From positions 1 to 64,000 of the forward strand of contig JAIOYZ010000011.1 in assembly GCA_021740845.1 (NCBI GenBank): a stretch of 64,000 bases of DNA. Reading direction: 5' to 3'. The position numbers were made by a program, and so were the translations under genes. This stretch comes from Bacteroidia bacterium. GTDB taxonomy: Bacteria > Bacteroidota > Bacteroidia > UKL13-3. The notes beneath the pieces were generated by a model that was not told where the DNA came from, did not search any database, and was given only the letters and a program-made list of their open reading frames with translations. Numbering within the stretch: position 1 is the stretch's first letter; each line of letters begins with the position of its first letter. Shown here one piece after another: positions 1 to 64,000 of the stretch.

Positions 1-222
1 GAAGAAGCAGTCTTTGGTCCTTAGTCTTTTGTCTTTAGTAAATTTATAAGCCCAAAGTAATTCTCGTTCAATTGCAAAACATAGAAGAAGCAGTCTTTGG
101 TCCTTAGTCTTTTGTCTTTAGTAAATTTATAAGCCCAAAGTAATTCTTGTTCAATTGCAAAACATAGAAGAAGCAGTCTTTGGTCCTTAGTCTTTTGTCT
201 TTAGTAAATTTATAAGCCCAAA
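1..222. repeat. 83-bp tandem repeat, about 2.7 copies
   Basis: The unit beginning GAAGAAGCAGTCTTTGG starts at 1, 84 and 167, so the period is exactly 83 bases; the third copy breaks off near 222. Copies 1 and 2 differ by a single C/T change (near 65 and 148). The array may continue left of the window. Inside each unit are internal near-repeats of CTTTNGTC/CTTTAGT type. No gene is visible in it and its role is unknown. Confidence 0.95.
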
Positions 223-240
223 CTAATGTCAGTTCAAACC

Positions 241-268
241 CTAAAACCTAAAACCTAAAACCTAAAAC
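241..268. repeat. Four tandem CTAAAAC heptamers
   Basis: CTAAAAC is repeated four times without interruption directly after the 83-bp array and ends just before the stop codon of the next gene's extended frame. It resembles a telomeric repeat in form only; in a bacterial chromosome it is best read as a slippage-prone microsatellite. Confidence 0.9.
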
Positions 269-271
269 CCT

Positions 272-1060
272 TTAGCGAATTTTATTTACTTCGTTTTTTT
301 GCCCAATTAATGGCTTGCCTTGTATTGCTTGGATTAGGGTTAATAAGGCCAATAAACCGTATAAAATTGAAAGAGCAAAAGTCAATTTTGTATTTTTTAA
401 AACATAGAAAGAAAAGAAGGGTAAAAATTGTAAGGCATGCATGCCAATAAAATGAGAAACTCATAAATCGCCAACGGTCTTGCTCCAGCCAACAATAAAC
501 CAATTTGAATTATCATTTAATGCCCCAACACTATGATTAAGTCGTGAGCCCATTGCAAAGCCCTCAAATGAAAATAGTACAAAAATGATAATGCTTAAAC
601 GGATAGCCCACAAATAATAAATAGGAAGATTAGGGAAATCATGTTTAAAAAATAGAAAGCCAATATAAGCAGTATAAAGTGTTACTGCAGATGCTGCCAA
701 AGCCATTAGAGAATACAAAGCGGAATATACTGGGGTAGAAATATTATAGTGTGATAATTGCCCTTTATTGGCTTGAAAAGCGATATAAAAAATTTCAAAT
801 CCCAAAAGAATGATAACAGTCCAATTGTAACTATTAATATTAAAAGAGGGCAGGTAATAACAATACCAAGCCATAGCCCAAGCGAATAAAAATGTAGAAA
901 ATGCAAATTTAAATGGTTTGAACCAAGGATTAACAGAATAGACTTGTTTGCTGGTGATTTTTGTAAGTAACAAAAAAGTAAATGCCAATCCCAAGCAAAT
1001 TAAGCCGAAGTAAAACAAGGTTTCATTACGGTATTTGAGTTGTTGAATAAAGTCTATCAT
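272..1060 (-). pseudogene. Conserved integral membrane protein interrupted by one in-frame TGA
   Basis: The reading frame starts with ATG at 1060 and gives 199 residues with about five hydrophobic segments, then meets TGA at 463-461 after TVGDL. The same frame continues for 62 more residues, beginning VSHFIGMHALQFLPFFSF, to a TAA at 274-272; the continuation carries further hydrophobic helices and looks like the natural C-terminus. The likely original codon is CGA (Arg), so a single C-to-T change would explain the stop. No function is assigned. Recent inactivation, a sequencing error or read-through are all possible; other genes here end normally on TGA, so a recoded genetic code is unlikely. 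Confidence 0.75.
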
Positions 1061-1535
1061 TATTTAATACTAGCTAAGTTTTTGTTAATTTATATCGTCT
1101 TCTAATGTGTGCAAACTATAAAAAGAATATTGCTTTTTATTCAAGTTGGTATTATATGCAATGAATTAGTTTTTTAATGCAAATTGAATATTGTGTTCAG
1201 ATTCTTCATTATGTCTTGTAATATAATTATGGAATCAAACTCACTCATTACAAGTCAACTCTTGTTCGTATTTTTTGTAATAATCAGGTATTTTCTTTTT
1301 TGTTTTAAGAATTGTGAAATACAAACTTTGCAATCCAATTTTTTTTCTTTGAATATCAATGGTCTTAAAATCTAATGAATCTAAAAAGTTAGATTCAAAT
1401 AGATATTCATGAATAGATTGTTGCTTTTTTTAGTCGAAAATTCTGTCATCAAATTTTTTTTATTTGTGGATTCTTAAAAGTATATTTCTTCAAATGGCTC
1501 ACCTGCTATAATTTCCTAATTTTTTTGGTGATTTG
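1061..1535. other. AT-rich intergenic region without recognised genes
   Basis: This stretch separates the divergently placed membrane-protein gene (start at 1060) from the 3' end of the next minus-strand gene. It is very AT-rich with long T runs. A 63-codon plus-strand frame at 1184-1375 has no recognisable domain or ribosome binding site and was not accepted. I see no clear RNA or terminator hairpin. Confidence 0.6.
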
Positions 1536-2690
1536 TTAATTATGCTTGTTTTTCCATAGCCATAAATTTAGACAAATACTTATGCCCAAAACTGACAAAA
1601 TTAAATACAGTTTTAAATCGGTATCATCGTCTGATTTTTTGTCACTTTTTTGGTTAAATAAACCATTAATAAAATAGTTTTCTAACTTATCGAAGTTTGA
1701 GATTACCAAGTTGCTATCTGGGAAAAATATTGCTTTAGTGTGGCGATATTTATCGATGAAAAGAGTAAATCTGTTAATTGGTAAATAATCATGATAATAT
1801 TTTTCAATAGGTGGTCTGCCTGGCCTTACACTGTCAATTTTAAATGGACCACCAATTTTATCTTTAAGTTGAGGAATATAGTAAAATACACTATCATTAA
1901 TGAAAGCGATATGACCATCATTTATACTTCCAAATATTTGAAGAATAGTAGAAACCACTAAAATATCTACTTCCTTTGTTTTGTTAACAACAAGTTTTCC
2001 TAGCTCAGAAGACCATTTTTCTTGTATCTCCAATGTTTTGTAAAAATGGAATACATTATTTTGATAATAGTAATCAATTGCACCAATTTTCCCTTCTTTT
2101 TGTAAATGACGATAAGTCTTTTCGTTAATAAGTTGTTCAATAATTGGATCTGAAGTGGAAAGGAAATTTTTTATTTGAATTGGCGAGATTGAAGAAAGTG
2201 TGTCAAATTGTTTAATTCCATTTATTGTGTGATGCTCATCGATAATTAATTTTTTTTGATTAAACTTAATGAAATTAACGTTTGAGCAAGAGGTGTTTAT
2301 TAAATTCAATACCTCTTTAATATCAAAATCTCTATCACGAATGACTAATTTTAGTCCAGTTGTAAATTGGTCTATTGTTGTTGAATACTTTTCGTAATCC
2401 CAATAAGAGAATTCACCATAACCTAATGCAATATATTTGGAATGTCGGTTTGTAAAGTCATGGTTAAAGAAAAAATTGATTTGTTTGTTGGTATAGCCTT
2501 TAATTTTTAAAAGTTTGTCTGAAAGGTCAAGCAAAATTTTAATCTTATTATCAATTTCCAATTCCATTTCTATAGAACTCGATGAATATTGGAAATGAAT
2601 GTTCCCCTTATTAATTATAATAATAGCATCCGTGTTAGCGAATGTCACAAAAGAAATTAGAAGGAAAACTGTAAGAAATAATATTTTCAT
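1536..2690 (-). CDS. Hypothetical secreted, C-terminally membrane-anchored protein
   Basis: I do not recognise the family. The ATG at 2690 is preferred over the upstream start at 2759 because it opens a clear signal peptide (MKILFLTVFLLISFVTFA). The mature part is about 330 residues, rich in Asn, Ile, Lys and Phe. Near the C-terminus is one hydrophobic helix (LYLILSVLGISICLNLWLW) followed by basic residues, so the protein probably sits in the inner membrane with a large periplasmic domain. It lies 75 bases downstream of the carboxylase gene on the same strand and could be co-transcribed, but nothing else links them. Confidence 0.6.
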   Translation of the reverse strand: MKILFLTVFLLISFVTFANTDAIIIINKGNIHFQYSSSSIEMELEIDNKIKILLDLSDKLLKIKGYTNKQINFFFNHDFTNRHSKYIALGYGEFSYWDYEKYSTTIDQFTTGLKLVIRDRDFDIKEVLNLINTSCSNVNFIKFNQKKLIIDEHHTINGIKQFDTLSSISPIQIKNFLSTSDPIIEQLINEKTYRHLQKEGKIGAIDYYYQNNVFHFYKTLEIQEKWSSELGKLVVNKTKEVDILVVSTILQIFGSINDGHIAFINDSVFYYIPQLKDKIGGPFKIDSVRPGRPPIEKYYHDYLPINRFTLFIDKYRHTKAIFFPDSNLVISNFDKLENYFINGLFNQKSDKKSDDDTDLKLYLILSVLGISICLNLWLWKNKHN

Positions 2691-2765
2691 ATCATTTTTT
2701 TTGAATTTTATTTTGTCAACTCCCAACAGCTCATCCTGCACTAAAGCTTCGGTTGACAAAGCAAC

Positions 2766-4385
2766 CTACGCCCTAATCACTCCAGGTCTAAACTCTTTCG
2801 ATATCGGTGCGTGGTTAGCTGCTTCAATTCCCATGCTTATCCATGTGCGTGTTTCTTTTGGGTCAATAATGGCATCTACCCAAAGGCGTGCTGCGGCATA
2901 ATACGGACTAGTTTGGCGCTCGTACCTTTCTGTAATTTGGTCTAATAAGGCTTTGTGTTTTACCTCGTCAATAACTTCGCCTTTTGCTTTTAAACTAGCT
3001 TCTTCAATTTGCAATAATACTTTGGCAGCTTGCGCTCCGCCCATTACTGCAATTTTTGCGTTTGGCCAAGCTGCAATTAAACGTGGGTCGTATGCTTTGC
3101 CACACATGGCATAATTACCAGCACCGTAGCTATTACCGGTGATAATGGTAAATTTAGGAACTACAGAATTGGCTTGTGCGTTTACCAGTTTAGCACCATC
3201 TTTTATAATTCCGCCGTGTTCGCTTCTTGAACCAACCATAAAGCCAGTTACATCTTGAAGGAAAAGCAAAGGGATTTTTTTCTGATTGCAATTCATGATA
3301 AAATGGGCTGCTTTATCTGCACTATCGCTATAGATTACTCCACCTATTTGCATTTCCATTGGGTTGTCTGTAGCGCTTTGTTTTGGTTTTTTTGCTTTCA
3401 CCACCAAACGGTTATTGGCAACAATTCCTACTGCCCAACCGTCAATACGGGCATAGCCGCAAATGATGGTTTTGCCATACAAATCTTTATATGCATCAAA
3501 TGAATCTGCATCCACTAACCTTTCAATAATTTCCATTACATCAAAAGGTTTGGCAAAATTGGCAACGGCTTCGTAAACATCGTCCATAGATTTTTTAGGC
3601 GCAATTGGTTCAACCCGATTAAAACCTGCCTTTTCATAATCTCCAATTTTATCAAATATGCGTTTGATTCTATCTAAACAAGCTGCATCGTTTTCAAATT
3701 TATAATCGGTAACACCACTAATTTCGCAATGAGTTGATGCACCGCCCAAGGTTTCGTTATCTATTTCTTCTCCAATTGCTGCTTTCACCAAATAAGAACC
3801 GGCTAAAAATATGGAACCCGTTTTGTCTACTATCATAGCCTCATCGCTCATAATAGGTAGGTAAGCGCCACCGGCAACGCAAGAACCCATTACAGCAGCA
3901 ATTTGGGTTATTCCCATGCTGCTCATCACTGCGTTGTTTCTAAAGATTCTTCCAAAATGTTCTTTGTCGGGGAAAATTTCATCTTGCATGGGAAGGTAAA
4001 CACCTGCGCTATCCACCAAATAAATGATTGGTAATTTATTTTCAATTGAGATTTCTTGGGCTCTTAAGTTCTTCTTGCCAGTAATAGGAAACCAAGCTCC
4101 GGCTTTAACTGTGGCATCATTAGCAACAACAATACATTGCCTTCCGCTTACATAACCCATAACTACAACTACCCCGCCACCAGGACAACCGCCATGTTCG
4201 GCATACATTTCATAACCAGCTATTGCACCAATTTCAATTTGTGGCTTATCGGTATCTAGCAAGTAAGCAACCCTTTCGCGAGCTAGCATTTTGCCTTTTT
4301 CCTTTTGTTTAGCAGCAGCTTTAGCGCCACCACCTTGTGAAATTTTTTCTAATCTTTGGTGAAGTTCGGTTACTAAGTTGTTCAT
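2766..4385 (-). CDS. Acyl-CoA carboxylase beta (carboxyltransferase) subunit, probably methylcrotonyl-CoA carboxylase
   Basis: A 539-residue biotin-dependent carboxyltransferase. The N-terminal half carries VDSAGVYLPMQDEIFPD, HFGRIF, MGSCVAGGAYLPIMSDE and a GGA-THCEISGVTD stretch; the C-terminal half carries LQDVTGFMVGSRSEHGGI and NSYGAGNYAMCGKAYDPR. These match the methylcrotonyl-CoA carboxylase beta subunit (leucine degradation) better than propionyl-CoA carboxylase, though substrate cannot be proved from sequence. The usual partner, a biotin carboxylase/biotin carrier alpha subunit, is not in the window. Length is normal for the family. Confidence is high for the family and moderate for the substrate. 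Confidence 0.9.
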   Translation of the reverse strand: MNNLVTELHQRLEKISQGGGAKAAAKQKEKGKMLARERVAYLLDTDKPQIEIGAIAGYEMYAEHGGCPGGGVVVVMGYVSGRQCIVVANDATVKAGAWFPITGKKNLRAQEISIENKLPIIYLVDSAGVYLPMQDEIFPDKEHFGRIFRNNAVMSSMGITQIAAVMGSCVAGGAYLPIMSDEAMIVDKTGSIFLAGSYLVKAAIGEEIDNETLGGASTHCEISGVTDYKFENDAACLDRIKRIFDKIGDYEKAGFNRVEPIAPKKSMDDVYEAVANFAKPFDVMEIIERLVDADSFDAYKDLYGKTIICGYARIDGWAVGIVANNRLVVKAKKPKQSATDNPMEMQIGGVIYSDSADKAAHFIMNCNQKKIPLLFLQDVTGFMVGSRSEHGGIIKDGAKLVNAQANSVVPKFTIITGNSYGAGNYAMCGKAYDPRLIAAWPNAKIAVMGGAQAAKVLLQIEEASLKAKGEVIDEVKHKALLDQITERYERQTSPYYAAARLWVDAIIDPKETRTWISMGIEAANHAPISKEFRPGVIRA

Positions 4386-4539
4386 GTTTTTGCTTGGGCT
4401 GTAATCCTATGGCTAGAAGTAAAAATGCTATACCATTGGCTATTAATCTTGCAATGATACAGAATAGGAAAGGAATAGCCAATAAGTTTAGGCCAAGAAA
4501 ATACAGTTTTACTTTTTTTGATTTTTCTCCTTTTAAAAT
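4321..4539 (-). other. Open hydrophobic frame without a normal start codon
   Basis: A 72-codon frame follows an in-frame TAA (4548-4546) and overlaps the first 65 bases of the carboxylase gene in another frame. Its first half is strongly hydrophobic (KLYFLGLNLLAIPFLF and IANGIAFLLLAIGLQ), like a two-helix membrane protein. A GGAG lies near its beginning but there is no ATG, GTG or TTG in a sensible position; ATT or CTG would have to serve. It may be a degraded or mis-sequenced small membrane protein gene, or chance. Low confidence. Confidence 0.25.
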
Positions 4540-4587
4540 GCCTAATTAGCTAAGCCATAGCGGTGAAATGCTTAAGTCTAAAATTTG

Positions 4588-4619
4588 TTTGCATAGGAAC
4601 TTTCTAAAACATACTTTTG
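4588..4619 (+). promoter_or_regulatory. Bacteroidota-type promoter of the SRP RNA gene
   Basis: TTTG at 4588-4591 and TACTTTTG at 4612-4619 match the -33 (TTTG) and -7 (TAnnTTTG) elements of Bacteroidota housekeeping promoters, with a 20-base spacer. Seven bases past the last G lies 4626, which coincides with the first bases of the SRP RNA terminal stem (4625). Confidence 0.7.
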
Positions 4620-4624
4620 CGCTC

Positions 4625-4729
4625 GGGTGAGCCCTGTACGACCAGCTCCCTCTAATCCCCCAGGTCAGGAATGGAGCAAGGGCGTGAGGTTGTAGCGGTG
4701 CGATGCAGTAAGCTTGCCCATTTTTTTTT
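4625..4729 (+). ncRNA. Signal recognition particle RNA (4.5S RNA, small bacterial type)
   Basis: The conserved SRP domain is present: CCAGGTCAGGAATGGAGCAA contains the symmetric and asymmetric loop sequences around a GGAA tetraloop that bind Ffh. The 5' end GGGTGAGC (4625-4632) pairs with GCTTGCCC (4712-4719), allowing G-U pairs, to close the hairpin. A run of nine T follows at 4721-4729 and serves as a terminator. The total length near 95-100 nt fits the small bacterial SRP RNA. The RNA works with Ffh and FtsY in co-translational targeting of membrane proteins. Its predicted start matches a promoter directly upstream. Confidence 0.88.
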
Positions 4730-4792
4730 GCTCTTAGCTATAGCAGTTGCCCTTTTACTATTTTAGTTTGGCATTTTGAAGTTGCATTTATA

Positions 4793-5647
4793 TTAAGATT
4801 TTTCGTTTGATTCAAACTCCTTTAATGTATGCCCTTGCTTGTTTTTCCATTCTGTTAATCCATTAGCATTTCGACCCATTACCATAACTGCTGCTGTTGA
4901 CGGACTACTGAAAATATAATCATCAGAAAATTCTAGGTAATCCCCTTTATCCACTAGAACACCTTCATCAATGAGTTTTTTTCTATATGTGATAAAGTTA
5001 CTTGTCATTGAATTCACAATTGTTGCCGCAGCTTTTGAGTTTTTGAAAACAACAAAACCATCCGAAGTAGGTTCTCCTTGCCCATCTGCTCCTCGGGCGG
5101 CTTTAATATAGAACAATTCTTGTTTTTGCTTTGGTTTAAACTCTCTCTTTTCTTCGAATACTTTGTGTCCAAGTGTATTCACAAGCATTTTAATATACTC
5201 AATAAACTCCTCCATTTCAGCTCTGTCGGATTCGGATATGGATGATTGAGTTGGAATTATTGAATTGTCAACTGAATAGCGATTTGCTAGTTTAGCAATC
5301 TCGTGAAGTCGGTTTTCTAGATATTTAATATGTGCCTTGTTTAAATTTTCATCTTTGCTTATGAAAACAACTGCCTCGTTCCAAAAGTCTTTTTGAGTTA
5401 ATTGTTGATTTAATCGTTTCAAGATTGATTCCGCCTCGCCGATATATACTTGGTCTTTTCCGGAATCATCCTTTCCGAAAAGTAAATATACCCCAGTGCT
5501 AGTTAGGTCTTCTCTATCGCTGCAATCTTTAATTTTAATTCTTGGGATTTTATAGGCTTTGCCCGACCAATTTGATAGTTCGCAACTCATGCGACCATTT
5601 GGCTCTCCATCAATAAGAAATATTTTTATCGTTTTACCGAACTTCAT
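4793..5647 (-). CDS. GIY-YIG nuclease family protein with DUF4357 domain
   Basis: The 284-residue protein has a GIY-YIG-like core (STGVYLLFGKD ... DQVYIGEAESILKRLNQQ, about residues 50-85). The C-terminal 80 residues (SDGFVVFKNSKAAATIV ... LIDEGVLVDKGDYLEFSDDY) match the DUF4357 domain often joined to it. Such proteins are common in accessory regions and sometimes lie near restriction-modification genes, but the exact substrate is unknown. The start is one base from the end of the upstream decayed gene, so the two once formed an operon. The arrangement fits an acquired cassette in decay. Confidence 0.8.
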   Translation of the reverse strand: MKFGKTIKIFLIDGEPNGRMSCELSNWSGKAYKIPRIKIKDCSDREDLTSTGVYLLFGKDDSGKDQVYIGEAESILKRLNQQLTQKDFWNEAVVFISKDENLNKAHIKYLENRLHEIAKLANRYSVDNSIIPTQSSISESDRAEMEEFIEYIKMLVNTLGHKVFEEKREFKPKQKQELFYIKAARGADGQGEPTSDGFVVFKNSKAAATIVNSMTSNFITYRKKLIDEGVLVDKGDYLEFSDDYIFSSPSTAAVMVMGRNANGLTEWKNKQGHTLKEFESNEKS

Positions 5648-5648
5648 T

Positions 5649-6360
5649 TTATTGGTTATTTATTTCACAAACTAAAGGCAAGTGATCACTATATCTCAGC
5701 CATTTTTCAATTTCTCCTATTTCAAAATTACTCATATTACTGAGAATTTCATTAGAAGCAAAAATGAAATCAATGTGATAAGGTTTTGCTTTATTTCTTT
5801 GTAAATAGAATGTTGGTCTTGTTTCAGTTCCTTGTTTCTCCATATAGAAATGATGGTAAATACTATGAATATTCAATTCTCCTTAATCATTTACAACATT
5901 AGAATGATTCCACTACCTATCAGTTTTATCCCAAATAGAATTGCTATTTAAATCTCCAGCTAAGATTATTTTTTTAAAATTCCCCTTATTGATTTCTAAA
6001 TATTTCCAGAGCTGACCTATAAATCCAAATGTTGGTGATTTATTTTGACTTGTCCAAATGCAGAGTAATTGAAATTTGTTATTTATTAAACAAGGTAATA
6101 AATGTTTTACCTCAGAGCCTTTATAGATATTACTCCAATTGATTAATCGAAGTTTATTTTGGTTTTTGGCAAATACCCCAATTCCTTTATTTTTATTGTC
6201 CCCGTTCCATAAATAGGTACCTGTCCACTCCAAATAATTTTGATGTTCACTGTATTTAGGGTTATAACATTATTGGTTATATAAATGTCTGCATCTAGTT
6301 CTGAAAAATGTTCAAACTTTTTCTAAATGCGCCATTACAATTCCAAGTAACTATTTTCAT
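5649..6360 (-). pseudogene. Decayed endonuclease/exonuclease/phosphatase (EEP) family gene
   Basis: From an ATG at 6360 the peptide begins MKIVTWNCNGAFRKK, the classic N-terminus of EEP-fold nucleases (exonuclease III-like). A base is missing in an A run near 6325, and the frame then reads FEHFSELDADIYI; a second shift lies near 6280, followed by TAA at 6272-6270. The main body has GDLNSNSIWDKTDR, then TAG (5915-5913), WNHSNVVND, TAA (5885-5883), and a C-terminal part ending SDHLPLVCEINNQ with the catalytic SDH motif. Two frameshifts and three stops make an active enzyme very unlikely. The intact GIY-YIG gene follows one base downstream. Confidence 0.85.
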
Positions 6361-6371
6361 CTTACACCTTC

Positions 6372-6453
6372 GCGTTAGGGATTGAAGTGGAAATCCTTTT
6401 GTGAGGAACGAGCAAAAGATTGGAGCGTAAAGCCCGACCCGGCAGGGTAACGC
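6372..6453. other. Structured intergenic element, possible RNA or repeat
   Basis: This 82-bp stretch is more GC-rich than its surroundings and folds compactly. GCGTTA (6372-6377) pairs with TAACGC (6448-6453); inside are CTTTTG/CAAAAG and ACCC/GGGT hairpins. I recall similar blocks (GTTAGGGATTGAA ... AAAGCCCGACCC ... ACGCCC) between genes of other Bacteroidota, but cannot check. It lies between the decayed nuclease gene and a divergent T9SS gene. Strand and function are unknown. Confidence 0.5.
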
Positions 6454-6631
6454 CCATTATTTCTTCCTTCGTCATTCGCGTTTTTATTCTATTTTTCCTG
6501 CATTAACATTATTCTGCCAAAAATCTCATCCCAATTCTTGGTTTTCTTTGTGACAGATTAATTTGTCTTCATCCATATTTTGAAGGTTAAATTATCTTGC
6601 TTTCATTTTTCAATTATTTATTATTTTAAAC

Positions 6632-6661
6632 TTTGATAATTAGCCACTTTTCCTATTTTTG
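6632..6661 (+). promoter_or_regulatory. Promoter of the T9SS cargo gene
   Basis: TTTG at 6632-6635 and TATTTTTG at 6654-6661 match the Bacteroidota -33 and -7 elements with an 18-base spacer. The predicted start of transcription near 6668 leaves a leader of about 12 bases before the ATG at 6680. Confidence 0.6.
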
Positions 6662-6679
6662 TTCTATATCTATTTAAAA

Positions 6680-7477
6680 ATGAAAAAGAGTTACATCCTT
6701 GTTATTTTTGTCTTTTTGCTGAGCGCTAAGAGCAGTTTTGCAATATTGGTGGTGGAGAACATCAACAAAAAACTTAGTGGCGACACAACAGTAATTGATT
6801 TAAGCTTTGGTCCATTGGCAGCACCTTTATTTACCTTTAATTACTTTGCCATTCCAGGTTCTATATCAATTACAGGAAAAATTACATCAGAATATAATAG
6901 TTCTTTACTCGCAGAACCAATTGGAGGCGGAAATTATACCCCAACCCGATTGTATAACAATGCGGATTTTTCAACCATGAGCAATTACGCACGAAGCCCA
7001 ATTTTTATCCATAATAACAACCTTACCTTCGATAATAAATTAAAAGGAACTGGGAATAATTATTTGGGTGCACGAGTTATTTTTCCTGCCACAAAGGAGA
7101 CCATTTATTTGTGGATTTTGGTTAATTTAAATGCGGATGGAACAGAGTTAAATATTATTAAATTGGGTTACGAGGATGAGCCGGGTAAATTTCCGCTTAC
7201 GGGTACCGAAGGACAGAATAATCCTAGCAGTAGTTTATTAGAACAATTGAAGCCGCAGTTAAATATTTACCCGCAACCTGCTACAGATCGTTTGTTTGTA
7301 CAATATCCAACTAAGGGTGGAATTGAATTAAGTGTATACAACCTAAGTGGTGAGTTGATTTATAGTGAAAAGGATTTTGGAGGAGAATTACAAGTTGCCA
7401 ATTGGCCTGCTGGTATTTACTTCCTACAACTTAATAGTGCAGAAGGAATATTGCAGAGGAAAGTTTGGGTGGAGTAA
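6680..7477 (+). CDS. Secreted protein with T9SS type A sorting domain
   Basis: Starting at the ATG at 6680 the protein has 265 residues with a signal peptide (MKKSYILVIFVFLLSAKSSFA). The middle is a unique, probably beta-rich domain of about 160 residues that I do not recognise. The last 75 residues (LNIYPQPATDRLFVQYP ... LSVYNLSGELIY ... WPAGIYFLQL) match the type A C-terminal sorting domain, which sends proteins through the type IX secretion system and is removed at the cell surface. The frame can be read seven codons further upstream from a TTG, but that would place the start inside the promoter. Confidence 0.85.
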   Translation: MKKSYILVIFVFLLSAKSSFAILVVENINKKLSGDTTVIDLSFGPLAAPLFTFNYFAIPGSISITGKITSEYNSSLLAEPIGGGNYTPTRLYNNADFSTMSNYARSPIFIHNNNLTFDNKLKGTGNNYLGARVIFPATKETIYLWILVNLNADGTELNIIKLGYEDEPGKFPLTGTEGQNNPSSSLLEQLKPQLNIYPQPATDRLFVQYPTKGGIELSVYNLSGELIYSEKDFGGELQVANWPAGIYFLQLNSAEGILQRKVWVE

Positions 7478-7483
7478 ACCCAA

Positions 7484-7816
7484 TCATTTCAACTTTTCGT
7501 TTTCCTGATGTCTTGTGGCATCTCGATTGGTTTTCTTGGCCATGTTTTTTTCAAAGGCTTCTGTTAGGTTTACTCCCGTTTGGTTGGCTAAGCAAATTAA
7601 TACCCAAAGTACATCCGCCATTTCATCTCCTAGGTCAACCGCCTCGTCTGATTTTTTAAAAGATTGTTCGCCATATTTACGCGACATAATTCTTGCCACT
7701 TCACCTACTTCTTCCATGAGAATTGCGGTATTGGTTAGTTCATTAAAGTATCTAACACCAATGTTGCTTATCCAATTGTCTACTTGTTTTTGGGCTTCTT
7801 CTAATGTTATGCTCAT
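7484..7816 (-). CDS. MazG-like nucleotide pyrophosphohydrolase
   Basis: The 110-residue protein has the all-alpha NTP pyrophosphohydrolase signature: EEVGE near residue 37 and DEMADVLW near residue 66, which bind magnesium ions. This family hydrolyses (d)NTPs, often non-canonical ones, to the monophosphate. The ATG at 7816 overlaps the stop of the upstream dtd gene by four bases (ATGA), indicating translational coupling; a longer frame from 7840 would run inside dtd. It ends seven bases from the convergent T9SS gene. Both this protein and Dtd act in quality control, one on nucleotides and one on aminoacyl-tRNA. Confidence 0.85.
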   Translation of the reverse strand: MSITLEEAQKQVDNWISNIGVRYFNELTNTAILMEEVGEVARIMSRKYGEQSFKKSDEAVDLGDEMADVLWVLICLANQTGVNLTEAFEKNMAKKTNRDATRHQENEKLK

Positions 7817-8265
7817 GATTTGTTTTTTGTATCTAACCAAATTGTTACCGGACCATCATTTACTAAGGCTACTTTCATGTCGGCACCAAATTCTCCGCAT
7901 GCAATGGGTTTGCCTAAGTCTGCTTTTAGTTGTAGTTTAAATTGCTCATAAAGAGGTATGGCAATTTCTGGTTTGGCCGCCTTAATATAGGAGGGGCGGT
8001 TTCCTTTTTTTGTATCTGCGTGCAATGTAAATTGGCTAATTACTAAAAGTTCGCCATCCACATCCTTCAAACTTTTATTCATCAAACCATTTTCATCGCC
8101 AAAAATTCTGAGGTTGCAAATCTTATTCGATAGCCACTGAATGTCTTCGCTTCCATCGTTATCTTCAATTCCTACCAATACTAGTAAACCCGTTTGGATC
8201 AAACCAATTACTTGCCCATTTACTTTTACCGAGGCTTCTGAAACACGTTGTATAAGGGCTCTCAT
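7813..8265 (-). CDS. dtd: D-aminoacyl-tRNA deacylase
   Basis: At 150 residues this is a typical Dtd. MRALIQRVSEASVKVNG at the start, the SQFTLHADTKKGNRPS active-site block near residue 77, and the C-terminal cis Gly-Pro motif NDGPVTIWLDT are all present. The enzyme removes D-amino acids and glycine wrongly attached to tRNA. It sits in a minus-strand run with crcB and rsgA upstream and overlaps the mazG-like gene by four bases. Confidence 0.95.
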   Translation of the reverse strand: MRALIQRVSEASVKVNGQVIGLIQTGLLVLVGIEDNDGSEDIQWLSNKICNLRIFGDENGLMNKSLKDVDGELLVISQFTLHADTKKGNRPSYIKAAKPEIAIPLYEQFKLQLKADLGKPIACGEFGADMKVALVNDGPVTIWLDTKNKS

Positions 8266-8309
8266 AGAATGTTTTTTAGTTTACGGTTTGAACCAAAATT
8301 GGATAGATT

Positions 8310-9230
8310 TTATTCGTAAATATCTACGTTGCTGATGATGCTAAGGTAACTGCTAAATCTTTCTTCGCTAATTCTTCCTTCGCTAACGGCCTTTTGTATG
8401 GCGCAACCTGGTTCGTTTACATGCTGGCAATTATTGTATTTGCACTGGCCAATTAGTGGTTGCATTTCTTTAAAATAATGACTCACTTCTGCATTGTCGA
8501 AATCTACTAAACCAAATTCGCGAATTCCCGGTGTATCAATAATGCTTCCTCCAAAACTTAATGGATGCATTTCTGCAAAAGTGGTGGTGTGTTGGCCTTT
8601 TAAAGAATAGGTAGAAATGGCTTTTGTTTTTATTTCTAAATCGGGTTCAATATGGTTGAGTAAAGTGGATTTTCCAACGCCAGAATGCCCGCTTAGTAAG
8701 GATACTTTATCTTTTAGCAAGAGCTTTAAATCTTCAATTCCTTCTCCACTTACAGTAGATGTTTTAAGACATTTATAACCAATTCCTTCGTATAGTTTTA
8801 TGGTTTCATCCACGGCAAATTCTGCTTCACCTTTCATTAAATCAGATTTGTTAAAAACAAGAATGGTTGGAATGTGGTAAGCTTCTGATGTAATAATAAA
8901 ACGGTCCATAAAACCCAGTGAAGTTCTGGGGTAAGCCAATGTTGCAATTAATAAGGTTTGATCCAAATTGCTGGCGATAATATGTGTTTGCTTAGAAAGA
9001 TTATTGGCCTTACGGATGATATAATTTTTCCTGTCCTGGATGGAATGGATAACTCCATTTTCGGATTCAGGCTCCATTTCAAATTCTACTTTATCGCCAA
9101 CAGTAACAGGGTTGGTATGCTTAATTCCCTTTAAACGAAACTTACCTTTTAAGCGACAAGGAATCACTTTTTCAGATTCTGTTTTTACCAGATACCAGCT
9201 TCCAGTAGATTTTACAACGGTACCTTTCAT
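8310..9230 (-). CDS. rsgA: Small ribosomal subunit biogenesis GTPase RsgA
   Basis: The 306-residue protein has an N-terminal OB-fold region, a circularly permuted GTPase domain (NKSD near residue 135 comes before the P-loop GHSGVGKSTLLNHI near 182, then DTPG), and a C-terminal zinc-binding region with the CKYNNCQHVNEPGC pattern. RsgA assists late maturation of the 30S subunit. Its ATG overlaps the stop codon of crcB by four bases, so the two are probably translated together. A copy of the dispersed GGTTTGAACC motif lies in the short gap between rsgA and dtd. Confidence 0.95.
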   Translation of the reverse strand: MKGTVVKSTGSWYLVKTESEKVIPCRLKGKFRLKGIKHTNPVTVGDKVEFEMEPESENGVIHSIQDRKNYIIRKANNLSKQTHIIASNLDQTLLIATLAYPRTSLGFMDRFIITSEAYHIPTILVFNKSDLMKGEAEFAVDETIKLYEGIGYKCLKTSTVSGEGIEDLKLLLKDKVSLLSGHSGVGKSTLLNHIEPDLEIKTKAISTYSLKGQHTTTFAEMHPLSFGGSIIDTPGIREFGLVDFDNAEVSHYFKEMQPLIGQCKYNNCQHVNEPGCAIQKAVSEGRISEERFSSYLSIISNVDIYE

Positions 9231-9598
9231 GCTTCAAATAGTTTGAACCCAACAAAGGCTGCGGTAATACCCAAAATAAAACTCATCAAAATATAGGAAC
9301 CAGCTTTAAACAATTCTTGCTTTTGGATCAAAACGAAAGCTTCTAATGAAAAAGTTGAAAACGTGGTGAAGCCACCTAAGATACCAATTACCAAAAAGGG
9401 ACGTAAAAAACTAGAGAAGGAGGGATGAACCGAATAATTAGCAATTAGCGCCCCAATAGCAAAACTGCCGAGTATATTAACAAGCAAGGTAGCCCATGGA
9501 AAATCTGTTGGCGATAGGGTATTAACTCCTAAAACTACAAGATATCTCAATACTGCTCCAATTGCTCCCCCCAATGCTATCCATAGGATTTGGTTCAT
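9227..9598 (-). CDS. crcB: Fluoride ion channel CrcB/Fluc
   Basis: A 123-residue protein with four predicted membrane helices. The GGAIGAVLRY start and the GGFTTFSTFSLEA motif (with the conserved Phe and Ser/Thr of the fluoride pore) identify the Fluc/CrcB family, which exports fluoride as a dual-topology dimer. It is the first gene of the crcB-rsgA-dtd-mazG-like run. I do not see a crcB fluoride riboswitch in the 140 bases upstream. Confidence 0.93.
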   Translation of the reverse strand: MNQILWIALGGAIGAVLRYLVVLGVNTLSPTDFPWATLLVNILGSFAIGALIANYSVHPSFSSFLRPFLVIGILGGFTTFSTFSLEAFVLIQKQELFKAGSYILMSFILGITAAFVGFKLFEA

Positions 9599-9687
9599 GC
9601 CTGCAATTTAAAATATTTGTTTATTAATCCTTCAAAAGAAAATTGAAGTCTAAAAGAACCCTAAATATTATTGACTTAAGCAAAAGA

Positions 9688-9705
9688 TTTAATCATATGA
9701 TTAAA
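9688..9705. promoter_or_regulatory. 18-bp perfect palindrome, likely operator of the TetR-type regulator
   Basis: TTTAATCATATGATTAAA is a perfect palindrome 35 bases before the regulator's start codon. TetR-family repressors bind such sites as dimers. A -7-like AATATTTG at 9705-9712 abuts it, so a bound repressor would block the promoter of the efflux operon. Confidence 0.65.
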
Positions 9706-9739
9706 ATATTTGTTTAATTAAAAAAATGAACTTTCCTTT

Positions 9740-10393
9740 GTGCCCGAAAGTTTTAAAAAATTGGAAAAAGCAACGGATTCATTGGAGCAAATTTTTTCTA
9801 CAGAGGAGAAAATTAAAAATGCAGCCAGAAAAGTGTTTATGCAAAAGGGGTTTTCTGCAACTCGTACCCGCGATATTGCCGAGGAAGCTGGAATAAACTT
9901 GGCTCTACTCAATTACTATTTTAGAAGTAAAGAGAAATTGTTTGAGTTGGTAATGATGGATTGCATGCAAGAATTTATTTCTGGGTTAAAAATTATCCTA
10001 AACCAAGAAGGAAAAACCATTGAACAATTGTTAGAGGATTTAGTGACTCATTATTATGAGCTTTTCCGTTCTCAACCTGATTTGCCAATTTTTATTTTAA
10101 GTGAAATGCGTAGCAACCCAAAACGCTTGGAAGGAAATTTAGGGATTAAAGAATCACTTTCTAAATCCTATTTTTTTAAAATTCTAAAGGCTAGAACTCC
10201 CAATAAAATCAACCCTTTTCATTTCTTTATGAATATTGTTTCCTTAACAGTATTTCCTTTTGTGGCGGCTCCAATGCTCAAGCAAATTAGTGGTACTAAC
10301 CAAGAGCAATACGATAAACTTTTGAAGGAAAGAATAAAGTTGGTGCCTCAATGGATTGGCTTAATGTTAAACTCCGAAATCGCAATTTCTTAA
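9740..10393 (+). CDS. TetR-family transcriptional regulator of the efflux operon
   Basis: The 217-residue protein has an N-terminal TetR helix-turn-helix (KIKNAARKVFMQKGFSATRTRDIAEEAGINLALLNYYF, about residues 25-65, here noted by its ends) and an all-helical ligand domain. Translation appears to begin at GTG 9740; an ATG at 9726 is in another frame. It opens a seven-gene plus-strand operon for an ABC efflux system, ten bases upstream of tolC, and resembles E. coli CecR (YbiH), which controls the ybhGFSR efflux genes. The palindrome at 9688-9705 is its probable autoregulatory site. Confidence 0.85.
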   Translation: MPESFKKLEKATDSLEQIFSTEEKIKNAARKVFMQKGFSATRTRDIAEEAGINLALLNYYFRSKEKLFELVMMDCMQEFISGLKIILNQEGKTIEQLLEDLVTHYYELFRSQPDLPIFILSEMRSNPKRLEGNLGIKESLSKSYFFKILKARTPNKINPFHFFMNIVSLTVFPFVAAPMLKQISGTNQEQYDKLLKERIKLVPQWIGLMLNSEIAIS

Positions 10394-10403
10394 CTATATT
10401 TTT

Positions 10404-11690
10404 ATGAAACTATTTTTAAAAATTCATTCCAAACAACTTCTTTCGTTTGCTCTTTTTGCATTCTTTTTTCAGTTAGTAAGTGGGCAAAATTTGGAACCGC
10501 TTAAATTGGAATACTGCCAACAAAAAGCACAAGAAAATTATCCTTTGGTAAAGCAAAGAGAACTCATTTCTCAATCGCTAAATTATTCTATCGATAATGC
10601 TACAAAAGGCTATTTCCCTCAATTTCAAGTTTTGGGTCAGGCTACTTACCAATCTGAAGTAACTCGCATTCCTATTCCAATTTTGGGCAATTCAATTCCA
10701 TCCTTAAGCAAAGATCAATACCGCATTTATGGAGATTTGAACCAAGCAATTTATGATGGTGGAATGGTTAGAAATCAAAAGGATTTGATAAAAGCAAGTT
10801 CTGCAATGGAGGAAAAGAAATTGGCTGTTGATTTACACAACATCAAAGAGCGTGTGAATCAATTGTTTTTTGGTGTCTTAATTATTGAAGAACAATTGGT
10901 TCAAACCGAAATTTATAAAAGCGATATAAAAGCGGGTTTAGATAGAGTAACCGCTACTGTAAAATACGGTGCAGCGCTTAAAAGTAACCAAGATATTTTG
11001 CAAGCAGAGTTATTAAAAACAGAGCAAAAAACCATTGAATTAATGGCGGCAAAAAAATCTTATTTACATATGTTGGGTATGTTTATTAACCAATCTCTTC
11101 CCGAAACACAAAAGCTGCAAAAGCCCGATTTTATTGTACCTGCAAAAGAAATTAATCGCCCAGAACTTTCCTTGTTTCAGTCGCAAAGAGATTTGTACAA
11201 AGCACAAATGGGTTTGCTAAATGCTAAAAATATGCCCAAGCTAAATTTGTTTGCGCAAGGTGGTTATGGCCGACCAGCTTTAAACATGTTGAGCAATAAT
11301 TTTGAGTGGTACTATATTGGTGGTTTGCGTTTAAACTGGAATTTCTCAGGCTTATATACCTTGTCAAAAGAAAAGAAAATAATCGGTTTGAACCAAAAGC
11401 AAGTGGATGTTCAACAGGAGACTTTTTTATTCAATACGCAATTTGCAATTGAACAACAAAATGAGGAAATGGAGAAATGGCAGAAGCTAATTTTAAGCGA
11501 TGAAGAAATACTGAAATTGAGAACGAGTGTAAAAGAAAATTCTAAAGTTCAACTAGAGAATGGCGTAATTCAAGCCAGCGATTACATAAGAGAAGTTAAC
11601 GCTGCCGACCTTGCTGCTCAAAATAAAATCACACACCAGATTCAATTATTAATGACTCAATACAACCAACAAACTACTAAAGGAAATTAA
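10404..11690 (+). CDS. TolC-family outer membrane efflux protein
   Basis: 428 residues with a signal peptide (cleavage after LVSGQ) and two repeats of long alpha-helical segments typical of the OEP domain. Members form the trimeric outer-membrane channel of tripartite pumps. Its place between the regulator and the HlyD adaptor gene shows it serves the ABC system encoded downstream. Two exact copies of the dispersed GGTTTGAACC motif lie inside the gene, read once as LVQTE and once as GLNQK. Confidence 0.9.
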   Translation: MKLFLKIHSKQLLSFALFAFFFQLVSGQNLEPLKLEYCQQKAQENYPLVKQRELISQSLNYSIDNATKGYFPQFQVLGQATYQSEVTRIPIPILGNSIPSLSKDQYRIYGDLNQAIYDGGMVRNQKDLIKASSAMEEKKLAVDLHNIKERVNQLFFGVLIIEEQLVQTEIYKSDIKAGLDRVTATVKYGAALKSNQDILQAELLKTEQKTIELMAAKKSYLHMLGMFINQSLPETQKLQKPDFIVPAKEINRPELSLFQSQRDLYKAQMGLLNAKNMPKLNLFAQGGYGRPALNMLSNNFEWYYIGGLRLNWNFSGLYTLSKEKKIIGLNQKQVDVQQETFLFNTQFAIEQQNEEMEKWQKLILSDEEILKLRTSVKENSKVQLENGVIQASDYIREVNAADLAAQNKITHQIQLLMTQYNQQTTKGN

Positions 11691-11700
11691 TCTATCAGAT

Positions 11701-12591
11701 ATGAAAAATACAATCTTAATAATTTCAGCCATTCTAGTATTGGCAGCTTGCAAAGGCAAGAAAAATAATTTTGATGCTTCGGGTACTTTTGAGGCGGTGG
11801 AAACCATTGTTTCTGCTGAAGCTTCTGGTACTTTAAATGCATTTGCAATAGAGGAAGGAGATGTTTTAAAGGAAGGTCAGGTTTTGGGTTATATAGATAG
11901 CTTGCAACTATACTTAAGAAAACAACAACTAGTTGCTCAAGCGGAAGCTGTACTCAGCAGAAAGCCTGATGTGGCTGCTCAAATGGCTTCTTTACAAGAA
12001 CAAGTGAAACAAATGGAACGCGAACAAAAGCGTATCGAAAATTTGTTTGCAAAAGATGCTGCTACTCAAAAACAACTAGATGATGCCAATTCTCAAACTG
12101 CAATTGTGAAAAAGCAATTAACTGCTTTGCAATCTTCTTTAGGCATTACTTCTCAAGGTATAAATAAAGAAGCACAACCTTTATTTGTTCAAATACAACA
12201 GCTAGAAGATCAATTGCAAAAATGCCAAATTATAAACCCAATTAATGGAACAGTTTTAGGCAAATATGCTGAAGTGAATGAAATGGCTTCTCCAGGAAAA
12301 CCTTTGTATAAAATTGCCAATATGGATGGTTTAATCTTACGTGCTTATATCACCGGTGATCAATTTGCTGCTTGTAAATTGGGTCAGAAAGTGAAGGTAT
12401 TTGTTGATGAATCTAAAGACACTTACCGCGAATACGAAGGTGTTATTGAATGGATAAGTAACAAAGCAGAATTTACTCCAAAGACCATTCAAACAAAAGA
12501 TGAGCGTGCCAATTTAGTTTATGCCATCAAAGTAAAAGTTAAGAACGATGGTTTGCTTAAATTGGGAATGTATGGCGAATTAACCTTTTAG
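11701..12591 (+). CDS. HlyD-type periplasmic adaptor, lipoprotein
   Basis: The 296-residue protein starts with a lipoprotein signal (IISAILVLAACKGK; Cys 17 would be lipidated). It has a biotinyl-lipoyl-like part (EAVETIVSAEASGTL), a coiled-coil hairpin (about residues 75-165) and a beta-barrel part (ILRAYITGDQFAACKLGQ). The order matches YbhG-like membrane fusion proteins that join an inner-membrane ABC exporter to TolC. It directly follows tolC in the operon. Confidence 0.9.
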   Translation: MKNTILIISAILVLAACKGKKNNFDASGTFEAVETIVSAEASGTLNAFAIEEGDVLKEGQVLGYIDSLQLYLRKQQLVAQAEAVLSRKPDVAAQMASLQEQVKQMEREQKRIENLFAKDAATQKQLDDANSQTAIVKKQLTALQSSLGITSQGINKEAQPLFVQIQQLEDQLQKCQIINPINGTVLGKYAEVNEMASPGKPLYKIANMDGLILRAYITGDQFAACKLGQKVKVFVDESKDTYREYEGVIEWISNKAEFTPKTIQTKDERANLVYAIKVKVKNDGLLKLGMYGELTF

Positions 12592-12593
12592 TG

Positions 12594-13505
12594 ATGTGGG
12601 CTATAAGTGCAATAAATCTCAAGAAAACATACGGCAAAGAGGCCACAGTGGCAGTTGACGATATTTCTTTTGAGGTAGCAAAAGGCGAGCTGTTTGGATT
12701 AATTGGTCCTGATGGTGCTGGGAAGACAAGCATTTTTAGAATGCTTACCACCTTGTTATTGCCAGATGGTGGTAACGCAACTGTGCTAGGTTTAGATGTG
12801 GTAACGGATTATAAAACCATCCGTAAAAAAGTTGGCTATATGCCCGGCAAATTCTCATTGTATCCAGATTTAACTGTGCTCGAAAACCTGAATTTTTTTG
12901 CCACAGTATTTGGAACCACTGTGGATGAAAATTACGATTTAATTCGTGATATCTACGTGCAACTCGAGCCTTTTAAAGACCGTCGTGCTGGGAAATTATC
13001 AGGAGGAATGAAACAAAAATTGGCTTTGTGTTGTGCTTTAATTCATAAACCAGATGTATTGTTTTTGGATGAACCTACAACAGGTGTAGATCCAGTTTCT
13101 AGAAAAGAATTTTGGCAAATGTTAAAGCGCTTGAAAGACCAAGGCATCACCATTTTAGTTTCAACTCCTTATATGGACGAAGCCAGTATGTGCGATAGAA
13201 TTGCCTTAATTCAAGAGGGTAAAATTCTTTCTATTAACACTCCACAAGCTATCACAGCTGCATTCCCTTCGCCCATTTATGCAGTAAAAGCAAATAATAT
13301 GTTCGGTTTGATCCAAGCCTTGCAACAGCAAAAAGAAGTTAGCGCTTGCTATACCTTTGGCGAATTTGCTCATGTGATTTATAAAGAGTTTCCATTATCT
13401 GAAATAGATATGAAAAACTATTTAAATGAAAATAATTTGGAGTTGCAATTCTATTCTTCTATAGAAGCAACTATTGAAGATTGTTTTATCAGATTTTTAA
13501 AATAG
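12594..13505 (+). CDS. ABC transporter ATPase, equivalent to the N-terminal half of YbhF
   Basis: 303 residues with Walker A in the unusual form GPDGAGKTS (near residue 37), signature LSGGMKQKLAL, and Walker B VLFLDEPTTGVDP. The Asp in the P-loop region is also seen in the first ATPase domain of E. coli YbhF, where two domains are fused; here the two halves are separate genes. ATG 12594 is chosen over the adjacent GTG at 12591. The last 90 residues form a C-terminal extension. It powers export through the two permeases downstream. Confidence 0.88.
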   Translation: MWAISAINLKKTYGKEATVAVDDISFEVAKGELFGLIGPDGAGKTSIFRMLTTLLLPDGGNATVLGLDVVTDYKTIRKKVGYMPGKFSLYPDLTVLENLNFFATVFGTTVDENYDLIRDIYVQLEPFKDRRAGKLSGGMKQKLALCCALIHKPDVLFLDEPTTGVDPVSRKEFWQMLKRLKDQGITILVSTPYMDEASMCDRIALIQEGKILSINTPQAITAAFPSPIYAVKANNMFGLIQALQQQKEVSACYTFGEFAHVIYKEFPLSEIDMKNYLNENNLELQFYSSIEATIEDCFIRFLK

Positions 13506-13507
13506 GC

Positions 13508-14248
13508 ATGAAAGAAACAGTAATTCAAACAGATAAACTCACCAAAAAATTTGGCGATTTTATTGCCACCAATGCCATCACATTTTCGGTTAGCAAAGGG
13601 GAGATTTTTGGTTTCTTAGGTGCAAATGGTGCTGGTAAAACCACTGCTATGCGCATGTTATGTGGCTTGTCTATTCCTTCCTCTGGAACAGCCAGCATTG
13701 CGGGTTTTGATGTATATACCCAAACAGAAGAAATTAAAAAGAATATTGGCTATATGAGTCAGCGTTTCTCTTTATACGAAGACTTAAGCATCTTAGAAAA
13801 CATTCGGTTTTTTGGTGGCATTTATGGCTTATCCAAGCAACAGCTAAAAGAGAAAAGTGAAATGCTTATTCATCAATTGGGATTGGAATCTGAAGCAAAA
13901 AAATTAGTTTCTTCTTTGCCTTTGGGTTGGCGACAAAAATTATCCTTTTCTGTTGCAGTTATGCATGAGCCTAAAATAGTTTTTCTGGATGAACCAACTG
14001 GTGGTGTAGACCCTTTAACACGCAGGCAATTTTGGGATTTAATTTATGCTGCTGCAGATAAAGGTGTCACCATTTTTGTAACCACACATTATATGGATGA
14101 GGCAGAATATTGCGACCGTATTTCAATAATGGTAGATGGAAAAATAGAAGCAATGGATACACCTTCTAAACTAAAAGAACAATTTGCTGCACCAAGTATG
14201 GACGATGTATTTTATCAATTGGCACGTGGTGCAAAAAGAAAGGAATAA
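13508..14248 (+). CDS. ABC transporter ATPase, equivalent to the C-terminal half of YbhF
   Basis: 246 residues from the ATG at 13508, two bases after the previous stop. Walker A is GANGAGKTT, Walker B is IVFLDEPTGGVDP, and the signature is degenerate, SLPLGWRQKLS instead of LSGGQ. One weak signature in a pair suggests an asymmetric heterodimer with the preceding ATPase, with one of the two ATP sites dominant. Confidence 0.87.
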   Translation: MKETVIQTDKLTKKFGDFIATNAITFSVSKGEIFGFLGANGAGKTTAMRMLCGLSIPSSGTASIAGFDVYTQTEEIKKNIGYMSQRFSLYEDLSILENIRFFGGIYGLSKQQLKEKSEMLIHQLGLESEAKKLVSSLPLGWRQKLSFSVAVMHEPKIVFLDEPTGGVDPLTRRQFWDLIYAAADKGVTIFVTTHYMDEAEYCDRISIMVDGKIEAMDTPSKLKEQFAAPSMDDVFYQLARGAKRKE

Positions 14249-14251
14249 GAA

Positions 14252-15358
14252 ATGAAACAGTTTATGTCGTTTGTAAGGAAGGAGTTTTTCCATGTGTTGC
14301 GAGACAGAAAAACCTTGTTCATTCTTTTTGGAATGCCTGTGGTTCAAATCCTCATTTTTGGTTTTGCTTTAACCAATGAGGTTAAGAATTCTCGCATCCT
14401 AATTGTAGACCAAGCACACGATGAATCTTCCAAACAATTAATAAGAGAAATTGAAGCCAGTCAGTATTTTGAAACTGAAAATATAGTTGCAGATTTTAAC
14501 CAGGTAGAAAAGGTTTTCAAAGAGGGTAAAATTAGAGTTGCATTAGTTATTCCTGCAAATTTTAGGGAGGATTTATTGCAAAACAATGCCGCTTCCCTTC
14601 AGTTAATCAATGATGCTTCCGACCCAAATACAGCAACCACTTTAACCAATTATATCAGTAGTATTGTTTTGGATTTTCAAATGCGAAATTTTCCTGGTGG
14701 TCCAAAACCCATTCAAATAATTCCTCAGTTGCGTATGTTATACAATCCGCAATTAAAGGGTGCTCCTAATTTTGTTCCGGGTGTAATGGCAATGGTGCTC
14801 ATGCTCATTTGTGTAATGATGACAGCTGTTTCCATAGTAAGAGAAAAAGAAACTGGCACCATGGAAGTATTATTGGTTTCGCCTTTTAAACCTTTGATGG
14901 TCATTATTTCAAAGGCTTTTCCGTATTTAATTTTATCCTTAATTAACGTAACATCTATCCTTTTGTTAAGTGTTTTTGTTTTAGATTTACCCATAACCGG
15001 AAATATCTTATTGCTATACGCTGTGAGTACTCTTTTTATCATCACTTGTCTTTCTATCGGTATTTTAATTTCTGTTCGAACCGACTCCCAGCAGGTAGCT
15101 ATGTTGATTTCTTTGATGGGAATGTTATTGCCGGCTTTATTGTTTAGTGGCTTTATGTTTCCTATAGAAAATATGCCCTTTCCATTGCAGATTATTTCCA
15201 ATATTATTCCTGCAAAATGGTATTATATTATGGTAAAAGCTATAATGATTAAGGGCTTGGGATTTTCTGCTATTTGGAAAGAAGCCTCTATATTAGTTGC
15301 TATCACTTTAGTAATTTTAGGCATCAGTATTAAGAACTTTAAAATTAGGTTAGCATGA
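14252..15358 (+). CDS. ABC-2 type permease (YbhS-like)
   Basis: 368 residues: one N-terminal helix (TLFILFGMPVVQILIFGFAL), a periplasmic domain of about 140 residues, then five to six membrane helices, with the conserved REKETGTMEVLLVSPF motif. This is the ABC-2 exporter layout shared by YbhS and YbhR. It begins three bases after the second ATPase gene and overlaps the next permease by four bases (ATGA). Confidence 0.9.
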   Translation: MKQFMSFVRKEFFHVLRDRKTLFILFGMPVVQILIFGFALTNEVKNSRILIVDQAHDESSKQLIREIEASQYFETENIVADFNQVEKVFKEGKIRVALVIPANFREDLLQNNAASLQLINDASDPNTATTLTNYISSIVLDFQMRNFPGGPKPIQIIPQLRMLYNPQLKGAPNFVPGVMAMVLMLICVMMTAVSIVREKETGTMEVLLVSPFKPLMVIISKAFPYLILSLINVTSILLLSVFVLDLPITGNILLLYAVSTLFIITCLSIGILISVRTDSQQVAMLISLMGMLLPALLFSGFMFPIENMPFPLQIISNIIPAKWYYIMVKAIMIKGLGFSAIWKEASILVAITLVILGISIKNFKIRLA

Positions 15359-16473
15359 GAACAGTAAGATTTCTATTAGAAAAAGAGTTCAAGCAAATTT
15401 TTAGAAACAAATCTATTCTTGCTATGATTTTGGTGATGCCTTTCATGCAATTAATTATCATGCCTTTGGCTGCCAATTATGAGGTTAAGAACATTAACCT
15501 TTCTGTAGTTGATAACGACCATTCCGAATATTCCCACCAAATGGTTAACAAGGTTATTGCTTCCGGATATTTTCGTTTGGTTCAAACCGCCCAAACCTTT
15601 AACCAAGCAATGCCAAAAATTGAATCGGATCAAGCAGATTTAATACTTGAAATACCCGCAAATTTTGAACGCAATCTCATTAAAGAAGGAAATCAAAAAG
15701 TATTTGTGGCTGTTAATGCCATCAATGGAGTAAAGGCAGGTCTCGGCGCTTCTTATTTAAGTTCAATTCTAAGAGATTATAACGAACAGGTTTTAATGCA
15801 ATGGGTTCAAGGTTCTAAAATCCCTATTACTCCAAATATTTCCATTACTTATTCAAATTGGTTCAACCCATCTTTAAACTATAGATTTTTTATGGTGCCA
15901 GGTATTTTGGCAATATTAGTTACCATGGTGGCCGGCTTTTTATCTGCCTTAAACATTGTTAAAGAAAAAGAAGTTGGTACCATTGAACAAATTAATGTTA
16001 CACCCATAAAAAAGTACCATTTTATTTTAGGTAAACTTATTCCGTTTTGGGTTTTAGGAAATGTAGTTTTCACCATTGGTTTATTGGTTTCCTATTTTAT
16101 TTATGGCATTGTTCCTGTTGGTCAGCTTTGGGTGATGTATGCCTTTTTGTTTGCCTATTTGCCAGCAATTTTGGGCTTTGGTTTATTGGTTTCAACTTTT
16201 TGCGAAACCCAACAACAGGCCATGTTTATAATGTTCTTTTTTATGATGGTTTTTATTCTGTTAGGTGGTTTATTTACCAGCATAGAAAGCATGCCAAATT
16301 GGGCGCAGGTAGTTTCTAGATTTAACCCAGTTAGCTATTTAATACGTGTGATGAGAATGGTTGTTTTAAAAGGAAGTGGTATTAGTGATATTCTTCCACA
16401 AATTGGTGTAATGGCAATTTTTGCAATTGTTTTAAATACGCTCGCCATGTTTAATTACAAGAAAACTTCTTAG
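15355..16473 (+). CDS. ABC-2 type permease (YbhR-like)
   Basis: 372 residues with the same layout as its neighbour and the motif KEKEVGTIEQINVTPI. The two permeases presumably form a heterodimeric channel. The gene ends six bases from the convergent xerD gene and no terminator hairpin is evident in that small gap. A dispersed-motif copy lies at 15579-15588 (read as LVQTA). Confidence 0.9.
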   Translation: MRTVRFLLEKEFKQIFRNKSILAMILVMPFMQLIIMPLAANYEVKNINLSVVDNDHSEYSHQMVNKVIASGYFRLVQTAQTFNQAMPKIESDQADLILEIPANFERNLIKEGNQKVFVAVNAINGVKAGLGASYLSSILRDYNEQVLMQWVQGSKIPITPNISITYSNWFNPSLNYRFFMVPGILAILVTMVAGFLSALNIVKEKEVGTIEQINVTPIKKYHFILGKLIPFWVLGNVVFTIGLLVSYFIYGIVPVGQLWVMYAFLFAYLPAILGFGLLVSTFCETQQQAMFIMFFFMMVFILLGGLFTSIESMPNWAQVVSRFNPVSYLIRVMRMVVLKGSGISDILPQIGVMAIFAIVLNTLAMFNYKKTS

Positions 16474-16479
16474 AGCTCC

Positions 16480-17400
16480 TTAATTATTTTTACTTCTTGG
16501 ATGAAATTGCGTTACCACATCTCTTAAATATTCACGATCGAGATGAGTATATATTTCTGTAGTTGTGATGCTCTCGTGGCCGAGCATTTGTTGCACTGCT
16601 CTTAAATCTGCTCCAGCTTCTACCAAGCAGGTGGCAAAGGAATGTCGCAAAGTATGCGGACTAATATTCTTGGTAATTCCGGCTGCTTTAGCAAGATCTT
16701 TTAGAATATAAAATATCATAACCCGACTTAATTTTCCGCCATTTCTGTTTAGGAAAAGGATATCGTTGCAACCTGCTTTGGGCATTTGGTGTTTGCGTGT
16801 GGATTCTAAATAAAGTGTAATTAATTTAAGTGCAGAAAGGCTTATAGGAACCAAGCGTTCTTTGTTGCCTTTACCAAAAACTTTTACATACATCTCTTCC
16901 CAGGAGATATTAGAAATTTGAAGGTTTGTTGCTTCACTTACACGCAAACCACAAGCAAACATGGTTTCAATAATTGCTTTGTTTCTTATTGCTTCTGCCT
17001 TGGTTTGATCGATAGCCGCAACCATGGCATCTATCTCATGCAAATCCAATACATCGGGTAATTTCCTGCTAAGTTTAGGTGCTTCCAAAAGCTCGGCAGG
17101 ACTTTGTTTTATCTCATCTTCTAGCAAAAGGTATTTGTAGAATGCTTTGATACCTGATATTATTCTAGCCTGGCTGCTTGCCACTAAACCTAGTTTATTT
17201 AGATAAACCAAGAACAAACGTAAATGACTTAATTTTACTTGGGTAGCCTCTAGTTTAAGTTCACTGAGTTGGAGAAATTGAACTAGCTGTGAAACATCTC
17301 TTTCATAAGCCTCCACCGAATTTCCCGAAAGCGATTTCTCTAATTTAAGAAATAACTTAAAGCCGTTTATATATGCTTTCCACATGCTTGGTTCAAACAT
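16480..17400 (-). CDS. xerD: Site-specific tyrosine recombinase XerD
   Basis: 306 residues: an N-terminal SAM-like core-binding domain and a C-terminal catalytic domain with Arg in CGLRVSEATNL, the HTLRHSFATCLVEAGADL block, LGHESITTTEIYTH and the Tyr nucleophile in EIYTH. The lack of an extra N- or C-terminal domain and the core-gene setting fit the chromosome dimer resolution enzyme rather than a phage integrase. No dif site was recognised in the window. XerC versus XerD cannot be separated with certainty. Confidence 0.88.
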   Translation of the reverse strand: MFEPSMWKAYINGFKLFLKLEKSLSGNSVEAYERDVSQLVQFLQLSELKLEATQVKLSHLRLFLVYLNKLGLVASSQARIISGIKAFYKYLLLEDEIKQSPAELLEAPKLSRKLPDVLDLHEIDAMVAAIDQTKAEAIRNKAIIETMFACGLRVSEATNLQISNISWEEMYVKVFGKGNKERLVPISLSALKLITLYLESTRKHQMPKAGCNDILFLNRNGGKLSRVMIFYILKDLAKAAGITKNISPHTLRHSFATCLVEAGADLRAVQQMLGHESITTTEIYTHLDREYLRDVVTQFHPRSKNN

Positions 17401-17407
17401 AAAAAAA

Positions 17408-17431
17408 AGACCGACATTTTAGTGTCGGTCT
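17408..17431 (-). terminator. Terminator hairpin after the Omp28-like gene
   Basis: AGACCGACA (17408-17416) and TGTCGGTCT (17423-17431) form a perfect 9-bp stem with a six-base loop and are flanked by A and T runs on both sides, so it can work in either direction. It separates the lipoprotein gene from xerD. Confidence 0.9.
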
Positions 17432-17456
17432 TTTTTTTATAATTAGATATTAAATA

Positions 17457-18278
17457 TTATTTCAAACGAATAACATTACTGTTACTAACTACTAAACCAG
17501 TAGAAGTTTTCTTCCAAATTACAACTACAACTGATAAATTTTCTTTAACATATGTAGACTGAGCAAAGAAGTTTAATTCTTTCTTAAAGGTTTCATCCTT
17601 TTTAGGATCAGTTGTAAATAATTCACCAGTAGTTGCGGTGCCAAATTTAGTGCGCAATACACTATAGTGAATATTCTTTTCAGTACTAGCATCTGAAGCT
17701 TGAGCATAGCTCAATTTATCTTCTAACAAGTAACCAGCGATATAGTATTCACCAGTAGCATCTGCGAAGAATTTTCCTTCTGCAGTAACGTTAATTAATC
17801 CATCAGTTTCTTTAATAGACAATACAGCGTTTACAACTGGTTTTTTAACAATTTGTGTATTGATAGTATTGATAGCAGTTGTACCTGTTGCAGAACTTCC
17901 ACCAATCATAGCAACAAAAGGAGCATCATTAGCACCAATATACATAGCAGGTACACCAGATGGATTAAATAATCCCATTAAAGCAGTTGCATCAGCATTG
18001 GTCATTGGATCATTACCTACTTGGCAAGAAATTATGTTACACTTAGAACCCATGGCAGCATGAATCTGCTCTTTAGCAGGTTTGCCATAAGCGCCACATG
18101 GTCCACACCAGGTACCACCAAAATAGATAAAAGTAGAATTTTGTACTTCAGGAATAGTAACTGTTCCATTATTGTTACCATTATTCTCTGTACTAGTGCT
18201 TTCACTTTTTTTACAAGCAGTTAGAGTTAAAGATAAACCAATAAGAACAGCTAATGAACTTTTGAATATGTTTTTCAT
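17457..18278 (-). CDS. Thioredoxin-fold lipoprotein, Omp28-like
   Basis: From the ATG at 18278 the protein has 273 residues and a lipoprotein signal (LIGLSLTLTACKKSES). The thioredoxin-like part has FGGTWCGPCG with a CxxC active site followed by GKPAKEQIHAAM. The C-terminal half is a beta-rich region. This resembles Omp28-related surface lipoproteins of Bacteroidota. A redox role is inferred from CxxC only. An earlier in-frame start at 18332 would bury the signal peptide. Confidence 0.8.
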   Translation of the reverse strand: MKNIFKSSLAVLIGLSLTLTACKKSESTSTENNGNNNGTVTIPEVQNSTFIYFGGTWCGPCGAYGKPAKEQIHAAMGSKCNIISCQVGNDPMTNADATALMGLFNPSGVPAMYIGANDAPFVAMIGGSSATGTTAINTINTQIVKKPVVNAVLSIKETDGLINVTAEGKFFADATGEYYIAGYLLEDKLSYAQASDASTEKNIHYSVLRTKFGTATTGELFTTDPKKDETFKKELNFFAQSTYVKENLSVVVVIWKKTSTGLVVSNSNVIRLK

Positions 18279-18371
18279 TGTTTTTGGATTTTGTTTAAAG
18301 AAACAAATTTGGTTAATTATTTCAGATTTCAAAATTTTTTCTTAATTTAATTCTTGTAAAAAATGCAACAC

Positions 18372-19223
18372 CTAACCTACTCTTAAACTTAAATCTAAAC
18401 TTTTTGAGGAATGCGTAAGGGCTCCAACAGAAATAAAATCTACCCCTGTTGCCGCAAATTCTTTTATTGTTTCCATCGTTATTCCCCCACTTGCCTCAGT
18501 TTCAAAGCGTTTATCTATCAACGCAATAGCCTTTTCTAATAATTCTGGCTTAAAATTATCTAGCATTATTCGGTTTACTCCACCAATATCTAAAACCTGT
18601 TGAACTTCATCTAAAGTTCTAGTTTCTATTTCAATCGGAATGTTTAGTCCTTTAAAATGCAGGTAATTTTTTGTTTTTTCAATGGCCTGCTTTATTCCTC
18701 CTGCAAAATCTATATGGTTGTCTTTTATCATCACCATATCGTATAAGCCCATTCTATGGTTACTGCAACCACCTAGTTTTACAGCCCATTTTTCTAATAA
18801 GCGCATTCCAGGGGTTGTTTTTCTTGTATCTAAAATGGTGGTATGGTAATCTTTTAACAACTCACTTATTTGATGGCTTTGAGTGGCAATTCCACTTAAA
18901 CGTTGCATAAAGTTTAATACCAACCTTTCTGCGGTTAAAATGCTAATATCAGAACCTTCAATGGTAAAAATATGATCTCCGTTTTGAACCAAATCCCCAT
19001 CTTTTTTTAATGGGGTATAAACCAGTTTGGAATCTACCCTCTTAAAAATATAATTGGCCAGTTCAATTCCTGCAATGATTCCATCTTGTTTGGCAACACA
19101 ATAGGCTCTCCCTAATTTATCTGTTGGTATACACGCCAACGAAGTATGATCTCCCGGGCCCACATCTTCCCTAATTGCCATTTCAATCAGGTCCTTGATG
19201 TCTTTATTTTGCAATAGTTCCAT
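18372..19223 (-). CDS. nadC: Nicotinate-nucleotide pyrophosphorylase (carboxylating)
   Basis: 283 residues matching quinolinate phosphoribosyltransferase: EDVGPGDHTS near the start, LDTRKTTPGMRLLEKWAVKL, GGCSNHRMGLYDMVMIKDNH and the ending DFISVGALTHS. It makes nicotinate mononucleotide from quinolinate in de novo NAD synthesis. It lies two bases downstream of hutH and is the last gene of a hisS-hutH-nadC run. nadA and nadB are not in the window. Confidence 0.95.
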   Translation of the reverse strand: MELLQNKDIKDLIEMAIREDVGPGDHTSLACIPTDKLGRAYCVAKQDGIIAGIELANYIFKRVDSKLVYTPLKKDGDLVQNGDHIFTIEGSDISILTAERLVLNFMQRLSGIATQSHQISELLKDYHTTILDTRKTTPGMRLLEKWAVKLGGCSNHRMGLYDMVMIKDNHIDFAGGIKQAIEKTKNYLHFKGLNIPIEIETRTLDEVQQVLDIGGVNRIMLDNFKPELLEKAIALIDKRFETEASGGITMETIKEFAATGVDFISVGALTHSSKSLDLSLRVG

Positions 19224-19225
19224 TC

Positions 19226-20761
19226 TTAATTATTTAATTCTTCTAAAGTATCAATAAGGGTAGGTAATTCAATTTCTCCAATAAATGAAATCGTTTTTTG
19301 GATGTCTTCATATAAATACCTGTCATTCTCAAGCCTAGGTACAATAGCTCGGTATTTTTCTAAAATTTCTTCTACCGTATTTGAACTTTTAAGTGGCCTT
19401 CTAAATTCCAAAGCCTGCGCAGCATTCATATATTCAATGGCTATAATGGTTTCCACATTCTGGCAAACACGTAATAATTTAGTTGCTGCATTAGCTCCCA
19501 TACTTACATGGTCTTCTTGTCCATTACTGCTAACAATACTATCTACACTTGCTGGTGTACACAATTGTTTGTTCTGACTAACAATACTTGCTGCAGTATA
19601 TTGAGGAATCATAAAGCCAGAATTTAAACCCGGTTTTTCTGTTAGAAATGCAGGTAAATTTCTTTGTCCAGATATCAATTGAAATGTTCTTCTCTCAGAA
19701 ATATTTCCAATTTCTGCCAATGCAATTGCTAAAAAATCAAAGGCTAATGCTAAGGGCTGCCCATGAAAATTACCACCAGAAATTATAGTATCCATTTCAG
19801 GGAAAATATTTGGATTATCAGTTACAGAATTTATCTCCATCAGCATAACCATTTTAAAATAAGTAAATGCATCATGAGATGCTCCCAAAACTTGTGGTAT
19901 GCATCTAAAAGAATAGGGGTCCTGTACCTGCTTTTTAGGAGCCATGGCAATCTGACTATCCTTTAAAAAATGACGAATCATTTTAGAAATAACAACTTGT
20001 CCTCCATGTGGTCTTAATTGATGCAATGCTGGATGAAATGGTTCAATTCTTCCATCAAATGCATCCAATGAGGTGGCAGCAATAAAAGTGCTCCAATTAA
20101 TAATATGTTCTGTTTTGATCCAAACATACAATCCGTAAGAAGCCATAAATTGTGTACCATTTATTAAAGCCAATCCTTCTTTCGATTGTAAGGTTAGAGC
20201 TTTCCAACCCATTTTTTCTAAAATCTCCTTGCTCGATTTTCTTTCAAAGCCTCCTTCGGTTGCAACCCAAACTTCACCTTCGCCAATTAAGGGTAAAGAT
20301 AAATGCGCCAATGGAGCCAAATCTCCACTCGCCCCCAAAGAACCTTGGTCGTATACTACAGGATAAATTTCTTCATTGAAAAAATCAATTAGTCTATTTA
20401 CTGTTTCTACTGCCACTCCACTATGACCAAAACTCAAGGATTGAATTTTTAGCAATAGCATCAAACGAATAATGTCAATATCTACCAATTCGCCTGCACC
20501 ACATGCATGAGATAGCAATAAGTTTTCTTGCAAAGTACTAAGCTCATCGTTGGAAATTACAGTATTGCAGAGTGAACCAAATCCGGTGTTAATTCCATAA
20601 ATTGGATCGCCACCTTTGGCCATTTTTTTATCAAGGTAATTTCTACAATTTGCTATTCTAATTTTTGTATCGTCAGAAAGTTTTAATTTTCTATCGTAGC
20701 GAATAATCGATTCAATATCTTGGTAACTTAGTTCATTTACTATTTCAAAATAATTTTCCAT
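19226..20761 (-). CDS. hutH: Histidine ammonia-lyase
   Basis: 511 residues with the MIO cofactor triad in GSLGASGDLAPLAHLSLPL. The substrate-choosing pair before ACG is Ser-His (LLLSHACGAGE), as in histidine rather than phenylalanine or tyrosine ammonia-lyases. Further motifs are QDPYSFRCIPQV and NGNFHGQPL-type sequence (SGGNFHGQPLALAFDFLA). It turns histidine into urocanate. The start may be ATG 20761 or GTG 20764. The gene is nested between hisS and nadC; hutU, hutI and hutG are not in the window. Confidence 0.93.
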   Translation of the reverse strand: MENYFEIVNELSYQDIESIIRYDRKLKLSDDTKIRIANCRNYLDKKMAKGGDPIYGINTGFGSLCNTVISNDELSTLQENLLLSHACGAGELVDIDIIRLMLLLKIQSLSFGHSGVAVETVNRLIDFFNEEIYPVVYDQGSLGASGDLAPLAHLSLPLIGEGEVWVATEGGFERKSSKEILEKMGWKALTLQSKEGLALINGTQFMASYGLYVWIKTEHIINWSTFIAATSLDAFDGRIEPFHPALHQLRPHGGQVVISKMIRHFLKDSQIAMAPKKQVQDPYSFRCIPQVLGASHDAFTYFKMVMLMEINSVTDNPNIFPEMDTIISGGNFHGQPLALAFDFLAIALAEIGNISERRTFQLISGQRNLPAFLTEKPGLNSGFMIPQYTAASIVSQNKQLCTPASVDSIVSSNGQEDHVSMGANAATKLLRVCQNVETIIAIEYMNAAQALEFRRPLKSSNTVEEILEKYRAIVPRLENDRYLYEDIQKTISFIGEIELPTLIDTLEELNN

Positions 20762-20764
20762 CAC

Positions 20765-22189
20765 TTAATTTATTTGGGTTAATTCAATAGGACTCATTTC
20801 TTTTTGTTCACCTGAATTTAGGTTTTTTACAACATATTTATTGCTTGCAATTTCATTAGAGCCAATGATGCAGGCATAGGTAATTTTTAATTTATTAGCA
20901 TAGTCTAATTGCTTGCCAATTTTTTTAGTAAGGTCTGGATATACTTCTGCGGCAACACCATTGTTTCTTACTTTTGCACACAGTTCTATTGCTTTAATCT
21001 GGCTCTCTTCATCAAAATAGCAGAATAAAATTTTTGTTTCGCATGCTGTTAAATTATTTGGAAACAATTCCAATTCATCTAATACATCAGCAATTCTATC
21101 CAAGCCAAAAGAAATCCCAACTCCAGAGATTCCTGGTAAGCCAAAAATACCAGTTAGGTTATCATATCTGCCACCGCCACCAATACTCGATTTCAAACTA
21201 CCACTGTATGCCTGTACCTCCACAATTGCGCCAGTATAATAGCTTAAGCCTCGTGCCAAGGTAACATCTAATTTTATTGGATTTAATGGGTGTAATATTC
21301 CTAAAAATGAAAAGGTAGTTTTTAATTCTTGTACCCCAATTTTTCCTTCTTCCACACCTGCAAATAACTCTTCTAAGTCGTTCAATGGTAAACTCGAATT
21401 GCTTATTTGCAGAAAGCTAATAATTTGGTCAATCTGAGTTTGGTTCAAACCGCATTTTTCTAATTCTATTTTTACACCTGCTTCTCCAATTTTATCTAAT
21501 TTATCTATGGCCATGGTAATTGCCATAAAACTTTCTGGAGCATTTATTAGGGTGGCCAATGCACTTAATAATTTGCGGTTATTAACTTTAATAACAACAG
21601 GCAAATTAAGCAGTGTAAAAACTTCATCGTAAATTTTTAATAGTTCGGCTTCATTCAATAAACTAGTGCTTCCTATAATATCTGCATCACATTGCCAAAA
21701 CTCCCTGTAACGACCTTTCTGAGGCTTATCTGCTCTCCAAACTGGCTGCATTTGGTAACGTTTAAAGGGTAAGGTAATTTCGTTTCTATTCATGGAAACA
21801 TAACGCGCAAAAGGAACAGTTAAATCATATCTCAAGCCTTTTTCTGCAATCCATGGAAGTGCTTTTTTATAGTCTAAATTAGATATTTTTCCGTCAAAGG
21901 AGGGCAAAAAAGTTCTATCAATTTCTTCATGGCCAAATGCCTTGTCTTGGTATTCAACCAACTTTTTTAAATAATCACCTGAGTTAATGATTTTATACAA
22001 CAATTGGTCTCCTTCATCGCCATACTTTCCAGTAAGTGTGGTGAGGTTTTCCATTGTTGGAGTTTCTAGTGGCATAAATCCATATTTTTTAAATACTCCT
22101 TCAATAGTGTTTAGGATATATTTTCTGCGCTGAACCATTATTGGACTGAAGTCGCGCGTGCCTTGCGGAATACTAGGTTTTTGTGCCAT
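20765..22189 (-). CDS. hisS: Histidyl-tRNA synthetase
   Basis: Class II synthetase of 474 residues. KPSIPQGTRDFSP opens the protein; motif 2 (FKRYQMQPVWRADKPQKGRYREFWQ, cited by its ends), the histidine-specific LDVTLARGLSYYTGAIVE and motif 3 (GVGISFGLDRI) follow, then an anticodon-binding domain. ATG 22189 is chosen because the 27 residues upstream do not belong to the family. It heads the hisS-hutH-nadC run. A dispersed-motif copy lies at 21442-21451 (read as GLNQT). Confidence 0.95.
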   Translation of the reverse strand: MAQKPSIPQGTRDFSPIMVQRRKYILNTIEGVFKKYGFMPLETPTMENLTTLTGKYGDEGDQLLYKIINSGDYLKKLVEYQDKAFGHEEIDRTFLPSFDGKISNLDYKKALPWIAEKGLRYDLTVPFARYVSMNRNEITLPFKRYQMQPVWRADKPQKGRYREFWQCDADIIGSTSLLNEAELLKIYDEVFTLLNLPVVIKVNNRKLLSALATLINAPESFMAITMAIDKLDKIGEAGVKIELEKCGLNQTQIDQIISFLQISNSSLPLNDLEELFAGVEEGKIGVQELKTTFSFLGILHPLNPIKLDVTLARGLSYYTGAIVEVQAYSGSLKSSIGGGGRYDNLTGIFGLPGISGVGISFGLDRIADVLDELELFPNNLTACETKILFCYFDEESQIKAIELCAKVRNNGVAAEVYPDLTKKIGKQLDYANKLKITYACIIGSNEIASNKYVVKNLNSGEQKEMSPIELTQIN

Positions 22190-22328
22190 ATGTGACTGCG
22201 AATATAGTAATAGAAATGCAAGAAAAAGGGAAAAGGCAGCCTTTGGAATTGAAATTTGGCCAGAAATCAAAAATTTATCCTAGAAATAGGAAAAGGGGCG
22301 GTTTGAACCAAACTAAAATGAATAAAAT

Positions 22329-22814
22329 CTAACGAATTCTATCTGCACTTTTTACCAAATCTTCATCTTTCTTAATAAGGAAGAAAACACGAACATTTAG
22401 GTAAGCCATAAACATCATTAGGGCAATGCCAATTATAGACGACATCATCATTTTTTCTGAGCTAAAATCAGGAATAAAGAAATATGCTTTTACCGCAAAA
22501 GCCGCAATAAGGGCAATAATTGCCACCATATTTATCTGGGTAAACATCATCTGACGAACCCTGTTTTTAAAGTTCATTAAAATATATATGCTCAAACCAA
22601 TTACTATCGAGGCAATTAGGATCAAACCTATTTGCAAATGGCTTTCCAATAAGATGCCGTTTTCTAATTTATTAAAATAAAATAGGTTCAAAACATATTC
22701 ACTTGTTTTGGTTTCTGGGGTAACATACACCAAATGCAAAACAGATATTGAACATAATGTGGCAACTATTAAAACTATTATGCCTAAAAATACAGATTGG
22801 ATGCGTTGAATCAT
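22329..22814 (-). CDS. DUF4293 family membrane protein
   Basis: 161 residues with four predicted helices, beginning MIQRIQSVFLGIIVLIV. The pattern of a MIQRIQS start, two central helix pairs and a charged tail is that of the DUF4293 family, found in Bacteroidota and of unknown function. Exact copies of the dispersed motif flank the gene on both sides (22300-22309 and 22865-22874). Confidence 0.75.
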   Translation of the reverse strand: MIQRIQSVFLGIIVLIVATLCSISVLHLVYVTPETKTSEYVLNLFYFNKLENGILLESHLQIGLILIASIVIGLSIYILMNFKNRVRQMMFTQINMVAIIALIAAFAVKAYFFIPDFSSEKMMMSSIIGIALMMFMAYLNVRVFFLIKKDEDLVKSADRIR

Positions 22815-22922
22815 AGTGCAAAAAAATAGTTTTTCTGCTCCAATTCAAAGCTTCTTGTTTTTTCGGTTTGAACCAAACTAAGTTTATAGAAATATGAAGC
22901 TACTGGGAATTAGGTATCGCTC

Positions 22923-23582
22923 TTATTTTTTTCTCAATTTATCCCCAAATACTTTCTCAAATTTCTCGAGTTTTGGTGCTATTACAAATTGGCAATATGG
23001 CTGCGAACCATTCTGGTTGTAGTAGTCTTGGTGATAATCCTCTGCCGCATAAAAATTGGTATAGGCTGTTACTTCAGTAACAATTGGATTTGCAAAAGCT
23101 CCACTTTCACTCAATTCTTTTTTATATTTTTCTGCAATAGCCTTTTGATTTTCATCAAAATAAAATATTGCCGAGCGATACTGTGTTCCAATATCATTGC
23201 CTTGCTGATTAATGGTTGTAGGATTATGTGTTTGCCAAAAAACCGATAGCAGAGTTTCTAAACTCACTTTCTTTGGGTCAAAAATAATTTTGCAAACTTC
23301 TGCATGGCCAGTGGTGCCTTCACAAACTTCGCGGTATGGTGGGTTTTTTATATATCCGCCACTATAGCCAGAAATTACTTGCTCAACTCCATCAATTTGC
23401 TGATAAACAGCTTCAACACACCAGAAACATCCAGCGCCTAAAATAATAGAATCTAATCCTTCTCTTTGGGTTTCGGTCATAGTGGTTTTCTTAATTTCAT
23501 TTTGTTCCCTTTTTTCTGGTTGCGATTGGCAACTAATACCAAGCAATAAAAAAAACAACAAAATGGAGTGATTTGGTTTCAT
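22923..23582 (-). CDS. msrA: Peptide methionine sulfoxide reductase MsrA, exported lipoprotein form
   Basis: 219 residues. The catalytic block GAGCFWCVEAVYQQIDGV (nucleophile Cys in GCFWC), SGYSGG, GTTGHAEVC and NDIGTQYRSAIFY are all present. The N-terminus (ILLFFLLLGISCQSQ) is a lipoprotein signal, so this copy repairs oxidised methionine in the cell envelope. MsrB is not fused to it and not nearby. Confidence 0.93.
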   Translation of the reverse strand: MKPNHSILLFFLLLGISCQSQPEKREQNEIKKTTMTETQREGLDSIILGAGCFWCVEAVYQQIDGVEQVISGYSGGYIKNPPYREVCEGTTGHAEVCKIIFDPKKVSLETLLSVFWQTHNPTTINQQGNDIGTQYRSAIFYFDENQKAIAEKYKKELSESGAFANPIVTEVTAYTNFYAAEDYHQDYYNQNGSQPYCQFVIAPKLEKFEKVFGDKLRKK

Positions 23583-23712
23583 GTTTAGATAATTAGAACT
23601 CCCTTAACTTGTAATTGTTTCAAAAATTACTCTTCTAAGTTATTTTTTTGCTATTTTTAGCTTAGAATATATTTTTATTACCAAGTTCCGACAAATACTC
23701 CTCTGGTTGATG

Positions 23713-24351
23713 TTATTTGTTTTGCAAAATATTAAGGTTGGGTTTGGCATAAGGCAAGGCTCCAATTTTTTCTGCTTTATAATATGTTTCTAATCCGTGA
23801 ACCAAAATAGTTCTTGCTAGTCCTAAATCTATCATTCCATTTTCTAGAATAAAGCTAGGATCAAGAAATAATTCCTTGATTTCACCCACTATCAATATGG
23901 TGTTATTACTCGTAATTTTTATTTCCTCCTTTAGTTCTAATCCAATTTTTATTGGACTTTCCCCTACATATGGTGCTAAATGCTTGGGTGAATAAAAGGG
24001 TGTAAAACCGCAAGCATCAAATTCACTTTGTTCTTTATTAAACCTAGCAGATGTTTGGTGTGCGGCTTTATAATACTCCAATGGAACATGATTGATAGTA
24101 TAATATCCTGTTTCCTTTATGTTTTCATAGGTATGCCTTTCTACCTCAATAGGTCTTTGTATAAATCCCATAAGTGGTGGATTAGCTCCAATATGTACTA
24201 CCGATGAAAAAATAGCCAAATTGCTTGCTCCATGCTTGTCTTGAGTTCCTATTAAGTGAGCAGATTTGTACCCCGATAAGCCATTTATTAAATTAGTGCG
24301 ATCCTGTTTTTCAAAGGCTGCTATATCCTCCAAACTTATTTTAATTTCCAT
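23713..24351 (-). CDS. Flavin reductase-like / flavin-binding family protein
   Basis: 212 residues from the ATG at 24351 (preceded by six less likely codons). The sequence shows the split-barrel FMN-binding pattern: SGYKSAHLIGT, NLAIFSSVVHIGANPPLMGF and GYYTINHVP. Many members use FMN with NAD(P)H; the substrate is unknown. It stands 50 bases from an FAD-dependent oxidoreductase gene on the same strand, but in between is only a short gap, so they may share a transcript. Confidence 0.8.
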   Translation of the reverse strand: MEIKISLEDIAAFEKQDRTNLINGLSGYKSAHLIGTQDKHGASNLAIFSSVVHIGANPPLMGFIQRPIEVERHTYENIKETGYYTINHVPLEYYKAAHQTSARFNKEQSEFDACGFTPFYSPKHLAPYVGESPIKIGLELKEEIKITSNNTILIVGEIKELFLDPSFILENGMIDLGLARTILVHGLETYYKAEKIGALPYAKPNLNILQNK

Positions 24352-24401
24352 AATCTGTTTTCTTTCCACTTGCTTTTAAAACAAGAAAATCTAGCGATTG
24401 T

Positions 24402-25544
24402 TTAGAATTTTTTACCATGCGTTAATCCAATTAAATTACTCAATAATGTAGGGAATTGCTTCAATAATTTCAATGCCCAAAAAGTAATTCGGTCTGAACC
24501 AAAAAGCCTTTGAAAAATCCTTCCGATGCTTAAACGCAGAATAAAGTTTTCTTTCCATATTTTCTGGTATTCCTTTTCAAAAATGAGCCTATCCTTTTCA
24601 CTTTCTAAATCTTTAGGAAGAATTTTGGCAATTATACTCGATGCCCTCATTGCCATGCTCATTCCATTGCCACACAAGGGTGCAATCAATCCTGCCGCAT
24701 CTCCCAATAATACCAAATGATTTTCTAACTGCGATTTTGGTTCAAACCGAATTTGAGAAATGGTTAATGGCTGCCCATATAAGAATGTAGCCTCAGTAAA
24801 TATTTTTTTGAGATAAGGATTTTTGCCTAAAACCTCTGCTTCCATTTCTTTGATATTGTTGTTGTGATTTTTTAAATTTTGCTCACTTGTTAAATAACAC
24901 AAACACAATTTATCCTCGTCTATTTGTGAGATGCCACAATAACCATCTTTAAAATTATGCAGCTCAATTAACTCACTATTGAAGGTTTTTTTGATATGAT
25001 ATTTTACTGCAATAAAATTAGAAGAACCACGCTTTTTCTCCTTAGTAAAATCTCTATTGAGCTGAATATCTAAATTGCTTTTTTTGCCAAAAGAACCAAA
25101 TGCATAATAACTTTTAGTTATGCCAATACTACTTTGTATTTCAAACGAATTAGCAGAAAAATTAACTTGAGATACCTTGCAATTTTCATGTACCTCGACG
25201 CCTAATTTTTTGGCTTCCTCTACCAAAAGATTATCCATGGTAAACCTAGAAATTCCAAATCCTCCTAAGTCTAAATTATGAGATAAATAAAAGCCATTGC
25301 TAGCTGTAATTCCCAACTTCGAAATTTTTGGCAAATTCATTTTATCCAAATGAATGCCGCAGCTTATTAAATAATCCCAACTTTCATTAGAAATATACTC
25401 CCCACAAACTTTATGGAATGGATATTTTTCTTTTTCAAATAGTATAACTTTCCTCGATTGTTTGGCCAATTGAATAGCTAAAGTTAATCCTCCCAAGCCC
25501 CCGCCAATTATGGCTGCATCGTAAATTGCATTTGGTTCAGACAT
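24402..25544 (-). CDS. FAD-dependent oxidoreductase, geranylgeranyl reductase-like
   Basis: 380 residues. The Rossmann dinucleotide motif IIGGGLGGLTLAIQLA is followed by an acidic residue at the end of strand 2 (LFEKEKYPFHKVCGE), and the FAD ribityl-binding motif LGDAAGLIAPLCGNGMSMA is near residue 285. The Cys-Gly-Glu and PxxGNGM pattern is typical of the geranylgeranyl-reductase group of flavoproteins. The gene is two bases after a methyltransferase gene. In some Bacteroidota such pairs sit next to a type III polyketide synthase, but none is seen here. Confidence 0.82.
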   Translation of the reverse strand: MSEPNAIYDAAIIGGGLGGLTLAIQLAKQSRKVILFEKEKYPFHKVCGEYISNESWDYLISCGIHLDKMNLPKISKLGITASNGFYLSHNLDLGGFGISRFTMDNLLVEEAKKLGVEVHENCKVSQVNFSANSFEIQSSIGITKSYYAFGSFGKKSNLDIQLNRDFTKEKKRGSSNFIAVKYHIKKTFNSELIELHNFKDGYCGISQIDEDKLCLCYLTSEQNLKNHNNNIKEMEAEVLGKNPYLKKIFTEATFLYGQPLTISQIRFEPKSQLENHLVLLGDAAGLIAPLCGNGMSMAMRASSIIAKILPKDLESEKDRLIFEKEYQKIWKENFILRLSIGRIFQRLFGSDRITFWALKLLKQFPTLLSNLIGLTHGKKF

Positions 25545-25546
25545 AT

Positions 25547-26245
25547 TTATTTCTTAAAATGTACCAGCCACCTAAATGCCCAAACCCATTTTATTTTATA
25601 CTGATTTTTGTTTTCTTTTACCAATAAATCTTGCCAATCATTTCTTTTGAAACCTCTCCAAACTGAAAGCTTTGCATCGTTCTTTACCAAGTAACTTTTA
25701 GAGAAAAGTTGTGTTAAAAAAGCAATACTATAATATGCAATTGCATGTCTATGCAAATCATTAATAAAATATCCCAAATCCGATTTCTCTTTCTTAAACT
25801 GCATCAATTCTTTTAAATCTGTTTTGCTAAAATGATGGCAAAATAAAGAACTAAAAATAAGATCATATGTCTTAGAGTTTTTCTTTAAATCTCTGTAATC
25901 AGAGCATATAAAACTAATTTCTGGGTATTCTTTGCAATGTTCATTAGCATAAGAAATACAGTCTTTTTTTAAATCTACTCCAATTAATTGCAATTGTAGT
26001 TTTTCCTTTCTTGCCCATTTGGCAATTGCCATTAAATTATCTCCACCGCCACATCCAATTTCTAAAATAGTATATGTTTTATCTTTTCTTAAACCAAATG
26101 TTTTAACTCCTTTTAGGGTAACAGCATGGCCACCTAATAAGGTATTAATTGTATCCAGTTCTTTAAGATTTTGGTAAAGGTCGGCCTGTGGAATGCCTTC
26201 TCCATCTAATAGTTCCAGCTCTGCCGACCTTTCCTTAAACTTCAT
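25547..26245 (-). CDS. Class I SAM-dependent methyltransferase
   Basis: 232 residues with motif I ILEIGCGGGDNLMAIA near residue 60, an acidic residue at the end of strand 2 (GVDLKK) and YDLIFSSLFCHHF as motif IV/post-I. The C-terminal half fits small-molecule methyltransferases. It is the first gene of a pair with the FAD oxidoreductase (gap of two bases), which suggests two successive steps on one lipid- or quinone-like product. The substrate is not known. Confidence 0.8.
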   Translation of the reverse strand: MKFKERSAELELLDGEGIPQADLYQNLKELDTINTLLGGHAVTLKGVKTFGLRKDKTYTILEIGCGGGDNLMAIAKWARKEKLQLQLIGVDLKKDCISYANEHCKEYPEISFICSDYRDLKKNSKTYDLIFSSLFCHHFSKTDLKELMQFKKEKSDLGYFINDLHRHAIAYYSIAFLTQLFSKSYLVKNDAKLSVWRGFKRNDWQDLLVKENKNQYKIKWVWAFRWLVHFKK

Positions 26246-26327
26246 TTTGCCTTATTAATAATCATTAACAAATTACTCATTATTATGGTTTGTAAATGAA
26301 CAATTTTGTCATTTTTTCTAATTATTA

Positions 26328-27215
26328 TTAATTTAAAATGGATAGTCTATTCTTCCATTTTTTGTATAAAAAAACTGTTGAAATTAAAGCTAGAACCCAT
26401 ACCATGTTTTTTAGAATTAACAGAACAATAGTCTCAAAAATTTCTAATCCAGAAATTATGCTAGCACCAGCTTTTTCAAAGAAATTGGGTTCATAGGGTT
26501 CAATTGCACTTGGTATAAAAACATTCTCCCGCATTATCTTTGGCTGCTCATAAATGCTAACTAAAAGTGTTGCATAAATAATATTTTCTTCCAGTTTCAA
26601 ATTTGCAATTTTTGCTTGCTTGGCTTCTTGTAAATTAATTTTTGTGCTTTCGGTTTGAACCAAATAATTAGAAGCAGTTTTAGAGGTTTTATTCTCCCAT
26701 GATTTGCTTTCGTTTTCGAGTTTTTCGCTGTTTTCAATGCTTAATAGATTTTCAAGATAATTGGCTTTAACACTTTCGTTAGTTATCGTTCTTGAATCTA
26801 CAAAATCAAATTGGTTCAAGGCAATTAGTAATGCGCTATCCGATTGAAAATAAGGGATTTTAAGTATTAGCTCTGCCTGCATTTGGTATTCTGTAATTTT
26901 GGCCAATGAGTCTTTACTAAACCTAATTTCTTGGCTATTAATTGCTTTACTTTGCAGTTGAGAGTTTTGTATATACCCCTTTTTGCTTTTGGTGAAATTT
27001 TCTAGAACCAATATTGATTTTTGGATGTCTTTTGTTCGCCCTCTAATTTGATGTTGGGTAATATAATAGGTGGGCCCATCAACCATCAATGAATCATTCA
27101 TTGCTTTGTTGAATTGGTCTTCTTCTTCTTGAAGCAATTTGCTTGTTTTTTCTGCCGATGAGCCACATGCGGCAAGAAGTGTGAGCACACTCCCAATAAT
27201 TAATTTGGTTTTCAT
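26328..27215 (-). CDS. DUF4349 domain lipoprotein
   Basis: 295 residues: lipoprotein signal (LTLLAACGSSAE), a periplasmic part that matches the DUF4349 pattern (a RGRTKDIQKSILVLENF-type strand-helix start, a long central coiled-coil of Glu, Lys and Ser, and the ATLLVSIYEQP end), then one membrane helix near the C-terminus (ILKNMVWVLALISTVFLYK) with a basic tail. It is probably attached at both ends to the inner-membrane side of the envelope. Function unknown. Confidence 0.75.
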   Translation of the reverse strand: MKTKLIIGSVLTLLAACGSSAEKTSKLLQEEEDQFNKAMNDSLMVDGPTYYITQHQIRGRTKDIQKSILVLENFTKSKKGYIQNSQLQSKAINSQEIRFSKDSLAKITEYQMQAELILKIPYFQSDSALLIALNQFDFVDSRTITNESVKANYLENLLSIENSEKLENESKSWENKTSKTASNYLVQTESTKINLQEAKQAKIANLKLEENIIYATLLVSIYEQPKIMRENVFIPSAIEPYEPNFFEKAGASIISGLEIFETIVLLILKNMVWVLALISTVFLYKKWKNRLSILN

Positions 27216-27270
27216 ATTTCATTTTTACTTGATGCTTGCAAAACGCATTGAAAACCAAACAGGACATAAA

Positions 27271-27299
27271 AAAAGCCCGCTATTATTTAGCAGGCTTTT
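27271..27299 (-). terminator. Terminator after the secA-deoC-SPOR-FAH run
   Basis: AAAAGCC, one mismatch, GCTA and the matching TAGC, GGCTTTT form a stem around TTATT and end in a T run on both strands. It lies just past the stop of the fumarylacetoacetase-family gene. Confidence 0.85.
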
Positions 27300-27331
27300 T
27301 AGAAAGATAAGCGCAATAAAACGCCTTCCAA

Positions 27332-28333
27332 TTATTTTTTTAGAGCCAAAAGGCTAAAATCTGTTGCTTCTTTTTTTATCGTATTGGTTAAATGTCCTAA
27401 TCCTTCAATGGCCATTTCTACCACATCTCCATCTTGTAACCATTGTGGTTTAAAGCTTGGATCGTTTAATAAACCTGTTCCGTTTAATTCTAAGAAACAA
27501 CCTGTTCCTACTGTTCCAGAACCAATCACATCCCCTGGTAATATATCAACTCCATAAGCACATCTTTCTACTATTTCTGCAAAGGTCCAATCCATATCGC
27601 CTACACTGCCCTCACTCACCAAAACACCATTTACCCAACATTTCATGTTTAGGTTATAGCTGTTTCCTACATGACCAGCTTTTGCAGGTATTTTATAAGC
27701 TTCCAATTCGTCTGGAGTAACAAAGTATGGCCCAATTACGGTTGAGAAATCCTTGCCTTTTGCAGGTCCTAGGTTCAACAACATTTCTTCCATTTGAAGT
27801 GTTCTTGCACTCATGTCGTTCATGATCATATAACCTGCAATGTATTGGTCTGCATCTGCCGCTTTAATATTTCTACCTTTTTTGCCAATTACAATTGCAG
27901 CTTCTAATTCAAAATCTAATTTTTGAAAATGATCAGGCATGCACAAAATTTCTCCCGGACCTTGAATTGCATTGTGGTTTGTGAAATAGAAAATTGGATA
28001 TTGGTCAAATTCAGGAATCATTGGGACACCTCTGTTCCTTCTAGCAGATGCCACATGTTGGCGAAATGCATATCCATCTCTGCAAGATGTAGGGTTTGGA
28101 ACTGGTGCTTCTAATTTTACATCTGTTTCTTGTATTGCAGTTCCTAAACTTGGGTTAGTTTTTAAGGTTTGATCCAATTCTTTAGCAGCATTCATCATGC
28201 TTTCGCCTCCCTTCAGAAAATCAGCCATATTATCTGGCAACGAAGAATTCAAATCGTGAAGGTTCCATATCAATCCATTTTGAAAAATACCCAATTGGGT
28301 TTTATTTTCAAGAGTATAGCTAACTAATTTCAT
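27332..28333 (-). CDS. Fumarylacetoacetate hydrolase family protein
   Basis: 333 residues of the FAH superfamily. The metal-binding acidic residues are seen in FELEAAIVIGKKGRNI (ExE) and YIAGYMIMNDMSARTLQ (Asp); GSGTVGTGCFLE, near residue 280, is the conserved loop. The N-terminal 60 residues form the family's small domain. Members cut carbon-carbon bonds in acylpyruvates and similar compounds in aromatic amino acid breakdown; the exact substrate is not evident. It ends a run of four minus-strand genes with small gaps (secA, deoC, SPOR protein, this gene). Confidence 0.88.
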   Translation of the reverse strand: MKLVSYTLENKTQLGIFQNGLIWNLHDLNSSLPDNMADFLKGGESMMNAAKELDQTLKTNPSLGTAIQETDVKLEAPVPNPTSCRDGYAFRQHVASARRNRGVPMIPEFDQYPIFYFTNHNAIQGPGEILCMPDHFQKLDFELEAAIVIGKKGRNIKAADADQYIAGYMIMNDMSARTLQMEEMLLNLGPAKGKDFSTVIGPYFVTPDELEAYKIPAKAGHVGNSYNLNMKCWVNGVLVSEGSVGDMDWTFAEIVERCAYGVDILPGDVIGSGTVGTGCFLELNGTGLLNDPSFKPQWLQDGDVVEMAIEGLGHLTNTIKKEATDFSLLALKK

Positions 28334-28342
28334 ATTGAGAAC

Positions 28343-28732
28343 TTATAATTTTGGTAAATTTATTTTATCAGGTACAATCAAAAGTTGATCGTATACTTTT
28401 TGAAGTTGAAGGTACATTTGTTGTGCTTCTATAAAATTTCTATAATCACCAACACGCAATTTAAAATAGGGTTGTTGGTAAATTAAATAGGAGGGTTCAT
28501 CAGGAAAATCTTGCTTAAACTTAGCTTTTAAAGCATTTGCATTATTTCTCTCTGAGCCAGAAAACAATTGAATTCTAAAGCCATCCATCGTCTGGTGACT
28601 TCTATTTTCTTCAATGTTTTTTTCAATTAATGAATCCAAACTTGGGTCGCCAATAATTTTTACTTTGCCTTGGGCTTGAGCCGTATTGGCATAAACAAGT
28701 AGGATCAAAATGAATCCAAAAAGTTTTTTCAT
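28343..28732 (-). CDS. SPOR domain protein, exported
   Basis: 129 residues. A signal peptide (LFGFILILLVYANTAQAQ) is followed by a linker and a SPOR-like repeat: GFRIQLFSGSERNNANALKAK and YFKLRVGDYRNFIEAQQ. SPOR domains bind glycan strands lacking stem peptides at division sites. The gene lies between deoC and the FAH-family gene, with gaps of seven and nine bases. Confidence 0.85.
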   Translation of the reverse strand: MKKLFGFILILLVYANTAQAQGKVKIIGDPSLDSLIEKNIEENRSHQTMDGFRIQLFSGSERNNANALKAKFKQDFPDEPSYLIYQQPYFKLRVGDYRNFIEAQQMYLQLQKVYDQLLIVPDKINLPKL

Positions 28733-28739
28733 AAACGTT

Positions 28740-29387
28740 TTAGGGTTTAATTAATACTAAACTAGCCGAAGTTCCCAATCTATCTGCCCCAGCTGCCACT
28801 AGTTCATTTGCCATTTCTTTAGTTTTAATGCCTCCTGCTGCTTTAATTTTAGTTTTGGCTGGCAAGAATTTTCGCATCAATTTTACATTTTCAACTGTGG
28901 CTCCTTCTGTTCCATAACCGCTAGAGGTTTTTACAAAATCAGCTTCACAATCTGCACATATTTTGCAAATGGTTTTTATCTCCTCCTCGTTTAAATAGCA
29001 GGTTTCAATAATTACTTTAGCGTGTTTATTTTGTAAATGACAAGCAGTAACCACAGCTTGAATATCGTTCTGAACAGCTGCAATATCACCGCTTTTAAAA
29101 GCAGCAATATTTATAACCATGTCTACTTCATGCGCACCAGCAGTAATGGCTTTCTTTGTTTCTTCCACCTTACTTGAAACGGTACTATAACCAAATGGAA
29201 ACCCAATTACAGTGATAATTTTAGTATCGTTTTTCTTTAAAGTCTTTTTTGCCAATTGAACATAATAGGGCGCAACGCATACTCCATAGAATCCATTCTC
29301 AACCGCTTCGTTACATAATTTTATTATGTCCTCAGATGTTGAGTTGGGTTTTAAATTTGTATGTTCAATATACTTAGCTAGGCTCAT
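28740..29387 (-). CDS. deoC: Deoxyribose-phosphate aldolase
   Basis: 215 residues, class I aldolase barrel. EVDMVINIAAFKSGD carries the catalytic Asp-Lys region and FVKTSSGYGTEGATVENV carries the Schiff-base Lys. AAGGIKTKEMANELVAAGADRLGTSAS is the phosphate-binding end (cited by its ends). It cleaves deoxyribose 5-phosphate to acetaldehyde and glyceraldehyde 3-phosphate. The gene lies 12 bases after secA. Confidence 0.95.
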   Translation of the reverse strand: MSLAKYIEHTNLKPNSTSEDIIKLCNEAVENGFYGVCVAPYYVQLAKKTLKKNDTKIITVIGFPFGYSTVSSKVEETKKAITAGAHEVDMVINIAAFKSGDIAAVQNDIQAVVTACHLQNKHAKVIIETCYLNEEEIKTICKICADCEADFVKTSSGYGTEGATVENVKLMRKFLPAKTKIKAAGGIKTKEMANELVAAGADRLGTSASLVLIKP

Positions 29388-29399
29388 GTTTGTTTTCTC

Positions 29400-32300
29400 T
29401 TAATTTAGTTCTTCTTTTCCGTGACACGATTTATATTTTTTGCCACTTCCACAAGGACAAGGATCGTTTCTTCCAATTTTAATTACTCCTTTTACCTGCG
29501 CTGGTTTTTGTACTTCAGATGCACCTTGTGCTGCAACTTGAGTATTCCTTTGCGATTCAGCCAAATCATCTGTTCTAGATGTTTTTAACTTACTAGTATC
29601 AACTCTTTTTGGTTGCTCAGCTTGTTTTACTTCACTTGCGTTTTCAACCGGAATAAAACTCTTAAACAACATGCCTAACAATTCCTTGTTAATGCGCGTA
29701 ACCATTGTCTTAAACAAGTTGAAAGATTCTAATTTGTAAATTAGCAATGGATCCTTTTGTTCAAAAACTGCATTTTGAGAACTTTGTTTTAAATCATCCA
29801 TTTCTCTCAAATGCTCTTTCCAATCATTGTCTATAACGAATAAGGTTGCGAATTTCTCATATGTTTTGGTAATTTCTCTAGCCTGAGTTTCATATGCCTT
29901 TTTAAGATTTACCGGAATTTGCATATTGTGTATTCCATCGCTAAACGGTACGGCAATATTCTCAAACTGTGAACCTCTGCTAGTATAAACATCATCAATA
30001 ACTGGCTTGGCATTGCTAGCAATATCAGCAATTTTCTTAGTATAGTGTGCTTCCAATTCTTCAAATAACATATTGGAAACAGCCTCTGTTTTGCCTCCTA
30101 AAAATTCGTCTTGTGTAATATTTGGTTCGTGTGCAAATACACGCATTACTTCAAACTTAAACTCGGCATAATTCTTTTGATCTTGGTATGTTTCTACCAA
30201 TTCATCGCAAGTATCTGCCAACATATTGCTGATGTCTAAAGCCAATTTATCTCCGTAAAGTGCATTTCTTCTCTTGGTGTAAATTACTTCACGTTGAGAG
30301 TTCATTACATCATCGTATTCTAATAAACGCTTACGAATTCCAAAGTTGTTTTGTTCTACTTTTCTTTGTGCACGTTCAATGTTTTTGGTAATCATAGAAT
30401 GCTCAATATTCTCGCCTTCCTTCATTCCCAAACGGTCCATAATACTGGCAATTCGTTCTGAACCAAATAAGCGCATCAAATCATCTTCCAATGAAACATA
30501 GAATTTAGATGAACCTGGGTCACCTTGCCTACCAGCACGACCTCTTAACTGTCTATCAACCCTTCTACTTTCATGACGTTCGGTACCAATAATAGCCAAA
30601 CCTCCAACTTCTTTAACACCTTCACCAAGCTTGATATCCGTTCCCCTACCAGCCATGTTGGTGGCAATAGTAACGGCACTTTTTTGTCCTGCTTCTGCAA
30701 CTATATCTGCCTCTCTCTGGTTTTGCTTTGCGTTTAAAACATTGTGTTTTATTTTACGCATGGTTAACATTCTACCAAGCAATTCACTCACCTCAACAGA
30801 TGTTGTTCCAACAAGTACTGGTCTTCCAGCATCTGTAAGTTTTACAATTTCATCTATAACCGCGTTGTATTTTTCACGCTTGGTTTTATAAATTACATCT
30901 TCCTCATCTTTTCTAGAAATAGCTCTATTGGTTGGAATTTCTACCACATCCAATTTGTAAATTTCCCAGAATTCACCTGCTTCTGTGGTTGCTGTACCCG
31001 TCATACCACAAAGCTTGTGGTACATTCTAAAGAAGTTTTGCAAAGTAATAGTAGCATAGGTTTGTGTAGCTGCTTCTACTTTTACATTTTCTTTTGCTTC
31101 AATCGCTTGGTGTAAACCATCGCTATAGCGTCGGCCTTCCATCACACGACCAGTTTGTTCGTCTACAATTTTTACCTTGCCATCTACGATGATATATTCT
31201 ACATCGCGTTCAAACATGCAATAGGCTTTCAACAATTGATTGATGGTATGTATACGCTCAGATTTAATTGTGAACTCCAACATCAATTGTTCTTTTCTCT
31301 TCGCCTTTTCATCTTCTGGCATAGTAGATTTTTCAATCTCCGCTATTTCTGAACCAACATCTGGTATAATAAAGAAATTAGTATCCTCGCCCGAAGAAGT
31401 AATTAACTCAACACCCTTTTCTGTTAAATCAACCGAGTTTATTTTTTCGTCAATTACAAAATACAAATCCGCATCCACCTTATGCATTTCCTTTTGTTGG
31501 TCTTGCATGTAAAAGTTTTCGGTTTTGGTGAGTATATTCTTCATACCGGGCTCTCCCAAGAACTTAATCAGCGAACTGTTCTTAGGTAACCCCCTGTAGG
31601 CTTGTAATAATTTAAATCCACCTTCTTTGTCGTTATTGGCCGTAATTGCTTTTTTAGCGTCCAATAAGGCTGTATTTGCATATGCTTTTTGTGCATTTAC
31701 CAATTTCTCAATGCGAGATTTCAATGCATAAAATTGTTGGTCGTCGCCTCTAGGAACCGGACCAGAAATAATCAAGGGGGTTCTAGCATCATCAATCAAA
31801 ACTGAATCCACCTCATCCACCATCGCATAATGGTGTTTGCGTTGAACCAATTCGTCTAAACTATTTGCCATATTATCGCGCAAATAATCAAAACCAAATT
31901 CGTTATTGGTACCATAGGTTATATCAGCTTGGTAAGCTTTTCTTCTTTCAGCAGAATTGGGTTGGTGGTAATCTATACAATCTACCTTCAAACCATGAAA
32001 TTCAAACAATGGTCCGTTCCACTCACAGTCACGACGAGCCAAATAATCATTCACCGTTACTACGTGAACGCCCAATCCCGAAAGTGCATTTAGGTAAGAA
32101 GGTAAAGTAGATACCAAGGTTTTTCCTTCACCTGTAGCCATCTCAGAAATCATTCCTTTATGCAATACCAAACCACCAATTAACTGAACATCGTAATGAA
32201 CCATGTTCCAAGTAATCATCTGTCCTGCGGCTTCCCAAGTGTTCGACCAAATTGCTTTGTCGCCATCAATGCTTACCGGTTTTTTATGACGAGTACTTGC

Positions 32301-32729
32301 ACTTAATTCTTTATCCCAATCGGTTGCAGTAACTACCAATTGCTTATTAGTTGCCAACCTTCTGGCGGTTTCTTTTACCACCGCGAATGCTTCAGGTAAA
32401 ATTTCATTTAATACTTTTTCTAATTCCTCGTCTCTTTTTTTCTTAAGCAGATCTATTTTCTTAAATAAATCATCCTTAACAAATAAATCAATATTGTCAA
32501 CCTGGGTTTCGGTTCTAATACCCTCTATTTCCTCATCTATTTCGGCAAGGAATTCACTAATCTTTGCTTTAAATTCTTGCGTTTTACCACGCAATTCATC
32601 GTCGCTTATAGAACTAAGTTTTGCAAAAGCAGTATTCACTTTTTCAACTACAGGACTAAGTTCTTTTAAATCACGGTCAGATTTACTTCCGAAAATTTTG
32701 GTAATTCCTTTAAAAATGCTTCCAATCAT
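29400..32729 (-). CDS. secA: Preprotein translocase ATPase SecA
   Basis: 1,109 residues, long as usual for Bacteroidota SecA. Walker A is [13 protein letters not shown], Walker B is the [20 protein letters not shown] block, helicase motifs [21 protein letters not shown] and [14 protein letters not shown] are present, and the C-terminal SEC-C zinc motif [14 protein letters not shown] binds SecB or ribosomes. A large acidic/basic insertion lies in the first nucleotide-binding domain (around residues 345-460). The enzyme drives proteins through SecYEG. The 425-base gap upstream is full of dispersed-motif copies. Confidence 0.98.
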
Positions 32730-33154
32730 ATTATTTGTTCTCGCTATATGTGCCTTGCATTAAATGCATAGGGCGGTAAATTTATGCTATTTTTATGGTT
32801 TGGCATAAATTAATCCAACTTGCTTTTTTGTCAATTTGGCATAATAATTTGTTTCTCAATAGCTTTTCGGTTTGAACCAAAAATTAAGACTAAAAAATGA
32901 TTTTTAAACTATTGATTGCCAGCTAAATTAATCTAGGGTATTTTGGTTCAGACCGATATTTTTTGAATTAATATAAATGCAAAATATAGGAAATTGCTCG
33001 TGTTTAATTTTTGCAAAGTGCCTGTTTTAGTTGTAAACCCAAAAAATTGGTTCAAACCGAATATTTATTTTTATTTAGGTTTGAACCTAACAAAAAGTCT
33101 ACTATTGGCTTAATTGGCAGGCATTTTTAAACAATAAATCTTAATAACCCGAAC
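32730..33154. repeat. Gap between secA and ogt with four copies of the dispersed GGTTTGAACC motif
   Basis: Apart from the secA 5' region, the gap has no open frame of note. Copies lie at 32869-32878, 32945-32954 (variant GGTTCAGACC), 33049-33058 and 33078-33087. The last two are exact reverse complements 19 bases apart and could form a 10-bp stem-loop. Long AT-rich runs separate them. They may be part of the secA promoter region, the ogt 3' end or a site of their own. Confidence 0.75.
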
Positions 33155-33736
33155 TTAATTCTTAGAAAACTCCCAATCCAGAAGTGCTTTTTTTCTATCC
33201 AAACCCCATCTGTATCCTCCCAATTTGCCCGAATTTTGAACCACCCTATGGCAAGGTATTAAAATGGCCACAGGATTTTTACCTATTGCCGTTCCAACTG
33301 CTCGAGCGGCATTTTTTTGCCCAATTTGCATTGCCAAATCTCCATAAGTTCGGGTTGAACCAAATGGAATTTGAAGTAATAAATGCCAAATCCTAATTTG
33401 AAACGCACTACCTTTTACATGCATGGGAATTGTGTTTTCAATGTCCAATTTCCCACCTGTTATTTGTAAAGCACTCAAGTGAAAATCGTTAGTAGTTTTA
33501 ATAAATTTCGCCATTGGAAATTCCAGCTCCATTTCTACGATGATAGTTTTTTCATCATCAAATAAGGAAACTTTACAAATTCCAATATTTGTGGAGGCAA
33601 TTAGTAGGTTCCCAAAGCCACTTGGGTAAATATTAAATTCTATTTCATAGGATTCTAAATTTGTATTTTCAGAAAACGGAAATAAGGTGCAGGGTGAATT
33701 TGATTTGCCTTCAAAAATGGAAATTTGCTGAGCCAT
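33155..33736 (-). CDS. ogt: Methylated-DNA-protein cysteine methyltransferase
   Basis: 193 residues. The acceptor motif NPVAILIPCHRVVQNSG has the reactive Cys in PCHRV, preceded by the DNA-binding helix FGSTRTYGDLAMQIG; GGYRWGLDRKKALL closes the domain. It repairs O6-methylguanine by moving the methyl group to itself. The N-terminal 85 residues are weakly conserved, as usual. No Ada regulatory domain is present. Confidence 0.93.
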   Translation of the reverse strand: MAQQISIFEGKSNSPCTLFPFSENTNLESYEIEFNIYPSGFGNLLIASTNIGICKVSLFDDEKTIIVEMELEFPMAKFIKTTNDFHLSALQITGGKLDIENTIPMHVKGSAFQIRIWHLLLQIPFGSTRTYGDLAMQIGQKNAARAVGTAIGKNPVAILIPCHRVVQNSGKLGGYRWGLDRKKALLDWEFSKN

Positions 33737-33749
33737 TTCTTGCTATTAT

Positions 33750-34448
33750 TTAGTTGTTATGGTCTTCATTAGAATCCATTTGGTTTCTAAATCCAAGCAT
33801 TTTTCCTGTTGGTATTCCGCTGCTATGACTCATATAATTTTTCTGTTCCAAAGAAATATAACTCATGGTATCAATAGGAGGGGCCATTAAATCAAAGTTC
33901 ATACAAAAATGCATGGCTTCGCTAATAATATTGTCTGCGCAATCCTCTTTAAATAGTGCCTCTGCAAAATTTGGGTAAAGCATACTCAATGGATGATTTC
34001 CCTCCACAAAAAAATGAGTATCTAAATTCACAAAAATTCTTCCAACTAAATAACCGATATCTCCCTCTCTATTGTATTTAATGGTATCTGAAAGGAAATT
34101 ATAAATATGAATTACACCACAAAACTGCCTTAAATGATTTTCTTTTACATAATTGGTTTGATGTATATAATGGTCTTTCGGAAAATCAAAAATATTGGTG
34201 TGCATCATAAAAACTAGAGTGTCGCCACTAAATTTTAGATGCATTTCGTATTCGGTTACTTCATAGAATTTTATTTCAACATGAGGGTCAATTATTGCAA
34301 CCTCAGCATGCAATTTTTGAGCAATTTGAGAAGCAGATTTTTTAATACTAACTAAAACCTCTTTTGTGCTTCTAAAAGCCTTTTGTTTACATGAAGATTT
34401 TTCAAGAAGTAGGTTTTTTATCTGTTCCAATTTGTTATTAATTCCCAT
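33750..34448 (-). CDS. Hypothetical protein, 232 residues
   Basis: I do not recognise a family. The protein has no signal peptide or membrane helix. It starts with a charged helix, has a middle part rich in His, Phe, Tyr and Ile (HYIHQTNYVKENHLRQFCG, LSDTIKYNREGDIGYLVGRI) and ends in a hydrophilic tail with several His and Asn. The ATG at 34448 is the first available. The gene is 13 bases upstream of ogt on the same strand, so they may be co-transcribed. Codon use looks like its neighbours. Confidence 0.65.
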   Translation of the reverse strand: MGINNKLEQIKNLLLEKSSCKQKAFRSTKEVLVSIKKSASQIAQKLHAEVAIIDPHVEIKFYEVTEYEMHLKFSGDTLVFMMHTNIFDFPKDHYIHQTNYVKENHLRQFCGVIHIYNFLSDTIKYNREGDIGYLVGRIFVNLDTHFFVEGNHPLSMLYPNFAEALFKEDCADNIISEAMHFCMNFDLMAPPIDTMSYISLEQKNYMSHSSGIPTGKMLGFRNQMDSNEDHNN

Positions 34449-34546
34449 ACTGCAAATAACAAAAAAAAGCGGGGGAATATACTCAATTTACTCTTTTGAA
34501 GAAATTTGGTTTTTGCTTTCTAATATGCGTTGAGTAGATGTTTTAC

Positions 34547-34678
34547 CTAGAAGAGAATAATTAAATGAGTATGATTTTTGATCTCATTTTCATCATATTC
34601 AAATTCATACTCGCCAGTATCTAATTCTTTTAGCACACCTGCTCTAATGTTGTTATATTTAATTATAGCCTGCCTCAT
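34547..34678 (-). pseudogene. HipA N-terminal remnant (toxin of a HipBA module)
   Basis: A 43-codon frame begins at ATG 34678, two bases after the hipB-like stop. MRQAIIKYNNIRAGVLKEL and the following GEYEFEYDENE match the start of HipA kinase N-terminal domains, but the frame ends on TAG at 34549-34547 and no kinase domain follows. After the break another frame shows only a short leftover. The toxin is therefore lost while the regulator is intact. Confidence 0.65.
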
Positions 34679-34680
34679 CT

Positions 34681-34878
34681 TTATTTCTCACTTATTGGCC
34701 CTAGAACATGACCAAACATGTTCAATACCTGATTAACTTTCGACAAACTCAGGTTATCTTTTCCTTGTTCAATTTTTCTAATAACAGTTAATGCTACACC
34801 TGCTTTCATGGCTAACTCCTCCTGTGTGAGTTTTAATTGTTTTCGTTTTGTTTTAACAAACTCTTTTATTGAATTCAT
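34681..34878 (-). CDS. HipB-like XRE-family antitoxin/regulator
   Basis: 65 residues with one helix-turn-helix: FVKTKRKQLKLTQEELAMKAG, cited by its ends and core LTQEELA, then VALTVIRKIEQGKDNLSL and VNQVLNMFGHVLGPI. This is the short HipB form (y4mF-like) that is normally followed by hipA; here only a hipA remnant follows two bases on. Repeated palindrome-like boxes in its upstream region are its probable operators. Likely role: autorepressor without partner toxin. Confidence 0.8.
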   Translation of the reverse strand: MNSIKEFVKTKRKQLKLTQEELAMKAGVALTVIRKIEQGKDNLSLSKVNQVLNMFGHVLGPISEK

Positions 34879-34880
34879 TT

Positions 34881-34981
34881 TTATATGCTTTTACATACAA
34901 AAATAGCATATTTGAATTAATTTATATGCAATTAAATATAAATAGTGGAATTTTTATGAATTTATATGCAATTACATATAA
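34881..34981 (-). promoter_or_regulatory. Promoter with three operator-like boxes upstream of the hipB-like gene
   Basis: Three 20-base boxes start at 34881, 34922 and 34962, about 41 and 40 bases apart. The last, TTATATGCAATTACATATAA, is an inverted repeat TTATATG-N6-CATATAA; the other two differ by a few bases. On the minus strand a perfect -7 element (TATTTTTG) lies at 34905-34898, so the first box covers the predicted start of transcription and the second the -33 region. This fits repression by a HipB dimer. Confidence 0.65.
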
Positions 34982-35052
34982 GTAATTAGGCTTGTAAGAT
35001 ATTATATGGATTTAGATATAGGTATTTAAGATTTTCAAAAACGTTTCTTTTA

Positions 35053-35147
35053 ATTGAGTAGAGTGGAGTAAAAAAAATCGAACTATTTGAATTTAGAAAA
35101 TGATTTAAAACTTTGGTAGGTTTATTAAATTTCGGTTTGAACCGAAG
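35053..35147. repeat. Repeat A, copy 1
   Basis: A block of about 95 bases shared with 36191-36280: GTAGAG(T)GGAGT, an A run, ATCGAACT, TTTAGAAAATGA and a terminal TTTCGGTTTGAACC. The two are in the same orientation and clearly alike though diverged in the middle. Each ends in a copy of the dispersed motif. Function unknown. Confidence 0.75.
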
Positions 35148-35340
35148 ATCAAATCATATTGTAAAGAATGAAATTTTCATTGCCTTGAAATGGATTTTTG
35201 AAGATAGAAAGGTGCAAATGAAAATAGAAAAATGCAGGAAGCAGATGCCCAATCTTACCATGCACGATGATAATTTTGATTTGCATTTCAACTTTTATAC
35301 TTTTTGTAAAGCCCGAAATGAAATTTATTAAAAACCTAGC

Positions 35341-35627
35341 TTAATAATTAAGTAATGAGCCATGAATAATTATTTTAATTTCAATTATTTGCTCTTTCTT
35401 TATATAAGCAATAACCCAATTTTTAAATACAAAACATCTCCAATTCTTAATTGCAAATTCAGGGTATTTGCAAAGCCTATGGCGATGGTATTTTAATAAT
35501 ACTTCTTTTAAATTTTTAAGGAATTTAATAACAAATCTCTTTCCACTACCTTGTGTATTTTTCTGTCTACAAATCAGCCTAATTTATTTAAGGTATAAAT
35601 AGCCTAAGCACTAACAGAAATTTTCAT
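35341..35627 (-). pseudogene. Decayed RelE/ParE-type toxin gene
   Basis: Starting at ATG 35627, which overlaps the antitoxin stop by four bases, the frame reads MKISVSA, TAG (35606-35604), AIYTLNKLG, TGA (35576-35574), FVD, then a frameshift near 35560, and continues as NTQGSGKRFVIKFLKN, YPEFAIKNWRCFVFKN and WVIAYIKKEQIIEIKIIIHG to TAA at 35343-35341. The C-terminal part has the pattern of ParE/RelE toxins (a Lys-rich helix, an IKNWR strand and YIKKEQIIEI strand). Length without the breaks is near 95 residues, normal for the family. The toxin cannot be made in functional form. Confidence 0.72.
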
Positions 35628-35866
35628 TTGCTATATTCATTTAGCAATTCTTCGATATCAATTAGTTCGCTTTTATCAGCTCTATTTGCATATTCCACTA
35701 ATTCGGATTTAGTAGCTTTCCTTCCTAATCCAAAAGCTAAATCTTTTGCGGTTAATCCTTTTTTGCTTGCAATGGAAGGAGCTTCCATTTTTACTTTCAA
35801 TTCTTTAAGAATTCCCAATACCAAATGGTCTTTTGGACAATCATTTAACTCAATTGTATATTTCAT
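35624..35866 (-). CDS. Small antitoxin-like protein paired with the decayed toxin
   Basis: 80 residues, hydrophilic, with a KYTIELNDCPKDHLVLGIL start and an acidic helical C-terminus (KSELIDIEELLNEYSK). I recognise it by position: its TGA overlaps the toxin ATG in the ATGA form typical of type II toxin-antitoxin operons, and size and charge fit. The fold is not identified. Unlike the toxin it has no stops or shifts. Confidence 0.6.
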   Translation of the reverse strand: MKYTIELNDCPKDHLVLGILKELKVKMEAPSIASKKGLTAKDLAFGLGRKATKSELVEYANRADKSELIDIEELLNEYSK

Positions 35867-35978
35867 ATTTTCAAATTTACATGATTGATATTAAATTTTA
35901 GTGGTTGATCAAAAATGATTGTCTTTTTCAGTTAGGTTAAGCATTGCAAAGTCGGTTTGCTAATCCAAACATGCAGCC

Positions 35979-36175
35979 TCTGGCAAATATTTGTATAAAG
36001 AATAAACATAATTAATGCCAGTGACTATCAACATTTTTATTAATAGGTAAAAAGTACCTTACTATTAAAACATCAAGCCAACTTTGCTTAAGTCGGATTG
36101 CAAATCCTCAGGTATGTGATTTGGATTGCAAATCCAAATCAGCTGCCAGTTGCTAGCTGCCAGAGGCCAGAAGCC
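35979..36175. repeat. Repeat B, copy 1 (about 200 bp direct repeat)
   Basis: This block is closely similar to 38285-38488 in the same orientation, from TCTGGCAAATATTTGT through CTATCAACATTTTTATTAAT and GTCGGATTGCAAATCCTCAG to a GC-richer end of CCAG/GCTAGC/GAAGCC words. It includes the inverted repeat GATTTGGATT-GCA-AATCCAAATC. The two copies flank the DUF4143 ATPase and RHS remnant. No protein is encoded. Confidence 0.85.
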
Positions 36176-36190
36176 AAAAGCCCTCTTCAA

Positions 36191-36280
36191 GTAGAGTTGA
36201 GTGAAAAAAATCGAACTAGCTGCTTTTAGAAAATGAATTAGCACTATAGCAAGTTTACCAAATTTCGGTTTGAACCAAAG
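36191..36280. repeat. Repeat A, copy 2
   Basis: Second copy of the block at 35053-35147, same orientation, directly after repeat B copy 1 and just downstream of the DUF4143 ATPase stop codon. It ends with GGTTTGAACC (36267-36276). Confidence 0.75.
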
Positions 36281-36295
36281 TGAATTTACTAATAC

Positions 36296-37456
36296 TCAAA
36301 ATTCTTTGGATATTAATTCGCGCCAATTCATCACCTCTGCTCCATTGCTTCGTTTTTGGGTTTGGTCGCCAGCATACATTAAAACTGATTTTGTTGCGCC
36401 ACTTAATTTACACCAGTAATCCAAGTTTTTAAAAAAATCTTTATTTGTTGTTTTACCTGATTTAATTTCTACGGGAAGCAAAACCTCTCCTTTGTCAATT
36501 ATTAAATCAATTTCATGACCAGTTAAATCTCTCCAGTAAAACAAGTTTATTGGCAAAGCAGCATTGGTCCTTTTTTTTACAAATTCACCAATCACCATTG
36601 TTTCAAATATAGCACCACGTAGTGGGTAGCTGCTCATTTGTTTTGCTGTTTGAATTCCTAATAGAGAGCATACAATTGAAGTATCATAAAAGTACAGCTT
36701 TGGCCTTTTTAGGATGGTTTTATTAAAGTTCTTAAAATGTGGTTTTAATAAATAAATAATAAAACTACTTTCTAAAATCCCAATCCAAGATTGAATGGTT
36801 TTTACATCCACACCTACCTCATTTGAAAGCGAAAGATTATTTAATTCCTGACCCGTTCTTCCCGCCAAAAGCCGAATAAATTTTTCGAATACTACCAAAT
36901 CACTAATATTCTTAATTTGACGTACATCTTTTTCTATATAGGTTCTAATATAATTGTGACACCAATCCATTGCAGGAATTTCTTGGTCGTAAACAGGTGG
37001 GTAGAAACCTGTCAACATTAATTCATCATCTAGTTGAGGTAAGATTTTTGCTCCATTTAACTCTGCCAATGAAAATGGCAAAAGGTTAATATATCCAATT
37101 CTACCTGCAAGAGATTGGGAAATGGATTGTTGCAATAGAAAGTTATTTGAACCAGATAGTATGAAAAGCCCTTTTTCTTTTGAGTTATCTAATATCTCTT
37201 GTAAGTATGAAAATAAGTTTGGTGTACGTTGCACCTCATCCAGAACTGCTCCATTAGGATAGGTCGCTAAAAATCCTCTTGGGTCTTCTAACGCAAAATT
37301 GCGCATATCCAAATTTTCAAGCGAAACGTATGGCTTCATTTTAAAAACTTCTTTAATGAGCGTGGTTTTGCCAGTCTGCCTGGCACCAGTTACCGCCACA
37401 GCCTTGAACTTAGTTGCAAGGTCAATCAGTTTTTTCTTTGCTTCCCTTTGAATCAT
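36296..37456 (-). CDS. P-loop ATPase with DUF4143 domain
   Basis: 386 residues. The N-terminal AAA-like domain has Walker A GARQTGKTTLIKEV near residue 22, Walker B GAVLDEVQR and a sensor-like FILSGSNNFLL. The C-terminal half (LYFYDTSIVCSLLGIQ, NLFYWRDLTGHEIDLIID, PVEIKSGKT) matches DUF4143, with a nuclease-like D-E-IKSGK arrangement. Such genes are common, often in several copies, in Bacteroidota and are of unknown function. It is the only intact gene between repeat B copies. Confidence 0.88.
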   Translation of the reverse strand: MIQREAKKKLIDLATKFKAVAVTGARQTGKTTLIKEVFKMKPYVSLENLDMRNFALEDPRGFLATYPNGAVLDEVQRTPNLFSYLQEILDNSKEKGLFILSGSNNFLLQQSISQSLAGRIGYINLLPFSLAELNGAKILPQLDDELMLTGFYPPVYDQEIPAMDWCHNYIRTYIEKDVRQIKNISDLVVFEKFIRLLAGRTGQELNNLSLSNEVGVDVKTIQSWIGILESSFIIYLLKPHFKNFNKTILKRPKLYFYDTSIVCSLLGIQTAKQMSSYPLRGAIFETMVIGEFVKKRTNAALPINLFYWRDLTGHEIDLIIDKGEVLLPVEIKSGKTTNKDFFKNLDYWCKLSGATKSVLMYAGDQTQKRSNGAEVMNWRELISKEF

Positions 37457-37472
37457 AGTTCAAAAATATGCA

Positions 37473-37499
37473 TTTTTTTGGAGTCATATTCCAAAAAAA
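37473..37499. promoter_or_regulatory. Long AT-rich inverted repeat upstream of the DUF4143 ATPase
   Basis: TTTTTTTGGA (37473-37482) and TCCAAAAAAA (37490-37499) are perfect complements around a seven-base centre, 17 bases before the ATPase ATG. It may be an operator or a stem-loop over the start region. Confidence 0.5.
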
Positions 37500-37712
37500 T
37501 ACAAAATGTTTTTTCAATCATCAGAAAAACAATGATTTAATAATTTTTAATTAAGAGTAACTAAAGTGAAAAATTGACAAATATTTCCAAATTTAGATTG
37601 GTCCATACAATTGGTGTCAAGTTGAAATAAATTATCAAAGCAATGGAATCTGTTTGAATAAATCGGATTGAAACATGCTGCTACTGACGTCTAGCTCATA
37701 GTCTTATTTACT

Positions 37713-38237
37713 TTATCTATCTATTCCATCACTGTCTACCGCAAATATTGGTGTATTTGCTACCTAATTATATGGACTTAAACTTGGATACTTAACTTGT
37801 AAAGAGTCAACGCGAAGCCATCAACCCAACCTCGCACCATAAATCCTCGCACCAAAATCCAAGTCATTTCCAGCGCCGTTTATCTCATCCATTTTCTCCT
37901 TCCCATTGAAATCGAATCTGTATTCACTCGCCTGATAGGTTCTACTAGGCAGCGGAGCACCAAAAGGAGAATAATCAGTAGCAGAAATAATATCCGCTTC
38001 GGCTTTTAGGAAGGAATCAACTGTTAGATCTTCCAAATAGAAATTATCTAAATTAAATTCAATATCCTGAGCTGTGTTGGAATGTAAGAATCTAATTCTC
38101 CATATATACCCTGGAGCACTAAAATTAAATATATTTTGTCCTGGACTTGCAGTGTAATAAACCATATTTCCTTGGTATGCATTTTCTACAGACGAATATA
38201 CGATTCCTATTTGCCAATTATTGTACTGCTTGATTTT
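37713..38237 (-). pseudogene. RHS core domain remnant
   Basis: The frame opens after a TAA at 38240-38238 with no proper start and reads a leftover of the RHS core: SATDYSPFGAPLPSRTY, YRFDFNGKEKMDEINGAGND, LDFGARIYGARLG. It then has TGA (37823-37821) where RHS proteins have Arg, WLRVDSLQVKYPSLSPYN, TAG (37766-37764), VANTPIFAVDSDGIDR and a final TAA. The frame is kept over two stops, so decay is fairly recent. The 5' part and the variable toxin tip are missing. Confidence 0.85.
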
Positions 38238-38284
38238 TTATACATTGCAGTGAAGTATGGGCAATTAGCTTCTGGCATCTAGCT

Positions 38285-38488
38285 TCTGGCAAATATTTGT
38301 TGAAAGGAAAAGCTTAATTATTGCCAGTGGCTATCAACATTTTTATTAATAGGTAAACAGTACCTTACTAATAAAACATCAAGCCAAGTTTGGTTAAGTC
38401 GGATTGCAAATCCTCAGATATGTGATTTGGATTGCAAATCCAAATCAGCGGCCATTTGCTAGTTGCCAGGAGCTAGCCGCTAGAAGCC
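38285..38488. repeat. Repeat B, copy 2
   Basis: Second copy of the block at 35979-36175, in the same orientation, between the RHS remnant and the terminator of proS. The last 40 bases are diverged but keep the same GCCA, GCTAGC and GAAGCC words. Confidence 0.85.
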
Positions 38489-38506
38489 TCAACATCCCCC
38501 ACAAAA

Positions 38507-38531
38507 AAGCCCTGCATTCATAGCAAGGCTT
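38507..38531 (-). terminator. Terminator of proS
   Basis: AAGCC, one mismatch, TGC pairs with GCA, A, GGCTT around ATTCATA, with A and T runs outside; it lies 19 bases past the proS stop codon. Confidence 0.75.
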
Positions 38532-38549
38532 CTTTATTGAAAATTTATT

Positions 38550-40025
38550 CTAGTAGGCTCTAGCAAATAGAACTCTCTCTTTAGATGGCATCCCAGTTAA
38601 TATGCACTTGCCTTCTTCTTGCGGGTTATTCAATGGAATACACCTTATAGTTGCTTTAGATAGTTCCTTAATTTTATCTTCTGTTTCGGATGTTCCATCC
38701 CAATGTGCATTTACAAAACCAGTTTTGTTTTCTAATGCATCCATAAACTCATCCCATGAATCTACCGTATGAATGTGTTCACTTCTATAATCAAGTGCCT
38801 TCTGGTAAATATTTTGTTGAATAGCCTCCAACAAATGCGGAATTTTATGCTCCAAATCCGCTGAACTCATGATTTGTTTTTCCTTGGTATCTCTTCTTGC
38901 TACTTCTACTGTTTCGTTTGCCACATCTCTTGGTCCTATAGCAATTCTAACAGGTACACCTTTTAGTTCATAATCTGCAAATTTATATCCCGGTGTTATA
39001 TGGTCACGGTCGTCTAATTTTACAGAAATCCCTTGTTTTTTTAGCAATTGGAAATATTCATTTGCCTTATCCAAAACAATATTCTTTTCTTCTTCTTTCT
39101 TGAAAATTGGTACTATCACAACCTGTATTGGCGCCAATCTTGGTGGCAAAACCAAACCTTCATCGTCGCTATGACTCATAATTAAGGCTCCCATTAAGCG
39201 AGTAGAAACTCCCCAAGAGGTTGCCCAAACATATTCTGATTTGTTTTCTTTAGTTACGTATTTTACATCAAATGCTTTTGCAAAATTCTGACCCAAGAAA
39301 TGAGAAGTTCCCATTTGCAAAGCTTTTCCATCTTGCATCAATCCTTCAATGCAATAGGTATCCAATGCTCCTGCAAAACGCTCATTGGCAGATTTAACGC
39401 CTTTGATTACAGGAACAGCCAAAATGTTTTCTGCGAAATCTGCATACACCTCCAACATTTGCTTTGTTTCAGTAATTGCCTCCTCCGCAGTTGCATGAGC
39501 GGTATGTCCCTCTTGCCACAAAAATTCTGTAGTTCTCAAAAACAAACGTGTTCTCATTTCCCATCTAACCACATTTGCCCATTGGTTTAATAAAATGGGA
39601 AGGTCTCTATAACTTTGTATCCAAGAGCGGTAAGTATTCCAAATTATTGTTTCGCTTGTAGGACGAACAATTAATTCTTCCTCCAATTTTGCATCGGGAT
39701 CTACAATAATTTCTTTGGTTTCTGGGTCAACTTTTAATCTATAATGGGTAACAACAGCACATTCTTTTGCAAATCCATCCACATGACTCGCTTCTTTAGA
39801 AAAGAAGGATTTTGGAATAAACAGAGGGAAATACGCATTTTGGTGTCCTGTTTCTTTGAACCTTCTGTCTAATTCTGCTTGCATCTTTTCCCAAATGGCA
39901 TACCCATAAGGTTTTATTACCATGCATCCTTTAACGTCCGAATGTTCAGCTAAATCAGCATTCTTAACCAGATTATTGTACCAAGCACTATAATCTTCAC
40001 TTCTTTTTATCTTTTTTACAGCCAT
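38550..40025 (-). CDS. proS: Prolyl-tRNA synthetase, archaeal/eukaryal-type
   Basis: 491 residues from ATG 40025; the 16 residues upstream do not fit the family. Class II motifs: [31 protein letters not shown] (motif 2 region), [11 protein letters not shown]-type sequence ([16 protein letters not shown]) and the C-terminal anticodon domain. The editing insertion of bacterial ProRS is absent, and the C-terminal end (VLFARAY) with final Tyr is typical of the short type. This type is common in Bacteroidota. Confidence 0.95.
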
Positions 40026-40121
40026 TTGTATCTTTTGGAATAGTATTTGTTTTTTACACATTCCCGACTGCAAAAATACTTTTTAGTTGTTACTTTGTAT
40101 AAGGAATAAAATCTCCATGCT

Positions 40122-41711
40122 ATGAAAAATATTAATTTCTTACTTTATGGTCTGTTATTGTTAGTGTTAGCTGCATGCGGTTCCTCAAAAGGTGTCGGTT
40201 TGAACCAAGTTGACGATGATGCCTATTGGTCTAAGAAGGACGAAGCTAAAACTGGCACTAGTTACAAGGACGTTGAAAAATGGAATAAGTCGAAAGGCCC
40301 AAATACAGAAGCTCAAGAAAATCAGTATAAACCCGCTTATTCAACCAATTCTACACGATCAACTTATCAAACTCCATCATCCCCTTCAACCAATTCCTCG
40401 AGCACAAACGCAGAAGATGCAAGAGCTGCAGCGGCATATCAAGCTTGGCAAGCACAGCGTGGTTTAACCAATACAGCACCAAATTCTTCTTCTAACAACG
40501 TTTTATTGGATGAGAAGGAAGAAGATAGAGATGCAAGGAGATTTGGTTCAGACCGCCAATATTATTACGACGATCCATATTATAATTCTTTAAGCAGTAA
40601 TTGGGGATGGACAAGTTTATATACCCCAATTTATTCTCCTGGTTTTTACAATTGGGCACCAGGATGGAATGTTGGATTGTCTTGGAACAACAGATCTGGC
40701 ATAAATTGGGGTTTTGGTTATGGATTTGGTAATATGGGATGGAATTCTGGTTTTGGATATTCACCTTACGGTTACTCACCCTATTACGGTTATGGATATT
40801 CACCATTCTCTTCCTTTGGTTACTCACCCTATTATGGTTTTGGTTATTCTCCATTTTATGGATATTCACCTTATTATGGATATGGTTATATGAATTCTTT
40901 TTACAATCCGTGGTGTTATGGTGGAAATAATAATTACTATTCTAATGGAAATGATATCGTAAGCAATCGACCAATGATGCGTCCAAGAAACTCAATGGGT
41001 TCTTCTGTTCCTGCAGCAGGAAATAGACCTGGAGGTCCAAACGCATTGTATACTCAACCTGCTAGGCCCGGTAATTCTAATCCATCTGCTCAAGCAAATA
41101 ATGGAGGCCAAGCCACCTATGTTCGTCCAGGAAATTCTGGCGTGGCTAGCAATAGACCCGGTAATGCTGCTGCTCCAAGTACCAATAGACCTGGTGGCGA
41201 TTTGTATTATGATAATTCTGGCAAACCTGTTTATGTTTCTCCAACCAGAAATAGACCAAGTAATACCGCCTCCAATACACGATCTACATACTCAAATAGA
41301 CCCGGTGGTGAGTTAACTACTGATAATAATGGTAGAACTGTTTATGTTCCTGCAAGACCTCAAACTGCATCTAACTATCAAAGTGGATCGAATTCATACC
41401 AAGGGAACAATTCAAGACCTGCAACATACGAAGCTCCACGCTCTTCCGATAATAACTCAACTCCAAGAAGTCGCGGTGGTTCTAGCTCTTACAATGAATC
41501 CAGATCTTCTGGAAGTTCGTCAACACCAAGAAGTAGGGGTGGTTCTAGTTCCTATAATGGAGGATCGAGTAGCAGTGGAAATTCACAGCCATCTCAAAGT
41601 AGACCAAGTTACAGTGCACCTTCTAGTAGACCATCTTCTAGTGGTGGAGGCGGAGGCGGAAGTTCTCATAGCAGCGGATCGAGCAGTGCTCCTAGATCTA
41701 GACCTCGTTAA
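40122..41711 (+). CDS. Large Tyr/Gly/Ser/Pro-rich lipoprotein
   Basis: 529 residues. A lipoprotein signal (LLLVLAACGSSKG) is followed by a low-complexity protein: a Ser/Thr/Asn-rich part, a central part with repeats such as YGYSPYYGYGYSPF (residues about 205-260), then NRPGG repeats and a Ser/Gly/Arg-rich tail ending SAPRSRPR. No enzyme domain is seen. It could be an extended envelope or surface protein. A dispersed-motif copy is present near the start (read as GLNQV) and a variant at 40545. It is followed 23 bases on by an outer-membrane transporter gene in the same direction. Confidence 0.7.
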   Translation: MKNINFLLYGLLLLVLAACGSSKGVGLNQVDDDAYWSKKDEAKTGTSYKDVEKWNKSKGPNTEAQENQYKPAYSTNSTRSTYQTPSSPSTNSSSTNAEDARAAAAYQAWQAQRGLTNTAPNSSSNNVLLDEKEEDRDARRFGSDRQYYYDDPYYNSLSSNWGWTSLYTPIYSPGFYNWAPGWNVGLSWNNRSGINWGFGYGFGNMGWNSGFGYSPYGYSPYYGYGYSPFSSFGYSPYYGFGYSPFYGYSPYYGYGYMNSFYNPWCYGGNNNYYSNGNDIVSNRPMMRPRNSMGSSVPAAGNRPGGPNALYTQPARPGNSNPSAQANNGGQATYVRPGNSGVASNRPGNAAAPSTNRPGGDLYYDNSGKPVYVSPTRNRPSNTASNTRSTYSNRPGGELTTDNNGRTVYVPARPQTASNYQSGSNSYQGNNSRPATYEAPRSSDNNSTPRSRGGSSSYNESRSSGSSSTPRSRGGSSSYNGGSSSSGNSQPSQSRPSYSAPSSRPSSSGGGGGGSSHSSGSSSAPRSRPR

Positions 41712-41734
41712 TTTTAGAAACAAATCAATTTATT

Positions 41735-43240
41735 ATGAAAAAAATAATCGCATTTTTTATGGCGGCAGGAGTTTGTATGCATGTTTCTGCCCAAAATCAA
41801 GAGGATATTTTTAGATATACCAATCAGAAATTGCTTGGTTCAGCCAGAACTCTTGGATTAGGTGGAGCTTGGGGTGCTGTAGGTGCAGATTTAAGTGCAG
41901 CCTCTTTTAATCCTGCTGGTTTGGGATTGTATAGACGAAATGAATTCATGGGAAGTATTGCTGTCACTTCAAATATTAGTAAAACAGAGTACAATGGAAA
42001 TCTGTTGAGCGATAGCAGAACTAATTTTAATATTCCTAATTTCGGTGGTGCATTTACCTTCATTGATCAAGAAATGGGTAAGCCCAAAACCAAAGGAATT
42101 GTTGGTGGAACCTTAGCTTTTGGTATGAACCGAATTAATGATTTCCAAAGCAATATTTTATATTCTGGAACAGGAAAAAACACCACAGTTGGAAATTATT
42201 TGGCAAACCAAGCAAATGGATTAGATAGTTCAAATATGTGGAGCAGCGATTATGATAATACCCTGTTTGCTCAAGCCTGGAGATTCCGTTTAATTGATAA
42301 CAATAATTCATCTAATCAATATGGTTCAATTTTAGATTTATTAGGTGATTCCAGCTATTCGGTTAGGCAATACCAACAAATTCAAACCCGAGGCAAAATG
42401 AATGAATGGTATGCTGGAGGTGGCTTAAATGTTTCCAACTTTTTATATTTAGGTGCTAGTTTGGTGGTTCAAGGTATTCGTTTTAAAAGTGATAGAACTT
42501 ACAATGAAACATTAACCCAAAGTAGTGCAAGTGATCAGTTCCCAGATTATTATAAATCTGCAGTTATTACGGAGTCTTTAGAAACAACTGGAAGTGGAGT
42601 TGGAGGTAAATTTGGTGTAATTCTAAGACCGGTTGATTTTATACGTTTTGGAGCTTCATTTCATACTCCAGTAAGATTAAATCTTCATGATTATTACCAA
42701 AATTCATTAACCATGAATTATGCTAAAGGTGATCAATATTTTGAACCAGGAAGAAGAGATGAATATCAGTATCAAATTATAACTCCAGCAAAAGTTACTG
42801 CAAGTGGTACTGTTGTTTTAGGTAAATTTATGATTCTTGCTGCAGATTACGAACGTATGGATTATAGAAAAGGTCGTATACAATCTAAGGATGCCTTTGC
42901 TGATTTTTCTAATGCTAACCAAGCCAATAGAGATATTTATGGTATAAGTGAAACGTATAAAGCAGGTTTAGAATTTGCTGCTGGTTACACCCGTTTGCGT
43001 GCTGGATATGCTGTTATTACTAGCCCTTACGACGAAAAGTATTTGAGTAAATCAAATGGTATGAAGCAAGTTATTAGTGCAGGTTTTGGCTGGATTTACG
43101 ACAATGCTTATTTCTTTGATTTTGCTGTAAATGACAGAATTGGTAAGGATTATTTAACACCATATGATGGAAATCCAACAACTGCTATTAATACTCACCA
43201 CCAATTGAATTTTACTTTTGGTGCTGGTTATAGGTTCTAA
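41735..43240 (+). CDS. OmpP1/FadL-like outer membrane transport protein
   Basis: 501 residues with a signal peptide (MKKIIAFFMAAGVCMHVSAQ). The N-terminal LGGAWGAVGADLSAASFNPAGLGLYRRNE block (cited by its core) is the mark of the FadL/TodX family of hydrophobic-compound channels, followed by many amphipathic beta strands and a C-terminal aromatic (YRF). Substrate probably hydrophobic but unknown. It probably forms an operon with the lipoprotein upstream. Confidence 0.85.
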   Translation: MKKIIAFFMAAGVCMHVSAQNQEDIFRYTNQKLLGSARTLGLGGAWGAVGADLSAASFNPAGLGLYRRNEFMGSIAVTSNISKTEYNGNLLSDSRTNFNIPNFGGAFTFIDQEMGKPKTKGIVGGTLAFGMNRINDFQSNILYSGTGKNTTVGNYLANQANGLDSSNMWSSDYDNTLFAQAWRFRLIDNNNSSNQYGSILDLLGDSSYSVRQYQQIQTRGKMNEWYAGGGLNVSNFLYLGASLVVQGIRFKSDRTYNETLTQSSASDQFPDYYKSAVITESLETTGSGVGGKFGVILRPVDFIRFGASFHTPVRLNLHDYYQNSLTMNYAKGDQYFEPGRRDEYQYQIITPAKVTASGTVVLGKFMILAADYERMDYRKGRIQSKDAFADFSNANQANRDIYGISETYKAGLEFAAGYTRLRAGYAVITSPYDEKYLSKSNGMKQVISAGFGWIYDNAYFFDFAVNDRIGKDYLTPYDGNPTTAINTHHQLNFTFGAGYRF

Positions 43241-43262
43241 AAGTACTTTATTTTTTTGCAAG

Positions 43263-43295
43263 AGGGTTGTCTCAAATTGGATTTGGGATAACCCT
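43263..43295 (+). terminator. Terminator of the FadL-like gene
   Basis: AGGGTT-g-TCTCAAA and TTTGGGA-t-AACCCT form a 13-bp interrupted stem around TTGGA, followed by TTTTT. It is 22 bases after the stop. Confidence 0.88.
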
Positions 43296-43504
43296 TTTTG
43301 TTTGGACTTAGGTCATATAGAAACAACAGGGATTAGCTTAACAATAATGCTAAGCCTTGATAATATGAATAAATGCCAAATAGATTATGCTTTACAATAC
43401 ATAAGCGTAAGTTAGAGATTCAACTACATTGCTTTATTTAGGAATTTATTAAACATAGGTAATTAATTTACCTTTTTTGTTAAGGTTATTTTGCGCAAAA
43501 AAAA

Positions 43505-43531
43505 AGAGGCCGTACAATTGGTACGACCTCT
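43505..43531 (-). terminator. Terminator of the T9SS gene at 43554
   Basis: AGAGG-c-CGTAC and GTACG-a-CCTCT form a stem with a five-base loop, flanked by A and T runs on both sides. The 200 bases between this and the previous terminator show no gene. Confidence 0.88.
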
Positions 43532-43553
43532 TTTTATATAAATACAAATTGAA

Positions 43554-44234
43554 TTATTCTGATTTAGTGAATGGCTTAGAAATGGTTTGGTTACCATCTT
43601 TAAAACGAATAAAATACAAACCTTTTTGAAGGTCACTAATGTTTATTTCAGTTTCAAAACCACTGTGGTTAATGGTTTTTACTTTAGAACCCAAAACATT
43701 GTAAATATCAACTTGAGTTGTTTCTTTTACATTGTATTTTAAAGTTAATTTTTCCTTTGCTGGATTAGGGAAAATAGATAATTCGCGAGTTGCAGCTTGG
43801 TTGATTTTAACACCAGTTGCCCATGCATTGATTTGAACTTCTAAAGTATCGAAATACATAGTTGGATTTGCTTTTGAATAGCAAACAATTCTTGCTTTTC
43901 CATTTCCACTAGTTGCATTTGGTACGAAGTCGCCTTTGAATTCACCACTTTTTCCAGTACCTAAAGTAAACTCACTTTTGCTACCAATGGTTAATTCGGT
44001 AACACAGTTAGCTGGATCACACAATCCAAATTCCCAACCTGATGTTGCATTAATATCAATAACAATCCATTCGAATACGCTATCTGGACATGAATTGGTA
44101 AAGATAGATTTTGAATCAATCTGAAAATTGGTGCTCGGCCCTTGGCCTTTTGCTAACTTTGGATTGAAACTAACTTGTGCAGTAGCCAATTGGATGCTGC
44201 AAAGTGCAAATAAATATAGTATTAGTTTTTTCAT
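43554..44234 (-). CDS. Small secreted protein with T9SS type A sorting domain
   Basis: 226 residues. A signal peptide (MKKLILYLFALCSIQLATAQ) is followed by a 120-residue beta-rich domain with paired Cys (FTNSCPDSVFE, FGLCDPANCVTEL) and then the sorting domain (LSIFPNPAKEKLTLKYN, VDIYNVLGSKVKTI, LQKGLYFIRFKDG). It is probably released to, or attached at, the cell surface. The central domain is not recognised. Confidence 0.85.
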   Translation of the reverse strand: MKKLILYLFALCSIQLATAQVSFNPKLAKGQGPSTNFQIDSKSIFTNSCPDSVFEWIVIDINATSGWEFGLCDPANCVTELTIGSKSEFTLGTGKSGEFKGDFVPNATSGNGKARIVCYSKANPTMYFDTLEVQINAWATGVKINQAATRELSIFPNPAKEKLTLKYNVKETTQVDIYNVLGSKVKTINHSGFETEINISDLQKGLYFIRFKDGNQTISKPFTKSE

Positions 44235-44331
44235 ACGTGTTTAATTATGGACTCAATTCTTTATACTTGTCAATGAATTAATTCCCTTGGATGCAAAATT
44301 AGGGAATATTTTGTTAAAATATACTAAAAAC

Positions 44332-44745
44332 ATGAAGGTCATTGTGATAAATGGTCCAAATTTGAACCTACAGGGAATTAGAGAACCCGAAATTTATGGG
44401 AATCTTACTTTTGAAGAGTACCTAAAATCTCTTCAAAATATGTTTCCACAGGTTGAATTATCCTATTTTCAAAGCAATATAGAAGGTGAAATAATTGATA
44501 AATTGCATTCTATAGGTTTTGATTTTCAAGGAGTTGTGCTGAATGCAGGTGCTTATACACATACATCTATTGCAATTGGAGATGCTGTGGCTGCAATTAA
44601 AACTCCTGTGGTTGAGGTTCATATTAGTAATTTAGCTAAGCGGGAAGATTTCAGATGGAATTCTTTTATTACAGCTCATGCAAAAGGTCAAATTATTGGC
44701 TTTGGCCTAAAAGGTTACCAATTGGCAATCCAATCTTTCTTATAA
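44332..44745 (+). CDS. aroQ: Type II 3-dehydroquinate dehydratase
   Basis: 137 residues from ATG 44332. GPNLNLQGIREPEIYG, SNIEGEIIDKLHS, NAGAYTHTSIAIGDAV and VEVHISNLAKREDFRWNSF match the active-site parts of AroQ (catalytic Tyr in EIYG and His in EVHISN). It catalyses the third step of the shikimate pathway. A longer frame from 44287 has no family match. A GNAT gene follows after four bases. Confidence 0.96.
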   Translation: MKVIVINGPNLNLQGIREPEIYGNLTFEEYLKSLQNMFPQVELSYFQSNIEGEIIDKLHSIGFDFQGVVLNAGAYTHTSIAIGDAVAAIKTPVVEVHISNLAKREDFRWNSFITAHAKGQIIGFGLKGYQLAIQSFL

Positions 44746-44749
44746 AATC

Positions 44750-45184
44750 ATGGTAGATTTTTTGGTTCAAACCGAATTAAGTTATGACCAAATGTTGGAG
44801 CAATTTCATTTGCTAAAGCAATTAAACCCCAATTTAAAGGAAGCAAATTTTAAAACCATGGTGGCAGAAATGCTTCAATATCCTTACAAGATGTTGGGTG
44901 TTTTTGAGGGCGAAAAATGCATTGCAATTTCTGGTTATTGGATTATGACCAAATTTTATTGTGGCAGATATTTGGAAATGGACAATGTTGTAGTGGATGA
45001 AAAATACCGCTCCAAAGGAATTGGTAAATTAATTTGCGATGAATTGGAGAAAATTGCCTTAAAAGAAAATTGCAGGGTTATGATGTTGGATGCTTATATT
45101 AGTAATGAATCTGCACAAGTTTTTTATGAGCGGGAAGGATTCGAAAAGAAAGGATACCATTTCCTTAAGAGACTAAACTCTTAA
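44750..45184 (+). CDS. GNAT family N-acetyltransferase
   Basis: 144 residues with the acetyl-CoA binding motif VVVDEKYRSKGIGKLICDELE and the C-terminal LDAYISNESAQVFYEREGFEK. The substrate is unknown. It is co-directional with aroQ (four-base gap) and its end overlaps the convergent glycosyltransferase gene by 20 bases. A dispersed-motif copy at 44764-44773 codes for LVQTE within the first ten residues. Confidence 0.9.
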   Translation: MVDFLVQTELSYDQMLEQFHLLKQLNPNLKEANFKTMVAEMLQYPYKMLGVFEGEKCIAISGYWIMTKFYCGRYLEMDNVVVDEKYRSKGIGKLICDELEKIALKENCRVMMLDAYISNESAQVFYEREGFEKKGYHFLKRLNS

Positions 45185-46208
45185 TTTTTGTAAGCTCAGT
45201 AAAGTTTTGTTTATTGCTCCAAAAGTGCTCCATAATTATGGCTTTTGAATAAACTCCTTTTACCGCATTTGGTTCAACCCGTCTAATTACCGTTTTTCTT
45301 GTTTTCCACCATTTCCCAAATTTAAAAAAGAAGGAAGCATGTGCTCTATGGATTGCCCAACTATGCTCGGGTTTGGCATTCATTAAAAAGAAAATAGAAC
45401 TCAATAAATCTAAAGTAGATCTTATAGGAATTAACCAAATTAGTGTTCTACTTGGGGAATTCTTGAGTAACATTTGCAAGGAATTTCTAAAGTTTAAATA
45501 AGTCTTTTGAGGGTTTCCTTGTTGCAAGGTACTTCCTCCCAAATGATAAACTTCGCTCGTGCCAATATACCAAATTTGATGTCCCGCCAGTTGAAGTCGC
45601 CAGCAAAGGTCCACCTCTTCCATATGTGCAAAAAAATCTTCATCAAAGCCTTTTACTTCGTGGAATGCTTTTGCTCTAACAAATAAACACGCTCCGCTAG
45701 CCCAAAAGGTTTGAACCGAGTTGTTGTATTGTCCGTGGTCTTTTTCAAGAGATTCGAAAATTCTACCACGGCAAAATACATAACCTAGATGGTCGAGAAA
45801 ACCACCTGCGGCACCTGCATATTCAAAGTGATCCTTTTGATTGTATTGAAGCATTTTTGGTTGAGCTGCCGCCATTGATGTATTATTTTCCATGGCTTCA
45901 ATGATGGGTTCAATCCAATTTTGCGTTACTTCCACATCATTGTTTAACAGAATATAATAATCTGCTTTAACTTGCTTTAACGCATGGTTGTATCCACCAG
46001 CATAACCATAATTCTGAGGCAATTGAATTATTTGTATACTTGGGTAATGAATCTGTGTCCATTTTACAGAATCATCCGTAGAGGCATTATCTGCTAGTAC
46101 CACTTGCAAGTTTGGATAGCCAGATTGCAGTACACTTGGCAAAAACTTTTCTAATAATTCTCTTTTATTCCAGTGAATAATAACAATGGCAACAGATGGA
46201 TAATTCAT
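45165..46208 (-). CDS. Glycosyltransferase family 2
   Basis: 347 residues from ATG 46208. VAIVIIHWNKRELLEKFLPS, LADNASTDDSV and the DxD-like LLNNDVEV place it in the GT-A fold GT2 family; GFDEDFFAHMEEVDLCWRLQ is the acceptor-side motif of rhamnosyltransferase-like members. The last 100 residues have hydrophobic stretches. It transfers a sugar to a cell-surface glycan, probably. The start overlaps the stop of the upstream gene; starts further upstream would sit inside that gene. Confidence 0.88.
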   Translation of the reverse strand: MNYPSVAIVIIHWNKRELLEKFLPSVLQSGYPNLQVVLADNASTDDSVKWTQIHYPSIQIIQLPQNYGYAGGYNHALKQVKADYYILLNNDVEVTQNWIEPIIEAMENNTSMAAAQPKMLQYNQKDHFEYAGAAGGFLDHLGYVFCRGRIFESLEKDHGQYNNSVQTFWASGACLFVRAKAFHEVKGFDEDFFAHMEEVDLCWRLQLAGHQIWYIGTSEVYHLGGSTLQQGNPQKTYLNFRNSLQMLLKNSPSRTLIWLIPIRSTLDLLSSIFFLMNAKPEHSWAIHRAHASFFFKFGKWWKTRKTVIRRVEPNAVKGVYSKAIIMEHFWSNKQNFTELTKIKSLVS

Positions 46209-46591
46209 TAAGCTTCGGTCTTCTTTGATTTGTAAGGAACATAAATAAAACTTGCCACACTTGGAGTAATGAGCAAAATACACATAAACTCCTTCGGGTT
46301 TTTATAGTTCGTTATAAACTCGTTTTCACGTTCGTGTAATACCAATTTCTTTTCTAAAAGTTCTTCTAGTGTAGTGGCATGAATGGTAAACTCCCTAGCG
46401 TAGTCTTCTTTTAGAAGTATGGGTTCACCCAATTTTACTTCATGTTGATGCGCCACAAATACAGGATATTTGGTAAATTTCTCTTTGATTAAATCGTTTG
46501 AAACTTCCTTAATCATGGGTGCATAAAACTTTAAATCGTCTTGGAGTACTTCCAAAAGTTTTTTAAAAATTTCTTCCTTTTCTTTTTCCAT
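46208..46591 (-). CDS. Conserved hypothetical protein, 127 residues
   Basis: The family is not known to me. It is a soluble mixed alpha/beta protein: a charged N-terminal helix (EKEEIFKKLLEVLQDDL), a middle VFVAHQHEVKLGEPILL, and a C-terminal CILLITPSVASFIYVPY strand pair. It starts at ATG directly next to the rlmD stop codon and its stop overlaps the glycosyltransferase start, so the three genes are one translation unit. Confidence 0.75.
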   Translation of the reverse strand: MEKEKEEIFKKLLEVLQDDLKFYAPMIKEVSNDLIKEKFTKYPVFVAHQHEVKLGEPILLKEDYAREFTIHATTLEELLEKKLVLHERENEFITNYKNPKEFMCILLITPSVASFIYVPYKSKKTEA

Positions 46592-48004
46592 TTATTTCAA
46601 TTCCAATAAGGCAATATTTTCTACATGGTGTGTATGCGGAAACATATCAACTGGTTGAACTTTTTTTACTTCATATACATCAGCCATTAATGCAATATCT
46701 CTGGCTTGTGTTGCAGGATTACAGCTTACATAAACAATTCTTGCAGGCCTTACTTGTAACAATTGGTTTATCACATCTTCGTGCATTCCTGCTCTAGGTG
46801 GATCGGTAATTACAACATCTGGTTTTCCATGCTGTTCAATAAATTCGGAGGTTAATAGATCTTTCATGTCTCCAGCATAAAAATCGGTATGAGAGATAGC
46901 ATTTAACTCTGCATTTTTCTTGGCATCTTCTATGGCTTGTTCTACGTATTCAATTCCAACAACTTTCTTAGCTAGTTTAGAAACAAAAAGAGCAATGGTA
47001 CCCACGCCTGTATACAAATCATACACCAATTCATTTCCCGTTAAACCTGCAAATTCGCGTGCTTTTTTATAAAGTTCAATGGTTTGGTAAGCATTGGTTT
47101 GAAAGAATGATTTAGGGCCTATTTTAAATTTAAAATCTTCTAATTCTTCTAACAAATAATCATTGCCAGCAAATACTTTTATGTCTAAATCAAAAATGGT
47201 ATCGTTTCTCTTGTCATTTATTACATAAAGCAAAGCAGTAATTTCAGGGAACGATACATGAATATGGTTTAAAAGAGCGTCCTGTTTTTCCTTATCTTCA
47301 TAACCCAAACTCACAATTAGCATCCATTCCCCGCGCATATTATTGCGCAAAGTTAGGTTTCTTAAATACCCAGTTTGACCATATAAATTAAAAAAGTCGT
47401 AATCGTTTTCTATACAAAAATCTCTTATACTATTTCTAATAGCATCGTTCAAAGGTGCCATTAAATGGCAGGTAAATAGATCAAAAACTTTGTCAAATCT
47501 ACCTGGAATATGGTAACCCAAACCCGCATTTTCTGCTTTAGTTAAAGCTCCAATATCTTCTTTATTGGTTAGCCATTTTCTATCGGTGCTAGAAAATTCT
47601 ACTTTGTTTCTGTAGTGTGTAGTTCGGTTTGAACCAAGAATAGGCTCGAAGGGAGGAAATGGAAATTTGCCAATGCGTTCAAAAGCATCTAAAACTTGCT
47701 GTTGCTTGTAACGAAGCTGAGCCTCATAACTCATTTGTTGCCATTTGCAACCTCCACAAACACCAAAATGCTGGCAAAAAGTTTCAACTCTATCTGGAGA
47801 AGCTTGAATTAATTCAGTAATTGTGGCAAGTTCGAAGCGTCTTTTAGATTGAATTACACGTGCATTAACAATATCGCCAGGAACGGCGTATTCAACCATA
47901 ACTACTTTACCCTCAAGTCGGGCGATGCTTTTGCCTTCGCTTCCAGCATTATCTATTTGTAAGTTTTGGTAGAACTTGGGTTCTTTATTTTTCTTTTTTC
48001 CCAT
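46592..48004 (-). CDS. rlmD: 23S rRNA (uracil-C5)-methyltransferase RlmD family
   Basis: 470 residues: an N-terminal TRAM domain, an iron-sulphur cluster pattern (CQHFGVCGGCKWQQMSYEAQL, cited by its core CGGCKWQ with the earlier Cys), SAM-binding YDLYTGVGTIALFVSKLA, and the catalytic YVSCNPATQARD. The enzyme makes 5-methyluridine in 23S rRNA. The exact position (1939 or 747) is an inference. A dispersed-motif copy lies at 47626-47635 (read as GSNRT). Confidence 0.9.
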   Translation of the reverse strand: MGKKKNKEPKFYQNLQIDNAGSEGKSIARLEGKVVMVEYAVPGDIVNARVIQSKRRFELATITELIQASPDRVETFCQHFGVCGGCKWQQMSYEAQLRYKQQQVLDAFERIGKFPFPPFEPILGSNRTTHYRNKVEFSSTDRKWLTNKEDIGALTKAENAGLGYHIPGRFDKVFDLFTCHLMAPLNDAIRNSIRDFCIENDYDFFNLYGQTGYLRNLTLRNNMRGEWMLIVSLGYEDKEKQDALLNHIHVSFPEITALLYVINDKRNDTIFDLDIKVFAGNDYLLEELEDFKFKIGPKSFFQTNAYQTIELYKKAREFAGLTGNELVYDLYTGVGTIALFVSKLAKKVVGIEYVEQAIEDAKKNAELNAISHTDFYAGDMKDLLTSEFIEQHGKPDVVITDPPRAGMHEDVINQLLQVRPARIVYVSCNPATQARDIALMADVYEVKKVQPVDMFPHTHHVENIALLELK

Positions 48005-48053
48005 TGGGGGCGCAAGGTAAGAAAAAAAGCTTTAGGGTGTGAGTCTTTGTCTG

Positions 48054-49070
48054 TTAAACCAAATTCACTTCTGGGCTAATTTTTATCCCAAATTTTTCTT
48101 GAACCGAACCTTGAATGGCCATTGCTAATTGGTAAATTTCGTCGCCAGTGGCACCGCCATAATTCACTAGTACCAAGGCTTGATCTTTGTGAGAACCTGT
48201 ATTTCCAACCTTCTTGCCTTTCCAGCCACATTGTTCAATTAGCCAACCTGCGGGTACTTTTACCAAATTGTTTTCTAAAGGATAGCCTGGAATTTCGGAG
48301 AATTTTTCTTTTAAAACTTGGTATTGCGAAGCAGGTATTTCTGGATTTTTAAAAAAGCTACCCGAATTTCCTAACACTTTTGGATCAGGTAATTTGGAAC
48401 TTCTTATTTCAATTATAGCTTCACTTATATCTTTTATTTTAGGTTCAGTAATTCCTTTTCTACCCAAAGTTTCTTGAATGGCGCCATATTGAGTATTTAG
48501 CTTTGGTGTTTTTGAAAGTTTAAATGTAACTGCCACAATAATGTATTTATTCTTGGCTTCGTTTTTAAAAATGCTTTCTCGGTATCCAAATTTGCATTCA
48601 GCATTGGTAAATTTTACCAATTTGGAGCTTTCAATTTCTATGGCAAATAATTCTTCAAAAGTATCTTTTATTTCTGCTCCATAGGCGCCAATATTTTGCA
48701 TTGGGGCGGCACCAACACAGCCTGGAATAAGGGATAAGTTTTCTACACCACTCAAATTTTTATCTACGCAAAAGGTTACAAAATCATGCCAAATTTCTCC
48801 ACTTAATGCCTTAATCCAAACATGATTTTCGTCTTCACGGATGGCATCCATGCCCTTCAAATTCATCTTTATTACCATGCCATCAAAATCCTTGGTTAAG
48901 AGTATATTGCTTCCTCCTCCTAGAATCAAAAATTTTCTTTCATGTAAAATAAATGTGGAGCACAATACCTGAACTTCTTCAATGGTATTTACTTCTACAA
49001 ACTGTTGCGCCTTTACATCAATGCCAAAGGTATTATATGGCTTAAGGGATATGTTTTGGTAGATGATCAT
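48054..49070 (-). CDS. murB: UDP-N-acetylenolpyruvoylglucosamine reductase
   Basis: 338 residues from ATG 49070. KPYNTFGIDVKAQQF, LGGGSNILLTKDFDG and the FAD-binding YGAEIKDTFEEL part are present, as are GNSGSFFKNPEIP with the catalytic Ser and the C-terminal VNYGGATGDEIYQLA. Length and the C-terminal part fit type I MurB. It completes UDP-MurNAc in peptidoglycan synthesis. A 69-base gap separates it from the divergent sulfatase-like gene. Confidence 0.95.
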   Translation of the reverse strand: MIIYQNISLKPYNTFGIDVKAQQFVEVNTIEEVQVLCSTFILHERKFLILGGGSNILLTKDFDGMVIKMNLKGMDAIREDENHVWIKALSGEIWHDFVTFCVDKNLSGVENLSLIPGCVGAAPMQNIGAYGAEIKDTFEELFAIEIESSKLVKFTNAECKFGYRESIFKNEAKNKYIIVAVTFKLSKTPKLNTQYGAIQETLGRKGITEPKIKDISEAIIEIRSSKLPDPKVLGNSGSFFKNPEIPASQYQVLKEKFSEIPGYPLENNLVKVPAGWLIEQCGWKGKKVGNTGSHKDQALVLVNYGGATGDEIYQLAMAIQGSVQEKFGIKISPEVNLV

Positions 49071-49139
49071 GTTCGCTTGGCAAGTAAGGAAATTGAGATG
49101 AAAAAAACGATATAAAAAAAATATTCTATTTTGCACCCA

Positions 49140-51029
49140 ATGTTGGATCAGGTGAGAATATTAGGTAGGCGATTTGGTATTGCCTTATTGGTGGCCACTT
49201 TGTGTAGGTTTATTTTTTATTTTTTTAATAGCTATTACCATCAATTTGGATTTATATCCTTGTTGAAAGCATTTACTTTCGGCATTTTATATGATATCTC
49301 TGCATTGATTTACATGCATGGAATTTTCATTTTTTTACATTTATTACCCCATCCTTGGTTTGTAAAGAAGTGGTTTCAAAAAGCATTGTTAACAATATTC
49401 CTTTTGGTTCAAACCGTATTTGTTTTTTTTAATTTAATGGATACCGGTTATTTCACTTTTGCTGGTAAAAGAAGTGGAATGGAAGTGTTTGGCATGACTA
49501 AAGAAGCAGATGGTTTGGTAGGAAGCTATTTGTATGATTATTGGTATTTAGTTTTGATCCTACTTGTTTTGATTTCTTTAAGTTATTTGTTGTTTACTAA
49601 AACCTTTTCTTTGGTTCAAACCGAAAATTCTAAAAACCTAAATTGGTTTAGTGAAATTGGTTTAAGGTTGGCCATTGCTTGCCTATGTATTGTGGGAGCA
49701 AGAGGAGGTGTAAATCTATTGCCTTTAAATACGTTTGATGCAGCTAGGCAAACACAGGCTGAATTGGTTTCTTTGGTTGTTAATACACCTTTCAATTTAA
49801 TAATTAGCACACAGCAACAAGGCCTAGAAAAGTATGAATTCATGGATGAAATAGAGGCAAAGTCTTGGTTCAATCCGGTGCAACAATGGAAGGCAGATTC
49901 CAATATTTTTAAAGCAAGTATTCCTCCCAATATTGTTCTAATTATTGTAGAAAGTTTAGGAAAAGAGTATATAGGAAATTATAATGGTGGTAGGGGATAC
50001 ACTCCATTTTTAGATAGTTTAATGGGTTATTCTGAGGTGTTTGAGCATGCCTATTCTAACGGGAAAAAATCTATTGAAGGAATTCCTGCCATTCTTTCAT
50101 CGATGCCTACCTTGATGCAAACACCTTATTTAAGTAGTTATTATCAAAGTAATTATTTGGATGGAATTGGAAAATATCTTTCAAGTTCTGGATATGAAAC
50201 AAGCTTTTACCATGGTGGAAAAAATGGTACCATGAGCTTTGATAATTATATTGCTTTGAGTAAAGGTGGAAGCTATTATGGCAAAAATGAATACCCTAAT
50301 CAAGTTGATTTTGACGGACATTGGGGAATTTACGACAAGCCTTATTTGCATTATTTTGCGGAGGAATTGAACAAGAAGAAAACTCGGTTTTTCTCTACCA
50401 TATTTACTTTAAGCTCTCATCATCCTTACCCTTTAACGGAGGAGGAAAGGATTAAATATCCTAAGGGGGCTTTGCCTATTCATGCAAGTATTGGTTATGT
50501 AGACGATGCTTTGAGAGAGTTTTTTGCTTATGCAAAAAATCAAAGTTGGTATTCTAATACTACATTTATTTTCACTGCCGATCACAGTGCAGAAAATGAA
50601 ACACCTTATTATCAAAGTTCTCAAGGGAAGTTTGAAATTCCTTTACTAGTTTTTCGTCCAAGAAATCCTATTGGTTTTAGAAACGAAACAACAGTTTCGC
50701 AACTAGATATTTTGCCTATTGCTTTAGAGGAAGGTGGTTTTCACCAGTCGTATTTTAGCTTTGGAACATATAATTCTTCATGTGCAAAAATGCACTTAGC
50801 TGTGCAATACCACGACAATTATTTTCAAGCAATTAATTGGCCTTATGTATATCAATTTGATGGTAAAAAACCATTTGGATTTTATGATTTAAGGTCGGAT
50901 TCTATGATGAAGAATAACTTGATAAAGCTTGAAGAAACTAAAGAACAAAAAGAAATGGATAGGCAGCTTAAGGCTATTATTCAAACCTATTCTAATAGGG
51001 TTAGAAAGAATCAAACCATTATTCAGTAA
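49140..51029 (+). CDS. LTA synthase/phosphoethanolamine-like sulfatase superfamily membrane protein
   Basis: 629 residues. Five membrane helices fill the first 215 residues, and a large extracytoplasmic sulfatase-fold domain follows: VLIIVESLGKEYIGNY, AYSNGKKSIEGIPAILSSMP with the likely nucleophile Ser (Thr in most LTA synthases), FTLSSHHPYPL and TFIFTADHSAENE. In Gram-negative bacteria this family moves phosphoglycerol or similar head groups onto envelope glycans. Two dispersed-motif copies lie near 49406 and 49613 (read as LVQTV and LVQTE). It converges with the next gene with a gap of four bases. Confidence 0.85.
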   Translation: MLDQVRILGRRFGIALLVATLCRFIFYFFNSYYHQFGFISLLKAFTFGILYDISALIYMHGIFIFLHLLPHPWFVKKWFQKALLTIFLLVQTVFVFFNLMDTGYFTFAGKRSGMEVFGMTKEADGLVGSYLYDYWYLVLILLVLISLSYLLFTKTFSLVQTENSKNLNWFSEIGLRLAIACLCIVGARGGVNLLPLNTFDAARQTQAELVSLVVNTPFNLIISTQQQGLEKYEFMDEIEAKSWFNPVQQWKADSNIFKASIPPNIVLIIVESLGKEYIGNYNGGRGYTPFLDSLMGYSEVFEHAYSNGKKSIEGIPAILSSMPTLMQTPYLSSYYQSNYLDGIGKYLSSSGYETSFYHGGKNGTMSFDNYIALSKGGSYYGKNEYPNQVDFDGHWGIYDKPYLHYFAEELNKKKTRFFSTIFTLSSHHPYPLTEEERIKYPKGALPIHASIGYVDDALREFFAYAKNQSWYSNTTFIFTADHSAENETPYYQSSQGKFEIPLLVFRPRNPIGFRNETTVSQLDILPIALEEGGFHQSYFSFGTYNSSCAKMHLAVQYHDNYFQAINWPYVYQFDGKKPFGFYDLRSDSMMKNNLIKLEETKEQKEMDRQLKAIIQTYSNRVRKNQTIIQ

Positions 51030-51033
51030 AGTT

Positions 51034-51384
51034 TTAGAGACCTAATTCCAATCGTGTTTTTTTGGGAAGTGAGGCTTTTACCAATTGGTAGGAATGATCT
51101 ACCAAATTTAGAATTTCTTTATCGTTTAAGTCTTGGTTAAAATGAACTGTATTCCAATGTATTTTAGACATGTGATAACCTGGTTGAACGGCCTCATAAG
51201 TTTGTCTTAATTCCACAGCTTTTTCTGGGTCGCATTTAAGATTGCATTGATTTGGGTTCTCTAAACCAATTAGACAAAACATTTTGCCTGCAACCTTAAA
51301 TACAAGTGTGTTTTCGTCAAATGGAAAACACTCTTCTACTGCGATTTTAGCAAGACAAAATTCTCTTAGTAGTTCAACATGCAT
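51034..51384 (-). CDS. MmcQ/YjbR family protein
   Basis: 116 residues. KIAVEECFPFDENTLVFKVAGKMF, FCLIG, LKCDPEKAVELRQTY and MSKIHWNTVHF are typical of the MmcQ/YjbR fold (CyaY-like). Its function is unknown; a DNA-binding role has been suggested for the family. It starts right where the upstream barrel protein gene ends. Confidence 0.9.
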   Translation of the reverse strand: MHVELLREFCLAKIAVEECFPFDENTLVFKVAGKMFCLIGLENPNQCNLKCDPEKAVELRQTYEAVQPGYHMSKIHWNTVHFNQDLNDKEILNLVDHSYQLVKASLPKKTRLELGL

Positions 51385-52014
51385 TTACAAAACTCCAAAA
51401 AGTTTATAACCAATTTGGAAGGTAAGCATGGTGTTTTGAGCAGATGGGCCACTACCATCATAAAGAAAGGGCGTTCCCATATTACCTGCGTTGAAATCGT
51501 ATTTAACATCAAAACGTAATTTCATTAAATCAAGGCCTAATCCCAATTGAATTCCTGTGGTTTTTTTTGTTAAATCACTACTTGCAAATTTAGGTGCATT
51601 AGGAATATCTGTTTTTTGCTTGGTCATTATTTGAAAATTAGGACCACCATAAATTCTAAATGTTTTAAGCATTTTGAAACCTACCAAAACAGGTATTTCA
51701 AGATAATTTGCTGTATTACTAAAAATATATTTATCGGTTGTAGTTTCTAAAGTAACATTTGAACCTCTTTTATTATACATTAATTCTGGCTGAACATACA
51801 ATCCAATAACCCATAATTTTAACCTTCCATAGGCTCCAAAATTGTAGGTTGAAATGTTTTCATTTGTTGGGCTGTATTTTACAGTGTTTGCTGTAAAATT
51901 GCTATAGGTAAAGCCACCTTTGCTCAAACCAGCTTTAAACCCAAATTCTAATTCTTGAGAAATGGCAGTAAACGCTATTAAAAAACAAGTGAACGAGAGT
52001 ATAATTTTTTTCAT
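51385..52014 (-). CDS. Outer membrane beta-barrel protein (PorT-like)
   Basis: 209 residues with a signal peptide (MKKIILSFTCFLIAFTAISQ) and an eight-stranded-type barrel: FGFKAGLSKGGF, YVQPELMYNKRG, YLEIPVLVGFKMLKTFRIYGGPNFQ and a C-terminal FQIGYKLFGVL. This is the outer-membrane beta-barrel family (Pfam group OMP_b-brl_2) widespread in Bacteroidota. The ligand is unknown. Confidence 0.85.
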   Translation of the reverse strand: MKKIILSFTCFLIAFTAISQELEFGFKAGLSKGGFTYSNFTANTVKYSPTNENISTYNFGAYGRLKLWVIGLYVQPELMYNKRGSNVTLETTTDKYIFSNTANYLEIPVLVGFKMLKTFRIYGGPNFQIMTKQKTDIPNAPKFASSDLTKKTTGIQLGLGLDLMKLRFDVKYDFNAGNMGTPFLYDGSGPSAQNTMLTFQIGYKLFGVL

Positions 52015-52062
52015 GACGATTTTGTGAAAATCAAAACTAAATAAAAAAGTAATACAAAAAAA

Positions 52063-52085
52063 AATCCGAAGAGTTTCTTCGGATT
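52063..52085 (-). terminator. Terminator of the M49 peptidase gene
   Basis: AATCCGAAG and CTTCGGATT form a perfect 9-bp stem with loop AGTTT, inside A and T runs on both sides. Confidence 0.92.
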
Positions 52086-52102
52086 TTTTTTTAAATATTC
52101 AA

Positions 52103-54166
52103 TTAGTTTTTATTTGGTAAGAAAGAATAATTTTTTCCTCTTTCTAATTGGTCGGCTATCCAATTATTAGGATATTCAACTTTTACATCAATTAATTTTT
52201 CTCCTTCGTAAACAGGAATCAATTTAGGTTGAACAAAACCTTTATAAGCAGCTACATTTAGTTTCTCAAAACGAGCTTTAACTTCTTTTAATAATTCTTG
52301 GTCAACTTTAACACCATAAGTTTCAACTAATGCTTCTGCTGCTTTGGTATCTCCTTCAGATTTTATACGTTGAATTTCTTTCAATAGTTGTCCAAACAAT
52401 TCTCTTAATTTATCGTAATCGTTAATTTTAACATAGGTTTTTCCATCCTTTTTAACCATTTCAATTACGTTATCTGCTTTGCCTTTAGCAAAAGCCCAAG
52501 ATGCATTTAATTGTCTGTTACGCATGTGTGCTTCTTCTAAGTTTTCGCCAATTTGAAGACGAGTTAATTGAGTAATTAAACCATTACGGATATAACCATC
52601 ATATTCAGATTTACCAACTTCAAGGCTTGGCATAACACCCATTTCAACCAATTTAGGATCATATACATAATATAAAGCAACTAAATCGGCACGAGCTTCT
52701 TCTAATGTACTAGCATAGTTTTTTAAAGTTTGGTCTGGATCGCCAACACCTTTGTTAATTTGACCAGAAGCATGTCCAATTACTTCGTGCATGTCGGTAT
52801 GTAAATCGCTGGCAAGTGCACCAAATTCTGCATTTCTAGCAATTTCTTCTTCTGTTAATGCAAACTCTTTCATCATTGGACTTTTTGCTCCAACAATATT
52901 GTAAGAATGTACAATATTTCCTAAAGAAACAGATTTAGAACCATGTTGTTGTCTGATCCAATTTGCATTTGGAAGGTTAATACCAATTGGAGTTGATGGT
53001 GAACTAGCACCTGCTTCTTGAATTACTGTTATAACTTTAGCGGTTATACCTTTTACACTTTTCTTTTTGTGCTCGTCTGCAATAGGTGAGTGGTCTTCAA
53101 ACCATTGTGCTTCCTTTGCAATCATTGCAATACGCTTGGTTGCTTCCATATCTTTTAAAGAAACAACAGATTCAAATGAAGCTCTTTTTCCGATGGCATC
53201 ATCATATACTTCAATAAATCCGTTTACTACATCCAATCTGCTTTCGGTATCGTTTACCCAAGCAATATTATACTCGTCCCATTTCTTTAAATCTCCTGTT
53301 TTATAGTATTCAATTAAAAGCTCAAGCGCTTTTTTCTGCTTGTCGTTTTCTGCAACAGTAACAGCTTTCTCTAACCAAAATACAATTTTCTCAATTGCAC
53401 CTGTATACATTCCACCAACTTTATAAACCTTTTCGGTAACAACTCCATTTTCTTTAACCATTTTAGAGTTTAGGCCCCAAGAAATTGGCTGCGTATCATT
53501 AGAATCCATTCTTGAATTATAATACGCTTCCACTTCATTTTGGCTTACACCTTCATAAAAATTATTGGCTGAACCAACAACGTTATCAATGCCAGATGCC
53601 AGATTAACCAATTTTGCATCCACCTTAGGATCAAAAATAATTGGTTTCATTTCTGTTAAATATGCATCTACAGTTGCTCCATCTAAAGGTAATGTTGCAG
53701 GATCACAAGCTTTAACCAAGGTTTGGAAATACTCGAATCCACAAGCAGGAACAAATTTTATGTTTGAATAATGGTGGTGAATACCATTAGAGAAAAATAC
53801 ACGCTTAGCATAAGTTTCAAAATTCTTCCAATCTTCTGTTGTTTTGTCGCCAGAATATTGGTTCAAAACAGCTTCTAAAGTTCTGCGAATACGTAAATTG
53901 TGTTTGTATTTTTGATCGTAAAATATGTCTCTTCCACAATTGGCAGCTTCATATAAATAGTATGCTAATTCCTTTTGTTTTGGCGTTAATTCGGCAAATC
54001 CAGGAATTTCAAAACGCAGGACTTGTAAGTCTGCAAATTCATCGCAGTTTACTTCAAAATTGCTTTCAGTTGCATCGCTTTTAGCGGTTTTGTTATCGTT
54101 ACTGCATGCCGTGAAAGTTAAGGCTGCACCGATAGCTCCGTACATCATAGTTTTTTTGAGATTCAT
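52103..54166 (-). CDS. Dipeptidyl-peptidase III-like (M49) lipoprotein
   Basis: 687 residues. A lipoprotein-type signal (IGAALTFTACSNDNK) precedes the catalytic region. The M49 zinc motif HEVIGH (in DLHTDMHEVIGHASGQ, near residue 450) and the second motif EEARAD (about residue 480) supply the zinc ligands. The family cuts dipeptides from the N-terminus of short peptides; here it is probably attached in the envelope. The enzyme is near the normal size of the family. Confidence 0.9.
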   Translation of the reverse strand: MNLKKTMMYGAIGAALTFTACSNDNKTAKSDATESNFEVNCDEFADLQVLRFEIPGFAELTPKQKELAYYLYEAANCGRDIFYDQKYKHNLRIRRTLEAVLNQYSGDKTTEDWKNFETYAKRVFFSNGIHHHYSNIKFVPACGFEYFQTLVKACDPATLPLDGATVDAYLTEMKPIIFDPKVDAKLVNLASGIDNVVGSANNFYEGVSQNEVEAYYNSRMDSNDTQPISWGLNSKMVKENGVVTEKVYKVGGMYTGAIEKIVFWLEKAVTVAENDKQKKALELLIEYYKTGDLKKWDEYNIAWVNDTESRLDVVNGFIEVYDDAIGKRASFESVVSLKDMEATKRIAMIAKEAQWFEDHSPIADEHKKKSVKGITAKVITVIQEAGASSPSTPIGINLPNANWIRQQHGSKSVSLGNIVHSYNIVGAKSPMMKEFALTEEEIARNAEFGALASDLHTDMHEVIGHASGQINKGVGDPDQTLKNYASTLEEARADLVALYYVYDPKLVEMGVMPSLEVGKSEYDGYIRNGLITQLTRLQIGENLEEAHMRNRQLNASWAFAKGKADNVIEMVKKDGKTYVKINDYDKLRELFGQLLKEIQRIKSEGDTKAAEALVETYGVKVDQELLKEVKARFEKLNVAAYKGFVQPKLIPVYEGEKLIDVKVEYPNNWIADQLERGKNYSFLPNKN

Positions 54167-54202
54167 TTCAATTGAGTTAATTTGGGCAAATATTAAGCAT
54201 TA

Positions 54203-55048
54203 ATGTTGAAAGGGCAAACCATTCGTCAAATTCTGGATCAAAAGTACCAGCAGTATAACCAAAAAGAGTTTATTCTGCTTGACCCAATTTCAATTCCTCG
54301 AAGTTTTACCAAAAAACAGGATATTGAGATTTCAGGACTTTTTGCCGCTCTTTTTGCTTGGGGTCAACGACCAACTATTATTAATAAATGCAAAGATTTG
54401 TTAGGGCGAATGGATAATGCACCTTATGATTTTATTGTTGGTTATGAGGACAAGGATTTGCAAAATTTATTAGGTTTTAAACACAGAACATTTAATGATA
54501 CCGACCTGCTTTATTTTGTACATTTTCTTCGCACACATTACTCAAATTTCGATACTTTAGAAACTGCCTTTACTAGAAACAACAAGTTAAAAAGAGAGAA
54601 TGTAGAATTAGCTTTGATCCAATTTAGAGAGCAGTTTCAAGGTGGCTATGAGGTTTCAACTAATAATTCTCAGAAAACTAATTTTGGTTCGAACCAAACC
54701 TTAAATGAAAATAGACTTTTTGCCCCAAATAGAACAATGAAGCATGTTTCTTCACCCATTCAAAATTCTGCTTGCAAGCGATTGAATATGTATTTGAGAT
54801 GGATGGTAAGAAAGGATAATTTTGGAGTTGATTTTGGACTTTGGGAAGGTATTCATCCCAACCAGCTGATAATTCCTCTGGATTTGCATGTTGGCAGAGT
54901 GGCTAGAAAATTGGGACTTTTAGAGAGAGAGCAAGACGACTGGAAAGCAGCAGTTTTGCTTACAGATAACTTAAAAAGGTTTGACCCAAAAGACCCTGTA
55001 AAATATGATTTTGCTTTATTTGGGATGGGAATAGAAAAGTATTTTTAA
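54203..55048 (+). CDS. TIGR02757 family protein
   Basis: 281 residues. IPRSFTKKQDIEISGLFAALFAWGQR, CKRLNMYLRWMVRKDNFGVDFGLW and LDLHVGRVARKLGLLEREQ are the typical blocks (cited in part) of this family of unknown function, which has a helix-hairpin-helix DNA glycosylase-like look. It carries the perfect palindromic variant GGTTCGAACC (54686-54695). It diverges from the M49 peptidase gene and converges on the next small gene (nine-base gap). Confidence 0.85.
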   Translation: MLKGQTIRQILDQKYQQYNQKEFILLDPISIPRSFTKKQDIEISGLFAALFAWGQRPTIINKCKDLLGRMDNAPYDFIVGYEDKDLQNLLGFKHRTFNDTDLLYFVHFLRTHYSNFDTLETAFTRNNKLKRENVELALIQFREQFQGGYEVSTNNSQKTNFGSNQTLNENRLFAPNRTMKHVSSPIQNSACKRLNMYLRWMVRKDNFGVDFGLWEGIHPNQLIIPLDLHVGRVARKLGLLEREQDDWKAAVLLTDNLKRFDPKDPVKYDFALFGMGIEKYF

Positions 55049-55057
55049 ATAGATTTA

Positions 55058-55303
55058 TTACAGCATCCGGTATAAATCTCTCACCTTATTTACAACATGT
55101 AAAAATAATAAAGCCGGCCAAACCAATGCGCTTTGCGAGGTATAATTTATGAGAATAATGCTCACCAAAATTCCAATATTAAAAGTGGCAACCACAATAT
55201 ATATTAATTGAAACCTAGGATTATTAGCGTAAGCAAACGAAAGAGCGGCAAAAACTAATAAAAGTAATACCGAAATGATGGAAACTATGTATGCAATGTT
55301 CAT
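55058..55303 (-). CDS. Small membrane protein, 81 residues
   Basis: Two or three predicted helices: AYIVSIISVLLLLVFAALSFAYA and IYIVVATFNIGILVSIILIN (cited in part), then a short helix before a charged end. I do not recognise the family. Its ATG lies in the same 18-base palindrome as the ATG of the divergent M61 peptidase gene. Confidence 0.6.
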   Translation of the reverse strand: MNIAYIVSIISVLLLLVFAALSFAYANNPRFQLIYIVVATFNIGILVSIILINYTSQSALVWPALLFLHVVNKVRDLYRML

Positions 55304-55318
55304 ATTTGTACAAATATG
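55301..55318. promoter_or_regulatory. Perfect palindrome holding two divergent start codons and a -7 element
   Basis: CATATTTGTACAAATATG is its own reverse complement; its two ends are the ATG codons of the divergent genes. On each strand it gives CATATTTG, one mismatch from TAnnTTTG, and on the minus strand a TTTG lies exactly 19 bases further upstream, giving a complete promoter. Transcription would start close to the ATG, which suggests leaderless messages. Confidence 0.6.
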
Positions 55319-56782
55319 TATTACAAAATTAGCATTTCAAACCCCGAGGATCATTTTGTTAAAATAATAGGTACAATTGCTGTTGTGCCTAATGAACCTC
55401 TTCAACTTCAATTGCCTGCTTGGCGTCCTGGAAGATATGAGTTGGCTAATTATGCCAAGAATATTAGAAATTTTGTGGTGGAGGATATTAGTGGAAAGTC
55501 AATTCCATTTAAGAAAATTAGCAAAGATTGCTGGGAAATTGAATCTGTTGATAGTAGTAAAATACGCTTTTCTTATGAATATTATGCCAATCAACCAGAT
55601 GCAGGAGCGAGTTATGTAAAGGACGATTTATTGTACATAAATCCTGTAAATTGTTTTATGTATCAAGTTGGTAAGGAAAATTCTTCGTTTGAAATTGAAT
55701 TGGATGTTCCCGATAATTGGGATATAGCTTGTCAATTGGTTCAAAAAGAAAAAACTCTTTTTGCTCCAAATTTTGATACCTTGGCGGATAGCCCATTTTT
55801 CGTGGGTCCAGATTTGAAACATTATTCATTTGAAGAGGAAGGTGCAAATGTCCATTTTTGGTTTGCAGGTGGCGATTGCAATGATCCCCAAAAATTAATT
55901 TTAGATACTAGAGCTTACCTTAAACTTCAGGTGAAAATATTTAGAGAATTGCCCCTCAAGGATTTTCATTTCTTGTATTTATTATTGCCCGATAAATTTA
56001 GACATGGCGTAGAGCACTGCGATTCTACAGTTATTGCAATGGGTCCAGCAAGTGAGTTTTCTAATCCAGATTTTTACAACGACTTTTTAGCCATTAGCTC
56101 CCACGAGTTATTTCATTTGTGGAATGTGAAAAGAATTCGTCCTGTGGAAATGTTACCATATAATTTTACAAAGGAGAATTACTCTCAATTGGGCTATGTT
56201 TATGAAGGAGTAACTACTTATTATGGAGATTTGATTTTGTATAGGTCTGGTGTTTGGGATTTTGCCCAATATGTTAAGAGTTTAGAAAGTGATTTTGATA
56301 AGCATTTTAATAATGAGGGCAGGTTTAATTATTCGGTAGCAGAATCTAGTTATGATACTTGGTTGGATGGATATGTACCTGGCGTTAAGGGAAGAAAAGT
56401 TTCCATTTACATGGAGGGTTTAATTGCTGCGTGGGTTGCAGATATCCTTATTTTGGAAAAAACTCATGGCGCTGCTAGATTTGACCAGGTAATGAGGATG
56501 TTATATGAGAAAAGCTATCTTCAAAACAAGGGTTACACAAAAGAAATGTATTTGGGTATTTTGGAAAAAGTTTCGGGATTGTCATTTTCTCAATATTTTG
56601 AAGACCTAATTGATGGGAAAGGGAAATGGGATAATTATATTTATAAGTGTTTGAATACTATTGGTTTAAATATGGTTATCACCAAAGATGAATCAGGTGT
56701 AAATAGATGCAAAATTTATAAAATTGAAAACCCTACAAATGAACAATTGGAATTCTTTGAAATTTGGTCTAAAAGTTTATAA
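55316..56782 (+). CDS. M61 family metallopeptidase
   Basis: 488 residues. The N-terminal beta-rich part (about residues 1-160) is followed by the thermolysin-like domain with ISSHELFHLWNVKRIRP (HExxH) and YEGVTTYYGDLILYRSG, with Glu as the third ligand. The PDZ domain often found at the C-terminus of M61 enzymes is absent. No signal peptide is seen, so the enzyme may be cytoplasmic. It starts in the palindrome described above. Confidence 0.9.
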   Translation: MYYKISISNPEDHFVKIIGTIAVVPNEPLQLQLPAWRPGRYELANYAKNIRNFVVEDISGKSIPFKKISKDCWEIESVDSSKIRFSYEYYANQPDAGASYVKDDLLYINPVNCFMYQVGKENSSFEIELDVPDNWDIACQLVQKEKTLFAPNFDTLADSPFFVGPDLKHYSFEEEGANVHFWFAGGDCNDPQKLILDTRAYLKLQVKIFRELPLKDFHFLYLLLPDKFRHGVEHCDSTVIAMGPASEFSNPDFYNDFLAISSHELFHLWNVKRIRPVEMLPYNFTKENYSQLGYVYEGVTTYYGDLILYRSGVWDFAQYVKSLESDFDKHFNNEGRFNYSVAESSYDTWLDGYVPGVKGRKVSIYMEGLIAAWVADILILEKTHGAARFDQVMRMLYEKSYLQNKGYTKEMYLGILEKVSGLSFSQYFEDLIDGKGKWDNYIYKCLNTIGLNMVITKDESGVNRCKIYKIENPTNEQLEFFEIWSKSL

Positions 56783-56824
56783 ATTGCAGGACTCAACCAC
56801 TTAAAACTAATCAGGATCTGACTT

Positions 56825-57535
56825 ATGCAAAAAATTTACCTAGAATGTAAAAATTGTGATGCCAAGGCAGTTTCATTCTTATCCTATTGCGACGAAGAAG
56901 AATTTGATTTAGTAAGCAATGCTAAATCTTGTAGCCATTATAAAAAGGGTCAATCTATATTTTACGAAGACAATATTCCTTTGGGAATTTATTGTTTAAG
57001 CAAAGGTGCAATCAAACTCACAAGGTCGAACAAAGATGGTAAAGAACAAATTATCAGATTTGCCAGAGAAGGTGAGTTTTTAGGTTATAGAGCTTTGATA
57101 GCAGATGAACCATTAGTGGCAACTGCAACTTGCATTGAAGATACAATTTGCTGTTTTATTCCTAAAAATGTTTTCATGGATTTATTGGATAAGAACAGTC
57201 AAATTAACAAGCATATGCTTAAATCTCTTTGCCATGATTTGGGTATAGCTGATGAAAGAATTCAAAGTTTGGCTCAAAAAAGTGTAAGAGAGCGTTTGGC
57301 AGAAACATTGTTGTTTTTACAAAAAACCTTTCAAGACGATGCCAAAGTGGATGATAACTTAATCTCGGTTACTTTGCCTCGTGAAGATATTGCCAATATA
57401 GTTGGTACTGCTACAGAAACAGTTATTCGTTTATTATCTGAATTTAAATCGGATAAACTGATTGATATGGAAGGTAAGAAAATTCGCATTTTGAATAAGG
57501 TAGCTCTCGAAAGGATTTCACACGCTTCTGTTTAG
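56825..57535 (+). CDS. Crp/Fnr family transcriptional regulator, probably an oxygen sensor
   Basis: 236 residues. The cyclic-nucleotide-binding-like barrel spans about residues 40-150 (GQSIFYEDNIPLGIYCLSKG, FLGYRALI), and the winged helix-turn-helix is near the C-terminus (PREDIANIVGTATETVIRLLSE). The N-terminal part has Cys 8, 11, 22 and 36, resembling the iron-sulphur Cys of FNR, although the spacing differs. It lies upstream of the copper ATPase and cbb3 oxidase genes, so control of microaerobic respiration is likely. The start ATG 56825 is 42 bases past the M61 stop. Confidence 0.85.
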   Translation: MQKIYLECKNCDAKAVSFLSYCDEEEFDLVSNAKSCSHYKKGQSIFYEDNIPLGIYCLSKGAIKLTRSNKDGKEQIIRFAREGEFLGYRALIADEPLVATATCIEDTICCFIPKNVFMDLLDKNSQINKHMLKSLCHDLGIADERIQSLAQKSVRERLAETLLFLQKTFQDDAKVDDNLISVTLPREDIANIVGTATETVIRLLSEFKSDKLIDMEGKKIRILNKVALERISHASV

Positions 57536-57541
57536 CAAGTT

Positions 57542-58318
57542 TTGGAATATCAAACTGGAATAGTTCTTTCTGGTGGTGGTGCTAGAGGCTTTGCTCATGC
57601 TGGTGCACTAAAAGCTTTAGAAGAATTTCAGATTTTTCCTCAAATTATTTCTGGTGTAAGTGCTGGCGCTATTGCTGGAGCCTTGTATGCTGATGGTTTT
57701 TCACCAGACGAAATGATGGAGATTTTTCTTCATTTGGATTTATATAAATTATTGAAATTTAAAGGCTTCAAATTGGGTTTATTGAATCCAGATGGGCTAA
57801 AACAAAATCTTCAAAAAGTTTTAAGAGCAAACGATTTCTCAGAATTAAAAAAGAAATTAATTGTGGGTTGTACTAATTTAGAGTTGGCTCAAACCGATTA
57901 TTTTAGCACTGGAAAATTGCTTGATCCTGTTATTGCCTCGGCAGCTTTTCCATTTCTGATTAGACCACAAGTTGTTAACGGAATAAAATATGTGGATGGG
58001 GGATTAATGAATAATTTACCTGTTCAACCTTTACTAGGAAAATGTCAAACTATTATTGGGGTTCATGTAAATCCAGTTGTTTCTAAATCAGGCATGTTAG
58101 GCCCAAGATCTTATTTTGATAGAATCATACATATGGGATTACGAGCCAACATGCTTACCAATATACCAAAATGTGATTTGTTTATTGAACCACCCGAATT
58201 GGCAAGCTATCATTTGCTAAAGGTTTCTTCAGCTAAAGAAATTTTTGAAAAGGGCTATCAGTATACATTTAAATTGCTTGCTAACCACCCCGATTTATCT
58301 ACCATTAAAACTAGGTGA
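57542..58318 (+). CDS. Patatin-like phospholipase
   Basis: 258 residues. The oxyanion motif LSGGGARGFAHAGALKAL, the nucleophile elbow ISGVSAGAIAGALYA (GxSxG), and the DGG box VDGGLMNNLPV make a complete Ser-Asp dyad. It hydrolyses acyl lipids, probably at the inner face of the membrane. It starts at TTG 57542, six bases after the Crp/Fnr gene, suggesting coupling. Confidence 0.88.
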   Translation: MEYQTGIVLSGGGARGFAHAGALKALEEFQIFPQIISGVSAGAIAGALYADGFSPDEMMEIFLHLDLYKLLKFKGFKLGLLNPDGLKQNLQKVLRANDFSELKKKLIVGCTNLELAQTDYFSTGKLLDPVIASAAFPFLIRPQVVNGIKYVDGGLMNNLPVQPLLGKCQTIIGVHVNPVVSKSGMLGPRSYFDRIIHMGLRANMLTNIPKCDLFIEPPELASYHLLKVSSAKEIFEKGYQYTFKLLANHPDLSTIKTR

Positions 58319-58341
58319 ACCCTTGATATTCTTAATAATAT

Positions 58342-58353
58342 GACTTAAATCAG
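58342..58353. promoter_or_regulatory. Putative Crp/Fnr-family binding site upstream of the stress protein
   Basis: TGACTTAAATCA has a near-palindromic TGA-N6-TCA form, as Crp/Fnr proteins recognise. A -7 element TAGATTTG lies at 58398-58405; the centre of the site is about 64 bases upstream of the predicted transcription start (near 58412). The site is also part of a hairpin between 58341 and 58376 that is followed by a T run and may terminate the patatin transcript. Confidence 0.5.
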
Positions 58354-58397
58354 TACACTGTTTGAGTTAGGTCATGTTTTTTTTTGATAACACTAAA

Positions 58398-58405
58398 TAG
58401 ATTTG
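58398..58405 (+). promoter_or_regulatory. -7 element of the stress protein gene
   Basis: TAGATTTG matches TAnnTTTG exactly. It has no good -33 partner, as expected if an activator is needed. It places the transcription start after the first possible TTG start at 58403 and so favours the ATG at 58439. Confidence 0.5.
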
Positions 58406-58438
58406 AATCTTGAAATTATATCTATTGTGGTAAGAAAC

Positions 58439-59263
58439 ATGTTAATATTAATGGATGGAACAGCTGATGCTGAACGTCTGTTGGATTGCTCGATGAAGCT
58501 GTTCAATAATCAACAAGATCATTTTAATGGAGCTTTTGTTGAGGGTATCAGTGCTGGAAATTTGGACGAAGTTTTTGAAACTCGTGAGCACTTAACTAGC
58601 CAATACACTCGTTCCGAAATCATTGAGAAAATTCTCCATACCGACCTAAACAATAGCAATGAATTTATAGCACGATTTGTTAAAAAATGCGATGAGTTAT
58701 GCCTGAGAACTAAAGTGTTTATTGGGGCTGAAGAGATGAATACGGATTTGGCAAACGAAAGTATGTTCAATGATTTATTCTTAATTGGTAAAGACATTTT
58801 TAAAAAACCAAATGTCACTAAAAACTCTTTTGATGCGATTGAATCTTTAATGCGCAATACAAAATGCCCTATTTTACTTTTGTCTTGCGAGCAACTATCT
58901 TTTCAAAATATCGTGCTAATTTACGATGGAAGTAAACGTTCATTTGATGCCATAAAACTATTTATGTATTTAATGGGCGATCAAATGGAAAATAATAATC
59001 TAATCTTAAATGTTGTAGTTACTGAGAATAGCGGAATAAATGAAAAAGGAGTGATTGATTATTTGAAAAATTACAAACAACATTTTTCTATTAATAGGGT
59101 TTATCCAGAGAATTATTATACAGAATTATTGGATTTATTGGTGAATTTAAAATCCTTCTTATTGGTTACTGGTGTTAACCGTAACGACATTATGGAAGAT
59201 ATGATATTTAACAAGGATCATAGTTTTTTCATGCATGGTCAACGCTCAGTTTTCTTAGGTTAA
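58439..59263 (+). CDS. Universal stress protein-like
   Basis: 274 residues with two USP-like halves. The first begins MLILMDGTADAERLLDCSMKLF and the second has NIVLIYDGSKRSFDAIKLFMYL. The ATP-binding G-2x-G-9x-GS is not clear, so it may not bind ATP. Such proteins near the cbb3 oxidase and CcoI genes are often part of the Fnr-controlled micro-oxic response. It ends two bases before the copper ATPase gene. Confidence 0.7.
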   Translation: MLILMDGTADAERLLDCSMKLFNNQQDHFNGAFVEGISAGNLDEVFETREHLTSQYTRSEIIEKILHTDLNNSNEFIARFVKKCDELCLRTKVFIGAEEMNTDLANESMFNDLFLIGKDIFKKPNVTKNSFDAIESLMRNTKCPILLLSCEQLSFQNIVLIYDGSKRSFDAIKLFMYLMGDQMENNNLILNVVVTENSGINEKGVIDYLKNYKQHFSINRVYPENYYTELLDLLVNLKSFLLVTGVNRNDIMEDMIFNKDHSFFMHGQRSVFLG

Positions 59264-59264
59264 A

Positions 59265-61688
59265 ATGGGAAAGGTAGAAACCTTAAATAGTACTAAATGT
59301 TTTCATTGTGGCGACTCCTTACCAGGGGTCGCCATTTCTTATGATGCCAAGGAGTTTTGTTGTGTAGGTTGTAAAAGTGTTTACGAGTTATTGGCAACAA
59401 ATAACCTTTGCGATTATTATAATTTAGATGAGAATCCAGGATTGAGTTTAAAGAATCCTGTTTCGAAAGTTAAGTTTAATTTTTTAGACGATGAGCAGAT
59501 CCAAAAACAACTCATTCAATACCGTGATGAGAAAATTTCCAGAATTACTTTTCATATGCCAACTATGCATTGTAGCAGCTGTATTTGGTTGTTGGAAAGT
59601 TTATACAAACTTGAAAAAGGCGTAGCAAATTCAAGAGTTGATTTTCTTAAAAAACAAGTTAGTATTACCTTTCATCATGAAGTTTGCAGCTTAAGGAAAT
59701 TGGTTGAATTGTTAAGTGCTTTGGGTTACGAACCTTCTCTAAACTTAAATGATTTGGAAGGCAAAAAGAAGCAAACCAATAATCGTAAATTGCTTTACCA
59801 AGTAGGAGTTGCTGGTTTTGGTTTTGGGAATATAATGCTTATTAGTTTCCCAGAGTATTTTGGATTAGATAGTTTTTCAAGCACCTATTTTTCTAAGTTA
59901 TTTGGGTTCCTAAATATGGCTTTGGCATTGCCAGTTTTTCTTTACTCTGCCCAAGACTATTTTATTTCTGCTTATAAGAGTTTGCGTAAAGGAATTATCA
60001 ATATAGATTTTCCACTAGCCCTTGGAATTCTAGTCATGTTTTCGAGAAGTTCTTATGAGGTAATTTCGCATACTGGAATTGGTTTCTTTGATACCTTAGC
60101 GGGATTGGTTTTTTTCTTATTAATTGGTAAATGGGTTCAACAAAGAACAATTGATTCCCTTTCTTTTGAAAGAGATTATAAATCCTATTTCCCAGTTGCT
60201 GTTTCATTAATTAATACCAATGAGGAAACAACTTTACCCGTTAATAAATTAAAAATTGGTGATCGCATTCTTATTCGTAATAATGAAATTATTCCTGCCG
60301 ATTCCATTTTGTTAAAAGGTGAAGCACATGTAGACTTTAGTTTTGTTACAGGTGAAAATGATCCTATAAATAAAATTCTTGGTGAAATAATTTATGCGGG
60401 AGGCAGACAGATTGGAGGAACTATAGAATTAGAAGTTTGCAAAACGGTTTCTCAAAGTTATTTAACTCAATTGTGGAATAGCGAGCATTTTTCTAAAGGG
60501 AGTGAAAGCACTATTCAGTCATTTCAAACAGTTGTAAGTAAATATTTCACCTTTGTTTTGTTAGCATTGGCAATTGGTTCAGCCCTATTTTGGTATTGGT
60601 TTGACCCAAGTAAAAGTATGATAGCATTTACCTCTGTGCTCATTATTGCTTGCCCTTGTGCCTTGGCATTGTCTAGCCCATTTGCTTTAGGGAATAGTAT
60701 GCGAATGTTAGGAAGAAGTAAATTTTATATAAAATCTCCTGAGGTAGTTGAAAGAATGGCTAAAATAAACCATTTGGTTTTTGATAAAACTGGAACTATT
60801 ACCCAAGCTGCTGAATCTGAAATTGCTTTCCATGGAAAGGCATTAGACGAAAATCAAATTCATTTGATTCATACTTTATGTAGTAATTCTGTTCATCCAC
60901 TGTCAAGAAGAATTGTTAGCTATCTAGCTTTGGATCATACGGAGAAAATGGTAATTAATTCTTATTCCGAAATCAATGGCAAAGGTTTGTCTGGAATAAT
61001 TGGTGATACCTCAATAAAAATTGGTTCAAGCAGTTTTGTAAATTGCCTATCTAAGGATGCAGAGGGTGAAATATTGTCTACTCGGGTTTATGTTTCCATA
61101 GATGAAGTAATTTTGGGTTATTTTGAGTTGAACCATTCTTATAGAAAAGGATTGAGTGATGTTTTACAATCATTAGGGAAGAAGAGAAAATTGAGTTTAT
61201 TAAGTGGAGATAATAACTCAGAAAGAAAAAGACTTGAAGGTTTTTTTCCGAAGGATACTCAAATGCTTTTTGAAATGAGTCCTTCAGAGAAAATGTTGTA
61301 TATCCATCAATTGAAGGAATCTGGAGATAAAGTTGGGATGATTGGAGATGGTTTAAATGATGCCGGAGCATTAAAGGTTGCAGATATTGGAATCTCAGTT
61401 ACAGAAAACACAGCACATTTCTCGCCGGGAAGCGATGTAATTATGGATGCATCTGTTTTCCATAAATTATCAAGGTTTTTTAGGTATGCTCAGAATACTC
61501 TTAACGTTATCAAAACAAGTTTTGTAATTTCTTTAATTTACAATATTGTAGGATTAAGTTTTGCTATTCAAGGTTTGCTATCACCGGTAATGGCAGCCAT
61601 ATTAATGCCTATCAGTAGTATTAGTGTAATAGTTTTTACCACTCTTTCTACCTACATCCTTGCTCGTAAAAACCAAATAATAGAATAA
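59265..61688 (+). CDS. ccoI: Copper-exporting P-type ATPase for cbb3 oxidase assembly
   Basis: 807 residues. An N-terminal Cys-rich part (CFHCGDSL and FCCVGCKSVYELL) is typical of CcoI/FixI. A ferredoxin-like heavy-metal domain has MHCSSCIWLLESLY. Then come eight helices with the metal-transport motif ACPCALALSS, the phosphorylation site FDKTGTITQA, and GDGLNDAGALKVADIGIS. This type delivers copper for cytochrome oxidase rather than only for detoxification. The gene is directly upstream of ccoS and ccoNO, which supports the role. Confidence 0.92.
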   Translation: MGKVETLNSTKCFHCGDSLPGVAISYDAKEFCCVGCKSVYELLATNNLCDYYNLDENPGLSLKNPVSKVKFNFLDDEQIQKQLIQYRDEKISRITFHMPTMHCSSCIWLLESLYKLEKGVANSRVDFLKKQVSITFHHEVCSLRKLVELLSALGYEPSLNLNDLEGKKKQTNNRKLLYQVGVAGFGFGNIMLISFPEYFGLDSFSSTYFSKLFGFLNMALALPVFLYSAQDYFISAYKSLRKGIINIDFPLALGILVMFSRSSYEVISHTGIGFFDTLAGLVFFLLIGKWVQQRTIDSLSFERDYKSYFPVAVSLINTNEETTLPVNKLKIGDRILIRNNEIIPADSILLKGEAHVDFSFVTGENDPINKILGEIIYAGGRQIGGTIELEVCKTVSQSYLTQLWNSEHFSKGSESTIQSFQTVVSKYFTFVLLALAIGSALFWYWFDPSKSMIAFTSVLIIACPCALALSSPFALGNSMRMLGRSKFYIKSPEVVERMAKINHLVFDKTGTITQAAESEIAFHGKALDENQIHLIHTLCSNSVHPLSRRIVSYLALDHTEKMVINSYSEINGKGLSGIIGDTSIKIGSSSFVNCLSKDAEGEILSTRVYVSIDEVILGYFELNHSYRKGLSDVLQSLGKKRKLSLLSGDNNSERKRLEGFFPKDTQMLFEMSPSEKMLYIHQLKESGDKVGMIGDGLNDAGALKVADIGISVTENTAHFSPGSDVIMDASVFHKLSRFFRYAQNTLNVIKTSFVISLIYNIVGLSFAIQGLLSPVMAAILMPISSISVIVFTTLSTYILARKNQIIE

Positions 61689-61693
61689 TTGAA

Positions 61694-61873
61694 ATGAAAA
61701 TAATGTTTGTACTAATTGGCTGCAGTTTAACTTTAGCCATAGGTTTCTTAATTGCCTTTATTTGGTCGGTAAAATCTGGTCAAATGGAAGATGATTATAC
61801 TCCATCTGTTAGGATATTGTTCGATGATACTCCATTCACAGAGGAAAAACCTTCGGAAACAGAAATTAAATAA
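61694..61873 (+). CDS. ccoS: cbb3-type oxidase assembly protein CcoS
   Basis: 59 residues, too short for most gene finders. It has a single N-terminal helix (IGCSLTLAIGFLIAFIW) followed by SVKSGQMEDDYTPSVRIL, the typical CcoS end (WSVKSGQFDD-like), then an acidic tail. CcoS is needed for cofactor insertion into the cbb3 oxidase. It starts six bases after ccoI and lies directly before ccoNO. Confidence 0.85.
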   Translation: MKIMFVLIGCSLTLAIGFLIAFIWSVKSGQMEDDYTPSVRILFDDTPFTEEKPSETEIK

Positions 61874-61881
61874 TAGTCTAA

Positions 61882-61895
61882 CTGATAAAAATCAG
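61882..61895. promoter_or_regulatory. Fnr-like box upstream of ccoNO
   Basis: CTGATAAAAATCAG is a perfect inverted repeat, close to the FNR consensus TTGAT-N4-ATCAA. The centre lies about 65 bases upstream of the transcription start predicted from the -7 element at 61940-61947, similar to class I Crp/Fnr sites. Confidence 0.6.
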
Positions 61896-61939
61896 GAGAT
61901 CGTGTAACGGATGTCATATTTCCGTCAGGCTCTTAAAAA

Positions 61940-61947
61940 TATATTTG
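61940..61947 (+). promoter_or_regulatory. -7 element of ccoNO
   Basis: TATATTTG matches TAnnTTTG exactly; the predicted start near 61954 leaves a leader of about 20 bases before the ATG at 61975. The -33 region is poor, in keeping with activator dependence. Confidence 0.55.
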
Positions 61948-61974
61948 ATCCCAATAAAACTAAAATCAGAATCT

Positions 61975-64000
61975 ATGCAAGTGGAAAACTTTAACTACGA
62001 CAACCGGATAGTCCGGAACTTCATCATTGCCTCCGTAATTTTTGGAGTGGTGGGGATGTTAGTAGGATTAATTGCAGCAATCCAGCTGTACTATCCTGCG
62101 CTTAACCTAAATTTACCTTTTACCTCTTTTGGTAGAATTAGACCTTTACACACCAATGCAGTAATTTTTGCATTTGTGGGAAATGCAATTTTTGCAGGAA
62201 TTTATTACTCTTTACAAAGACTTTGCAAGGCTCGCTTGTTTAGTGATGTATTAAGTAATATCCATTTCTGGGGATGGCAATTAATTATTTTGGCAGCCGC
62301 TATTACGCTACCTTTGGGTTTAACAACCTCTAAAGAGTACGCAGAATTAGAATGGCCAATAGATATTGCCATTGCTTTAATCTGGGTAACTTTTGGTATC
62401 AATATGATAGGTACTATTATTAAACGCCGCGAACGTCATATGTATGTTGCCATTTGGTTTTATTTGGCCACATTCGTAACAGTTGCAGTTCTTCATATTG
62501 TTAATTCATTTGAATTGCCAGTGGGCATGTTTAAAAGTTACATGTTATATGCAGGTGTTCAAGATGCATTGGTTCAGTGGTGGTATGGACATAACGCGGT
62601 TGCGTTTTTCTTAACTACACCTTATTTAGGTTTAATGTATTACTATTTGCCTAAAGCTGTAAATCGTCCTGTTTATTCTTATAAACTTTCTATCTTACAC
62701 TTTTGGACATTAATCTTCTTATATATTTGGGCTGGTCCTCACCATTTATTGTATTCTTCATTACCTGATTGGGCTCAATCTTTAGGCGTTGTTTTCTCTA
62801 TTATGTTAATTGCTCCATCTTGGGGTGGTATGATTAATGGTTTATTAACCTTAAGAGGTGCTTGGGATAGAGTAAGAGATGAACCAGTTCTTAAGTTTTT
62901 TGCTGTAGGTGTAACTGCTTATGGTATGGCAACTTTTGAAGGTCCTATGTTGAGTTTGAAAAATGTGAATGCTATTGCGCATTTTACAGATTGGATCGTT
63001 GCACACGTTCACGTTGGTGCATTAGGTTGGAATGGTTTAATGACCTTTGGTATGTTCTATTGGTTGGTACCAAAAATTTATGGCACTAAATTATATAGTA
63101 AATCTTTAGCAAATACACATTTCTGGATTTCTACTTTAGGAATATTATTCTATGCAATTCCAATGTATTGGAGTGGTTTTGCTCAAGGTATGATGTGGAA
63201 AGAGTTCTTGCCTGAAGGTATGTTGAAATATCCTAATTTCTTGGAAACTACCTTGCAAATTATTCCAATGCACATGATGAGATCATTGGGTGGTACCTTG
63301 TTCCTTGCTGGTATTTTTGTAATGATTTACAACTTGGTTAAGACTGCAGCTACTGGAAAATTAATTGCTAACGAAGAAGCTTCTGCTCCTGCATTGGAAG
63401 AAGATTATAAACCACATGGAGCTAACAAATATTGGCACAAAATATTCGAACGCAAACCTGTAACCTTTATGGTTTTGACTGTTGTGGTTATTCTTATTGG
63501 TGGTATGGTTGAAATTATTCCTATGCTAACCATTAAATCTAATATTCCAACTATTAGTAGTGTAAAACCATATACACCTTTAGAATTACAAGGAAGAGAT
63601 ATTTATATCCGCGAAGGTTGTGTTAGTTGCCATTCACAAATGATTAGACCGTTTAGAAGTGAAACTGAACGTTATGGTGAGTACTCAAAAGCTGGAGAAT
63701 ATGTTTATGATCATCCATTCTTATGGGGTTCTAAACGTACTGGTCCAGATTTGATGCGTATTGGTGGTAAATATCCAGATAGTTGGCATTATAGTCACTT
63801 TGTTGACCCAAGATCTATGTCGCCAGGCTCAATTATGCCAGCGTATCCTTGGTTGGCTGAGAATGAATTAAATACAGCCAATACACCAGATAAAATTAAT
63901 GCTATGAGAACTTTGGGAGTTCCTTATGAAAAAGGATTTGAAGAAAAAGCCATAGCAGATTTAACCGCCCAAGCAGATAAAATTGCAGCTGGATTAACAA
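61975..64000 (+). CDS. ccoN: Fused CcoN-CcoO subunits of cbb3-type cytochrome c oxidase (3' end outside window)
   Basis: The frame runs open from ATG 61975 to the window edge (675 codons). The first 480 residues are the CcoN part: twelve helices with haem and copper ligands His in RPLHTNAV, GHNAVAFF, AGPHHLLY and AHVHVGALGWN. After a linker the CcoO part begins with one helix and shows the c-type haem site CVSCHSQMIRPF. Fusion of CcoN and CcoO in one chain is usual in Bacteroidota. The oxidase has a high oxygen affinity. The ccoP, ccoG and ccoH genes should lie right of the window. Confidence 0.95.
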   Translation, partial: MQVENFNYDNRIVRNFIIASVIFGVVGMLVGLIAAIQLYYPALNLNLPFTSFGRIRPLHTNAVIFAFVGNAIFAGIYYSLQRLCKARLFSDVLSNIHFWGWQLIILAAAITLPLGLTTSKEYAELEWPIDIAIALIWVTFGINMIGTIIKRRERHMYVAIWFYLATFVTVAVLHIVNSFELPVGMFKSYMLYAGVQDALVQWWYGHNAVAFFLTTPYLGLMYYYLPKAVNRPVYSYKLSILHFWTLIFLYIWAGPHHLLYSSLPDWAQSLGVVFSIMLIAPSWGGMINGLLTLRGAWDRVRDEPVLKFFAVGVTAYGMATFEGPMLSLKNVNAIAHFTDWIVAHVHVGALGWNGLMTFGMFYWLVPKIYGTKLYSKSLANTHFWISTLGILFYAIPMYWSGFAQGMMWKEFLPEGMLKYPNFLETTLQIIPMHMMRSLGGTLFLAGIFVMIYNLVKTAATGKLIANEEASAPALEEDYKPHGANKYWHKIFERKPVTFMVLTVVVILIGGMVEIIPMLTIKSNIPTISSVKPYTPLELQGRDIYIREGCVSCHSQMIRPFRSETERYGEYSKAGEYVYDHPFLWGSKRTGPDLMRIGGKYPDSWHYSHFVDPRSMSPGSIMPAYPWLAENELNTANTPDKINAMRTLGVPYEKGFEEKAIADLTAQADKIAAGLT

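Follow-up and report, generated by a model that had tools for sequence, protein, structure and literature searches.

A genus-restricted ten-base motif in Bacteroidia genomes as a candidate tag for self-recognition in DNA exchange

The gap between secA and ogt in this Bacteroidia genome carries four copies of one ten-base word, two of which form an inverted pair, and the locus raises the question of whether such crowding has a local cause or belongs to a wider property of the genome. Both genes are read from the minus strand, with ogt preceding secA across a gap of 425 bp (Table 1). The SecA matches NF009536, a form typical of the phylum Bacteroidota, and together with the best named Ogt match, from Maribacter, it points to the class Bacteroidia. 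All four copies were confirmed where the preliminary description had placed them: three are exact matches to the core GGTTTGAACC, and the fourth differs by one base, which turns it into the CTGAACCAA form that several sister species favour. The two copies forming the pair are, as claimed, perfect reverse complements with 10-bp arms, separated by a spacer of 19 bases (33059-33077). The window, namely the whole stretch of 64,000 nucleotides that was analysed, holds 21 exact core copies. It also bears an AAA_14/DUF4143 ATPase gene at 36296-37456 on the minus strand, and such genes are often accessory or mobile.

Table 1. Genes, motif sites and candidate structure around the secA–ogt gap (positions in the window)
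Feature	Position	Strand	Remarks
secA	29400..32729	-	1109 aa; NF009536, 1787.7 bits
secA leader	32730..32821	-	motif-free; alignable with relatives; 84% identity to G003 over 92 bp
motif copy TTCGGTTTGAACCAAAA (core GGTTTGAACC, full consensus)	32869..32878	+	exact match
motif variant ATCGGTCTGAACCAAAA (T>C; plus-strand letters GGTTCAGACC, minus strand GGTCTGAACC)	32945..32954	-	one substitution
head-to-head stem-loop, then AATTTTTT on the minus strand	33041..33087	-	starts no ORF; lies 67 nt beyond the stop codon of ogt; terminator candidate for ogt
motif copy TTCGGTTTGAACCAATT, inverted-pair arm (plus-strand letters GGTTCAAACC)	33049..33058	-	exact reverse complement
motif copy TTAGGTTTGAACCTAAC (GGTTTGAACC), second arm	33078..33087	+	exact match; without the usual upstream C
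ogt / methylated-DNA-cysteine methyltransferase (MGMT)	33155..33736	-	193 aa; TIGR00589, 109.8 bits
motif-like site CGGGTTGAACCAA	33352..33361	+	within ogt
232-aa protein gene	33750..34448	-	without Pfam or NCBIfam match

In total, 1318 exact copies of GGTTTGAACC (672 forward and 646 reverse) were counted in the 4,088,294 bases and 66 contigs of the genome, a density of 0.32 per kb, against 33 (18 + 15) for the reversed word used as control. Flanks and neighbourhood were analysed in a sample of 1,102,453 bases, 27% of the genome, which contains 349 exact core copies. The three bases upstream of these are mostly T, T and C (71%, 74% and 68%) and the three downstream are A, A and A (75%, 99% and 70%), resulting in the consensus 5'-TTCGGTTTGAACCAAA-3', which is asymmetric, with C before the core and nA after it. 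A weak A/T preference lies beside the core, and a weak A/T preference beside the core is also a trait of the USS of Pasteurellaceae. The 13-mer CGGTTTGAACCAA was observed 195 times in the 1.10-Mb sample, while 0.11 occurrences are expected from trinucleotides. The conserved unit comprises about 16 bases and no longer repeat surrounds the core.

The positions of the motif differ in the changes that they tolerate. Most tolerated single changes fall in three places. In the left half, C>T was found 50 times, G>T 25 and 13 times, T>G 11 times and T>C 10 times; the second A in GAACC has 17 A>T and five A>G changes; and the first A that follows CC may be any base, with 7 to 21 occurrences of each single change. 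Every change of the T, G or A of TGA, of both C and of the last A occurs 0 or 1 times. The last 14 kb of the window (49623-64000) contain no exact core copy and bear the palindromic GGTTCGAACC at 54686; a stretch of this length is within chance, as gaps of up to 18 kb are found in longer contigs. Viral contig stretches with the 16-mer numbered 21, with one copy each, compared with a rough chance estimate of about 20. The T-arm of tRNAs has the sequence GGTTCRAACC, and a resemblance to it was rejected as the source of the motif, since none of the 349 core copies falls in the seven tRNAs of the sample and the window has no tRNA.

The abundance of the motif follows the boundary of the genus. The pattern GGTYYGAACC, for which the palindromic word was counted on both strands, was present in all 19 genomes of the genus with 123 to 1602 matches, 5.1- to 30-fold over control, whereas 45 genomes from 13 other genera of the family had 4 to 64 matches, at most 2.6-fold over control (21 vs 8 in G060). 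An enrichment of at least 5-fold over control was thus seen in 19 of 19 genus genomes and in none of the 45 others. The exact core occurs in 46 to 839 copies in the 18 same-genus genomes besides this one and in 0 to 22 copies in 41 genomes from elsewhere in the family and class. Its counts are only mildly above control in G013 (60 vs 24) and G011 (71 vs 21), because these species prefer the palindromic variant. The density of the motif is modest in G015, G017 and G018. Within the family, the motif is the signature of a single genus.

Samples from sister genera (12 genomes, 20 kb each and 11 kb for G030) contained TGAACCAA 0 to 6 times each, a sample size too small to exclude other uptake words there. 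The sample of G029 included TTGACCCCCT six times at a high ratio, and in the 20 kb of G022 other words reached 11 to 13 copies, TATCGCCAAT and GATATAGATG being found eleven times each; tandem or gene-family repeats are a possible origin in both cases.

Within the genus, the species prefer different variants, namely GGTTTGAACC, CTGAACCAA, whose left half is less strict, and GGTTCGAACC, which is a perfect palindrome. Ten relatives were sampled over 20 to 100 kb. The bases preferred before GAACCAA were TT in G005, G008 and G009, and CC/TC in G013, together with GGTTCGAACC; CT was more frequent than TT in G002 and G004 and weakly so in G015, the two were about equal in G018, and no clear preference was seen in G003. 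Genome-wide, CTGAACCAA was counted 80 to 999 times per genus genome, with 999 copies in G001 and 866 in G007; as two genomes from outside the genus have as many as 96, the 9-mer alone is no discriminator of the genus. G011, G013 and G016, in which GGTTCGAACC is the dominant form, have 186 to 300 sites of it; G002 has 207 and G003 has 164, and no more than 6 to 9 were counted in G015, G017 and G018.

The genomes were sorted by a rule that compares words of unequal length: class P when palindrome sites outnumber GGTTTGAACC, otherwise class C when CTGAACCAA outnumbers GGTTTGAACC, and class T in the remaining cases. Class P comprises G011, G013 and G016, class C comprises G001-G004, G006, G007, G014, G015 and G018, and class T comprises G000 (the genome studied here), G005, G008-G010, G012 and G017. 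Class C is mixed, and the excess of GGTTTGAACC over GGTC[TC]GAACC in eight of its nine genomes indicates that its CTGAACCAA copies are mostly without the GGT left half. On a SecA tree of 18 genomes, from which G017 was left out as it has a SecA fragment only, the classes required four changes compared with a shuffled mean of 7.7, none of 200 shuffles being as low, a clustering to which near-identical relatives add. P is a supported group on this tree; C and T are not single groups. Across the variants the right half is largely kept, giving GAACCnA as the common half-site.

Location was assessed on mechanically called ORFs, 885 in number with a minimum of 80 codons, by which 90.2% of the sample is coding. 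Intergenic positions were found for 133 of the 349 copies, against 9.8% expected, and the other 216 are not intergenic. The 583 gaps contain 126 copies. Convergent gaps have the highest density (1.71 per kb), followed by co-directional gaps (1.42) and, well below both, divergent gaps (0.63; p 0.0007). Of the 64 copies in co-directional gaps at least 100 bp long, 46 lie in the half nearer the upstream gene. The motif thus favours gene ends and is sparse in divergent gaps.

This distribution bears on two explanations that involve the whole genome. An orphan DNA methyltransferase coupled to repair or conversion could create and maintain such a word, as proposed for cyanobacterial HIP1, and the near-palindromic core, the dominance of a perfect palindrome in class P and the replacement of HIPs by alternate words in related species (PMC4390886) would all suit this explanation. 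The main consensus is nevertheless asymmetric, neither intergenic enrichment nor sparseness in divergent gaps is mentioned for HIP in the consulted portion of PMC4390886, and the alternate HIPs treated there are different palindromes, whereas the variants of the present motif largely keep their right half, which makes a HIP-like origin unlikely.

A recombination signal of the Chi type, or a site that organises the chromosome and is bound by a cytoplasmic protein, would also suit a short, very abundant and conserved word, and the variants could track a co-evolving protein. Chi and KOPS are strand-biased. The orientation of the present motif is balanced genome-wide (672/646) and does not follow GC skew (rho -0.06, p 0.66 in 50 windows, on contigs instead of a closed genome), and Chi and KOPS themselves were rejected for this absence of orientation or skew bias. 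The strong intergenic preference and the random spacing (CV 0.99 and 1.05 for the two longest contigs) also argue against sites of this kind, which we consider a rather improbable explanation.

The pair in the secA–ogt gap had been likened to the inverted uptake sequences near gene ends in Neisseria, with the proposal to check whether such pairs recur at gene ends elsewhere in the genome. Among pairs 10-40 bp apart in the sample, the tail-to-tail type was found six times against 1.58 expected (4 of 500 shuffles as high) and the head-to-head type three times against 1.57 (108 of 500 shuffles as high). As the tail-to-tail excess is one of 21 distance/orientation cells tested, it is modest evidence when taken alone. 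Four of these six pairs are wholly outside ORFs and two are partly or wholly inside. Within 70 bp, there are six tail-to-tail gap pairs, five of which start 8-15 nt past an ORF end, and two head-to-head ones. About 1.0 Mb from seven relatives yielded one inverted pair within 40 bp, about chance level, so the inverted-pair result rests on one genome. The reported pair is head-to-head, a type that is not enriched, and differs from the tail-to-tail pairs seen after stop codons.

The reported pair could still act on its own. The RNA fold of 33035-33100 has an energy of -16.5 kcal/mol (z -3.49) on the minus strand and of -17.3 (z -4.45) on the plus strand, so that the fold is strand-unspecific and the T tract alone points to the minus strand. 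A simple terminator scan of 32700-33200 reported no terminator, with a loop limit of 8 bases compared with the 19 bases between the stem arms. Judged by its arms and T tract, the head-to-head pair may plausibly serve as the terminator of ogt.

Local regulation of secA or ogt by the four copies would draw on this stable hairpin with its T tract after ogt and on the presence of three exact copies and a variant within 425 bp. At the sampled intergenic density of 1.26 per kb, a single gap of 425 bp would hold at least three copies with a probability of 0.017, and among the 583 gaps sampled there are three with at least three copies, the secA–ogt gap included, where 4.4 are expected; copies per gap are Poisson-like. 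The gap is hence not special, its copy number being as chance predicts at intergenic density, and the idea that the crowding signals a function or an insertion hot spot found no support in these counts.

The comparison of the gap among relatives, proposed in the preliminary description, yielded no counterpart. DNA matching the 232-aa gene lies closer to secA in 11 of 17 relatives than in this genome, in which ogt intervenes. The Ogt relatives present in the genus sit on contigs other than that of secA; near-full-length ones were found only in G003 (46% and 38%) and G015 (36%), a partial one in G018 (47%), short matches only in 14 other genus genomes and no match in G017, and the best named match (47%) is from an uncultured Maribacter. 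A motif-like site lies 132-193 bp before secA in eight relatives, which would favour a local role, and eight of the 17 have no such site in the 1500 bp before secA, which speaks against it; the readable stretch was 914 bp in G007 and 740 bp in G016, both of which have a site. The sites comprise GGTTCGAACC at -190 in G011, G013 and G016, at -193 in G007 and at -419 in G005, GGTCTGAACC at -152 in G009 and G012, and GGGTTGAACC at -132 in G008 and G010, where GGTTTGAACC also occurs at about -420. The contrary evidence named beforehand, a gap in close relatives that lacks the motif and is otherwise unchanged, was encountered only in part: eight relatives have no motif-like site upstream of secA, but their region also differs in lacking ogt. 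With copy number explained by chance, regulation of these two genes by the four copies is very unlikely.

Conservation and turnover were followed in one species pair, G008 and G010, over 146,966 aligned columns in 14 pieces with 93.2% identity. All 40 copies of G008 are identical in G010, and 40 of the 46 copies of G010 are identical in G008, the misses consisting of five single substitutions and one indel. Shuffled words of the same composition are identical in 45% of 93 sites, and of the blocks flanking motif sites, 16 to 25 out of 39-40, or 19 to 28 out of 45-46, are identical. The motif copies are kept better than both, demonstrating that the word itself is conserved and not its surroundings, and turnover is mainly by point mutation. 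A mobile repeat of the REP type spread by a RAYT transposase, or an insertion hot spot, is thereby rendered extremely improbable: four Y1_Tnp (RAYT-like) matches over the cut-off exist in the genome (contigs C54 and C32) and hairpin pairs do occur, yet 216 of the 349 copies are not intergenic, the unit of about 16 bases is part of no longer repeat, and the preponderance of single-base substitutions (five of six differences) largely refutes such spread. The hot spot suggested for the gap was rejected on this turnover together with the Poisson-like copies per gap.

ComEC (220.3 bits) and DprA (237.1 bits) are both present in the genome; they are widespread and therefore not diagnostic. A search of the 19 genus genomes, among them five with a completeness of only 68-88%, for PF00437 (PilB/PilT-type ATPase) gave no convincing member: nine had no match and ten had one weak match each, at most 26.3 bits, the strongest (G003) exceeding the Pfam cut-off of 24.9 and covering 54 of 370 positions. 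Of 16 genomes from other families of the class, five (G037, G040, G041, G043 and G047) carry a full T2SSE/PilB-type ATPase of 425-444 bits; none was found in six genomes of other genera of the family, and no PF07963 (N_methyl pilin) signal was detected in this genome. There is consequently no evident place for a ComP-type receptor, and the receptor, if the motif is an uptake tag, would have to differ from the pilus-based type of DUS and USS. Riemerella anatipestifer is transformed without detected pilus homologs in a process requiring ComEC, DprA, ComF and RecA, together with four functionally uncharacterised proteins (PMC8459023), Riemerella columbina prefers its own DNA and Flavobacterium johnsoniae has weak pilus-type homologs of about 24% identity (PMC7965970). 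The Riemerella uptake genes include DUF5689/DUF5017, carboxypeptidase-regulatory-like and helix-hairpin-helix types. With transformation in the absence of detected pilus homologs documented in Bacteroidota, a pilus-independent receptor is conceivable here.

The genome-wide over-representation, the asymmetric consensus, the restriction to one genus within the family, the variants clustered on the tree, the conservation with single-base turnover, the location bias and the presence of ComEC and DprA agree with the analogy to Neisseria uptake sequences drawn in the preliminary description. By this analogy, the motif is probably a genus-specific self-recognition tag for DNA exchange comparable to DUS and USS. 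A putative surface or periplasmic DNA receptor would favour motif-bearing fragments, which would be imported by ComEC, recombined with the help of DprA and RecA and so become over-represented among transformants. Copies arising by point mutation would accumulate and be protected, mostly at the least harmful places, namely gene ends, where pairs in opposite orientation after a stop codon may double as transcription terminators, as the reported head-to-head pair may do for ogt.

Uptake words have been described in two proteobacterial families, both with pilus-based uptake (PMC12616744, PMC13020248), and the consulted portion of a 2026 terminator survey names them for Neisseriaceae and Pasteurellaceae only (PMC13020248). 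Among the matches listed in searches of the uptake-sequence and motif-word literature, which cover few subscription journals, there was no report of such a motif in Bacteroidota. We lean slightly towards a third independent origin of uptake-sequence self-recognition, in a genus of Bacteroidia that would lack type IV pili, have variants preferred by species and based on GAACCnA, and use a putative pilus-independent receptor. A motif with the same genomic signature, confined to one genus of Bacteroidia in which no pilus motor is detectable, would point to a renewed origin of self-recognition with different machinery, and the motif would offer a handle on the uptake apparatus of Bacteroidota. The receptor would be expected in the genus, absent or different in the 13 sister genera, and co-varying with the preferred variant.

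Among known systems, the DUS of Neisseriaceae share with the motif an abundant word of 10-16 bases, variants congruent with phylogeny and a permissive and intergenic location; inverted pairs of DUS are associated with terminators (PMC3630211). The tail-to-tail pairs of this genome may be so too. The invariant core of DUS is CTG plus A (PMC3630211), compared with TGA.CC.A in this genome and, on the whole, GAACC.A in the genus. The present motif differs in its phylum, in its sequence, and in belonging to a genus in which no convincing pilus ATPase was found and to a genome in which no N_methyl pilin was found. The density of DUS is higher, with 2426 to 5918 per genome in the examples given (PMC3630211) against 1318 here, and the motif variants are more mixed within species than the dialects of Neisseriaceae, so the term dialect applies more loosely to them.

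The USS of Pasteurellaceae likewise have a core of about 10 bases, hundreds of copies in genes and gaps and family dialects, and they are used in terminators (PMC13020248); their sequence is unrelated and their uptake is pilus-based with a predicted minor-pilin receptor (PMC12616744). HIP1 and the alternate HIPs of cyanobacteria resemble the motif as very abundant short near-palindromes with replacement words in relatives (PMC4390886); the motif is set apart by its asymmetric main consensus and its preference for gene ends. In Riemerella columbina, the over-represented k-mers are A/T-rich with at most one G or C, their over-representation is modest and the consulted portion of PMC7965970 defines no uptake motif; the likeness lies in the phylum Bacteroidota and the preference for own DNA (PMC7965970), joined by the transformation of Riemerella without detected pilus homologs (PMC8459023).
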